From Nevskia sp. (GTDB taxonomy: Bacteria > Pseudomonadota > Gammaproteobacteria > Nevskiales > Nevskiaceae): a DNA stretch of 40,577 bases. Positions 1 to 40,577 of this stretch are shown here, in pieces. The stretch spans positions 1 through 40,577 of the forward strand of contig JAQGNU010000164.1 in assembly GCA_028291645.1 (NCBI GenBank), given 5' to 3'. The notes beneath the pieces were generated by a model, which saw nothing but the letters and a program-made list of their open reading frames with translations, was not told where the DNA came from and did no database searches. The translations under genes were made by a program, and so were the position numbers. Within the stretch, counting starts at the first letter, position 1. Each line of letters opens with the position of its first letter.

Positions 1-1182
1 TTTGCCGGCCATGCCGCGCATGTCAGCGGCGATCTCACCGACATCGTCAGCAACATCGGCCTGGTGCGCGCGTTCGGCGCCGCACGCCGCGAGCAGGAGC
101 GCCTGAGTCTCAAAATCAAGGACGAAATGCAGGCGCAGCGCGCGTCCTTGCGTTCGCTCGAACGGCTGCGCCTGTTCCATGCCTTCACCGTGTTCGGCGT
201 CACCGCCGGCGTGCTGATCTGGTCGGTCGAACTCTGGCGCCGCGGCGAAATCTCCACCGGCGACGTCGTGCTGACCACCACGCTCGGCTTCACCGTGCTG
301 CATGCCTCGCGCGACTTCGCGATGGCGCTGGTGGACATGGTGCAGCAGTTCGCCAAACTCGGCGAAGCGGTGCAGGTGCTCGGCCTGCCGCACGAAATGC
401 AGGATGCGGCGGATGCGCAGCCGCTCGAAATACGCGGCGGCGCAATCCATTTCAGCCGGATCAGTTTCAGCTATCCGAGCGGCCAGAGCGTGCTGACCGA
501 TTTCGAGCTCGACGTGCCGGCCGGACAGAAAGTCGGGCTGGTCGGCCGCTCCGGCGCCGGCAAGTCGACCATCATCGCGCTGCTGCAAAGACTCTACGAT
601 CCCGACACCGGCGCAGTCGTCATCGACGGCCAGAACATCGCGCAGGTCACCCAGCAGAGCTTGCGCGGTTCGATCGCGGTGGTGCAGCAGGACATCTCAC
701 TGTTCCATCGTTCGCTGCTGGAGAACCTGCGCTATGGACGTCCCGATGCGAGCGACGAGGAAGTGTTCCGCGCGGTCGAAGCGGCGCGCTGCACCGAGTT
801 CATCAACAACCTGCCGCAAGGCTTCGACACGCTGGTCGGCGAGCGCGGCATGAAGCTCTCCGGCGGCCAGCGCCAACGTCTGGCGATTGCGCGCGCGTTC
901 CTGATGGATGCGCCGATCGTGCTGCTCGACGAAGCGACCTCGGCGCTCGATACCGAATCCGAGCAGTCGATCCAGGAAGCGCTGTCGCGGCTGTTCAAGG
1001 GCCGCACGGTGATCGCGATCGCGCATCGTCTGTCGACGCTCGATGCCTTCGACCGCATCGTCGTGCTCGACCGCGGCCGCATCATCGAGGACGGCGCGCC
1101 GACGCAACTCCTGCTGAGCAAAGGCGTCTATAGCCGTATGTACGGTCGCCAGCTGAGCGCCGGCGCGGAGCAACATCCATGA
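1..1182 (+). CDS. ABC exporter, MsbA-type permease/ATPase, C-terminal part
   Basis: The reading frame is open from base 1, so the start lies outside the window; 393 residues are visible. The first ~115 residues are the end of a transmembrane domain (hydrophobic stretch near residues 60-75). A full nucleotide-binding domain follows: Walker A GRSGAGKST near residue 182, signature LSGGQRQRLAIAR near 286, Walker B IVLLDEATSALD near 306, and the H-loop in AIAHRLST near 341. Fused membrane-ATPase half-transporters of this kind act as homodimers in the inner membrane and export lipids, lipid A core or hydrophobic compounds. The substrate here cannot be told from sequence. The stop overlaps the start of the next gene (ATGA), suggesting translational coupling with the lipoprotein gene. 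The family call is firm; msbA itself is not proven. Confidence 0.9.
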   Translation, partial: FAGHAAHVSGDLTDIVSNIGLVRAFGAARREQERLSLKIKDEMQAQRASLRSLERLRLFHAFTVFGVTAGVLIWSVELWRRGEISTGDVVLTTTLGFTVLHASRDFAMALVDMVQQFAKLGEAVQVLGLPHEMQDAADAQPLEIRGGAIHFSRISFSYPSGQSVLTDFELDVPAGQKVGLVGRSGAGKSTIIALLQRLYDPDTGAVVIDGQNIAQVTQQSLRGSIAVVQQDISLFHRSLLENLRYGRPDASDEEVFRAVEAARCTEFINNLPQGFDTLVGERGMKLSGGQRQRLAIARAFLMDAPIVLLDEATSALDTESEQSIQEALSRLFKGRTVIAIAHRLSTLDAFDRIVVLDRGRIIEDGAPTQLLLSKGVYSRMYGRQLSAGAEQHP

Positions 1183-1868
1183 TCGAAATCAAATCCTGCG
1201 GTAGCCAGCACTGGCGCCAAGTCGCCCTATCGCTGACGATCGCGGCGGCGGTGTCGGCTTGCACGAGCACGCCGGTTGCCGACAGCTCGACTGCTGGCGT
1301 CAGCGCCGCGCCAGCTGAGGTCGTCGTCGACACGCCGACGCCGCCGGATGTCGATGCGCCATCAGCCAACAGCGACGCGCTGCCGAGCAACACCGAAATC
1401 GTGCTGCCCGCCTGCGTGCCGTTGGAACCGAAGCCGAAACCGAAGCCGAAACCGAAACCGGTGCCGAAAGAAGCACCGCCGCAACCGCAGACCGATGCAT
1501 CCGTAAGCGCGATTCCGGCGGGCGGCGTGATCGATGCCGATGTGCAGTCGCTGAGCAGTTCGGTGGTCTCGATCCTCGGCAAGAAAGTGCAGGGTCCGCA
1601 AGGCGAAGACCTCGGCCGCGTGGTCGACGTGCTGGCCGATGCCAGCGGTCGCGTGCGTGTCGCCATCATCGACTTCGGCGGCTTCCTCGGCGTCGGCAAC
1701 CGCCGCATCGCGGTCGATTGGCCGCTGCTGCGCTTCAATCCCGACGACCAGGACAAATCTCTGATCCTCAGTCTGAGCCGCGAAAAACTGCAGACGGCGC
1801 CCGAGTACAAGGACTCGACGCATCCGCAAGCGCTGATGGTGCCTGCCGCCGCGAAACCCGCGCCGTAG
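1179..1868 (+). CDS. PRC-barrel domain lipoprotein
   Basis: A 229-residue protein starting with an ATG that overlaps the stop of the ABC exporter. The N-terminus is a signal peptide ending in a lipobox-like VSAC (Cys28), so lipidation is likely. A low-complexity Pro/Thr/Ala linker follows, with an alternating Lys-Pro run near residues 84-95 (KPKPKPKPKP), of the kind used to span the periplasm. The C-terminal ~90 residues resemble a PRC-barrel (ILGKKVQGPQGEDLGRVVDV, then AIIDFGGFLGVGNRRIAVDW). PRC-barrels are small beta domains found in RimM, photosynthetic reaction centre H subunits and many envelope proteins of unknown role. Only 7 bp separate it from the MFS gene, so the first three genes probably form one transcript. 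Confidence 0.8.
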   Translation: MIEIKSCGSQHWRQVALSLTIAAAVSACTSTPVADSSTAGVSAAPAEVVVDTPTPPDVDAPSANSDALPSNTEIVLPACVPLEPKPKPKPKPKPVPKEAPPQPQTDASVSAIPAGGVIDADVQSLSSSVVSILGKKVQGPQGEDLGRVVDVLADASGRVRVAIIDFGGFLGVGNRRIAVDWPLLRFNPDDQDKSLILSLSREKLQTAPEYKDSTHPQALMVPAAAKPAP

Positions 1869-1875
1869 TGAATCC

Positions 1876-3159
1876 ATGCCAGCCGTGGCCGACATCGACC
1901 CGCCGGCGCGTCCACCCTCCGCAGACAACGCGGTCGCGGGCCGTGGCCTCGATTGGTTCAACCTGTTCGTCGCCAATATCCAGACCGGCTTCGGCCCGTT
2001 CATCGCGGTCTATCTAAGCAGTCAGAGCTGGACCCAGACCTCGATCGGTCTGGCCTTGAGCATCGGTACCATCAGCGCGATGGCGAGCCAGGTGCCGGCC
2101 GGTGCGGTGGTCGATGCGATGCCGAACAAGACGCGCGTCGCCGCGTTCAGCGTGCTGGTGTTCACCGTCAGCGCGCTGATGTTCGCGATCTATCCGATCC
2201 CGCTGTTCGTCTACCTCGCCGAAATCCTGCACGGCGTTTCCAGCTGCACGCTGGGTCCGGCGATCGCGGCGATGAGCCTGGTGATCGCCGGCCGCTTCGG
2301 CATGGGCCTGCGGCTCGGCCGCAACGCACGCTACGCGGCAATCGGCAACGGCGTCGGCGCTGCACTGATGGGCGCCTGCGGACAATACGTGTCCGAACGC
2401 GCGGTGTTTTTCCTGACCGCCGCGCTGACGCTGCCGGCGCTGGTGGCGCTGCTGCCGCTGCGCCGCTTCGCCATCGCCGGCGCCGACTTGCAGCCGCCGA
2501 AACATCAGCCAGGGCAGAGCCGCGCGCAATTCCTGCGCGTGCTGGCGGATCGCCGGCTGTTGATTTTCTGCGCCTGCGCGATGCTGTTCACCTTCGCCAA
2601 CGCGCCGATGCTGATGCTGATCAGCGGCACCATGACCGCGAAGGTCGGCAACCCGAGCCTGCTGATCGCCGCCTGCATCGTGCTGCCGCAGATGATCGTG
2701 GCGCTCGCCTCGCCAAGCGTCGGCCGTCTCGCCGAGCAGCGCGGCCGCCGCATCGTATTGATGCTCGGCTTCATCATGCTGCCGCTGCGTGGTTTGTTGT
2801 TCGCGACGGTGACGAGCCCGGCGCTGGTGGTTGCGATCCAGGCCCTCGACGGCATCGCCGCCGCCTGCTTCGGCATCATGGTGCCGCTGATCGTCAGCGA
2901 CGTCGCCGCACGTTCCGGCCACTTCAACCTGTCGCTCGGCTTCGTCGGTTTCGCCATCGGCATCGGCGGCACCTTGAGCACGCCGGCCGCCGGCTGGCTG
3001 GCCGATCACTTCGGCACCCAACTCGCGTTCTCCGGCCTCACCGGCGTCGGCATCGCCGCAGTGTTGCTGGTGTTGTTCGCGATGCCGGAGACGCGGCCGA
3101 AAGCCGATGGAGATGATGCGCCCAGCACGACGGCGCAAACTCCGCTGGCACACGCCTGA
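1876..3159 (+). CDS. MFS transporter
   Basis: A 427-residue polytopic membrane protein with about 12 hydrophobic segments, a cytoplasmic loop rich in charge near the middle (RRFAIAGADLQPPKHQPGQS), and MFS-like loop motifs (AGAVVDAMPNKTR between TM2 and TM3; GRLAEQRGRR in the second half). It belongs to the drug:proton antiporter-like part of the Major Facilitator Superfamily; the substrate is unknown. It probably follows the lipoprotein in one operon. Its last 157 bases recur at 5878-6034 with no gaps and, by my count, 14 mismatches (about 91% identity), which marks the edge of the accessory region. This full-length copy is the resident gene. Confidence 0.88.
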   Translation: MPAVADIDPPARPPSADNAVAGRGLDWFNLFVANIQTGFGPFIAVYLSSQSWTQTSIGLALSIGTISAMASQVPAGAVVDAMPNKTRVAAFSVLVFTVSALMFAIYPIPLFVYLAEILHGVSSCTLGPAIAAMSLVIAGRFGMGLRLGRNARYAAIGNGVGAALMGACGQYVSERAVFFLTAALTLPALVALLPLRRFAIAGADLQPPKHQPGQSRAQFLRVLADRRLLIFCACAMLFTFANAPMLMLISGTMTAKVGNPSLLIAACIVLPQMIVALASPSVGRLAEQRGRRIVLMLGFIMLPLRGLLFATVTSPALVVAIQALDGIAAACFGIMVPLIVSDVAARSGHFNLSLGFVGFAIGIGGTLSTPAAGWLADHFGTQLAFSGLTGVGIAAVLLVLFAMPETRPKADGDDAPSTTAQTPLAHA

Positions 3160-3299
3160 GCGTGCTACCGAAGCTGTAGCGAAACGGGCGGCCCTGCGAG
3201 AATGCGGCTCGGTCCGCAGTTCGGACGCAGCACTTTGCGGCCAACAGCGATTCAGCGGCGGCTCCAACAACCGCGCCCGCATCGATCCGCGGAGTCCAC

Positions 3300-4244
3300 T
3301 CAGCCGGCACGGCCTTTCGCGGCACGACGCGCGGCCGCATTCGCCTTGGCTTCATCGCGGCGCTCACGGATCAGCTCGATCAGCGCCCGCAGACCCGCAG
3401 GCACATGGCGGCGGCCAGGGTAGTACAGGCACAGTCCCGGGAACGGCGGCGTCCAGTCTTCGAGTACGCGTCGCAGCTTGCCGGCGGCGAGGTCGGCGGC
3501 GACGTTCCATTCGCTGAGGTAGCCCAGCCCAAGCCCCTTCAACACTGCTTCCAGAATCAGTGTGGACTCGTCGAGCGTCAGCGGCCCCTGCACGTCGACG
3601 GTGAGTGATTCGCCGCGCTTCTCGAACTCCCATCGGTAGATCGCGCCGCTCGCGAGACGATTGCGGATACAGCTGTGCGCCGCCAGATCGGCGGGCGTGC
3701 GCGGGATCGGATGGCGGGCAAAATATGCCGGTGCGCCGACGACTACCAACCGCTGTACAGGGCCAAAAGGCACCGCACTCATGTCCTGCGGCACGCTCTC
3801 GGCCAAGCGGATGCCGGCATCGAATCCGCCGCTGACGATATCGACCAGGCGTCCTTCGGTGACGAGGTCCACCTTCATTTCCGGATAGCGGCGCAGATAC
3901 TCCAGGATGATCGGCGTCATCAGCTGGCGTGCGGCGCCGGCGGACGTATTGATGCGCAAGGTGCCCGACGGCGTGTTGCGATGACTGCCGGCCTGCTCCA
4001 TGGCGCTGCGGATTGCGCTGAGCGCAGGTGCGACGCCGGCAACGAACTGCTCGCCCGCCTCGGACAGCGACACGCTGCGCGTGGTGCGGTTAAACAGCCG
4101 GACGCCGATGCGCGTTTCCAGCGCCGCGACGGTGTGGCTCAGCGCGGAGGTCGACATTCCCAGATCGGTCGCGGCTGCGCGGAAGCTGCGGTGACGCGCA
4201 ACCGCGAGTATCGCCTCCAACTCGATCAGACCGGAGGACCGCAT
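3300..4244 (-). CDS. LysR-family transcriptional regulator
   Basis: A 314-residue LysR-type regulator. The start chosen gives [20 protein letters not shown], the usual few residues before the helix-turn-helix ([23 protein letters not shown]). An upstream in-frame ATG at 4352 would add 36 residues of unlikely sequence and overlap the neighbour. The C-terminal part is the periplasmic-binding-like effector domain. It is transcribed away from the aldehyde dehydrogenase gene, the standard layout for a LysR protein controlling its divergent neighbour, and the shared intergenic region holds clear palindromic half-sites (4284-4310). The effector is unknown; an aldehyde or its precursor is a reasonable inference. 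The gene lies in the accessory region between the two MFS 3' ends. Confidence 0.9.
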
Positions 4245-4283
4245 TGTCCTGATTCCATCAAGAGCTCGTCCAGTTTTGTACGG

Positions 4284-4310
4284 CTTATCAGCGCAATGAT
4301 AAGGCCTTAT
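4284..4310. promoter_or_regulatory. Interlocking palindromes, likely LysR operator
   Basis: Between the divergent LysR and aldehyde dehydrogenase genes the sequence has CTTATCA, a 6-base spacer, then TGATAAG (4284-4303, perfect 7-base arms). The right arm is also the left half of a second perfect palindrome, ATAAGGCCTTAT (4299-4310). Three half-sites in alternating orientation next to both starts match how LysR tetramers occupy recognition and activation sites. The sequence is seen; the binding role is inferred. Confidence 0.6.
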
Positions 4311-4344
4311 GTTGAGCGTCACATCCATATGCAGCGGAACACCC

Positions 4345-5772
4345 ATGCGCACAATCGACCAGATTTACATTGACGGCGCCTTCGTCACGCCCCACGGCGA
4401 CGAGCTATTCGACCTGTTCAATCCCGCGACCGCGAAAGTCATCGGCCAGGTGCGGCTGGCAGACGCGGAAGACGCACGCCGCGCCATCGCCGCCGCCAAG
4501 CGCGCCTTCCCGAGCTTTTCACGCACCGACAAGTCCGCCCGCATCGACATGCTGAAGCGCCTGCATGCGGCGGTCGATGCACGCACCGACGAGTTGACCG
4601 AAGCGGTAATCGAGGAATACGGCGCGCCGGTGTCCCGCGCACGCTGGATGGCAAAGCACGCGGCTAGCGTGCTGCTCGATGCGGCGGAGTTGCTCGAAAG
4701 CTACGACTTCATCCGCCGCGCTGGGACCGCCGAGGTGGTGATGCAGCCACTGGGCGTGGCCGGTTTAATCACCCCTTGGAACAGCAATGCCGGCTTCATC
4801 TGCGGCAAGCTCGCCGCCGCAATTGCCGCCGGCTGTACCTCGGTCGTCAAGCCCAGCGAGATGAGCGCGATTCAAACACGGATCGTCACTGAGGCCTTGC
4901 ATGAAGCCGGGCTGCCGGCGGGCGTATTCAATATCGTCACCGGACGCGGCGAGACCGTCGGTGCGGCCATCAGCGCACATCCGGATGTGGCGAAAATCTC
5001 CTTCACCGGTTCCACCGCGGTGGGCAAGTCCATCCTGCGCAGCAGCGCCGAGACGCTCAAGCGCGTCACGCTGGAACTCGGCGGCAAGTCGCCGGTGGTG
5101 ATTCTCGACGACGCCAACCTGGTCGAGGCGGTACCGATGGCGCTTCAAGCGGGTTTCATGAATAGCGGCCAGGCCTGCATCGCCGGCACGCGCATGCTGG
5201 TGCCGCAGAACCGGCTGGCCGAGGTCGAATCGCTCGCACGCACCGCCGTCGAACAGACCCGCACCGGCGATCCGCGCGACCCCGATACGGCAATCGGTCC
5301 GATGGTCAGCCAGAAGCAATGGGACCGCGTGCAACGCTACATCCGCATCGGCATCGACGAGGGCGCCAAGCTGCTGGCCGGCGGTGAAGGACGGCCGCAG
5401 GGACTCGATGCCGGTTGGTTCGTACGACCGACCGTGTTCACCGACGTGCGCAATTCCATGACGATCGCCCGCGAGGAAATTTTTGGCCCGGTGCTCGCCA
5501 TCATCACCTACCGCGATGAGGCGGAAGCGATCGCCATCGCCAACGATACGGACTACGGCTTGCAAGCCTATGTGCTGTCGTCCGACCTGGCGCGGGCACA
5601 TGCCGTCGCGTCGCGCATCGACGCCGGTCGCGTGCTGATCAACACCCTCGCGCATGAGCCCAAGGCGCCCTTCGGCGGCTTCAAGCACTCCGGCATCGGC
5701 CGCGAATACGGCAGCTTCGGACTGGAAGCCTTCCTCGAACCGAAGTCAGTGCTGGGCATACACGCAACCTGA
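4345..5772 (+). CDS. NAD(P)+-dependent aldehyde dehydrogenase
   Basis: A 475-residue member of the aldehyde dehydrogenase superfamily, which oxidises aldehydes to carboxylic acids with NAD(P)+. The catalytic cysteine is Cys278 in NSGQACIAGTR and the general base Glu244 in LELGGKSP; their spacing of 34 residues is the family norm. The coenzyme site is visible at PWNSNAGFICGKLAAAIAAG, followed by KPSE. The start at MRTIDQIYIDG is preferred to the upstream in-frame ATG at 4309, because that ATG lies within the operator palindrome and adds residues foreign to the family. The gene is divergent from the LysR regulator and was probably followed by a short-chain dehydrogenase, of which only a stub remains. 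Such pairs serve alcohol and aldehyde catabolism; the substrate cannot be assigned. Confidence 0.92.
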   Translation: MRTIDQIYIDGAFVTPHGDELFDLFNPATAKVIGQVRLADAEDARRAIAAAKRAFPSFSRTDKSARIDMLKRLHAAVDARTDELTEAVIEEYGAPVSRARWMAKHAASVLLDAAELLESYDFIRRAGTAEVVMQPLGVAGLITPWNSNAGFICGKLAAAIAAGCTSVVKPSEMSAIQTRIVTEALHEAGLPAGVFNIVTGRGETVGAAISAHPDVAKISFTGSTAVGKSILRSSAETLKRVTLELGGKSPVVILDDANLVEAVPMALQAGFMNSGQACIAGTRMLVPQNRLAEVESLARTAVEQTRTGDPRDPDTAIGPMVSQKQWDRVQRYIRIGIDEGAKLLAGGEGRPQGLDAGWFVRPTVFTDVRNSMTIAREEIFGPVLAIITYRDEAEAIAIANDTDYGLQAYVLSSDLARAHAVASRIDAGRVLINTLAHEPKAPFGGFKHSGIGREYGSFGLEAFLEPKSVLGIHAT

Positions 5773-5810
5773 CACCGCAATTCAATATCAGTAGCTTCAA
5801 GAATTGACCT

Positions 5811-5846
5811 ATGGACATGCAGCTTGAGGGCAAGCGCGCCCTCATA
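5811..5846 (+). pseudogene. 5' stub of a short-chain dehydrogenase gene
   Basis: About 40 bases after the aldehyde dehydrogenase stop, an ATG opens MDMQLEGKRALI, which matches the first residues of classical short-chain dehydrogenases just before the TGxxxGIG nucleotide loop. The match then stops: the sequence runs into a short GC-rich junction and the MFS 3' fragment in another frame. I read it as the remnant of the third gene of a LysR/ALDH/SDR cluster, cut when the segment was joined to its present neighbour. The resemblance rests on only 12 residues. Confidence 0.45.
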
Positions 5847-5877
5847 AGAGCGCGCGCGAAACGCGCAAGCGGCTATT

Positions 5878-6034
5878 CGATCACTTCGGCGCCCAACTGG
5901 CGTTCTCCGGCCTCACCGGCGTCGGCATCGCCGCGGTGCTGTTGGTGCTGTTCGCGATGTCGGAGACGCGGCCGAAAGCCGATGGAGATGATGCACCCAG
6001 TGCGGCGGCGCCAACGCCGCTGGCGCACGCCTGA
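5878..6034 (+). pseudogene. Second copy of the MFS transporter 3' end
   Basis: The stretch encodes DHFGAQLAFSGLTGVGIAAV through to the stop and aligns without gaps to the last 157 bases of the MFS gene (3003-3159); I count 14 differences, most of them silent. Weaker similarity continues past the stop (GAAGCTGTAGCGAAACGG is present in both copies, at about 3170-3187 and 6047-6064). There is no start or upstream part, so it is a non-functional fragment. The divergence level suggests the homologous gene of a related strain or species rather than a fresh local duplication. Confidence 0.9.
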
Positions 6035-6201
6035 ATATGTGTTGCTGAAGCTGTAGCGAAACGGCTAATTCTGGAGTGATGCTGGGTTTCCGCTGCGGTC
6101 CAACCCAGCCTGCCGTACCGCTCCTCATCCCGGTTCGGCGGTAGACTGAGGCAGCAGAATCTGCTAGCAAGCTCGATCAACCGGACGCAACAAATTCGCG
6201 T

Positions 6202-6822
6202 ATGTCAGACCTGTTTCAAGAACCGCTGCGAAGCTCGGTCCCTATCGACCTTCCGGACGCCCGCATTCTGTTTTTTCGCCAAGCACTATCACCCAGCGAC
6301 GCCCAACGTTACTTCGATGATCTCTATGAATCGGTTCAATGGACTGAAGAGGAGGTCGTCGTTTGGGGAAAACGACACAAGCAACCACGCTTAGTTGCTT
6401 GGTTCGGCGATCCCGGCGCGAAGTACACATACTCTGGCTCAACATTGAATCCTCAGCCCTGGACGCCACTGCTGCAGCAGTTGCGCTCGGAAATTGAAGA
6501 GCTGGCCGACGCAAGGTTCAACAGTGTCTTGCTCAACCTTTACCGCAACCACCTTGATCGCATGGGATGGCATAGCGATGACGAGCCAGCCCTAGGTCGT
6601 GATCCGATCATAGCTTCACTGAGCTTGGGTGAATCGCGAATCTTTCAAATGAAGCACAAACGCCGCCCAGAGCTTGGAATTAAGTCGTTCGAGCTGGCTT
6701 CGGGCAGCCTACTTTTGATGTCGGGTTCGACACAACGTTACTGGTTGCATTCGGTTAGAAAGGAATCACGGCCTGTAGCGGCCCGCATTAACTTAACTTT
6801 TAGACGGATCGTAGGCGCTTAA
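6202..6822 (+). CDS. AlkB-family 2-oxoglutarate/Fe(II) dioxygenase
   Basis: A 206-residue AlkB homologue. The iron ligands are visible: His124 and Asp126 in WHSDDE and His183 in WLHSVRK. The 2-oxoglutarate-binding arginines lie in RINLTFR (Arg195, Arg201). A tyrosine-containing segment (FGDPGAKYTYSG) resembles the ALKBH2/3-like branch. Enzymes of this family oxidatively remove alkyl groups such as 1-methyladenine and 3-methylcytosine from DNA or RNA. Base composition and codon use are clearly AT-richer than the flanking genes, a sign of transfer. Its stop is 12 bases before the next start, so it forms an operon with the methyltransferase gene. No good Shine-Dalgarno sequence precedes its start. 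Confidence 0.93.
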   Translation: MSDLFQEPLRSSVPIDLPDARILFFRQALSPSDAQRYFDDLYESVQWTEEEVVVWGKRHKQPRLVAWFGDPGAKYTYSGSTLNPQPWTPLLQQLRSEIEELADARFNSVLLNLYRNHLDRMGWHSDDEPALGRDPIIASLSLGESRIFQMKHKRRPELGIKSFELASGSLLLMSGSTQRYWLHSVRKESRPVAARINLTFRRIVGA

Positions 6823-6834
6823 GAGGAGGGTGCG

Positions 6835-7671
6835 ATGAAGTGTTTCGACGTGGTTCAGACCGTACTGGATGCGACTTACGAAGAAGTCCCAGATAAAAGT
6901 GGGAAGAGGGATGCCTCGATTACGAAAGCACTTAAGAAGATGAGCGATCAGTACAAGAAGCACTTGATGGATGAAGGCGGCCCCGATTTTGACGATCCAG
7001 CAACAAGGTTCGGCTACGTGTTCAAATATGTCCCAGCGCATGCTCACTGGCTTTTTGAACTGATCAATGAATGCCCTCAGGCTGAAGCCGTGCTGCTGAA
7101 CGGCAAAGCGCGTATAGCTTGCATTGGTGGCGGCCCCGGCAGTGACGTTGTTGGCGTTCTTAAGTATCTCGACGAGAAGAACGTTGAGTGCAAGCTCTTC
7201 GTCGAATTGATTGATGGTTGCGAAGCTTGGAAGTCAACATGGAGCGATCTAGCCTTCCAACTCGATTGGGACGATTCACTTCACACCGACTATGTGATCC
7301 ATGACGTCAGCGATGAGGATACTTGGTCGTCTCCTTGCAAGATTGGCAAGGCCGACATCATCACGCTCAACTTCTTCGTGTCTGAGGTGTTCCACCTAGG
7401 CACTGCAAAGAAGTATCTAAACAAAATGCTGGCCGACACGAAATCCGGCGCCCTTTTGTTCGTAAATGACAATCGCACGAGCGACGTATGGGAACTGATA
7501 GACAAGATCGCGGCTGAGTGCGAATTTAAAACGCTTCGGTCGGAGATGGGCGAGCGTAAAATTTACGACTGGGGCGAGAGCCTTGATACGTTGAAGATTT
7601 ATGCCGCCAAGTTTGGGGAGACGTCGAGGCTCACGGGCAAGATGTTTTGGCGCGTCTACCAGAAGCAATAG
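6835..7671 (+). CDS. Putative class I SAM-dependent methyltransferase, unknown target
   Basis: A 278-residue protein I cannot assign to a named family. It has a Rossmann-type SAM motif I, IACIGGGPGSD near residues 93-103, at the end of a beta strand, then an acidic post-strand position in ELIDGCEAW (motif II), and a motif IV-like strand ADIITLNFFVSEV. The N-terminal ~85 residues are helical and charged and may form a substrate-binding lid. A strong ribosome binding site (AGAGGAGGG) lies just before the ATG. It shares the AT-richer composition of alkB and sits 12 bp behind it, so the two were probably acquired and are expressed together. The target could be nucleic acid, protein or a small molecule; a link to alkylation or RNA modification is inferred from context only. 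Confidence 0.65.
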   Translation: MKCFDVVQTVLDATYEEVPDKSGKRDASITKALKKMSDQYKKHLMDEGGPDFDDPATRFGYVFKYVPAHAHWLFELINECPQAEAVLLNGKARIACIGGGPGSDVVGVLKYLDEKNVECKLFVELIDGCEAWKSTWSDLAFQLDWDDSLHTDYVIHDVSDEDTWSSPCKIGKADIITLNFFVSEVFHLGTAKKYLNKMLADTKSGALLFVNDNRTSDVWELIDKIAAECEFKTLRSEMGERKIYDWGESLDTLKIYAAKFGETSRLTGKMFWRVYQKQ

Positions 7672-7762
7672 AAGATCATCGTCACCCGACCGCATTCTGG
7701 GATTGCTGGTCTCTGACCTAGTTTCTAACCAGACTACTAAAACTACTAAACCCGGCTCGGAT

Positions 7763-7778
7763 ATCAGTAGCTACTGAT
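7763..7778. repeat. 16-bp perfect palindrome
   Basis: ATCAGTAGCTACTGAT is a perfect inverted repeat just downstream of the decayed debranching-enzyme fragment. It lies between that fragment and the end of the methyltransferase gene. There is no T-tract, so a terminator role is doubtful; it may be a junction scar or a binding site. Confidence 0.35.
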
Positions 7779-7780
7779 CT

Positions 7781-8030
7781 TCAGTGGCACACCAGCACCG
7801 CAACTTCCCACTCCCCGCCAAGTCACCGTCACTTCGCCGCCGTAACGATGAAAGCGCACGTCAACCGAATCGCGGTTCAGACGCAGATTGCGCAGATGCA
7901 ATTCGTCGAGGAAGGCCAGCGGCACCGGACGATAGAGCGCGATCTCGCCGCTGCGATCGGCCGGTTCTTCCGAGCGAAGTGCTGGGCCAGCCTATGCATC
8001 GACGCCACCGGCTTCACACCGGCCAGATAC
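7781..8030 (-). pseudogene. Decayed second copy of the debranching-enzyme 3' end
   Basis: Read on the minus strand, the segment encodes DRSGEIALYRPVPLAFLDEL then HLRNLRL, closely matching DRSNEIAFYRPVLPDFLDEL and HLRNLRL near the C-terminus of the intact gene at 8749. Nucleotide identity over the best ~138 bases is roughly 80% by eye. The last codons need one base removed (near 7810) to give VAVLVCH and a stop, matching VVVVVRH of the intact protein. Upstream, similarity fades through an in-frame stop to about 8030. It is a frameshifted remnant from a diverged homologue. Nothing else recognisable lies in 8031-8220 apart from the ribosome binding site of the next gene. Confidence 0.85.
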
Positions 8031-8220
8031 CAGCAGTTCGATTCCTCATTTGCCGCACTCCCCCGAATTTGGCCCAATCGTTGCGGCATCTCCGCGCACG
8101 CCGGCAGGACTCTCGTACCGAAGTCGCGCCGGACAGCTTGCCGTGAATCTTCGCAATGACGCGAATTTCGCAACGACGCGAATACGGAGCATCGAATCTA
8201 TGACATGAAGGAGAATCCCC

Positions 8221-8685
8221 TTGAGAGCTTTTTATGCGGTGGCGGTGTTGGCGGCGGCAGTCGTGAGTGGCACTTGCATTGCGGACGATCTTTCCGCGGC
8301 GAAAGCCGAAGAATTGCTGCAACCGGTGATGCCCAAGGACTGCGGCAGTTATTACACCTCGCAAGGCGAGCCTGACTTTGCCGATATCGAGGACAAGACG
8401 TTTTGCACTTACAAGCCGCGTGTGACCCGCATCGTGATGGGAACCAACAGCGCGACCGCCGAGTACAACCGCGACCGTCATTTCGATAACGATCTGTCGG
8501 TCGCATGGCTCAAGGACTACGCAAAAATGCAGTCGCATACGACGCCGTCGCTGCTGTTCCAGAAACTCAAATCCAATCTGGACAAGTGGCGCGCCGACGG
8601 CGCGGTTGACCGGGCGCCGCGGCCGGGCAAGGCGACATTCAAACTCGACGCCGGTGGCTGGCAGGTGGATTCCGCGCCGCAGTAG
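8221..8685 (+). CDS. Small secreted protein of unknown function
   Basis: A 154-residue protein starting at TTG, supported by a good ribosome binding site (AAGGAGA, 5 bases upstream). The N-terminus is a signal peptide (FYAVAVLAAAVVSGTCIA) with likely cleavage before DDLSAAKAEE. The mature part has two cysteines (MPKDCGSYY and DKTFCTYKP) that could form a disulphide in the periplasm, and a C-terminus with a WQVDSAP motif. I do not recognise a family. It sits between the decayed copy and the intact copy of the debranching enzyme, and is convergent with the latter. Confidence 0.65.
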   Translation: MRAFYAVAVLAAAVVSGTCIADDLSAAKAEELLQPVMPKDCGSYYTSQGEPDFADIEDKTFCTYKPRVTRIVMGTNSATAEYNRDRHFDNDLSVAWLKDYAKMQSHTTPSLLFQKLKSNLDKWRADGAVDRAPRPGKATFKLDAGGWQVDSAPQ

Positions 8686-8748
8686 CCTGAGCTGGCGCGG
8701 GCTTACAGAGCGCGCCGATGCCTGCGCCGGCGATTCACTCTTGCCGTC

Positions 8749-10956
8749 TCAGTGCCGCACCACCACCACAACATCGCCATCGCGGCGCGTCACCGTTACC
8801 GCCACTTCGTCGCCATGACGATGCAAGTGCACGTCGGCCGAGCCGCGCCTCAGGCGCAGATTGCGCAGGTGCAGTTCGTCGAGGAAATCCGGCAGCACCG
8901 GGCGATAGAACGCGATCTCGTTGCTGCGATCGAGCAGTTCCAGTCCGAGACTCGATTGCAGCAGCGACAGCATCGTCGCACTGGCCCAGGCCTGCGGCGA
9001 GCAGGCCACCGGATACTGCGTCGGCGCATTGCGCTGGCGTCGCGAGAAGCCGCAGAACAATTCCGGCAGGCGCCGCAGGTCCATGTAGGTCGCTGCATCG
9101 AACAGGCCGCTGAACACCTGCGCGGCGGCCTGCTTGTGGCCATAGCGTGCGAGACCGAGCGCGATCAGTCCGTTGTCGTGCGGCCACACCGAACCGTTGT
9201 GGTAGGACATCGGGTTGTAGCGCAACTCGGACAGTCCGATGGTGCGGATGCCCCAGCCACTGAAGCAGGCCGGGCCGAGCAAAGTCTGCGCGACGCGTTG
9301 CGCGCGCTCCGGGCTGGCGATGCCCGTCAGCAACACTTGTCCGGAATTCGACGACACCACGCGGCAGGCTTGCTTGGCGCCGTCCAGCGCGAGCGCGTAG
9401 ACCGACAATTCCTCGCACCAGAATTTCTCTTCGAAGTTCTGCCGCAGGGTTTCTGCCTGCGCCTGCAGGCGGTCGGCCTGCTGCTGGTGGCCGAGTGCCG
9501 CAGCGAGCAGCGCCGCATGGCGTTTGGCGCCATAGACGTAAGCCTGCACTTCGCACAGCGCGATCGCACCTTCGGCGTAATGCCCGTTGCGATGGAACAC
9601 TGCGTCCTGCGAATCCTTCCAGCCCTGATTGGCAAGGCCTTCGCTGGTCTGCCGGTAATATTCGACGAAGCCATCGCCATCGCGATCGCCGTAGGTATCG
9701 ATCCAGTGAAGTGCGGCTTCGGCGTTGGGCCATAGCGCACGCACGGTGTCGAGATCGCCGCTGCGGACGAAATATTCGCCGAGCAGCACGACGAACAGCG
9801 GTGTCGCATCGACGCTGCCGTAGTAGCGGCCGAACGGCACTTCGTGCAACGCCGCCATTTCGCCGTGCCGCATCTCGTGCAGAATCTTGCCCGGCTCGGC
9901 ATCGCGCTGCGGCTCGATCGCAGTGGCCTGCGTCGCCGCGAGGAATCCGAGTACACCCTTGGCGATACTGGGATCGAGCCACAAGGTCATCAACGCGGTG
10001 ACGATGCCGTCGCGTCCGAACGGCGTGCTGAACCAGGGCGTGCCGGCATAGGGATACGGCCCCTGCGGCGTATCGGTGATCAGCATGTAAAGATCGGACA
10101 CTGCACGCCGCGCGACTTCGTTGAACAGCGAATTGGAACTGTCGACGCTCGCGGCACGCGCGCTGGAGGTGCGCAGCGCGCGACGCGCGGCGCGCATCTG
10201 CCGATAGAACAGACGGCCATTCCAGTCGCTGACCGTTGCGTCGGGCACGCCGATGCGGATGAAGATGCGGCGCGCTTCGTGCGGCTGCAGCGCGACTTCA
10301 AAACTGGCACGCGCACTGGTCAGGATTTTCGGCGGCGGATCGAACGCCAGCTGGGTCAGGCGCTCGACTTCATCGAGTCCCAGGTAACGCAGCATTACGC
10401 TGCGGTCGCTTTCGCGCGCGGCCGAACTCTCGCCGCGCCGCGCGCGCTGCTCGCCGCGCACCTCGAACAGATCGGCGAAGTCGGCGGCGAAGCGCAGGCT
10501 CAGGCGCACGCTCAAGGGCTGGTCGCTGAAATTGCGCACCAGCAGGCGCTCGTAACACGCACCGTTCCAGATGAACTTGAGTCGATGCAGATGAATCTGC
10601 TCGCGGCGCAGCGCGATCTGTCCGTCGCGCAACAGATCCGGATTGCTCAGGTCGGCGCTGAACACCGCGTTGTCGTCCTGCGTCATCGAACTCAGCAGCA
10701 GCGGCCGCGCGTCTTCCAGCAACAGTTCGAGCTGCGACAGGATGCGCGTGTCGCGGTGATATAGCCCTTCGGAATTGCCGGGCTCGCCGCCGATGTCGCC
10801 GCGATGATCGAACACGGCAAAAGTATCGCCATGCTTCAGCGTGCGCGTGCGCCGTTCCTGCAAGGATGCGCTCGCGGAAATATGGAACTGCGGCACCGGC
10901 CCTTCGTCCACCGACGGGCCTGTCGCTGGGGAATCTACCAATACGGATGAATTCAC
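8749..10956 (-). CDS. Amylo-alpha-1,6-glucosidase / glycogen debranching enzyme-like protein
   Basis: A 735-residue enzyme with the two-part layout of this family. The N-terminal beta-rich domain starts near LKHGDTFAVFDHRGDIGGEP and includes GLYHRDTRILS. It is followed by an (alpha/alpha)6 catalytic domain with FSTPFGRDGIVTALM, YYGSVDATPLFV, GWKDSQDAV and YHNGSVWPHDNGLIA. Such enzymes act on alpha-glucan or related oligosaccharides; exact specificity is not visible. The start chosen is GTG (VNSSVLVDSP), preceded by GGAG at good spacing. The frame stays open much further upstream, but that part lies across the divergent glycosyltransferase gene and is antisense. Divergence with a GT4 gene suggests shared control in glycan or compatible-solute metabolism. 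Confidence 0.88.
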   Translation of the reverse strand: MNSSVLVDSPATGPSVDEGPVPQFHISASASLQERRTRTLKHGDTFAVFDHRGDIGGEPGNSEGLYHRDTRILSQLELLLEDARPLLLSSMTQDDNAVFSADLSNPDLLRDGQIALRREQIHLHRLKFIWNGACYERLLVRNFSDQPLSVRLSLRFAADFADLFEVRGEQRARRGESSAARESDRSVMLRYLGLDEVERLTQLAFDPPPKILTSARASFEVALQPHEARRIFIRIGVPDATVSDWNGRLFYRQMRAARRALRTSSARAASVDSSNSLFNEVARRAVSDLYMLITDTPQGPYPYAGTPWFSTPFGRDGIVTALMTLWLDPSIAKGVLGFLAATQATAIEPQRDAEPGKILHEMRHGEMAALHEVPFGRYYGSVDATPLFVVLLGEYFVRSGDLDTVRALWPNAEAALHWIDTYGDRDGDGFVEYYRQTSEGLANQGWKDSQDAVFHRNGHYAEGAIALCEVQAYVYGAKRHAALLAAALGHQQQADRLQAQAETLRQNFEEKFWCEELSVYALALDGAKQACRVVSSNSGQVLLTGIASPERAQRVAQTLLGPACFSGWGIRTIGLSELRYNPMSYHNGSVWPHDNGLIALGLARYGHKQAAAQVFSGLFDAATYMDLRRLPELFCGFSRRQRNAPTQYPVACSPQAWASATMLSLLQSSLGLELLDRSNEIAFYRPVLPDFLDELHLRNLRLRRGSADVHLHRHGDEVAVTVTRRDGDVVVVVRH

Positions 10957-11166
10957 GCGCTTGCTCCGGTCGTCACAATGGTGGCTTGCAGAAAATGGCG
11001 TCGACCGCTCGGTGCGGGCGCCGACACGGCTAGCAGACCTTATAAGAGTCGATCCGCGGCGATCCGTTCCACATCGAACAATATCCGATTGGAACCGAAT
11101 CGATTCGCGCACGTCCAAAGCTTGCGCATTGCGCCCCAAACCCAAACCCGAAAACGGAAATCGAAT

Positions 11167-12213
11167 ATGAGAATCGCGCAGGTTGCGCCGCTGACTGAGG
11201 CTGTGCCACCGAAACTGTACGGCGGCACCGAACGCGTCGTTGCCTATCTGACCGATGCGCTGGTCGAACTCGGCCATGAAGTCACGCTGTTCGCATCCGG
11301 CGACAGCCTGACCAAGGCCAAGCTCGCACCGATCTGGCCGCGCGCGCTGCGGCTCGATCCGAGCGTGCGCGATTACTTCGCGCCGGTCTTCATGGAACTG
11401 GAAACGGTCGCGCGCCGCGCCCACGAGTTCGACGTGATCCACGCCCATCTCGACTACTTCGGCTACCCGCTGCTGCGGCGCCTCAATGTGGCGTCGGTGA
11501 CGACGCTGCACGGCCGCCTCGATCTGCCGGAACTGCCGCCGCTGTACGGTCTCTACGGCGACATCCCGGTGGTATCGATTTCCGATTCGCAGCGCGGACC
11601 GCTGCCGCAGGCGAACTACGTCGCGACGATTCATCACGGCCTGCCGCAGAACCTGCTGGAGCAGGGTTCCGGCGCCGGTGGCTATCTCGCCTTCCTCGGC
11701 CGCATCTCACCGGAAAAAGCACCGGACGCAGCGATCCGCATCGCCGCCAAGGCCGGCATGTCGCTGAAGATCGCGGCCAAGATCGACCGCGTCGACGAGG
11801 AATACTTCAAGACCACGATCGAGCCGCTGCTATCGCAAGCGCACGTCGAGTTCATCGGCGAAATCGGCGAGCATCAGAAAAGCGAATTCCTCGGCAATGC
11901 CGCCGGACTGATTTTTCCGATCGCCTGGCGTGAACCCTTCGGGCTGGTGATGATCGAAGCGATGGCCTGCGGTACGCCGGTGGTCGCGTTCGAGAACGGC
12001 TCGGTGCCGGAGGTAATCGAGCACGGCATCACCGGCTTCATCGTACAGAATGAAAACGAAGCCGCCGAAGCGGTGCGCCAGATCGGCACGCTCGATCGCA
12101 GCCGCATCCGTGCCGAATTCGACCGCCGCTTCACCGCACATCACATGGCGGAAAATTATCTGACGCTGTACGCCCGGCTGATCAAAGCACAGCGCAACGG
12201 CACCAAGCTCTAG
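11167..12213 (+). CDS. Glycosyltransferase family 4 protein
   Basis: A 348-residue GT-B fold glycosyltransferase. The N-terminal half has the acceptor-side motif MRIAQVAPLTEAVPPKLYGG; the C-terminal half has the nucleotide-sugar site with the EX7E motif EPFGLVMIE (Glu256, Glu264) followed by AMACGTPVVAF. The start at MRIAQVAP is the conserved family start; an earlier in-frame start would add unrelated residues. Proteins of this subgroup transfer a hexose from a nucleotide sugar and often lie next to debranching-type enzymes, as here (divergent, 210 bp apart). The acceptor and sugar are not known. A long inverted repeat follows the gene. Confidence 0.88.
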   Translation: MRIAQVAPLTEAVPPKLYGGTERVVAYLTDALVELGHEVTLFASGDSLTKAKLAPIWPRALRLDPSVRDYFAPVFMELETVARRAHEFDVIHAHLDYFGYPLLRRLNVASVTTLHGRLDLPELPPLYGLYGDIPVVSISDSQRGPLPQANYVATIHHGLPQNLLEQGSGAGGYLAFLGRISPEKAPDAAIRIAAKAGMSLKIAAKIDRVDEEYFKTTIEPLLSQAHVEFIGEIGEHQKSEFLGNAAGLIFPIAWREPFGLVMIEAMACGTPVVAFENGSVPEVIEHGITGFIVQNENEAAEAVRQIGTLDRSRIRAEFDRRFTAHHMAENYLTLYARLIKAQRNGTKL

Positions 12214-12230
12214 GGAACCTCTGCATAGCT

Positions 12231-12340
12231 TGTCATGCCCGCGAAGGCGGGAATCCAGTTTCCTTTAAGACTATTGACGAGGTCCCCGGCTTTACAGGGG
12301 ATGCGGCAAGAACTGGATGCCCGCCTCCGCGGGCATGACG
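12231..12340. repeat. Long inverted repeat, REP-like extragenic element
   Basis: Two 30-base arms at about 12231-12260 and 12311-12340 are reverse complements with three mismatches; the arm core is CATGCCCGCGAAGGCGGG. They are separated by about 50 bases. Each arm also has an internal CCCGCgaaGGCGGG-type hairpin. This word is a common extragenic palindrome in proteobacterial genomes. It lies just after the GT4 stop and may also aid termination or mRNA stability. Confidence 0.75.
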
Positions 12341-12501
12341 ATGTAGGAGGAGCCTGCGCAGGAGATCCTTAGGTCGATCGTCCGCCGGCGGCGGCGCGCT
12401 CGACAAGACGCAGTCGTCGCGACGCCGGTTTGACGCTGCGTTTTGCGGCTGCTCACAATGCGCACGGCGCCGCACCGGCGCAGCGCAGGTGCCGCGACCG
12501 C

Positions 12502-13137
12502 ATGCCGAAAGCCGCCGAGCAGCTGGCCTTGTTTGCGGATCTGCCGCCGGCCGCGCGTCAGCGCAAGAGCGCGGTACGCGCGCGATTCTTTTTCGCACTC
12601 TGGCCGGGTGAGCTGGTGCGCACGCAATTGAACGCTGCGGCGGCGACGATTCCGCCGGGCAGCGCGCGTGCGCTGCGGGTCAAGCCTGAGCGGTATCACC
12701 TGACGCTGGCGTTCCTCGGCGCATTGCAGCCGCAGCAGGTCGAAGCCGCGCAAAAAGCCGGCTCGGCGGTAGCGGCGGCGGCGTTCCGGCTGCAGCTCGA
12801 CACGGTGGGTTACTTCAGCGGCCCGCGACTGGCCTGGATCGGACCGCAGGCGGCGCCGTCCGAGCTGCTGCGACTGAAAGCCGAACTGGATCGCGAACTG
12901 CTGCATCTCGGTCTGCCGGTGGAGCGCAACCAGTTCCAGCCGCATGTGTCCTGCCTGCGCGGACTCGACGATGCACCCGATGCGCCGAGCGTCAGCATCA
13001 GCTGGCCGATCGACGAATTCGTGCTGATGCGCAGCGCGATCAAGGACGGCGTCACCATTTACAAACGCATCGGCCGCTGGCGCATGGCAGCGCGCAGCGG
13101 CAGCGTGCCGACGGCTGCACTGCCGGAACTCCTCTGA
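12502..13137 (+). CDS. thpR: RNA 2',3'-cyclic phosphodiesterase
   Basis: A 211-residue member of the 2H phosphoesterase family, formerly called 2'-5' RNA ligase. Two catalytic HxTx-type motifs are visible: HLTL (His66) and HVSC (His148, with Ser in place of the usual Thr). The start at MPKAAEQLALF is preferred to an earlier in-frame ATG at 12430 because it lies just before the conserved RARFFFALWPGE strand. Family members hydrolyse RNA 2',3'-cyclic phosphate ends to 2'-phosphates in the cytoplasm. It is convergent with the EcsC-like gene, with only 3 bases between the stops. Confidence 0.88.
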   Translation: MPKAAEQLALFADLPPAARQRKSAVRARFFFALWPGELVRTQLNAAAATIPPGSARALRVKPERYHLTLAFLGALQPQQVEAAQKAGSAVAAAAFRLQLDTVGYFSGPRLAWIGPQAAPSELLRLKAELDRELLHLGLPVERNQFQPHVSCLRGLDDAPDAPSVSISWPIDEFVLMRSAIKDGVTIYKRIGRWRMAARSGSVPTAALPELL

Positions 13138-13140
13138 ACT

Positions 13141-13983
13141 TCAGTCGTTCTCGATGGCCGCGTGCGCTAGCACGGGACCGCCCGGCAGCTCACCATACTT
13201 CTGCCGCAGCCAGCGCAGCTGGAACACGCGCTGTGCATTGCGCGCGACATCGTGCAGATACCAGGCGTTGACCGAGCCGCTGATCAGCGCACCGGTGACC
13301 GGCACCGTGCCGGCGGCCTTGCGCCAGCCGAGGTGTTTGGCGAGCTGCCTGGCGAGATTGTTGAGGCTCAGCATCGCCGCGTCCTTGACCAACTCGCGCT
13401 GCGCGGCGCGCTCGATACCGGCGCGCCACTGCGCGGTGTGGCGCTCGGATTCCTGCTCGATCGCGCGCAGCGCCGCCTGCTTTTCGTCGAAATCATTGGC
13501 CGAGGCCAGCGCGAAGATCGCGATCGGCAGACGCCGCTGCAAGGCGCCGGAACAATCCTCGCCGTAGCTCAGGCCGACGCGGTGGATGGTACGCAAGGTC
13601 TGGATCAGCAGGGTCGGCACGTCGGCGATCAGGCCGAAGCTGCCGGCCACGCCGAAGGCGCCGCCGCTGATGCCGGCCAGCGTGATCGCGCGACGACTGA
13701 TCGCACTGGCGACGCGGTCGCAGGTTTCCAACGGCAGGCCCAGCAGATCTTCAAGCTGGTCGACGCCGGCACGGCGCAGAATCGAGCGACGGTCGCTGAG
13801 CCGCACCGCGGCGGTATGCGCGGCGTCGAGCGCCAGCTTCAGCGCTGCCGTCGGCACGGTTTTCTGCACGGTCTGCGCCGCGGCACCGCGCACCTTGCCG
13901 AGCGTGCGCGTCGCCGGGCCCGGCATCTCGGCCAGCCATTCGCGGATCGTCGCGAGTTGCTCGCGCTCGTAGATCGTCAGCAT
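13141..13983 (-). CDS. EcsC family protein
   Basis: A 280-residue protein resembling the EcsC family: the N-terminus MLTIYEREQLATIREWLAEM, then a glycine-rich hydrophobic region (AGISGGAFGVAGSFGLIADV) and a second one near the C-terminus (AAGTVPVTGALISGSVNAWY). EcsC was named from the Bacillus ecs locus but its biochemical role is unknown; the hydrophobic segments suggest membrane association. The start used matches the conserved family N-terminus; an in-frame ATG at 14061 would add 26 residues. Confidence 0.8.
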   Translation of the reverse strand: MLTIYEREQLATIREWLAEMPGPATRTLGKVRGAAAQTVQKTVPTAALKLALDAAHTAAVRLSDRRSILRRAGVDQLEDLLGLPLETCDRVASAISRRAITLAGISGGAFGVAGSFGLIADVPTLLIQTLRTIHRVGLSYGEDCSGALQRRLPIAIFALASANDFDEKQAALRAIEQESERHTAQWRAGIERAAQRELVKDAAMLSLNNLARQLAKHLGWRKAAGTVPVTGALISGSVNAWYLHDVARNAQRVFQLRWLRQKYGELPGGPVLAHAAIEND

Positions 13984-14083
13984 CGGTTTGTTCAAGGCGT
14001 CGGTTCTCGTCGTTGCATGCGCTGCGCAAGGCTGATGTCGTCGCAGGCGCGATTGATTCACGCATAAGCTTCTACACTACCGT

Positions 14084-14893
14084 ATGTGTTTGATCGCTTT
14101 TGCCTGGAACGTTCACCCGCAATGGCCGCTGGTGCTGGTGGCCAATCGCGACGAGCAGCATGCGCGCCCCAGCGCCGCGCTCGCCGCGTGGAGCGACGAT
14201 GCGACGCGACCTGGCCCAGCGCCAAAGATTTATGGCGGTCGCGACCTGCGCGCCGGCGGCGGCTGGCTCGCCTTGAACCCGTCGCAGCGCCGCCTGGCCG
14301 CGGTCACCAACTTTCGCGAGCCCGCGCTGGACAGCGGCGCGCGCTCGCGCGGCGCCCTGGTGCAGGCTTTCGCGAGCAGCGCCGACGGCGCCAGCGGTTT
14401 CGCCGACCGGCTGGCGCTCGATGCAGCGGCCTACGGCCCGTTCAATCTGCTGCTGTGGGATGGCGCCGAATTGGTTTACGCCAGCAATCGGCCGGCGCCG
14501 CGCTGGCAATCGGTACCAGCCGGCCTGCACGGCTTGTCGAACAGCACGCTGGATACCCGCTGGCCGAAAGTAGAGCGCCTGAGCACCGCGCTGCAGGCAT
14601 GGCTGCCGCAATTGCCGACCGGCGGATCATTGCCGCCGGCCACGGCGGTCGAGCCCTTGCTGCAGGCGCTGGCCGATGACCATATTGCCGGCGATGCGGA
14701 ACTGCCGGACACCGGTGTCGGCATCGACCTGGAACGCCTGCTGTCGCCGCCCTTCATCCGCGGTGAGACTTATGGCACGCGCGCCAGTTCGGTGGTGCTG
14801 ATCGCGCGCAGCGGTGCCGCACTGTTTATCGAACGCCGCTTCGGTCCCGCTGGTGTGCAGAGCGGCGACACTGCGCTGGAACTGCAAGGCTGA
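14084..14893 (+). CDS. NRDE / TANGO2-family protein
   Basis: A 269-residue protein starting MCLIAFAW, with the signature VANRDEQHARP near residue 20 and GGRDLRAGGGWLALN near 55. These define the NRDE (TANGO2) family, whose conserved Cys2 may act as an N-terminal nucleophile after Met removal. Bacterial members have no settled function; the eukaryotic homologue is linked to lipid or heme handling. The length is normal for the family. It is convergent with the SDR gene, 9 bases apart. Confidence 0.87.
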   Translation: MCLIAFAWNVHPQWPLVLVANRDEQHARPSAALAAWSDDATRPGPAPKIYGGRDLRAGGGWLALNPSQRRLAAVTNFREPALDSGARSRGALVQAFASSADGASGFADRLALDAAAYGPFNLLLWDGAELVYASNRPAPRWQSVPAGLHGLSNSTLDTRWPKVERLSTALQAWLPQLPTGGSLPPATAVEPLLQALADDHIAGDAELPDTGVGIDLERLLSPPFIRGETYGTRASSVVLIARSGAALFIERRFGPAGVQSGDTALELQG

Positions 14894-14902
14894 GCCGCGT
14901 CT

Positions 14903-15679
14903 TTAGCCGAGCCGCCGCCCGCCATCGACCGGAATCACCACGCCGGTAACGTAGCTCGCCGCCGTCGATGCCAGGAACACGACGACGCTGGCGATCTCCT
15001 CGGGGCTCGCGTAACGCGCCAGCGGAATGTGTGGCAATTGCCGGCGCTTGTCTGCCAGATCGGCCAGTTCGGCAGCGCTCGGCAGCGCCTGCACCGGCGC
15101 CTGCACATGTCCGGGTGCGACCCCGTTGCAGCGGATTTTCGGCGCCAGCTCCAGCGCCAGCGTTTCGATCAGGCTCCAGTGCGCAAGCTTGGCGGCGGCA
15201 TAGGCCGAATGGCCGCGACGCGGCGCATCGCGCGCGTGGATATCGAGCACGCCGACAATCGCACCCTCGCTCTTCTGCAAGTACGGCCGGCAAGCCTGCG
15301 CCAGGAACAGCGGCGCTTTGAAGTTGCTGCCGACCAGATCGTCGAACTGTTGTTCGCTCAGCGTCGGCAGCGGCGTCGCGAAGTAGCTGGAAGCATTGTT
15401 GACCAGCAGATCGAGCCGGCCCCATTTTTCCTGCGCCGCCTGCGCCAAGGCTTGCAATTGCGGCACTTTAAGCAGATCAGCGCGCAACACGAGGGCGGAA
15501 TCGGCGCGCACGGCATTGAGCGCTTTCGCCAGCACGCGTGCTTCGGTCGCCGAGGCACGATGGTGGATGACGACGTTGTAGCCGGCCGCGTGCAGGGCTT
15601 GCACGATCGCAGCGCCGATGCGGCGGCCGCCACCGGTGATGAGCGCTACTCGTGCCGGCGTCCGTGCGCGCAAAACCAT
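14903..15679 (-). CDS. Pteridine reductase-like short-chain dehydrogenase
   Basis: A 258-residue SDR. The NADP(H) loop is TGGGRRIG (residues ~15-22) followed by IHHRASATEA; the two arginines and the absence of the usual GxGIG spacing resemble pteridine reductases (PTR1/FolM type). LLVNNASSYFATP is the NNAG-type motif. The active site has Tyr-Ala-Ala-Ala-Lys, while the usual catalytic Ser region reads LDIHARDAP, i.e. Asp in its place as in pteridine reductases. A strong ribosome binding site (AAAGGAG) precedes the start. Reduction of dihydrobiopterin or dihydrofolate is the likely reaction; another carbonyl substrate is possible. Confidence 0.82.
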   Translation of the reverse strand: MVLRARTPARVALITGGGRRIGAAIVQALHAAGYNVVIHHRASATEARVLAKALNAVRADSALVLRADLLKVPQLQALAQAAQEKWGRLDLLVNNASSYFATPLPTLSEQQFDDLVGSNFKAPLFLAQACRPYLQKSEGAIVGVLDIHARDAPRRGHSAYAAAKLAHWSLIETLALELAPKIRCNGVAPGHVQAPVQALPSAAELADLADKRRQLPHIPLARYASPEEIASVVVFLASTAASYVTGVVIPVDGGRRLG

Positions 15680-15787
15680 AGTCGCTCCTTTATCCTGTTA
15701 TCCGAACTTTCCACTCGTTGTTCTCAAGACGCCGCGCGTTCGTAGCGTGCGCGGCGCCGCCCCATTATCGACCCGGAACCCATCTTT

Positions 15788-16588
15788 GTGAGCGATCTCG
15801 TTCAAGTCATCCTGCTCGGCATCATCGAGGGCATCACCGAATTCCTGCCGATTTCCTCCACCGGGCATCTGCTGATCGCCGAGCAGCTCGGCCTCGGTCA
15901 GCGCTCCGACGTGTTCAACGTGGTGATCCAGGCGGGCGCGATCCTGGCCGTGACGGTGATCTACTGGCCGCGCATCTGGACGCTGTTGACCGGCCTGCGC
16001 GAGCGCGACAATCGCGACTACGCGGCGAAGCTCAGCGTCGCCTTTCTGATCACCGCCGTGCTCGGCCTGATCGTCACCAAGCTCGGCTTCAAGCTGCCGA
16101 CCGAGATCACGCCGGTGGCCTGGGCGCTGGTGATCGGCGGCGTCTGGATGCTAGCCGCCGAATGGTTCGCGGCGAAGCGCCCGGACTACGCGCGCATCGC
16201 CTGGACTGCCGCGATCATCGTCGGTCTGGCACAGGTGATCGCCGGCGTGTTTCCCGGCACCTCGCGTTCGGCTGCTACGATTTTCGCAGCGATGCTGGTC
16301 GGCGGCGCCAACCGCGTGGCCGCCACCGAGTTCGCCTTCCTGGTCGGCATTCCAACGATGTACGCGGCCAGCGCGCTGGAGCTGTTCAAGGCCGTAAAGG
16401 CCGGCGGGCTGCACGACGGCAGCGAAAACTGGGGCGATCTCGCCATTGCCTTCGTCGTCTCGACCGTGGTCGCCTTCATCGCGGTGAAGTGGCTGCTGCG
16501 CTACATCCAGAGCCACCGCTTCACCGTGTTCGCCGCCTATCGCATCGCGCTCGGCGCGGCGCTGCTACTATTTCTGCCGGCCGGTTAG
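15788..16588 (+). CDS. uppP: Undecaprenyl-diphosphate phosphatase
   Basis: A 266-residue integral membrane protein of the BacA/UppP family, which converts undecaprenyl diphosphate to the monophosphate for recycling of the cell-wall lipid carrier. Both active-site segments are present: EGITEFLPISSTGHLL near the N-terminus and GVFPGTSRSAATI near residue 155. About eight hydrophobic helices fill the rest. The start is GTG. The last 21 bases overlap the 3' end of the convergent downstream gene. Confidence 0.95.
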   Translation: MSDLVQVILLGIIEGITEFLPISSTGHLLIAEQLGLGQRSDVFNVVIQAGAILAVTVIYWPRIWTLLTGLRERDNRDYAAKLSVAFLITAVLGLIVTKLGFKLPTEITPVAWALVIGGVWMLAAEWFAAKRPDYARIAWTAAIIVGLAQVIAGVFPGTSRSAATIFAAMLVGGANRVAATEFAFLVGIPTMYAASALELFKAVKAGGLHDGSENWGDLAIAFVVSTVVAFIAVKWLLRYIQSHRFTVFAAYRIALGAALLLFLPAG

Positions 16589-17044
16589 CGGATCGTTTTG
16601 CGCCAGGGTTTCGATGGTGAAACGCTGGTAACGCTGCGCCAGCGAGATCGGTCCACGTCTTAGCGTCGCCATCGCCAGATCGCTAAGCTCGTCGCTGGGC
16701 GCGTGGATCAGCAGGAAATGGCAACCCTTGGCGGCGAGATCGCGATGCAGTTCGACCATTTTCAGCGTCGCGCCGATCGACGACAGCAGCGTGGCTTTTT
16801 CGAGCCCGCGCTGCGAACCGGCGCGAACCGCCTGGTCATCGAAGTAGCGGCAATCGGCCTCGCGCCAGCCATCGTCGATCAGCGCCTGACGTGCGGCCAA
16901 CGCGGCCTCACGATGCGGAAACGCCGCGAAAATGTGACCGATCGGATAGAAATCGCCGAGATCCTGCCCGGCCTCGTGCAACTGGGCGAACTCTTCATGC
17001 GCGCGTGGACGTTGGCGGTTCGCAGCGGGAATACGGTTGGCCAT
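16568..17044 (-). CDS. Uncharacterised 158-residue protein
   Basis: A soluble protein with no signal peptide. It starts MANRIPAANRQRPRAHEEFA, with a central HIFAAFPHREAALAARQALI segment resembling the start of a ferredoxin-like alpha/beta domain, then LLSSIGATLKMVELHRDLAA and GCHFLLIHAPSDELSDLA. Such strand-helix repeats recall small domains that sense stress or bind ligands, but I cannot name a family. A good ribosome binding site (AAAGG) lies upstream. Its 3' end overlaps uppP by 21 bases on the opposite strand. Confidence 0.7.
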   Translation of the reverse strand: MANRIPAANRQRPRAHEEFAQLHEAGQDLGDFYPIGHIFAAFPHREAALAARQALIDDGWREADCRYFDDQAVRAGSQRGLEKATLLSSIGATLKMVELHRDLAAKGCHFLLIHAPSDELSDLAMATLRRGPISLAQRYQRFTIETLAQNDPLTGRQK

Positions 17045-17131
17045 GAGCTTTCACCTTTCTTGTGAATGCTTAGTTGTGACAACGCCGTTGCGCGATTGAT
17101 TCCGCCGAATTGTGTGCCGCGCGCCGGCCTT

Positions 17132-17293
17132 TTAGCCGAGCAGATCGTCGAACAGGCGGCGTCCGTAATACAGCCCGACCCCGCCACCGACTGCGCTCAC
17201 GATCACCGCGGCGGGCAGGGCCCACTGCGCGCCCAACCACCAGCCGAACGAACCCAGCAGAAATGCGCCGAGCGTGCCGAAGATGAATTTCAT
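17132..17293 (-). CDS. Small glycine-rich membrane protein, 53 residues
   Basis: A short minus-strand frame encodes 53 residues beginning MKFIFGTLGAFLLGSFGWWL and ending GRRLFDDLLG. Two hydrophobic segments (residues 3-20 and 27-43) are separated by GAQWALP, and the end YYGRRLFDDLLG is amphipathic. This is a credible two-helix inner-membrane miniprotein rather than chance, since the bias is strongly hydrophobic and glycine-rich in this frame only. No clear ribosome binding site. It lies between the 158-residue gene and the DUF2520 gene on the same strand. Confidence 0.6.
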   Translation of the reverse strand: MKFIFGTLGAFLLGSFGWWLGAQWALPAAVIVSAVGGGVGLYYGRRLFDDLLG

Positions 17294-17400
17294 CCGGCGC
17301 GCGCCGCTAACGCCGTGCGCATTTTATGAGTCATTCGAAACCCCCGATTGCAAGCGCCATCATAGCCAGTCGGCGCAAGACAAACGTGCGCTGTGACGAA

Positions 17401-18036
17401 TCAGAGCACTCCGAGCTTCAGGAAGACCTCGCGCCAGGCCGGCGGCAATGCCGCGGCGTCGCGCTGGATCGTCGCCTGGTCGCCGCGCACGAAGGGTCCG
17501 GTACGCGCACTCGCACCCTGTTCGAAAATTTTCCGCACGGTGATTTCCACCAGCGGTCGCAGACCGGCACCGGGCAGCGTGACGCCGGCCTCGGCGAGCA
17601 GCGCCTGTGCACCGAGCCACAGCGTTGCGGAATGCGCGCAGGCCAATACGGCCACCGCGTGATACAGCGCCTTATGTTCGCGCGGCAGCACGAACGGCAC
17701 GAAACCGAGTTCGACGAAAGCATCGGTGATGAACTGCGGCACCGCGCCGGTCAGCGCCAGCGGCGTGCCGCGCCAATCGTCGGCCTGCGCGCCGAAGCTG
17801 GTCAGCGGATGCGCACAGGGCACGTCGTCGAGATCGAGCGAGCCGGACAGATGCACGCAGTGGCCCGGAAAGCGCGCGGCCTGTGCGGCGATCGCAGCGT
17901 CCGGCACCGCCAGCAGCACCCACTCGGTCACCGGCGTTTCGTCGTGCGACAGCAATGCGATGCGCGAACCCCAGGCCTGCGCCAGTGCACGGCCGGCTTT
18001 GCCGCGACCGACAATGCTGAATGCCGGCACGCTCAT
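17401..18036 (-). CDS. Rossmann-fold DUF2520 protein
   Basis: A 211-residue protein beginning MSVPAFSIVGRGKAGRALAQ, an NAD(P)-binding GxGxxG-type fold, followed by WVLLAVPDAAI, the conserved SLDLDDVPCAHPLTSFG region, and a helical C-terminal domain (EHKALYHAVAVLACAHSATL). This is the layout of Rossmann-like DUF2520 proteins, related to ketopantoate and F420-type oxidoreductases; the reaction is unknown. The ATG overlaps the stop of cca (ATGA), so it is coupled to cca and probably part of a slt-cca operon. Confidence 0.82.
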   Translation of the reverse strand: MSVPAFSIVGRGKAGRALAQAWGSRIALLSHDETPVTEWVLLAVPDAAIAAQAARFPGHCVHLSGSLDLDDVPCAHPLTSFGAQADDWRGTPLALTGAVPQFITDAFVELGFVPFVLPREHKALYHAVAVLACAHSATLWLGAQALLAEAGVTLPGAGLRPLVEITVRKIFEQGASARTGPFVRGDQATIQRDAAALPPAWREVFLKLGVL

Positions 18037-19286
18037 GCGGCCGGGCGCGCCGCCTTCCAGGCGGCGAGTCGTTCGACGCGCGCCTTGCTCAAGGCTGCGC
18101 CGACAGCAGCACCGCTGACTTCCGGCGTCATCACATCGCGCGCCTGCACTTCGCGCGCAGCCGCCGCGGCTGCGCGCAGAAAAGTCGGCGGCGGATAATC
18201 GGATTCTTCCAGGCCGAGCCGGCCGCGCGCATCGCACAGGCAGGCATCGAGCGCCTGCTCGAAAAAGCTGCCGCGCTGAAACGCACGCAGCCGCTCCAGA
18301 AGTTGTAGCAGCGTGCCGGGCCGCAATTCCTCGGCGCGGTGCACCAGCAGATGTTCGCGCGTAACGACCACTGCGAGCTCGCGCTGCGCATTCGGCAAGC
18401 GCAATCTCGCCGCGAACTGTTCGACCAGCGGCACCCCGCGCATATCGTGCATGCGATGGCTCGGCCATTCCCCGCTAGGCGTGGCGCCCTTGCCGAGATC
18501 GTGCAAGAGCGCGGCGACATGTACTTCGAGCGGAAAACCCATGCGCGTGGCGGCGTCGACGCACATCAGCGTGTGCACCAGCGTATCGACTTCCGGATGA
18601 TATTCGGCGCGCTGCGGCACGCCGTCGAGCAAGGCCAGTTCCGGCATCACGCGCGCCAGTGCGGAGCATTGGTGCAGCGTTTTGAAAAACACCGAAGGCC
18701 GATAGCCGCTCTCGCCGCGGCCATCGCCGGACAATGCGCGCTCGGTTTCCTTCCAGACGCGCTCCGGCACCAGATGATCGACTTCGCCGGCGTCGACCAT
18801 CTGCCGCATCAGCGCGATGGTTTCGTCGGCGACGCGAAAACCGAGCGGCGCGAAGCGTGCAGCGAAACGGGCGACGCGCAGCACGCGCACCGGATCTTCC
18901 GCGAATGACGCCGATACATGCCGCAGCACGCGCGCCACGAGATCGCGCTGGCCGCCATGCGGATCGACGATGCGGCCGTCTTCGTCCTCGGCGATCGCGT
19001 TGACGGTGAGATCGCGCCGGATCAGGTCTTCTTCGACGGTGACATCCGCGCCGGTGTGAAACGTGAAGCCGTGATAGCCGCGGCCCTGCTTGCGCTCGGT
19101 GCGCGCCAGCGCGTGTTCCTCCTTGGTCTGCGGATGCAGGAACACCGGGAAGTCCTTGCCGACCGCACGATAGCCGGCGGCGATCATGTCTTCCGGCGTG
19201 GCGCCGGTAACGACCCAGTCCTTTTCGCGCACCGGCAGGCCGAGCAGGCGATCGCGCACCGCGCCACCGACGAGATAGCGCTTCAT
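18033..19286 (-). CDS. cca: Multifunctional CCA-adding tRNA nucleotidyltransferase
   Basis: A 417-residue class II nucleotidyltransferase that builds or repairs the 3' CCA end of tRNA. The N-terminus MKRYLVGGAVRDRLLG is the GGxVRD motif; metal-binding acidic residues follow in REKDWVV; EEDLIRRDLTVNAIAED is the NTP-selecting region. A C-terminal HD domain (VHVAALLHDLGKG) provides the phosphodiesterase/phosphatase activity typical of gammaproteobacterial Cca. Length agrees with the E. coli protein (about 412). It follows slt by 19 bases. Confidence 0.95.
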   Translation of the reverse strand: MKRYLVGGAVRDRLLGLPVREKDWVVTGATPEDMIAAGYRAVGKDFPVFLHPQTKEEHALARTERKQGRGYHGFTFHTGADVTVEEDLIRRDLTVNAIAEDEDGRIVDPHGGQRDLVARVLRHVSASFAEDPVRVLRVARFAARFAPLGFRVADETIALMRQMVDAGEVDHLVPERVWKETERALSGDGRGESGYRPSVFFKTLHQCSALARVMPELALLDGVPQRAEYHPEVDTLVHTLMCVDAATRMGFPLEVHVAALLHDLGKGATPSGEWPSHRMHDMRGVPLVEQFAARLRLPNAQRELAVVVTREHLLVHRAEELRPGTLLQLLERLRAFQRGSFFEQALDACLCDARGRLGLEESDYPPPTFLRAAAAAAREVQARDVMTPEVSGAAVGAALSKARVERLAAWKAARPAA

Positions 19287-19305
19287 CCGCGCGGCAACCG
19301 CAACA

Positions 19306-21303
19306 TCATGGCGCGTCGTCCGGATTGACCGTAAGCGGCGTCACCGGCAACAGCCAGTCCTTCGGATCCTGCGGTTCGCCGCTGTGGCGCCAGCCGAATA
19401 CCAAACGGTGCCACAGCACGCGCTGCACGTAGGTCCGGGTTTCGTTGTATGGAATGTTTTCGATCCAGATATCAGTATCCATTGGGGTTGGCGGCAGCCA
19501 GCGCGCGGCGGCATTGGGCCCGGCATTGTACGAAGCGATCGCCACCGGCAGTTCGCCGCCGAACTGGTTGAGGCGATCGCGCAGCTCGGCGCTGCCGATG
19601 TTCAGGTTCACCGACGGATCGAACAGCGCGTCGCGAGTCGGTGGCGGTTGCTGCCAGCGCCGCGCGGTCGCACGCGCGGTATCCGGCACCAGTTGCAGCA
19701 GGCCGAGCGCGCCGGCACGCGACACCGCGCTGGCGTCGTACAGACTTTCCTGCCGCAGGATCGCGTAGATGAAATCGTCCGGCAGACTGGCGAGCACAGC
19801 CGCGGCATGCACTTGCACATCGAACGGCCGCGGATACAGCAGCGCGTAGTCGTAATAGATGCCCTGCCTGCTGGCGGCGGCGACGCCCTGGTCGTACCAG
19901 CCCCAGCGCAATGCGAGTGCCGCGGCCTGCGTGCGTGCGGCCGGATCGAGCGCCTCGAAAGCGTACTGCCATTCGGCGCCGGCCTGCGGCTTCATGCCGA
20001 GCAGCCACAGTTCGTGCGCACGCAGCAGCGCCGGATGTGCCGCGAGTTGCGCCTGCAGCGTGGCGTTCTGCGGCAGCAGCTGCGGATGCGGCGCATAGCT
20101 CTGGCCGAGACGCGCGGCGGCCAGTGCAGCGTAGAACCCATCGGTGGCCGCGAGCTGCGCATACAGCTTCTGCGCACTATCGGTGTCGCCGGTTTTTTCG
20201 CGGCTACGCGCGAGGAAGTATTGCCAGCGCGGCTGTGCCGCGAGTGTCGCCTGCGGCATCGCCGCGATCACCGCGTTCGCGGTCGCCCAGTCGCCCGCCC
20301 ACAGCGCCGCACGCACCTGCCATTCGCGCGCCAGATCGTCGCTCGCGTCCGGCGTCATCAGCGCGAAGTAGCCGCCCGCCTGCGGCAGCCGGCTCCAGGC
20401 CAGGCCGAGCGCCAATGCGCGCGCATAAGCTGCGTAGTCGGCCGGCGTCGTCAGCTGCCGCGCGACCAGCAGCGGTTGATACAAGGGTGCAGCACCTTGC
20501 GGATCGCTGCGGGTCAGGCGCTGCCAACCGTCGAGCAAGGCGGCGGGTTCGACCGGCCGCGCCGGCGCGGCGATCAGCAGATCGATCTCGCTGCGCGGGT
20601 TGTCGATCAGCGTGATCCATTGCGTGATCGGCGCCGCCAGTTCCGGCGACAGCGTCGCCGCCAGTTTGCGCGCGAGCTTCGAGTTGCCGGCAGCCAGCGC
20701 CAGCCGTGCGCGCTGATCGATCAGCGAAGGCGGCAGCCCATCGTGCACGCGCAGCCAGGCGAACGCCGGTTCGCAGGCATCCGGCGTGTTCTGGCCATTG
20801 AGCCATTGCTGGGTGATGTCGGCCGCCAGGCCCTGCGTGCGCTCGAGCTGCGCGCGTGCGCTCAGCTGCGTGCAACGCAAAGTGGTGTCGTTGACGTTGT
20901 CGCGATACTCGGCGACGAAACGCGCCCAATCGCGCCGCGCGGCCAGGCTGCCGAGCCAGGCGCGGCGCAGATCGCGCGCCAGCGGCTGCTCACCGAGCGA
21001 TTTCAGCAAGGCCGCTGCGCGTTCGTCGGTCTCGGGCGCGACCTGCGACGGCGGCCGCGACAGATTCCATTGAATACGCGCGGCCTGCAGATAGGCATAT
21101 AGCGGATAGGCTTTCAGCGCTGCACTGTCGGAGCCGGCCGCCGTGCCGTTCGCAGCCGCAGCATAGGCGCTGCGGAAGACCTCGCGCGACGCCGCCAGCG
21201 CATCGTCGTCGACGATCGCCGCCGGTGCAGCGGCAGTCGTTCCCAGCACGCAGGCCAGCGTCAGCGATAAAGCCCGTGTCGAAAAGCTCATCAATGGCGT
21301 CAT
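19306..21303 (-). CDS. slt: Soluble lytic murein transglycosylase
   Basis: About 665 residues: a signal peptide (ALSLTLACVLGTTAAAPA), a long alpha-superhelical region of TPR-like helices (residues ~40-480), then a C-terminal SLT domain with the catalytic glutamate in ILRQESLYDASAVS (about Glu519), GALGLLQLVPDTA, and SYNAGPNAAARWLP. Slt70-type enzymes cleave peptidoglycan glycan strands in the periplasm, leaving 1,6-anhydro ends. The start is uncertain between 21342, 21303 and 21291; 21303 or 21291 gives the more normal signal peptide. It heads the slt-cca-DUF2520 cluster and is divergent from sat. Confidence 0.92.
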   Translation of the reverse strand: MTPLMSFSTRALSLTLACVLGTTAAAPAAIVDDDALAASREVFRSAYAAAANGTAAGSDSAALKAYPLYAYLQAARIQWNLSRPPSQVAPETDERAAALLKSLGEQPLARDLRRAWLGSLAARRDWARFVAEYRDNVNDTTLRCTQLSARAQLERTQGLAADITQQWLNGQNTPDACEPAFAWLRVHDGLPPSLIDQRARLALAAGNSKLARKLAATLSPELAAPITQWITLIDNPRSEIDLLIAAPARPVEPAALLDGWQRLTRSDPQGAAPLYQPLLVARQLTTPADYAAYARALALGLAWSRLPQAGGYFALMTPDASDDLAREWQVRAALWAGDWATANAVIAAMPQATLAAQPRWQYFLARSREKTGDTDSAQKLYAQLAATDGFYAALAAARLGQSYAPHPQLLPQNATLQAQLAAHPALLRAHELWLLGMKPQAGAEWQYAFEALDPAARTQAAALALRWGWYDQGVAAASRQGIYYDYALLYPRPFDVQVHAAAVLASLPDDFIYAILRQESLYDASAVSRAGALGLLQLVPDTARATARRWQQPPPTRDALFDPSVNLNIGSAELRDRLNQFGGELPVAIASYNAGPNAAARWLPPTPMDTDIWIENIPYNETRTYVQRVLWHRLVFGWRHSGEPQDPKDWLLPVTPLTVNPDDAP

Positions 21304-21434
21304 CGGAGCACGCTCGGCCGCGAATGCGGGTGCTGACGGCATTGTAGTAGCCGGAACGGGTGAGGATTAGCGGTCGGGCTCTTATATACTTTCATGACGT
21401 TGCCTGCTCATTAACCATCTAAAGGGAAGCTCTC

Positions 21435-22652
21435 ATGTCGAAACTGGTCCGGCCGCACGGCGGCGGCGCGCTCAAGCCTTTGCTGCTCGAAGGCAGCGCA
21501 CTGACTGCAGAACTGGCACGTGCGAAAACGCTGCCGCAGGTGAACGTCAGTTCGCGCGAGGCCGGCGACTTGATCATGCTCGGCATCGGCGGCTTCACTC
21601 CGCTCGCCGGCTTCATGACGAAGGCCGACTGGCAGGGCGTGTGCGACCAGATGCATACCGCGAGCGGTCTGTTCTGGCCGATCCCGATCACCCTTTCGAC
21701 CGACACGGCGACCGCAGGTTCGATTCAGCCGGGCACCGAGATCGCGCTGTTCGATCCCGAGCGCAAGGAAATTCTGGCGACGATGAAGGTCACCGAGAAA
21801 TATTCGATCGACAAGGCGCACGAATGTCAGACCGTGTTCAGGACCAACGACCCGGCGCATCCGGGCGTGAAAATGGTGATGGAACAGGGCGAGGTCAATC
21901 TCGCCGGTCCGGTGAAAGTGCTGAGCCAGGCCGAGTTCCCGAGCCAGTACGGCGAGATGTACATGACGCCGGCGCAGACCCGCGCCGAGTTCGACAAGCG
22001 CGGCTGGAAGAACATCGCCGCGTTCCAGACGCGCAACCCGATGCATCGCAGCCACGAGTACCTGGCCAAGATCGCGGTCGAAATCTGCGATGGCGTGATG
22101 ATCCATTCGCTGCTCGGCAAGCTCAAGCCGGGCGACATTCCGGCCGAAGTGCGGCAGGACGCGATCTCGCAGCTGATCGAGAAATATTTCGTCAAGAACA
22201 CCGTGATCCAGTCCGGCTATCCACTCGACATGCGCTATGCCGGTCCGCGCGAAGCGCTGCTGCATGCGTTGTTCCGGCAGAACTACGGCTGCTCGTATCT
22301 GATCGTCGGCCGCGACCATGCCGGTGTCGGCGACTACTACGGCCCGTTCGATGCACAAACCATCTTCGACGAGATTCCGGCCGACGCGCTCGAAACCAAA
22401 CCGTTGAAGATCGACTGGACATTCTATTGCGATGCCTGCGAAGGCATGTCGAGCGCGAAGACCTGTCCGCACGATGCTTCACATCGCCTACTGCTGTCCG
22501 GCTCCAAGCTGCGCAAGCTGCTCAGCGAAGACGGCGAGGTGCCGGCGCAGTTCTCGCGGCCGGAAGTGCTGACGATTCTGCGCAAGTACTACGCGAGCCT
22601 GGAAGCGCACGAGAAAGTGAAGGTGGAACTGACCGGCCACTCGGCGCGCTAG
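21435..22652 (+). CDS. sat: Sulfate adenylyltransferase (ATP sulfurylase)
   Basis: A 405-residue single-subunit ATP sulfurylase that joins sulfate and ATP to APS and pyrophosphate, or the reverse. It has the N-terminal PUA-like domain and catalytic domain with [12 protein letters not shown] (the QxRNPxHxxHE motif), [16 protein letters not shown], and a zinc-binding cysteine cluster ([16 protein letters not shown]). This is the homomeric Sat type, different from CysDN. AAAGGGAA gives a good ribosome binding site. No APS kinase, APS reductase or dsr genes are nearby, so an assimilatory or dissimilatory role cannot be chosen. It is convergent with a CysZ-like gene. Confidence 0.95.
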
Positions 22653-22719
22653 CGCCGAGTTCAAATAGCGGCCGGCGCGCTAGCGCCAAGCGCAAGCGAT
22701 GTTCCGGCGCGCTAGCGCC
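22642..22719. repeat. Three tandem copies of a GC-rich 15-base word
   Basis: CGGCGCGCTAGCGCC occurs at 22642-22656, 22673-22687 and 22705-22719, about 31-32 bases apart. The first copy spans the last codons and TAG stop of sat; the other two lie in its 3' untranslated region. Each is nearly palindromic and could form a small hairpin. Local duplication from the gene end is the simplest origin. Confidence 0.8.
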
Positions 22720-22736
22720 AAGCTGAAACAGCTTCA

Positions 22737-23510
22737 TCAAGAACCCGCCGTCGGCGGGTTCTTGCGTTTCAGCGCGCGCTGCTCGGCAACACTACCGCAA
22801 ACCTGTGCTGTACGCAGCTGCGTCAACCGCGCAAAACCGAAATGGATGAAGCTCAAGCCGGAATACACCGGCGAGATCAGATTGACGATCGGCACCATCT
22901 GAATCACCGCCGCGACCACGCCGAGGCTGTACCAGCTGCTTCGATATTGCCGCGTCAGTGCACGGTACTCGTCGCGCGTGGCGTGTTCGCACAAGGCATC
23001 GAAGCGGAACAGGCGATCGTTGTACCAACCGTTGATCAGCGCCGGCAGCACCAGGGCCGGCACGCCGAACAGCCATAGCGGCAACGTGCCGATCCACAGC
23101 AGCAGATAGATCAGCGTCGCCGCCAGTGCGTTCCAGATGCTGCCGAGCGTGTTGCTGCTGCCGCTGCGCGCGAGCTGCGGATAGTCGCGCGCAGCGACCA
23201 GCGAGGCCATGATCGGCATCGCGATGGTGGCGGTGATGAACATCGCGGTCGCATAGGTCAGCGTCAGCAGCGCCAGCAGCATGGCGATGCTGACGATCCA
23301 CTCGCTTAAGAATTTGGCGACGCCGGCGCTGTACCACTGCGCATTGGCGCCGAACGCGATCAGGCGCCGCAGCGCTTCGACCAGATCGCTCCAGAACACC
23401 AAGCCAAGCAGTACCCATAGCAGCAAGGCGCCGAGCAGCGGCAGCCAGACCAATCGCAGGATGCGGCTTTGAAAGAAGCTGCGCGTCGCCGCGCTCAGCG
23501 CTTCGAACAC
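22737..23510 (-). CDS. EI24/CysZ-like integral membrane protein
   Basis: A 257-residue protein with several long hydrophobic helices (LVWLPLLGALLLWVLLGLVF, IVSIAMLLALLTLTYATAMF, TLIYLLLWIGTLPLWLF) and the conserved GWYNDRLFRFDALCEHATRDEY segment of the EI24 superfamily, which includes the sulfate permease CysZ. The position opposite sat makes a sulfate link attractive, but many EI24 proteins have other or unknown roles. It starts 14 bases after the oxyR stop, so it is probably co-transcribed with oxyR. Its last codons form the 22738-22764 hairpin. Confidence 0.82.
   Translation of the reverse strand: MFEALSAATRSFFQSRILRLVWLPLLGALLLWVLLGLVFWSDLVEALRRLIAFGANAQWYSAGVAKFLSEWIVSIAMLLALLTLTYATAMFITATIAMPIMASLVAARDYPQLARSGSSNTLGSIWNALAATLIYLLLWIGTLPLWLFGVPALVLPALINGWYNDRLFRFDALCEHATRDEYRALTRQYRSSWYSLGVVAAVIQMVPIVNLISPVYSGLSFIHFGFARLTQLRTAQVCGSVAEQRALKRKNPPTAGS
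22738..22764 (+). terminator. Perfect 13-bp hairpin between convergent sat and cysZ-like genes
   Basis: CAAGAACCCGCCG pairs perfectly with CGGCGGGTTCTTG across one base. On the + strand it follows sat by about 85 bases and is followed by only a weak T-run (CGTTTC). On the minus strand the hairpin is the coding end of the CysZ-like gene (KNPPTAGS and stop). It probably serves sat and perhaps both genes. Confidence 0.55.
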
Positions 23511-23524
23511 GAGACTCGGCTCCT

Positions 23525-24472
23525 TTAGGCGGCTTCAGGTGCCAGTTGCGGCTCTTCCTGGACCAGCTGCACGCCGTGGATGCCGCAGCCGAGGATGCCA
23601 TCGCGCAAGCTGCGGATTGCCTGCATGCGCGGAAAACTGCGGCGCCAGACCATACCGATACGGCGTGACGGCGCGGGCGGCGCCAGCGCCACCGCCACCA
23701 GCGGCGAGCGATCGGTGCTGCGATTCTCGACCGAGCCGCGCGGCACCACGGTAATGCCCAAACCGGAACCAACCATGTGACGGATGGTGTCGAGGCTGCT
23801 GCCGGTATGCGGCCGCGGACCGTCGCCTTCGGCGTCGACGCATGTCGGACAGGCTGCGATGACCTGATCGCGGAAGCAGTGTCCGGGGCCGAGCAGCAGC
23901 AGATGTTCTTCGGCGAGCTTCTTCGCCGGAATGGTTTTCTCTTTCGCCCAGCGATGCTCCGGCGGCATCAGCACGACGAAGTCTTCGTCGTACAGCGGCC
24001 ACGCAGAAAAGCCCTGCAGGTCGATCGGCAATGCGACGATGGCGACATCGAGTTCGTTGTCGCGCAATTGTTCGAGCAGCACCGCAGTGAAATTTTCCTC
24101 GATCACCAGCGGCATGCGCGGTGCGCGTTGGCGTAAGTCAGGCACCAGGCTTGGCAGCAGGTAAGGCGCGACGGTGTAGATCGCACCAATCCGCAGTGCA
24201 CCGACCAGTTCGTCCTTGCCTTCGCCGGCGATGTCCTCGACGCGCTTGGCCTCGGCCAGCACGCGCCGCGCCTGCAGGATGATGCGCTCGCCGACCGGCG
24301 TCGGCCTTGCTTCGCCGCGAATGCGCTCGAACAGCATCACGCCGAGTTCTTCTTCGAGCTTCTTCAGAGCCACCGACAACGTCGGCTGCGATACGAACGA
24401 GCGCTCGGCGGCGCGCGAGAAATGGCGTTCCTTATCGAGATTGACCAGATAGCGGAGTTCAGTCAGCGTCAT
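23525..24472 (-). CDS. oxyR: Peroxide-sensing LysR regulator OxyR
   Basis: A 315-residue LysR-family activator. The start at MTLTELRYLVNLDKERHFSR is the conserved OxyR start and puts the redox cysteines at Cys199 (GHCFRDQV) and Cys208, the same numbers as in E. coli OxyR; a third cysteine follows at 211. These form the disulphide that turns OxyR on under hydrogen peroxide stress. A GTG six bases upstream is an alternative start. No catalase or ahp gene lies beside it; the CysZ-like gene immediately downstream is its likely operon partner. Confidence 0.94.
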   Translation of the reverse strand: MTLTELRYLVNLDKERHFSRAAERSFVSQPTLSVALKKLEEELGVMLFERIRGEARPTPVGERIILQARRVLAEAKRVEDIAGEGKDELVGALRIGAIYTVAPYLLPSLVPDLRQRAPRMPLVIEENFTAVLLEQLRDNELDVAIVALPIDLQGFSAWPLYDEDFVVLMPPEHRWAKEKTIPAKKLAEEHLLLLGPGHCFRDQVIAACPTCVDAEGDGPRPHTGSSLDTIRHMVGSGLGITVVPRGSVENRSTDRSPLVAVALAPPAPSRRIGMVWRRSFPRMQAIRSLRDGILGCGIHGVQLVQEEPQLAPEAA

Positions 24473-24507
24473 GCGCACAGTATGGCATCGCGCAAATCCG
24501 CGGACAT

Positions 24508-24538
24508 AAAAAAACCCGGGATCGGCGGCGATCCCGGG
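24508..24538 (-). terminator. Rho-independent terminator
   Basis: On the minus strand CCCGGGAT and ATCCCGGG form a stem around a GC-rich loop (24515-24538) followed by seven T residues (24508-24514). It lies just after the YRRP-rich small protein gene and would end that transcript before oxyR. Confidence 0.88.
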
Positions 24539-24567
24539 CGGAATTTAGCGTTATACCGATCTACGAA

Positions 24568-24891
24568 TCAATGAATCTCGATCGGGAAAAACAGGCTGAC
24601 GCCCGGCGAAGGCTCCGGCCGGTAGACCACCGGCGGCGGCGCATAGACGACTTCCGGCCGGCGGTAGTAGCCGTAACCGCGACGATAGGCGTAGCCTTCG
24701 CGATAACGGTAATCCCGGTGCTCGCGGGCATACTCGCGATGATCGCGACGATCGTCGCTGTAGTCATGATGATCAGCGTGTGCGCTGAGTGGCGCCAGCG
24801 CTGCGGTACTGAGCAAGGCTGCGAATGCGAACGCGGTCAACGAGCGCAAGGCCGTGAACCTCTGCGGCTGGGGACCGTTGGATTTGTTCAT
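24568..24891 (-). CDS. Small exported Tyr/Arg-rich protein, unknown
   Basis: A 107-residue protein with a signal peptide (SLTAFAFAALLSTAALAPLSAHA) and a mature part of about 65 residues dominated by Asp, His, Arg and Tyr (DHHDYSDDRRDHREYAREHR) and then aromatic/proline-rich sequence (YAPPPVVYRPEP). Such short basic-aromatic periplasmic proteins are common in proteobacteria and have no assigned function. AGGAGA upstream is a good ribosome binding site. It follows the Spy-like gene on the same strand and ends at a strong terminator. Confidence 0.75.
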   Translation of the reverse strand: MNKSNGPQPQRFTALRSLTAFAFAALLSTAALAPLSAHADHHDYSDDRRDHREYAREHRDYRYREGYAYRRGYGYYRRPEVVYAPPPVVYRPEPSPGVSLFFPIEIH

Positions 24892-24949
24892 AGAGAATCT
24901 CCTGTTTCAGCAGAATGGATTGCTGCGCGTCGAGCGCGCAGCAAGGCAT

Positions 24950-25468
24950 TTACGGTGTGGCTTCAGCGGCGGGCGCGGCCTTGCCCTTGGTGTGGCGTTT
25001 GTGTTCGCCTCCTGGACCGTGCTTACGGAACAACTCATCGGCGGTCTTCTTCTGCGCATCCGACATGGCGTCGTAGAGCGGTGAGAATGTCTTGGCGAAT
25101 TTCTTCACGCCGTCCGCGTGCGCGTCGAGAATCTCGGCGTAGGACTTGAGGTCGTCGACGGCGGTGAAGCTCGCCTCCTTGGACTTGCGGGCCTCGATCA
25201 AGGGCCGCACTTTGTCGGCGTTCTCATGCATGACGTCGGTCACGTCCTTCCACTTGTCTTCCTGCTCCGGCGTGATCTTCAGCTTGGCGTGCAGTTCCTT
25301 GATGCGCGCTTCGACGCGCTCGTCCATTTTCGTGGCGGTGCTGCTCGGCTCGGTCTTCGCCATATCGGCGGCGGCGACATAGGCCGGCGCCGCAACGGCG
25401 GCCAGCAGCATCAGCGCCGCGAGCGGGCGGAATGACGCGTGTCGAATTAAAAAAGTATTTCGGTTCAT
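24950..25468 (-). CDS. Spy/CpxP-like LTXXQ periplasmic protein
   Basis: A 172-residue protein. The start MNRNTFLIRHASF gives a clean signal peptide (LAALMLLAAVAAPAYVAAA); the frame stays open upstream but without a plausible N-terminus. The mature protein is highly helical and charged, with ELHAKLKITPEQEDKWKDVT, a variant of the LTxxQ motif of Spy and CpxP, and a second helical repeat ending LSDAQKKTADELF-like (MSDAQKKTADELF). Family members are ATP-independent chaperones or envelope-stress sensors. GAGG lies before the start. The basic tail KHGPGGEHKRHTKGK may bind metal or nucleic acid nonspecifically. Confidence 0.82.
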   Translation of the reverse strand: MNRNTFLIRHASFRPLAALMLLAAVAAPAYVAAADMAKTEPSSTATKMDERVEARIKELHAKLKITPEQEDKWKDVTDVMHENADKVRPLIEARKSKEASFTAVDDLKSYAEILDAHADGVKKFAKTFSPLYDAMSDAQKKTADELFRKHGPGGEHKRHTKGKAAPAAEATP

Positions 25469-25697
25469 GTGGTCCTCACTAGGATTCTGGTTGGGGTCTT
25501 TTTTGGAATCGGCGTGAGCGCGCCGATCGAGGCCAATGGTGCCAGGTTCCCGATCCCCTTGGCGCCGACGCATTGCTCGTCTCGGCGTAAAGCGGCCCAT
25601 CTGAAAACCCTAGTGGCTGCAGCTTCGACCGCCAAAGTCCGGCTGCGTTCAGATCGCGCTAGTAGATATTGCGCCGGTGTGCTTGGCAGCGGAGCGC

Positions 25698-26636
25698 TTA
25701 AGGTGCAGCGCACCAATCGCGCGGCGGCAGGTACTGCTCGATCAGCGCGGCTTCGGGCGAGCCGGCGGGTGGTTGCCAGTTGTAGCGCCAAGACGCCAGC
25801 GGCGGCATCGACATCAGAATCGATTCGGTACGGCCGCCGGATTGCAGTCCGAACAGCGTGCCGCGGTCCCACACCAGATTGAACTCGACATAGCGACCGC
25901 GCCGGTACAACTGCCAGTCGCGTTGACGCTCGCCGTAAGCGATGTCCTTGCGGCGCTCGACGATCGGCAGATAGGCCTTGAGGAAATGATCGCCGACGCT
26001 TTGCATCAGTGCGAAGCTCCGCGCGAAGCCACCGGCATCCCAGTCGTCGAAAAACAGACCGCCGATGCCGCGCGCCTCCTGCCGGTGCTTGAGAAAAAAA
26101 TAGTCGTCGCACCATTGCTTCAGATGCGGATGCGCCGGCGCGCCGCTGGCGGTTTGAAACGCAGCGGTCGCGGCATATGCAGTCGCATGCCAATGGCGCG
26201 CGTCTTAGTCGAAGCCGTAGTACGGCGTCAGATCGAAGCCGCCGCCAAACCACCAGACCGCAGCCTCACCCGGTTTCTCGGCGATGAAGAAGCGCACGTT
26301 CATATGCACCGTCGGTGCATACGGATTGCGCGGGTGGAACACCAGCGATACGCCCATCGCGCGATACCCGCGACCGGCCAGTTCGGGTCGGTGCGCACTC
26401 GCCGACGGCGGCAGCTTGCTGCCGGTGATATCGGAGAAGCCGACGCCGGCGCGCTCGAACACAGCACCGTCGTCGAGCGTGCGCGTCTGTCCGCCACCAC
26501 CCTCGGCGCGCTGCCAGACATCGCGTTCGAAACGGACTTTGCCATCGAGCGTTTCGATCGTCGCGCAAATGCGATCCTGCAGTCCGCGCAGATAGCGCTC
26601 TACAGCAGCGGTGTCGGGAACAGTTGCCGGGTCCAT
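25698..26636 (-). pseudogene. hemF: Oxygen-dependent coproporphyrinogen III oxidase with an internal stop
   Basis: The frame encodes a full-length HemF (312 codons; E. coli has 299) but for one TAA at 26205-26207. Before the stop: [20 protein letters not shown] and [16 protein letters not shown]. After it, in the same frame: [31 protein letters not shown] and [20 protein letters not shown]. The family has an acidic residue at the stop position (YYGFEEDA-like), so a single G-to-T change from GAA would explain it. No other damage is visible, which means recent inactivation, a sequencing error or readthrough. HemF converts coproporphyrinogen III to protoporphyrinogen IX in heme synthesis. It lies last in the dprA-topA-tsaC row. 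Confidence 0.85.
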
Positions 26637-26764
26637 GGATCGATCAGCAGTCGAGTGGACGCCAGTTTAGGTTGCCTCGGGGCAGCCGTGCTTGATCCAA
26701 GGCGATGCGCGCGGCATTCAATTGCCGGACGGTGACATGACATGACCGAACCAGCGGCGGCGAC

Positions 26765-27334
26765 TCAGCGCCGCAGAATCAGTCCGCTGGCAACGTGACG
26801 GATCGGCGTCGGTCGTGACAAATCGCCGAGCGCGCCCGGCACCAGCGCATCGATGCGCCGACCGAAAGCCATACGCACTTGCGTCGCACTGCGCGCCGGT
26901 TCCTGGCTCTGGCGATTGGCGCTGGTCGAAACGATGGCGCCGCCGTAAGCCTTGCATAGGGCGGCCGCGACCGGATGCGCCGTGACGCGGATCGCGATCG
27001 AGTCCCCCATCAATTCGTGGGCACCACTGATCCAGTCTGGGGCGAAATCGGAAGCTGGAAATACCCAGGTCGCCGGGCCGGGCCAGCTCGCCTGCGCGCG
27101 CCGCAGTGCGCTGTTCGACGGCAGCTGCACGTAAGGTTCGAGCTGCTCGAAGCTGGCGCCGATGACGATCAGGCCTTTGCGCCAGTCGCGCCGCTTCAGT
27201 TCGAGGATGCGTTGCACGGCAACACGGTTGGTCGGCTCGCAGCCGAGGCCCCACACCGCCTCGGTCGGATAGGCGATGACGCCGCCGGCACGCAGTGCGG
27301 CGACGGCATCGCGCAGTTGCAGCGCGAGTGCCAC
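26765..27334 (-). CDS. tsaC: Threonylcarbamoyl-AMP synthase
   Basis: A 189-residue YrdC-domain protein that makes threonylcarbamoyl-AMP from threonine, bicarbonate and ATP, for the t6A37 modification of ANN-decoding tRNAs. Visible family motifs are AYPTEAVWGLGCEP near residue 21, LELKRRDWRKGLIVI near 44, and TSANRQSQEPA near 137. It lacks the extra Sua5 C-terminal domain, so it is the short TsaC form. The start is GTG, three bases after the topA stop, so translational coupling is likely. Position before hemF is the typical gammaproteobacterial order. Confidence 0.93.
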   Translation of the reverse strand: MALALQLRDAVAALRAGGVIAYPTEAVWGLGCEPTNRVAVQRILELKRRDWRKGLIVIGASFEQLEPYVQLPSNSALRRAQASWPGPATWVFPASDFAPDWISGAHELMGDSIAIRVTAHPVAAALCKAYGGAIVSTSANRQSQEPARSATQVRMAFGRRIDALVPGALGDLSRPTPIRHVASGLILRR

Positions 27335-27337
27335 CGT

Positions 27338-29821
27338 CTAGCTTTGCTTGGCCCGCGCGTCGGGGCCTGGTTCGGCGGCGATTTTCTTCACGGCCTTCTT
27401 GGCCGCCTTTTTCGCGACTTTCTTGACGGCTTTCTTAACGGCTTTTGGGGCCGCTTTTGGCGCCGGTGCTTTCTTCGCGGCAGCATCGCCACTGTCCGCC
27501 GTCTTGGCTTTCTTGCGGCCACCCTTACCCGGCTTTGCGGCTTCGGCTTCCGCCAGATACGCCTCGCATTCGAACACCGACAGGCTTTCCGGATCGCGCG
27601 TTTTCGGAATGCGCGCGCGGCGTTTGCCGTCGGTGATGTACGGCCCGAAGCGGCCCTTGACCACACGGATGCCGGTGTCGCCGAACAGCTTGATGGTTGC
27701 CGCTTCCAGCGCGGCGCGCTTGCCCTCGATCAACTCGATCACGCGCGGCAGATCGACCGTATACGGATCGTCGTCCTTCTTCAGGGACACGAACTGCGAG
27801 TCGTAGCGCGCATACGGACCGAAGCGGCCGATGTTGACTTCGACTTCCTCGCCGCCCGGCAGATTGCCGAGCTTGCGCGGCAGCTTGAACAGTTCCAGCG
27901 CATCGGCCAGCGAAATCGTGTCGATGCGCTGACTGCCGCGCAGGCTGGCGAAGCGCGGCTTGTCGGTATCTTCTTTGGTGCCGATCTGCACGAACGGCCC
28001 GAAGCGGCCGAGGCGTGCGCTGACCGGCTTGCCGCTGACCGGATCGGTGCCGATCTGGCGCGCTTCCGAAACCTCCTTGCGCGACAGCTCCATCTTCTCG
28101 TCGACGGTCGGCTTGAACTGGCCCCAGAACTTCGCCAGCAGCGGCACCCATTCACCTTCGCCGCGCGAGATCGCATCGAGATCGTCCTCGAGCTTGGCGG
28201 TGAATTCGTAATCGACGTAGCGGGTGAAATGCTCGGTCAGGAAACGGTTGACGATCATGCCGACATCGCTCGGCGTAAACGCCTTGCCTTCGAGCCGCAC
28301 GTAGTCGCGCGCCTGCAGCGTCGAGATGATCGAGGCATAGGTCGACGGCCGGCCGATGTCGTATTCCTCCAGCGTCTTCACCAAGGAAGCTTCGGTGTAG
28401 CGCGGCGGCGGCTGGGTGAAATGCTGCTCCGGCAACAGTTCCAACAACGTCACGGTCTCGCCTTCCACCAGCGGCGGCAGACGTTTCTCGTCGTCCTCAC
28501 CCTTGTCGGGCGCGTCCTCGTCGGCGCTCATGCCGTAGGCGGCGAGAAAGCCGGGTTCGATCAGCACCTGACCGTTGGCGCGGAACGCATGCTTGTCGCT
28601 GGCGCGCAGCTCGGCGGCGACGGTGTCGAACACCGCCGGCGTCATCTGGCTGGCAACGGTGCGCTTCCAGATCAGGTCATAGAGTTTGGCCTGATCCGGC
28701 GACAGATATTTCGCGACCTGCTCCGGCACGCGCGCGGCCGCAGTTGGGCGGATCGCCTCGTGCGCTTCCTGCGCATTCTTCGACTTCGCCTTGAACACGC
28801 GGACCTCGTCCGGCAGCGACTTGGCGCCGTAACGCTGGCCGATGACCTCGCGGATTTCGACCAGCGCGTCCTGCGCCAGGCTGACCGAGTCGGTACGCAT
28901 GTAAGTGATGAGGCCGACCGTCTCGCCGCCGATTTCCGCACCTTCATACAGCTGCTGCGCGGTGCGCATGGTGCGTTGCGCGGTGAAGCCGAGCTTACGG
29001 TTGGCGTCTTGCTGCAAGGTCGAGGTGGTGAACGGCGGACCCGGCGTGCGGCGGCGCTGCTTCTTCTCGACCTTGGCGACGCGCAAACGGCCTTGCGCGG
29101 CCTGCTCGATCGCCGCACGCGCGGCTTCCGCACTGCCGGCATTGCCGAGCGTGAACTGCTCGACTTTTTCGCCGTTGTATTCGAGCAGACGCGCGCTGAA
29201 CACGGCTTGCGTCTTCTCGGCGCGCGCTTCCAGCGTCCAGTATTCCTGCGGCAGGAATGCGCGGATCTCTTCTTCGCGCTCGCAGATCAGCCGCAGCGCC
29301 GGGCTCTGCACGCGGCCGGCCGACAGGCCCGGCGCGATCTTGCGCCACAGCAGCGGCGACAGGTTGAAGCCGACCAGGTAATCGAGTGCGCGGCGCGCCT
29401 GCTGCGCGTTGACCAGATCGGTCGACACGTCGCGCGGATTGGCGATCGCGTGCGCGACTTCGCGCGGCGTGATTTCGTAGAACACCACGCGCTTGACCGG
29501 CTTGTCCTTCAATAGGCCTTTCTCGCGCAGCACCTCGGTCAGATGCCAGGCGATCGCCTCGCCTTCGCGATCAGGGTCGGTCGCCAGGAACAGCGCGTCG
29601 GACTTCTTCAGCTCGGCGATGATCGCGTTGACGTGCTTGATGTTGCGATCGATCAACTGATACTTCATCTCGAAGCCGCGCGCCACGTCGACCGCGCCGT
29701 CTTTCGGCACGAGGTCGCGCACATGGCCATACGAGGCCATGACCTCGTAGTCCTTGCCCAGGTATTTCTTGATCGTCTTCGCCTTGGCGGGCGATTCGAC
29801 GATGACCAGATTTCGGCTCAT
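27338..29821 (-). CDS. topA: DNA topoisomerase I (type IA)
   Basis: An 827-residue type IA topoisomerase that relaxes negative supercoils. The Toprim domain begins MSRNLVIVESPAKAKTIKKY and holds the acidic ATDPDREGEAIAWHL motif; the catalytic tyrosine is Tyr307 in LITYMRTDSVSL. The C-terminal region (from ~residue 560) carries repeated GRFGPFVQIG / GRFGPYARY / GRFGPYITDG units instead of the four-cysteine zinc ribbons of E. coli TopA; I see no CxxC pairs there. The last ~60 residues are a Lys/Ala/Pro tail (KAVKKAVKKVAKKAAKKAVK), histone-H1-like and probably DNA-binding. Confidence 0.95.
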   Translation of the reverse strand: MSRNLVIVESPAKAKTIKKYLGKDYEVMASYGHVRDLVPKDGAVDVARGFEMKYQLIDRNIKHVNAIIAELKKSDALFLATDPDREGEAIAWHLTEVLREKGLLKDKPVKRVVFYEITPREVAHAIANPRDVSTDLVNAQQARRALDYLVGFNLSPLLWRKIAPGLSAGRVQSPALRLICEREEEIRAFLPQEYWTLEARAEKTQAVFSARLLEYNGEKVEQFTLGNAGSAEAARAAIEQAAQGRLRVAKVEKKQRRRTPGPPFTTSTLQQDANRKLGFTAQRTMRTAQQLYEGAEIGGETVGLITYMRTDSVSLAQDALVEIREVIGQRYGAKSLPDEVRVFKAKSKNAQEAHEAIRPTAAARVPEQVAKYLSPDQAKLYDLIWKRTVASQMTPAVFDTVAAELRASDKHAFRANGQVLIEPGFLAAYGMSADEDAPDKGEDDEKRLPPLVEGETVTLLELLPEQHFTQPPPRYTEASLVKTLEEYDIGRPSTYASIISTLQARDYVRLEGKAFTPSDVGMIVNRFLTEHFTRYVDYEFTAKLEDDLDAISRGEGEWVPLLAKFWGQFKPTVDEKMELSRKEVSEARQIGTDPVSGKPVSARLGRFGPFVQIGTKEDTDKPRFASLRGSQRIDTISLADALELFKLPRKLGNLPGGEEVEVNIGRFGPYARYDSQFVSLKKDDDPYTVDLPRVIELIEGKRAALEAATIKLFGDTGIRVVKGRFGPYITDGKRRARIPKTRDPESLSVFECEAYLAEAEAAKPGKGGRKKAKTADSGDAAAKKAPAPKAAPKAVKKAVKKVAKKAAKKAVKKIAAEPGPDARAKQS

Positions 29822-29882
29822 CTCGACTCAAGGGAGCGCGCTGGAATGCGCGTGGGGGCTCAGCTTATACGGCAAGCTGTTG

Positions 29883-29983
29883 CCAGTTTCCAGTTTCCAG
29901 TTGCCGGAGACACCCCGGAACAGGCATGCCGGGACACCGACCGCTCATTTCTCTGGAAACTGGAAACCGGCAACTTGAAACTG
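29883..29983. repeat. Inverted repeat in the smg-topA gap
   Basis: CAGTTTCCAGTTGCCGG at 29891-29907 is matched, with one mismatch, by the reverse complement of CCGGCAACTTGAAACTG at 29967-29983. Extra copies of the CAGTTTCC/GGAAACTG word flank both arms. The element fills most of the 167-base space between smg and topA and is not coding. Confidence 0.7.
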
Positions 29984-29988
29984 CTTTT

Positions 29989-30471
29989 TCAGTGCAGGAA
30001 TTCGCCGTGGTAATAGACCATGTCTTCGAGATGGATCGCGGCTTCTTCCTCGCCGGGCTGATTCACCAGCACCAGCAGGCAGACCCATTTGACGCGTTCC
30101 AGGTCGACATCGTCCTCGATCGCCAGCAGGCGTTCGATCACCAGCTCGCGGCTCTCCGGATTGAGAATGCCGAGCTGCTCCAGATGCAGCAGGAAGCCGC
30201 GGCATTCGGCGGACAGCCGTTCGCACTCCTGCGGCGCGTAAATGCGCAGGGAGTCGGTTCGTCCTGACAGCGTCGGCGCTTCGCGCTGCGATGCGAGGTC
30301 TTCCAGCCAGGCAAAGGCATGGTCGACCTGATCTTCGGGGAAGCCAGCGGCGGCGAGTTCGACGCGGAGCGTCTGCTGGTTGTCGGAGTCTTCGAGTTCA
30401 CCGTCGTGGTAGTTCTCGAAGAGGTACATCAGGACATCGAGAAGTGTTTCTTTCATCTCTCTCGCATCCAA
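29989..30471 (-). CDS. smg: Smg family protein (DUF494)
   Basis: A 160-residue acidic protein starting MKETLLDVLMYLFENYHDGE (the upstream MDAR start is also possible), with the family features NQQTLRVELAAAGFPEDQVD, AFAWLEDLA, and a C-terminal WVCLLVLVNQPGEEEA. Smg is always found near dprA and topA in gamma- and betaproteobacteria. It may relate to the modification of translation or the DprA pathway, but its function is not established. No catalytic motif is visible. Confidence 0.92.
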   Translation of the reverse strand: MDAREMKETLLDVLMYLFENYHDGELEDSDNQQTLRVELAAAGFPEDQVDHAFAWLEDLASQREAPTLSGRTDSLRIYAPQECERLSAECRGFLLHLEQLGILNPESRELVIERLLAIEDDVDLERVKWVCLLVLVNQPGEEEAAIHLEDMVYYHGEFLH

Positions 30472-30528
30472 GGTTGAAATAACGTAACAGATTTACTCGG
30501 CGTCGTTAAGCGCTTTTCAAAAATTTAC

Positions 30529-31650
30529 TTAGCGCTGCAACCGCGAAAACACATCGCCAGGTGCCGCTACGACTTGACCTTCAAGCTCAAGGTTCAGTAA
30601 GGCCGCAGTAATCTGCTCAACTGGCGCACCGACGCGCTCGATCAGACGCTCCAGCGATACCGCCTCGTGACCCAGCGCGCTCAGTACGCGGCGCTGCAGA
30701 TCGTCGGCGGGTATTGTTGAGGCAGCAGATTCCGTGCCGGGTTCCACAACCGGCGCCGGCAGCCGCAGCTGCGGCGCCAGTTCGGCGAGGATGTCGTCGA
30801 CCGTCTCGGTCAGCCGCGCGCCCTCGCGGATCAGCGCGTGGCAGCCGCGCGCCAGCGGGTTGTGAATTGAACCGGGAATCGCGAACACCTCGCGGCCCTG
30901 CTCCGCCGCCAGCCGTGCCGTGATCAAGGAGCCGGATTCGCGCGCCGCCTCGACCACCAGCACGCCGAGACTGAGACCACTGATGATGCGATTGCGCCGC
31001 GGGAAATTCTCCGGCTTCGGCGGCTCGCCCGGCGCGAACTCGGAGATCAGCAGGCCGCGCTCGGCAATCGCGTGCGCCAGATCCTTGTTGCGCGCCGGGT
31101 AGATGCGATCAAGGCCGTTGCCGCAGACCGCGATGGTCAGCCCCTGCGCCGCCAGCGCGCCGCGATGCGCAGCCGCGTCGATGCCGAGCGCGAGGCCACT
31201 GGTGATGGTGAGTCCGCGCCGTGCGATCTCGGCGGCAAAAGCCTGCGCGTTCTCGACGCCCTGCGCCGACGCTGCGCGCGCGCCGACCACCGCCAGCTGC
31301 GGCGTCTGCAGCAGATCGGCATCGCCGCGATAGAACAGCGCCAGCGGCGCTTGCGCGATCTCGGCAAGCGCTTCTGGATAGCGCGCGTCGTCGCGCGTCA
31401 GCAGTCCGCGCGGCGAAGACGTGGTGGCGCCATCGAGCCAGCGCAAATCCTCATCGACAGCCGCCCAGTCGGGCTGGCCCAAGGCCACGCAGAGTTCCTC
31501 GACGATACCAGCGCCGCGCCAGGCTGCAGCGCCGGCGGCGAACACCGCGCGCGGATCGCCGAAGCGCTGCAGCAAGCGCGCGCCGCGACTCGGCCCGAGC
31601 CCGGCAACCCGCAGCAGCGCCAGCCAGTGACGTAAATCTGCCGGAGCCAT
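30529..31650 (-). CDS. dprA: DNA-processing protein DprA (Smf)
   Basis: A 373-residue DprA. It loads RecA onto incoming single-stranded DNA during natural transformation. The N-terminal SAM-like helical domain begins LRHWLALLRVAGLGPSRGAR; the Rossmann core has AVVGARAASAQG, GLALGIDAAAHRGAL, GNGLDRIYPARN and SEFAPGEPPKPENFPRRNRI; the C-terminal winged-helix (QRRVLSALGHEAVSLERLIE) completes the three-domain form. It follows the LysM gene by 27 bases on the same strand. Confidence 0.94.
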   Translation of the reverse strand: MAPADLRHWLALLRVAGLGPSRGARLLQRFGDPRAVFAAGAAAWRGAGIVEELCVALGQPDWAAVDEDLRWLDGATTSSPRGLLTRDDARYPEALAEIAQAPLALFYRGDADLLQTPQLAVVGARAASAQGVENAQAFAAEIARRGLTITSGLALGIDAAAHRGALAAQGLTIAVCGNGLDRIYPARNKDLAHAIAERGLLISEFAPGEPPKPENFPRRNRIISGLSLGVLVVEAARESGSLITARLAAEQGREVFAIPGSIHNPLARGCHALIREGARLTETVDDILAELAPQLRLPAPVVEPGTESAASTIPADDLQRRVLSALGHEAVSLERLIERVGAPVEQITAALLNLELEGQVVAAPGDVFSRLQR

Positions 31651-31677
31651 GGCCTGCGCTTCCGGTCGGCGCCCGCC

Positions 31678-32844
31678 TCAGCGGTGCGTCGGCGTCGGCT
31701 GATGCACCTTGTCGTAGACGTGCGCCGGACGGGTCGCGCTCATCACCAGCGCATACGACACTTTCGGCGTCACCTTGAACACCATCAGCAGACCGGCGTA
31801 CTGCTCCGGCAACTGCACCGGCTTGTTGCCGTACGGATCCGGCACCACGCGGCCGGTCTGGAAAATCGACAGCACCGTGCCCGGATCGAGCCCGGCCTTG
31901 CTGCCGCGATTCAGCGCGACGATCTGGTACTGCGGGATTTCGATGACGCCGTCGAACACCGAGATGATGCGGCCATCGACCGGCTTGAGCGGCGCGTGCG
32001 GATAGAAGTTGGAATCGAAGCGCTGCGTCTCGATCGGCAGCAGGCGATCGCCGATCATCACTTCGCGGTTCGACTTGGTGATCAGCATCTCGGCCGGATC
32101 GCCGCTGGTGCGGATTTCGCCTTCACCGGCCGGCAGCGCTTCGAAACCGAGGCGTTCGCTGGTATCCGGATCCTTGTATTCGTCGCCGATCTGCACGATC
32201 GCCCACGACGTCGCCGGGTCTTTCGGCAGCTTCTTCACATACACGCTGTTGTTGGCGCTGCCGTCGATATGCTCGCCGGTGTACTCGACCACGTAGGGCG
32301 CCTTCTTGATCTCGTCCTCGGTCAGCACACGCGGACCTTTGAGGAAGTTGCGGATCGCCTCGATCGGAATCGCCGGCAGCGCCTGGTCGAGCGACAGATT
32401 GCGCACCTGCGGACTCAGATGCTCGACCACGTCGGGGCCCGCCAGCCGCGGATGACCATCGACCATGATCAAGCTCAGCACATCGCCGGGATAGATCAGA
32501 TGCGGATTCTTGACCTGGCCATTGGTGTACCAGAGCTGCGGCCACTGCCAGGGATCGCGCAGGAAATAGTTGGCGATGCTCCACAGCGTGTCGCCTTTCT
32601 TCACCACGTAACGCAGCGGCGCATCCTCGCGCAGTGACAGCGTGCCCGAACTGGCGCTGGCATCGGCGGCGCTGCTGAGCGGCATGATCGGCCCGCTGTC
32701 TGCGGCGACCGCCGGCGGCGTGCTGCTGCTGAGCGCACCGCTCTGCGGATCGCTCGCGCAAGCGCCCAGCGCGCCCAACAGGGCACAGGCGCTGAAACGC
32801 AGAGCGACGGCGGCACTGCGCCGCATGGCGTTATACTTTTGCAT
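31678..32844 (-). CDS. LysM-domain lipoprotein
   Basis: A 388-residue envelope protein. The start at MQKYNAMRRSAAVA gives a signal peptide ending in the lipobox ALGAC; starts further upstream would bury it. One LysM domain (YVVKKGDTLWSIANYFLRDP, residues ~78-125) should bind peptidoglycan. The remaining ~260 residues form a conserved domain (GDRLLPIETQRFDSNFYPHA, NRGSKAGLDPGTVLSIFQ) with no known enzymatic activity. The gene regularly lies between def and dprA in gammaproteobacteria. It is divergent from def with 119 bases between, which should contain both promoters. Confidence 0.88.
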   Translation of the reverse strand: MQKYNAMRRSAAVALRFSACALLGALGACASDPQSGALSSSTPPAVAADSGPIMPLSSAADASASSGTLSLREDAPLRYVVKKGDTLWSIANYFLRDPWQWPQLWYTNGQVKNPHLIYPGDVLSLIMVDGHPRLAGPDVVEHLSPQVRNLSLDQALPAIPIEAIRNFLKGPRVLTEDEIKKAPYVVEYTGEHIDGSANNSVYVKKLPKDPATSWAIVQIGDEYKDPDTSERLGFEALPAGEGEIRTSGDPAEMLITKSNREVMIGDRLLPIETQRFDSNFYPHAPLKPVDGRIISVFDGVIEIPQYQIVALNRGSKAGLDPGTVLSIFQTGRVVPDPYGNKPVQLPEQYAGLLMVFKVTPKVSYALVMSATRPAHVYDKVHQPTPTHR

Positions 32845-32963
32845 GGGCGGCGGTTCCCCCGTTGACGGCCCCGTTACCACCATTCGGGATTCTGGCATAA
32901 ATTCCAATGGCGACGAATAGTTGACGGCACATCCTAAAGGTTTCGCAATTCGGCGTCCGCGGC

Positions 32964-33464
32964 ATGGCTCTCCTGCAAATTCTGCATCACCCCGATCCGC
33001 GTCTACGCCGCAAGGCAGCGCCGGTGACGCGCTTCGACGACGCGCTGCTGCGGCTGATCGACGATATGTTCGAAACCATGTACGCCGCGCCGGGCACCGG
33101 CCTGGCCGCCAATCAGGTCGGCCTCTCGATGCGCCTGGCGGTGATGGACTGCTCTGACGCGCGCAACCAGCGTGTCGTCCTGATCAATCCGGAAATCGTT
33201 TCCACCGATGAGCAGCAGGAAATGGATGAGGGTTGCCTGTCGGTGCCGGACATCTTCGACAAGGTGCAGCGCTACAACCGTCTGCACTTGCGCGCGCTCG
33301 ACGCGCACGGCGAGCCGTTCGAGCTCTGCGCGTTTGGTCTGATGGCGCAGTGCATCCAGCACGAGATCGATCATCTCGACGGCAAGCTGTATATCGACTA
33401 CTTGTCGCCGCTGAAGCGCGAGCGCATCAAGAAGAAACTGCTTAAAGCAGCGGCTAGTGCTTAG
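32964..33464 (+). CDS. def: Peptide deformylase
   Basis: A 166-residue metallo-enzyme that removes the formyl group from the initiator methionine of nascent proteins. All three family motifs are present: [17 protein letters not shown] (metal-ligand Cys) and QHEIDHLDG (two ligand histidines and the catalytic Glu). Length matches E. coli Def (169). It heads the def-fmt-rsmB cluster. Confidence 0.96.
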
Positions 33465-33520
33465 TGATTGGTGGCTCGTAGACGCGGCCATCAGACACTA
33501 GCCACTAATCATTAGCCACT
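33461..33520. repeat. Inverted/direct repeat in the def-fmt gap
   Basis: TTAGTGATTGGTGGCT (33461-33476) and AGCCACTAATCATTAG (33500-33515) are reverse complements with three mismatches. The word TAGCCACT also repeats directly (33499-33506 and 33513-33520). It starts inside the def stop region and fills the gap before fmt. Confidence 0.65.
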
Positions 33521-33526
33521 GTTTGA

Positions 33527-34465
33527 ATGAAACTGGTCTTCGCCGGCACTCCCGAGTTCTCCGTCGCCGCGCTCGATGCGCTGCACGCGGCCGGTCATGA
33601 AATTGTCGCGGTCTACACGCAGCCCGATCGTCCCGCCGGCCGCGGCCAGAAGCTGACACCAGCGCCGGTCGCGCGGCGCGCGCGCGAACTCGGCCTCGAC
33701 GTGCAGCGGCCGCCGAAGCTCGATGCCGACGCGCAAGTGCAGCTGCGCGCACTGGTGCCGGACATCATGGTTGTCGTCGCCTACGGCCTGCTGCTGCCGC
33801 AGGCGGTGCTCGACATTCCGCGCCACGGCTGTCTCAACATTCACGCAAGCCTGTTGCCGCGCTGGCGCGGCGCAGCGCCAATCGCGCGCGCGATCGAAGC
33901 CGGCGATCGCGAAAGCGGCATCACCATCATGCAGATGGAAGCCGGCCTCGATACCGGTCCGATGCTGCTGAAAGGCACGCTGCCGATCGGCGCCACGACC
34001 ACCGCTGCGCGCTTGCACGATGCGCTGGCGCCACTCGGCGCAAAGCTGATCGTCGAAGCGCTGTCGCGCATCGCCGCCGGCGATCTGCGCGCCACGCCGC
34101 AGCCGGCAGCAGGCGCGACTTACGCACGCAAGCTGAGCAAGGACGAAGCGCGGCTCGACTGGACGCAAGCCGCCGACGTACTCGCGCGCAAGGTGCGCGC
34201 ATTCAATCCGGCGCCGGTCGCCTGGAGCACGCTGGACGACGACAACGGCGCGGGTGAGCGCGTGCGCTTCTGGAATGCCGAAGCACGCGCGCAGAACAGC
34301 AAGGCCGCAGCGGGCACGGTGATCGACACCCAGGGCGATGCGCTGCTGCTCGCCACCGGCGATGGCAGTCTTGCCATCACCCAATTGCAGCGTCCGGGCG
34401 GACGTCTACTCGCAGCCGCCGAAGCACTGCGCAGTTGGAACATCCTTGGCCGAAAATTCAATTAA
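33527..34465 (+). CDS. fmt: Methionyl-tRNA formyltransferase
   Basis: A 312-residue enzyme that formylates initiator Met-tRNA using 10-formyltetrahydrofolate. Visible: FAGTPEFSVAALDALH at the N-terminus, QPDRPAGRGQKLTP (the loop that grips tRNA), the active-site region CLNIHASLLPRWRGAAPIAR with the conserved Asn and His, and ITIMQMEAGLDTGPML with its Asp. The C-terminal tRNA-binding OB-like domain follows (LDWTQAADVLARKVRAFNP). It lies 62 bases after def and overlaps the proposed rsmB start. Confidence 0.96.
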   Translation: MKLVFAGTPEFSVAALDALHAAGHEIVAVYTQPDRPAGRGQKLTPAPVARRARELGLDVQRPPKLDADAQVQLRALVPDIMVVVAYGLLLPQAVLDIPRHGCLNIHASLLPRWRGAAPIARAIEAGDRESGITIMQMEAGLDTGPMLLKGTLPIGATTTAARLHDALAPLGAKLIVEALSRIAAGDLRATPQPAAGATYARKLSKDEARLDWTQAADVLARKVRAFNPAPVAWSTLDDDNGAGERVRFWNAEARAQNSKAAAGTVIDTQGDALLLATGDGSLAITQLQRPGGRLLAAAEALRSWNILGRKFN

Positions 34466-35765
34466 GCCGGCGAGCGAGATCAGCAACCTGCGTGCGCTCG
34501 CGGCACGCGCTTGCGCGGCGGTGTTCGCCGGCAGCAGCCTCGACGACGTGCTGGAGCGCGAGTCCGCGCATCTGAGCAGCGCCGATCGCGCACTGCTGCG
34601 TGCCATCGCCTACGGCGTCATGCGCGAACGCAGTTCGCTCGAATGGCTGCTGAGCCAGCTGCTCGACAAACCGCTGCGGCAGGAGCCGCTACTGCTGGCC
34701 TTGCTGCTGTGTGGACTGCAGCAGCTGCGTGCGATGCGTGTGCCGCCGCACGCGGCGGTCGCCGAAACCGTCGCCGCGGCCGCCGTACTCGACAAGCCCT
34801 GGGCGAAGGGTCTGGTCAACGCGCTGCTGCGTCGTTATCAGCGCGAACAAGCCGCACTCGAAGCGGCATTGCCGCTCGGCTCGGACCTGCGCTTGTCGTA
34901 CCCGCAATGGCTGGTCGCTGCGATCAAGCAGGATTGGCCGGACAGCTGGCGCGCGGTACTCGCCGCCGGCAACGAACAAGGTCCGCTGACGCTGCGCGTC
35001 AACCGCCGCCTGAATACGCGCGATGAATATCTGGCCGATCTGGCGGTCGCCGGCGTTGCCGCGCAAGCGATCGACTCGGCGGACGATGCGGTCGGTTTGA
35101 TCGAAGCGACAGCGGTCGACCTGGTGCCCGGCTTCGGCGAAGGGCGCGTCTCGGTGCAGGATGCATCGGCCCAGCTCGCTGCCGAACTGCTCAATATCGA
35201 GCCCGGCATGCGCGTGCTCGACGCCTGCGCCGCGCCCGGCGGCAAGACTGCGCATCTGCTCGAGCGTTACCAGCTTGAGCAACTGGTGGCCCTGGATCGC
35301 GATGGCCGCCGGCTGCAGCGCGTGCGCGAAAACCTGGAACGGCTCGGTCTCGAAGCCACGCTGATCGCCGCCGATGCGAACGCCACCGACATCTGGTGGA
35401 ACGGTGTGCCGTTCGATCGCATCCTGCTCGATGCACCCTGCTCCGGCACCGGCGTGATCCGGCGTCACCCCGATATCAAGTGGCTGCGGCGCGACACCGA
35501 CATCCGGCAGATGGCGAAGCAGCAGCTGAAACTGCTGCAGGCGCTGTGGCCGCTGCTGGCCCCCGGCGGACAGCTGCTCTACGCGACCTGTTCGATCCTG
35601 CAGGCCGAGGGCGCAGACGTGCTGCGCGACTTTCTCGCGACACAGGCCGATGCAACAGAATCGGCGATCGCGGCAGACTGGGGCGAAGCTTGCGGCATCG
35701 GCCGGCGTCTGCCGCCGGGCACGCATTTCGACGGCTTCTACTACGCCCGACTGCATAAACCGTAG
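34446..35765 (+). CDS. rsmB: 16S rRNA (cytosine-967-C5)-methyltransferase
   Basis: About 439 residues (E. coli RsmB 429). The N-terminal NusB-like domain starts NLRALAARACAAVFAGSSLD; the SAM fold has DACAAPGGKTAHLLE, DAPCSGTGVIRRHPDIKWLR (motif IV, Cys332) and YATCSILQAEG (motif VI, catalytic Cys382). No ATG or GTG fits; the best start is TTG at 34446 (LAENSIKPASEIS), overlapping the fmt end by 20 bases, consistent with translational coupling. The substrate is assigned by family. Unlike E. coli there is no trkA downstream. Confidence 0.93.
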   Translation: MAENSIKPASEISNLRALAARACAAVFAGSSLDDVLERESAHLSSADRALLRAIAYGVMRERSSLEWLLSQLLDKPLRQEPLLLALLLCGLQQLRAMRVPPHAAVAETVAAAAVLDKPWAKGLVNALLRRYQREQAALEAALPLGSDLRLSYPQWLVAAIKQDWPDSWRAVLAAGNEQGPLTLRVNRRLNTRDEYLADLAVAGVAAQAIDSADDAVGLIEATAVDLVPGFGEGRVSVQDASAQLAAELLNIEPGMRVLDACAAPGGKTAHLLERYQLEQLVALDRDGRRLQRVRENLERLGLEATLIAADANATDIWWNGVPFDRILLDAPCSGTGVIRRHPDIKWLRRDTDIRQMAKQQLKLLQALWPLLAPGGQLLYATCSILQAEGADVLRDFLATQADATESAIAADWGEACGIGRRLPPGTHFDGFYYARLHKP

Positions 35766-35864
35766 CTGCCGCTGCAGAAAATCTGTAACGCGCATCTGCC
35801 ACGCTGCGGTTGACCATCGCCGCCGCGTCTGCCGACAATACCTGCTCATCACCGGACTACGTGC

Positions 35865-36578
35865 ATGCGCTTGCGCCTGCTGTCGCTGTGCCTGCCGCTA
35901 TTGGGATGCAGCGCCTCGGTGTGGGCCGCCGGCGGCCGGCCGATGACGACCGACGACGCGACCTTGACCAACGCGCGTTCCTGCCAGATCGAGAGCTATT
36001 TCCAGCACACGACACGCGATGCTCAATGGTGGGTACTGCCGGCCTGCAATCCGACCGGCAATTTCGAATTCAGTGCGGGCGCTGCGTTGGATCAAGCAGC
36101 CGATGCGGCCAACGCGATGCAGTACACCTTGCAAGGCAAGTGGGTGTGGCCGCATGCGCCCGGCGCGCTGACCGACTTCGCCACCGCCGGCATCGCCTTC
36201 GGCGCGTTCTATCTGGATGAGACGCATCACGGCAACGAGGCCTGGAGTTCGCTGTTCGCCTACGTGCCGCTGACGCTGCGTTGGACCGACAGCTTGCAGA
36301 CACATTTCAATCTGGGCTGGAACCGCGATGTCATCGGACATCATGACGATCTGACCTATGCCGCCGCGCTATCGCACGATCTCGGCCACGACTATAGCGC
36401 CTTCGTCGAGTTGTTCGGCGTCGGCCGCGCGCCGCCCTCGGCGCAGACCGGCGGCGCGTTCATCTTTCTGAATGGGACGATGCAACTCGACGCGACCTAC
36501 GGCCGGCCGCTCAACGGCAGCTGGCGCGATTCGATTTTTTCGATCGGCCTGGAGTGGTATCCGCTGGCCTTATGGTGA
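35865..36578 (+). CDS. Putative outer-membrane beta-barrel protein
   Basis: A 237-residue protein with a signal peptide (LLSLCLPLLGCSASVWA, cut before AGGRPMTTDD). The mature part alternates polar and hydrophobic residues in strands separated by short turns (QIESYFQHT, WWVLPACNP, NFEFSAGAALD, TLQGKWVWP) and ends in Trp (SIGLEWYPLALW), as expected of an outer-membrane barrel. The opening GGRPMTTDDATLTNARSCQI resembles predicted transporters of the MetA-phenol-pathway type. No substrate is evident. It is convergent with corA. Confidence 0.72.
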   Translation: MRLRLLSLCLPLLGCSASVWAAGGRPMTTDDATLTNARSCQIESYFQHTTRDAQWWVLPACNPTGNFEFSAGAALDQAADAANAMQYTLQGKWVWPHAPGALTDFATAGIAFGAFYLDETHHGNEAWSSLFAYVPLTLRWTDSLQTHFNLGWNRDVIGHHDDLTYAAALSHDLGHDYSAFVELFGVGRAPPSAQTGGAFIFLNGTMQLDATYGRPLNGSWRDSIFSIGLEWYPLALW

Positions 36579-36594
36579 TGCTGCTGCGTCGACG

Positions 36595-37584
36595 CTAAAA
36601 GAACTTGCGCCAGCGGAACCAGAAGAAGGTCGCCAGACCGACGCCGAAAATGATCGCCAGCGCGGCGAAGTAGCCGACTGCCCAGTCCAGCTCCGGCATG
36701 TTCTTGAAGTTCATGCCCCAGACGCCGGTCAGCAGCATCATCGGCATGAATACCACCGACACCACCGTGAAAATTTTCATGATCTCGTTCTGGCGCTGCG
36801 ACAGCGCCGAGAAATGGATCTGCACCGCTGCTTCCAGGTCGCGCTCCAGACCGGACGCATGGTTGCGCACGCGGGTGACGTGATCGACCAGATCGCGCAC
36901 GCGCACCTGCAGCTTTTCGTCCCAATCGAAACAGGTGTTGCGGCGCCAGCCGTCGAGTGCTTCGAGCTGATCTTCCGACAGCGTTTCCAGCCGGCGCGCG
37001 AAGCGGCGGCCTTCGAGCAGCGCGCGCCAGTCGTCGCGATCGTTGTACGGACTCAGCAGATCGTCCTGCAATTCGGTCAGGCGCTTGTCGAGCAGCTCGC
37101 GTACCTTCAGGTAGCGATCGACCATCGTGTCGAGGATGTAATAGGCCAAGCCGACCGCGCCGCGCGGCACCTTGCCTTTGGGCCCACAGATTTTCTGCTT
37201 GAGCAGCCTGAAACTGAGATTGTCTTCGGCACGCACCGTGACCAGCAGGCGTTCGAACATGAAGAACGCCGCGGTGCGGGTTTCCAGCGGGAACGGATCG
37301 TCGTTGGGCCCGAGGCCTTCGAAGATCAGCATGTCGTAGTCCGGCGTGCCGTCGAAGAACGAGCCGTGATGCGGCGAGAACGAATCTTCCAGATGCTGCA
37401 GGTCGACTTCAACGCCGAGCAGCTTGCGCGGATAGTCCTCCCAGCCCTGCGCCTGCTCGCGGGTGAAATCGAGCCAGACGAAACCATCCTCCGGCATGCG
37501 CTCGATCGAGTTGTAGCGGATCGGCGGCTGCCCCGGAATCATGTGGAAGATTTCCATCGCCCGCTGGCTCCCGTCTGCGCTCAT
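36595..37584 (-). CDS. CorA-family divalent-metal transporter
   Basis: A 329-residue CorA-superfamily channel. A long cytoplasmic alpha/beta and coiled-coil N-terminal domain is followed by two C-terminal transmembrane helices separated by the signature GMN loop (LLTGVWGMNFKNMPELDW). The final TM (YFAALAIIFGVGLATFFWF) is followed by the basic end RWRKFF. The protein transports Mg2+, Co2+ or Zn2+; the sequence does not decide between CorA and ZntB. Its ATG overlaps the stop of the upstream gene (ATGA), so the two are coupled. Confidence 0.92.
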   Translation of the reverse strand: MSADGSQRAMEIFHMIPGQPPIRYNSIERMPEDGFVWLDFTREQAQGWEDYPRKLLGVEVDLQHLEDSFSPHHGSFFDGTPDYDMLIFEGLGPNDDPFPLETRTAAFFMFERLLVTVRAEDNLSFRLLKQKICGPKGKVPRGAVGLAYYILDTMVDRYLKVRELLDKRLTELQDDLLSPYNDRDDWRALLEGRRFARRLETLSEDQLEALDGWRRNTCFDWDEKLQVRVRDLVDHVTRVRNHASGLERDLEAAVQIHFSALSQRQNEIMKIFTVVSVVFMPMMLLTGVWGMNFKNMPELDWAVGYFAALAIIFGVGLATFFWFRWRKFF

Positions 37585-38012
37585 TCAAAGCCTTTGGCGG
37601 GATCGACCGGTTTCAGGCGGGTAAAGAAGTCGTGCAGCACTTCATCCAGCTTGGCTTTGATTTCGATCGGATCGGCGACGCCGTAGCGCTCCACCGTGGC
37701 GTCCGGCTCCGGCAGCCAGCCGCGGTACGGATACGGTGCGGCGGCGGTGAACACGCGCCGCAGTTCGATGCGATGCAGAAAGGTGAAGCGGCCGGTTTCC
37801 GAGTTGCTCGGAATCGCCTTGGTGTAGACCGTCACCTTGACCTTGGGATCGTTCGGAATGTTGTTGCCGATCGCCACCGCGGCGGCATTTACCGCCGAGC
37901 GCAAATCTTCCTCGCTGACCACCGGACTATCCGATTTGACCTTCAGCTCGAAAGCCTGTGCCGAACCGATCAGCCCGAACAACACGAATGCCACCAGCAG
38001 CTGTTTGCTCAT
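37581..38012 (-). CDS. Small periplasmic protein coupled to the CorA gene
   Basis: A 143-residue protein. The start MSKQLLVAFVLFGLIGSAQA is supported by a GAGGAG ribosome binding site and gives a signal peptide cut before FELKVKSDSP. The mature part is mixed alpha/beta with no recognised motif; RRVFTAAAPYPYRGWLPEPD is a proline/aromatic loop. It overlaps corA by four bases, so a role linked to metal uptake is possible but unproven. Confidence 0.7.
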   Translation of the reverse strand: MSKQLLVAFVLFGLIGSAQAFELKVKSDSPVVSEEDLRSAVNAAAVAIGNNIPNDPKVKVTVYTKAIPSNSETGRFTFLHRIELRRVFTAAAPYPYRGWLPEPDATVERYGVADPIEIKAKLDEVLHDFFTRLKPVDPAKGFE

Positions 38013-38081
38013 CACGCTTGCTCCTCGATGGCCCGCTTGATCACTCATGCACGGCCGCGGGCTTGGCAGTGAGGTAAAGCC

Positions 38082-38105
38082 GTAAAGGCCCGCATCCTGC
38101 GGGCC
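38082..38105 (-). terminator. Terminator after mdh
   Basis: GGCCCGCA and TGCGGGCC form an 8-bp stem with a 3-base loop (38087-38105), followed on the minus strand by TTTAC (38082-38086). It lies right after the mdh stop and is well placed to end that transcript. Confidence 0.75.
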
Positions 38106-38118
38106 CTTCCGTGCAGCG

Positions 38119-39096
38119 CTACTTCAACAGGTCTTCGATCGCGGCGCGCTCTTCGCGCAATTCCTTGTCGGTGAGATCCATCTTTCCGCGTGAGAATGCG
38201 TCAATTTCAAGGCCTTGAACAATCTCATATTGGCCGCTCTTGGTGATCACCGGATAGCCGTAGACCACGCCCGGCTTGATGCCATAGCTGCCGTCGGAGG
38301 CGACACCCATGCTGACCCATTTGCCATTGCTGCCATTTGCCCAGTCGCGGATGTGATCGACCGCGGCGGACGCTGCCGAAGCGGCCGACGACGAACCGCG
38401 CGCCTTGATGATCGCCGCGCCGCGCTGCTGCACGGTCGGAATGAAATCGGCTTCGACCCAGCTCTGCTCGACCAGCGACTTCGCCGCCTTGCCCTTGACG
38501 CTGGCGTGGGTAATGTCCGGGTACTGCGTGGCGCTGTGGTTGCCCCAGATGATCAGCTGGTCGACGTCGGTCACCGCCGCACCGGTCTTGGCGGCGAGCT
38601 GGCCGGCGGCGCGATTGTGGTCGAGGCGCACCATCGCGGTGAACTGCTTCGGGTCCAGACCCTTGGCGTTCTCGCGCGCGATCAGCGCATTGGTGTTGGC
38701 TGGGTTGCCGACCACCAGCACGCGCACATCCTTGCTGGCCTTGGTGGCGAGCGCCTTGCCCTGCACTGAGAAGATTGCGGCGTTGGCGGTCAGCAGGTCC
38801 TTGCGCTCCATGCCGGGGCCGCGCGGCCGCGCGCCGACCAGCAGTGCGTAGTCGGTACCTTCGAAGGCTTCCTCGGGCTTGTCGGTGGCGACGATGCCGG
38901 CCACCAGCGGGAACGCGCAGTCGACCAATTCCATCACCACGCCACCCAACGCGCCGAGCGCGGGCGTGATTTCCAACAGCTGCAGAATCACCGGCTGATC
39001 GGGGCCCAACATCGAGCCGCTGGCGATACGGAACAGCAGCGAGTAGGAAATCTGACCGGCAGCGCCGGTAATGGTGACGCGGACAGGCTTCTTCAT
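38119..39096 (-). CDS. mdh: Malate dehydrogenase
   Basis: A 325-residue NAD(P)-dependent malate dehydrogenase of the longer, cytosolic-type clade found in many proteobacteria. The dinucleotide fold begins [20 protein letters not shown]; substrate-binding arginines lie in [15 protein letters not shown] and in [13 protein letters not shown]; the catalytic His is in [11 protein letters not shown]. The enzyme interconverts malate and oxaloacetate in the TCA cycle. ACGGAG before the ATG is a good ribosome binding site. It is a single-gene transcript with its own terminator. Confidence 0.96.
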
Positions 39097-39228
39097 GCGG
39101 GACTCCGTGAAATGCGTTGACGTGAATGCCAGAAACGATGCAGAAACGTTCGAGGCGCTTCCTTTAAAGGGCGCGCGATTTTAGCCTGTCTGACGCCGGC
39201 TGGGGCTATATTCATGCCCGGAATCGCT

Positions 39229-40577
39229 TCATGCGCCAGCCGCCAGCACCTCGCGCGGCGACGAACGCAGCACGCGGCGCAGGCTGAGCCAGCCGGTCAG
39301 CGTGACGACCGCGCAACCGGCACCGGCGCCGAACAGCAGCAGCAAGGGCCGCGGTCCATACGGCAGATCGAAAACCTGCACCGCCAGCACCCAGGCGATG
39401 CCTTGCGCTGCGATCGCGGCGACGCTGCCGGCGAGCAGGCCGAGCACGGCGTATTCCGCCAGCAGACCCTGCAGCACGATGCGCGAAGACGCACCCAGCG
39501 CGCGCAGCACGCCGGTCTCGCGCACGCGCTCGGTGCGCGAACCCTCGATCACCGCCAGCATCACCACCAGACCTGCGAGCAGCGTAAACAGCAGCACCAA
39601 CTCGAGCGCGCGCACCACGCGATCGACGATGCCGCGCACCTGACCCAACGCCGCATCAAGATCGAACACGGTGACGTTGGGGAATTGCCGCACCAGTTCG
39701 CGCAGCAGCGTGCGTTTATTGATATCTACGTCGATGTCCGCTTTCGGCCCAGCCGTTCGAGGCAAGTAGAAGCTGCCGATCCATTGCACCGGTGCGGCGG
39801 CGCGTTCGGCAGTCGCCGGCGCGTCGAGCACACCGGGCGGCGCCATCAGGAAGAAATTCGGCTTGAAGCTGTCCCAGTGCACCGCGCGCAGATCGTGCAC
39901 GGTCAGCGTGTAGCGCTGGCCGGCGATATCGAAATCGAGCGTGTCGCCGAGCTTCAGCTTGAGCCGCTTGGCGGCGTCCTGCTCGACCGACAGCCAGGGT
40001 TTGCCGGCATCGGCCGCGCTCCAGAACTGGCCGGCGATCAGTTCGTCGTCGGCGCCGAAATGATCGGTCCACGACAGGTTGAATTCGCGATTGATCCAGC
40101 GCCGCGTTTCCGGATCGTCGAACTGCGCGGCCATCACCGGCTGCTGATTGATCGCGGTCAGATGCGCGCGCACCAGCGGCAGCAAGGGCAATTCGGGATA
40201 ACCGCGCGCGGCAAAAAAAGTTTGCAGCGGCGCGCGTTGCTCGGCCTGGATGTTGATCAGGAACTGGTTCGGCGTGTCGTTCGGCAAGCGATTCTGCCAG
40301 GTGCTGAGCAGATCCTGGCGCACCACCGTCACCAGCAGCAGCGACAGCAGCGCAACACCCAGCGCAACTGTTTGCGCGACGGTGTCCGGCCCGCGCCGTA
40401 CCAGATTGCCGAGCCCGAAGCGCCAGGCGACACCGCTGCGACGACGCAGCGGGCGCAGGCTGCGCACCATCAGCCAGGCCAGCAGCGCCAGCACCGCAGC
40501 GCTGAGCGCTGCGCCGATCGCGATGTATGCCGCCAGCTTGGCGTCGCCGGCCTGCAGCCACAGCAACGCGGCGACAG
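39229..40577 (-). CDS. FtsX-like ABC transporter permease, C-terminal part
   Basis: The frame is open to the window edge, so the start is missing; about 448 residues are visible. It has a TM helix (YIAIGAALSAAVLALLAWLM) and a second (VAQTVALGVALLSLLLVTVV), then a ~190-residue periplasmic domain, then the FtsX-type three-helix block (LVLLFTLLAGLVVMLAVIEG, YAVLGLLAGSVAAIAAQGIA, LLLLFGAGAGCAVVTLTGWL). The layout matches YbbP-type permeases of ~800 residues with two FtsX units, which work with a YbbA-like ATPase in handling lipoproteins or lipids. Its ATPase partner would lie outside the window. Confidence 0.85.
   Translation of the reverse strand, partial: VAALLWLQAGDAKLAAYIAIGAALSAAVLALLAWLMVRSLRPLRRRSGVAWRFGLGNLVRRGPDTVAQTVALGVALLSLLLVTVVRQDLLSTWQNRLPNDTPNQFLINIQAEQRAPLQTFFAARGYPELPLLPLVRAHLTAINQQPVMAAQFDDPETRRWINREFNLSWTDHFGADDELIAGQFWSAADAGKPWLSVEQDAAKRLKLKLGDTLDFDIAGQRYTLTVHDLRAVHWDSFKPNFFLMAPPGVLDAPATAERAAAPVQWIGSFYLPRTAGPKADIDVDINKRTLLRELVRQFPNVTVFDLDAALGQVRGIVDRVVRALELVLLFTLLAGLVVMLAVIEGSRTERVRETGVLRALGASSRIVLQGLLAEYAVLGLLAGSVAAIAAQGIAWVLAVQVFDLPYGPRPLLLLFGAGAGCAVVTLTGWLSLRRVLRSSPREVLAAGA

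Follow-up and report, generated by a model that had tools for sequence, protein, structure and literature searches.

A convergent gap in a Nevskia genome that may hold a layered record of DNA captures with two gene-tail scars

In Nevskia sp. (assembly GCA_028291645.1), an intact MFS transporter gene and a glycogen-debranching-type gene face each other across 5.6 kb. The locus was examined within a window comprising the whole stretch of DNA analysed (40,577 nucleotides of contig JAQGNU010000164.1), and its features are collected in Table 1. Three cargoes occupy the gap: a LysR-type regulator gene with an aldehyde dehydrogenase gene (LysR-ALDH) on the MFS side, an alkB-type gene with a putative methyltransferase gene in the middle, and a gene for a 154-residue protein on the debranching side. 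Second, inner copies of the 3' ends of both neighbours also lie in the gap. The initial annotation had placed alkB and the methyltransferase gene between these inner copies, and the matches to PF13532 and PF11312 were found there.

Table 1. Features of the gap between the MFS and debranching genes (window coordinates)
Feature	Position	Strand	Evidence and remarks
MFS transporter gene, intact	1876..3159	+	Pfam MFS_1 8.6e-34; 3' end is the outer copy; orthologue faces the debranching gene in 8 relatives
Outer copy of MFS 3' end	3003..3187	+	final 157 nt of gene plus 28 bp past stop; 88.8% to 5878-6064
LysR-type regulator, cargo 1	3300..4352	-	Pfam; 82% nt match over 3350-5772, elsewhere in G003
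Aldehyde dehydrogenase, cargo 1	4309..5772	+	Pfam Aldedh 1e-155; same G003 match (3350-5772, 82% nt)
Candidate truncated SDR-type gene start (MDMQLEGKRALI)	5811..5846	+	translation
Inner MFS 3' fragment	5871..6064	+	open frame, stop kept; left edge sure to ~10 bp
alkB-type 2OG-Fe(II) oxygenase, cargo 2	6202..6822	+	PF13532 9e-38; GC 52.7%
Putative SAM methyltransferase, cargo 2	6835..7671	+	PF11312 1e-6, 28.6 bits vs cut-off 26; GC 50.4%
Inner debranching 3' fragment	7781..7967	-	decayed, indels break frame; weak homology onward to ~8013
154-residue protein gene, family-less in Pfam/NCBIfam/PADLOC, cargo 3	8221..8685	+	homologues 59-67% in kin
Outer copy of debranching 3' end	8749..8940	-	78.1% to 7781-7967
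Glycogen-debranching-type gene, frame open, start codon uncertain	8749..10980	-	GDE_N_bis 2e-60, GDE_C 5e-10 (scan on 8749-11037)

When the whole window was compared with itself by BLAST (E<=1e-3), both gene ends were recovered as direct repeats. The MFS pair (3003-3187 and 5878-6064) aligned over 187 columns at 88.8% identity (E 4e-64) and the debranching pair (7781-7967 and 8749-8940) over 192 columns at 78.1% (E 2e-36); all other matches were short inverted ones of 25-34 bp. The inner copies keep the order and orientation of the outer gene ends, as the initial annotation had stated. For the MFS copy it had counted 14 mismatches over 157 bases, which proved exact (14 of the 17 listed mismatches fall within 3003-3159). 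The debranching copy is 82% identical over 7822-7967, a stretch without gaps. The inner MFS copy continues past the stop codon by 28 bp (to 3187/6064). The inner debranching copy is 5 nt shorter overall, and its similarity fades at about 7967-8013. Both inner tails begin abruptly inside the genes. Each pair is a long direct repeat of roughly 190 bp from the target gene, with one copy at either end of a cargo: LysR-ALDH for one pair, the 154-residue gene for the other.

As a control, 76 of 80 loci (four under 12 kb were excluded; 1.6 Mb, mostly Bradyrhizobium and unmatched in lineage) were searched against themselves for direct repeats 100-500 bp long, separated by 0.3-8 kb, less than 98% identical and with E<=1e-20. 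One repeat pair was returned. It flanks a debranching match just outside it, on both sides, and by eye it resembles a palindromic dispersed repeat more than a gene end.

In all eight relatives in which the MFS and debranching genes were found facing, the two stand tail to tail without cargo, their spacing ranging from an overlap of 56 bp to a separation of 287 bp. Among the genomes found, only the one under study (G000) carries cargo in this gap. Hence the 5.6-kb interval is inserted, which bears out the earlier proposal that the convergent gap served as an insertion site. To the left and right of the insert the window matches the relative G017, at 1-3098 and 8751-18620 (comparison with 18 kb of G017). 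Both outer genes, MFS and debranching, have open frames and orthologues in kin, and each adjoins a cargo; any gene-side insertion would show the same. By eye, no clear mosaic break was seen in the outer genes in their identity to three relatives. Intergenic pieces of the window were also aligned locally to the gaps in four relatives, with no firm result; one of 24 comparisons reached p<0.02 (G017 with 7968-8220, a gappy alignment).

The GC content is about 65% for LysR-ALDH, 50-53% for alkB-methyltransferase and 60% for the 154-residue gene. LysR-ALDH has its homologue elsewhere in G003, and homologues of the 154-residue gene are located at other places in G006, G001, G012 and G028; genes that surround the cargo copies in G003 and G012 have counterparts on other contigs of G000. 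The 154-residue protein was without a Pfam, NCBIfam or PADLOC match. For alkB, no match was obtained in 17 other genomes of the genus, the best in the family being 51%. No copy of the methyltransferase was seen in 60 relatives or in 368 other genomes drawn from across the class (the sets overlap), and no relative of it was seen in viral contigs or phages; two distant matches (21-26%) were located on cyanobacterial plasmids. Judged by GC and distribution, the alkB-methyltransferase pair is low-GC and foreign, and the different GC and different distribution of the cargoes in kin fit separate origins.

Five cargo proteins scanned against Pfam showed no integrase or transposase match, the 154-residue one matching no family. 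A mobile element with attachment repeats was discarded on this ground, together with the lack of a viral or phage relative of the methyltransferase. An element integrated at the 3' end of a gene would likewise be expected to bring a site-specific recombinase, and no such family was seen among the five proteins. The fragment MDMQLEGKRALI behind ALDH, possibly the truncated start of a gene that we take to be SDR-type, suggests a broken gene at the end of cargo 1. No SDR gene was present downstream of ALDH in the four relatives' loci examined (G003 by search match and ORF list; G027, G071 and G006 by translation). The 11-mer ATATCAGTAGC is common to 5785 and 7761 and has 3 copies in the genome; it was dropped as a joint mark, being absent from the 16 relatives' loci scanned. 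A ComEC-type competence gene is present in this genome, but also in 10 of 14 control genomes.

Compared with the outer gene, the inner debranching copy has 20 amino-acid-changing and 5 silent codons among 58, along with frame-breaking indels. Both tails were analysed with a simple, home-made codon model (optimum reliable to about 0.3 lnL) on one fixed tree, in which the support of the G012+G000 node is 52%. For the inner debranching branch, selection throughout (lnL -1102.40) was rejected against a model with neutral time (lnL -1093.83; 2dlnL 17), and a neutral clock common to the inner and outer copies fitted at a cost of 0.7 lnL (lnL -1094.55). By its codons, its broken frame and this model comparison, the inner debranching copy has decayed in the manner of dead sequence. 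In the 9 bases past the stop it is like G017 at 8, against none for the outer gene. Towards the other 8 relatives the scores are 1-3 of 9 (inner) and 1-4 of 9 (outer), the likeness being to G017 alone. Owing to these G017-like bases, the inner debranching end looks like the displaced original, and the outer junction like the new one. Among the placements tried on the tree, the best for the inner copy was beside the outer gene (AU 0.937); of the six others, three were rejected at 5% and three were not.

The inner MFS copy has 5 changing and 9 silent codons among 51 compared with the outer one. In its best model the copies first diverged under selection and then evolved neutrally for a short time, 0.08 per codon (lnL -607.40). 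Taken by itself, the MFS test discriminates weakly: selection only gave -608.40, neutral evolution only -608.40 to -608.74, and a shared neutral clock -611.04, which is worse by at least 2.3 lnL than neutral evolution without the clock on these small data. The MFS copies may thus be alleles that diverged under selection rather than a fresh duplication; gene conversion between them could also mimic youth. No position was favoured for the inner MFS copy on the relatives' tree, and by eye it is the outer copy, not the inner, that has more G017-like bases past the stop.

A single neutral time for both tails fitted worse (2dlnL 7.7 on a grid and 6.5 on reduced data, for 51 + 58 codons under the simple model). 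Changing codons numbered 20/58 on the debranching side and 5/51 on the MFS side (Fisher p=0.003), or 12/43 and 2/33 in the reduced data (p=0.018); the nonsynonymous to synonymous ratio in the reduced data was not significantly different (p=0.066). It appears that the two tails did not become dead sequence at the same time. Such unequal decay points to separate events, a suggestion of the initial annotation that finds support here.

With slightly better than even confidence, we regard the 5.6 kb as the layered product of several independent captures of DNA by the convergent gap, two of which left gene-tail scars, and we infer the following mechanism. Incoming linear DNA would have been homologous to one neighbour, the debranching gene in one event and the MFS gene in the other. 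Recombination would have taken place at the homologous end, the other end being joined without homology inside the tail of the resident gene. The neighbour would thereby receive the incoming copy as its new 3' end, with the cargo next to it, while its old 3' end, displaced to the far side of the cargo, would persist as dead sequence. The 154-residue gene would have come with the event on the debranching side, presumably the older, and LysR-ALDH with the broken gene start in the younger one on the MFS side. The alkB-methyltransferase pair, between the two tails, would have arrived separately by a route without a trace found here.

Such a joining of linear DNA, by homology at one end and without it at the other, is described as homology-facilitated illegitimate recombination (HFIR; PMC3240628). 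There, as here, foreign DNA is added beside a homologous anchor; that process was shown in the laboratory, whereas the present locus offers the expected products alone, and no donor with MFS-LysR-ALDH or 154-debranching was found. One-sided recombination of this kind is reported to occur less often than the ordinary homologous type by several orders of magnitude (PMC5361080), which counts against the captures proposed. The same paper proposes HFIR for the T6SS effector/immunity arrays of Vibrio cholerae, in which repeated one-sided insertions displace old genes and 3' ends downstream, as is proposed here; in those arrays one module is displaced repeatedly from one side, whereas here both sides of a convergent gap and unrelated cargo are involved (PMC5361080). 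Small variable segments between strains are also insertions between genes, about 10% of them flanked by direct repeats, and illegitimate recombination is named in a section title on them (PMC2884548); the cargo here is larger and leaves gene-end scars.

Restriction-modification genes can insert with long target duplication (Nobusato 2000, as described in PMC3031569), leaving long direct target repeats around the cargo as in the present case, although our cargo is not a restriction-modification unit and the two copies of the MFS end may have diverged as alleles. It is rather unlikely, in our estimate, that LysR-ALDH and the 154-residue gene each entered a neighbour's tail in this manner, duplicating about 190 bp without a homologous donor. 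The direct repeats of the target gene around both cargoes agree with it, as does the fit of a neutral clock on the debranching side, but the clock is disfavoured on the MFS side (-611.04 vs -608.74, small data), and the outer debranching gene is without the post-stop sequence common to the inner copy and G017. The initial annotation had instead proposed that one donor allele from a relative, MFS'-alkB-MTase-debranching', was pasted whole into the gap. We consider this unlikely, even though the inner pieces have the order and orientation of such an allele, MFS' may be an allele diverged under selection, and alkB-MTase is foreign by GC and distribution. The two tails decayed differently; debranching' is best placed beside the outer gene, is compatible with a clock common to both and has the G017-like bases; two illegitimate joints and two further insertions would be required; and no relative with this arrangement was found. 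In a variant, the donor's debranching tail may already have been dead on arrival.

That plain segmental duplication or template switching copied the gene ends, unlinked to the arrival of cargo, is very improbable: the copies are direct, close and partial, but each pair brackets a cargo, the eight relatives with facing genes have no cargo in this gap, and such repeats were rare in the 76 control loci, mostly of another lineage. Least credible is a metagenome assembly artefact fusing the alleles of two strains. The genome is a 234-contig assembly, but a two-strain joint alone would give neither a decayed, frame-broken tail nor three unrelated cargoes, and the window matches G017 on either side of the insert.

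When small cargo without mobility genes enters a bacterial chromosome, the joints as a rule leave nothing behind, which makes the process difficult to observe. More tentatively than the history of separate captures itself, we suggest that the convergent gap could act as a two-sided capture trap, a recombinase-free stratigraphy in which the decay of each scar would date its capture. The evidence from this single locus is modest, and the proposed processes are already known. If the proposal is true, the gap between two ordinary metabolic genes would be a readable record of acquisition, with captures anchored in either neighbour. The tail fragments at these joints can be compared by their decay, and unequal neutral times would be a test usable at other convergent gaps.

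When the window (contig C52 of the source genome G000, an assembly of 3.83 Mb in 234 contigs) was aligned with itself by BLAST, the 3' ends of both the MFS and the debranching gene were found to be repeated directly between the two stops. The 14 mismatches in 157 bases that the initial annotation had counted for the MFS repeat proved exact. From the MFS stop to the debranching stop the order was LysR, aldehyde dehydrogenase (ALDH), MFS' (the inner MFS fragment), alkB, a putative methyltransferase, debranching' (the inner debranching fragment) and a 154-residue gene. The control loci (76 loci, 1.6 Mb) yielded one comparable pair, apparently a dispersed palindromic repeat. Such repeats being rare in these controls, which were mostly Bradyrhizobium and not close kin, the two pairs of the window are a real feature. 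In one Bradyrhizobium locus, L141, the debranching gene is flanked by copies (3678-3782 and 6026-6126, 91%) that look like a palindromic dispersed repeat.

Features of the MFS-debranching interval and nearby repeats, in window coordinates
Feature	Position	Description	Basis
MFS stop	3159		
Debranching stop	8749		
MFS 3' end / MFS'	3003-3187 / 5878-6064	direct repeat, 88.8%	self-BLAST
Debranching 3' end / debranching'	8749-8940 / 7781-7967	direct repeat, 78.1%	self-BLAST
Putative SDR gene start, first dozen codons (MDMQLEGKRALI)	5811-5846	end of LysR-ALDH cargo, just before MFS'	translation
alkB + putative methyltransferase	6202-7671	low GC, same strand, 12 bp apart	methyltransferase: Methyltransf_34 (weak)
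11-mer ATATCAGTAGC	5785-5795 and 7761-7771	3 genome copies, two inside insert	
Possible dispersed intergenic repeat	6072-6115	89% matches of 37-44 bp on G000 contigs C92 and C84; palindrome	by eye (palindrome)
Inverted repeat	12219-12352	42-nt arms, 81% complementary	

When G000 and 60 relatives were searched at the protein level with the debranching gene, 12 of the 61 genomes, G000 counted, gave matches; for one of these, G057, the match was weak and partial, to the antisense part of the query. The named loci nearest to the window's debranching gene belonged to MAGs or isolates titled Rhodospirillales, Sinobacteraceae, Gammaproteobacteria and Nevskia soli. When the MFS-debranching interval was compared in relatives, as the initial annotation had suggested, 19 loci were scanned for MFS and the cargo proteins, 16 of them distinct (three were the same contigs under two names). 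MFS was present in nine. In eight of these the two genes lay tail to tail, with stops overlapping by 56 bp (G001) or 4 bp (L069), or separated by 19 (L068), 31 (G011), 53 (G006), 69 (G012), 70 (G003) or 287 bp (G017). The ninth, L074, was more distant (57% for debranching, 47% for MFS) and carried both genes on one strand. No MFS match was found in the other seven loci (G004, G020, G026, G031, L070, L072 and L073), some of whose contigs stop close to the gene. At E<=1e-3, LysR, ALDH, alkB, the methyltransferase and the 154-residue protein had no match in any of the 16 loci. Judged from this sample, therefore, the 5.6 kb was gained in the G000 lineage.

The decay of the inner tails was examined in alignments with six relatives (G017, G012, L068, L069, G003 and G006); G001 and G011 (and L070 for debranching) were also aligned but not used in the fits. 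On one fixed tree we fitted a purpose-written codon model that divides the inner branch into a neutral part and a selected part, the latter evolving under the selection that acts on the remaining branches. Beyond 33 codons the MFS tail could not be aligned with the relatives, whose sequences were masked there. Debranching' differed from the outer gene at 20 changing and 5 silent codons of 58, and a selected-only inner branch was rejected (lnL -1102.40 vs -1093.83). Its fitted neutral time was 0.45 per codon with the selected part absent, and tying this time to the outer gene's branch cost 0.7 lnL. MFS' differed from the outer copy at 5 changing and 9 silent codons of 51. Its best fit (lnL -607.40) combined a selected part with a brief neutral one of 0.08 per codon; neutral alone gave -608.74 (-608.40 in another fit), selected alone -608.40 and neutral with a clock -611.04, and taken alone the MFS test is weak. 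Forcing one neutral time on both tails cost 3.8 lnL on a grid (2dlnL 7.7). With data reduced to the 43 debranching codons before indels and the 33 MFS codons alignable with relatives, the cost was 3.24 (2dlnL 6.5); changing codons numbered 12 of 43 for debranching' vs 2 of 33 for MFS' (Fisher p 0.018), and the nonsyn:syn comparison gave p 0.066. The initial annotation had taken the unequal divergence to suggest different selection or separate events. These values, from short data and a simple model on a tree whose G012+G000 node has 52% support, favour separate events for the two tails without proving them.

Over the nine bases following the debranching stop, the inner copy matched G017 at eight and the outer gene at none; against the other eight relatives the inner copy matched at 1-3 and the outer at 1-4. 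By our own arithmetic, agreement at 8/9 or better would arise by chance about once in 9,000 comparisons, a probability of about 0.002 over the 18 comparisons. These G017-like bases suggest that the inner debranching tail was the resident end before it was displaced, and that the junction of the outer gene with the 154-residue gene is new. The best-supported position of debranching' was beside the outer gene (AU 0.937); among six alternatives, three were rejected at 5% and three were not. For MFS, 28 bp past the stop are common to both copies, and beyond the stop the outer copy is, by eye, slightly more G017-like, which counts against a simple mirror-image story. No position could be assigned to MFS' on the tree of the relatives, and the only likeness to its variable last 19 residues is in the outer copy.

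The cargoes differ in source. Their GC contents are about 65% for LysR-ALDH, 52.7% for alkB, 50.4% for the methyltransferase and 59.6% for the 154-residue gene, beside 64.6% and 67.6% for the two neighbouring genes. LysR-ALDH has an 82% match in G003 over 3350-5772 and more distant ones in G027, G006 and G071. The G003 copy adjoins what we take to be a wax-ester-synthase-like gene, and the genes surrounding it have counterparts on G000 contigs C18 and C211. Homologues of the 154-residue gene occur in 4 of 99 other genomes; in G012 its surroundings correspond mostly to G000 contig C58, while the gene itself has its G000 match in the window only. The methyltransferase was found in none of 60 relatives and none of 368 other genomes of a class-wide draw (some in both sets), had no match in phage records and no close relative in viral contigs, and matched two cyanobacterial plasmids distantly (21-26%). 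alkB was without a match in the rest of the genus (17 other genomes); its best one, 51%, lay in the family. The two genes are perhaps a methylation-demethylation pair. No recombinase family was detected among the five cargo proteins scanned.

At the end of the LysR-ALDH cargo lies what appears to be a broken gene start, presumably of the SDR family, followed by about 24 bp that could be assigned to no gene and then by MFS'. End-joining would be expected to produce such a fusion of a truncated start with a truncated tail. G000 also has a ComEC-type protein, which says little because it was also matched in 10 of 14 control genomes.

The nearest rival is insertion with a long target duplication, as described in PMC3031569, and it also fits the debranching side. 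Successive captures are preferred because they account most simply for the unequal decay, the displaced post-stop sequence and the unrelated cargoes. The one-sided captures proposed here would work like homology-facilitated illegitimate recombination, in which linear DNA is joined by homology at one end and without it at the other (PMC3240628). The gene-tail scars resemble the displaced 3' ends of Vibrio effector arrays, a setting in which the one-sided process is also described as rare (PMC5361080). On the simplest account, then, a convergent gap tolerant of insertion would have captured the cargoes one after another; two of these captures would have been one-sided, and both would have left a scar in the form of a gene tail.
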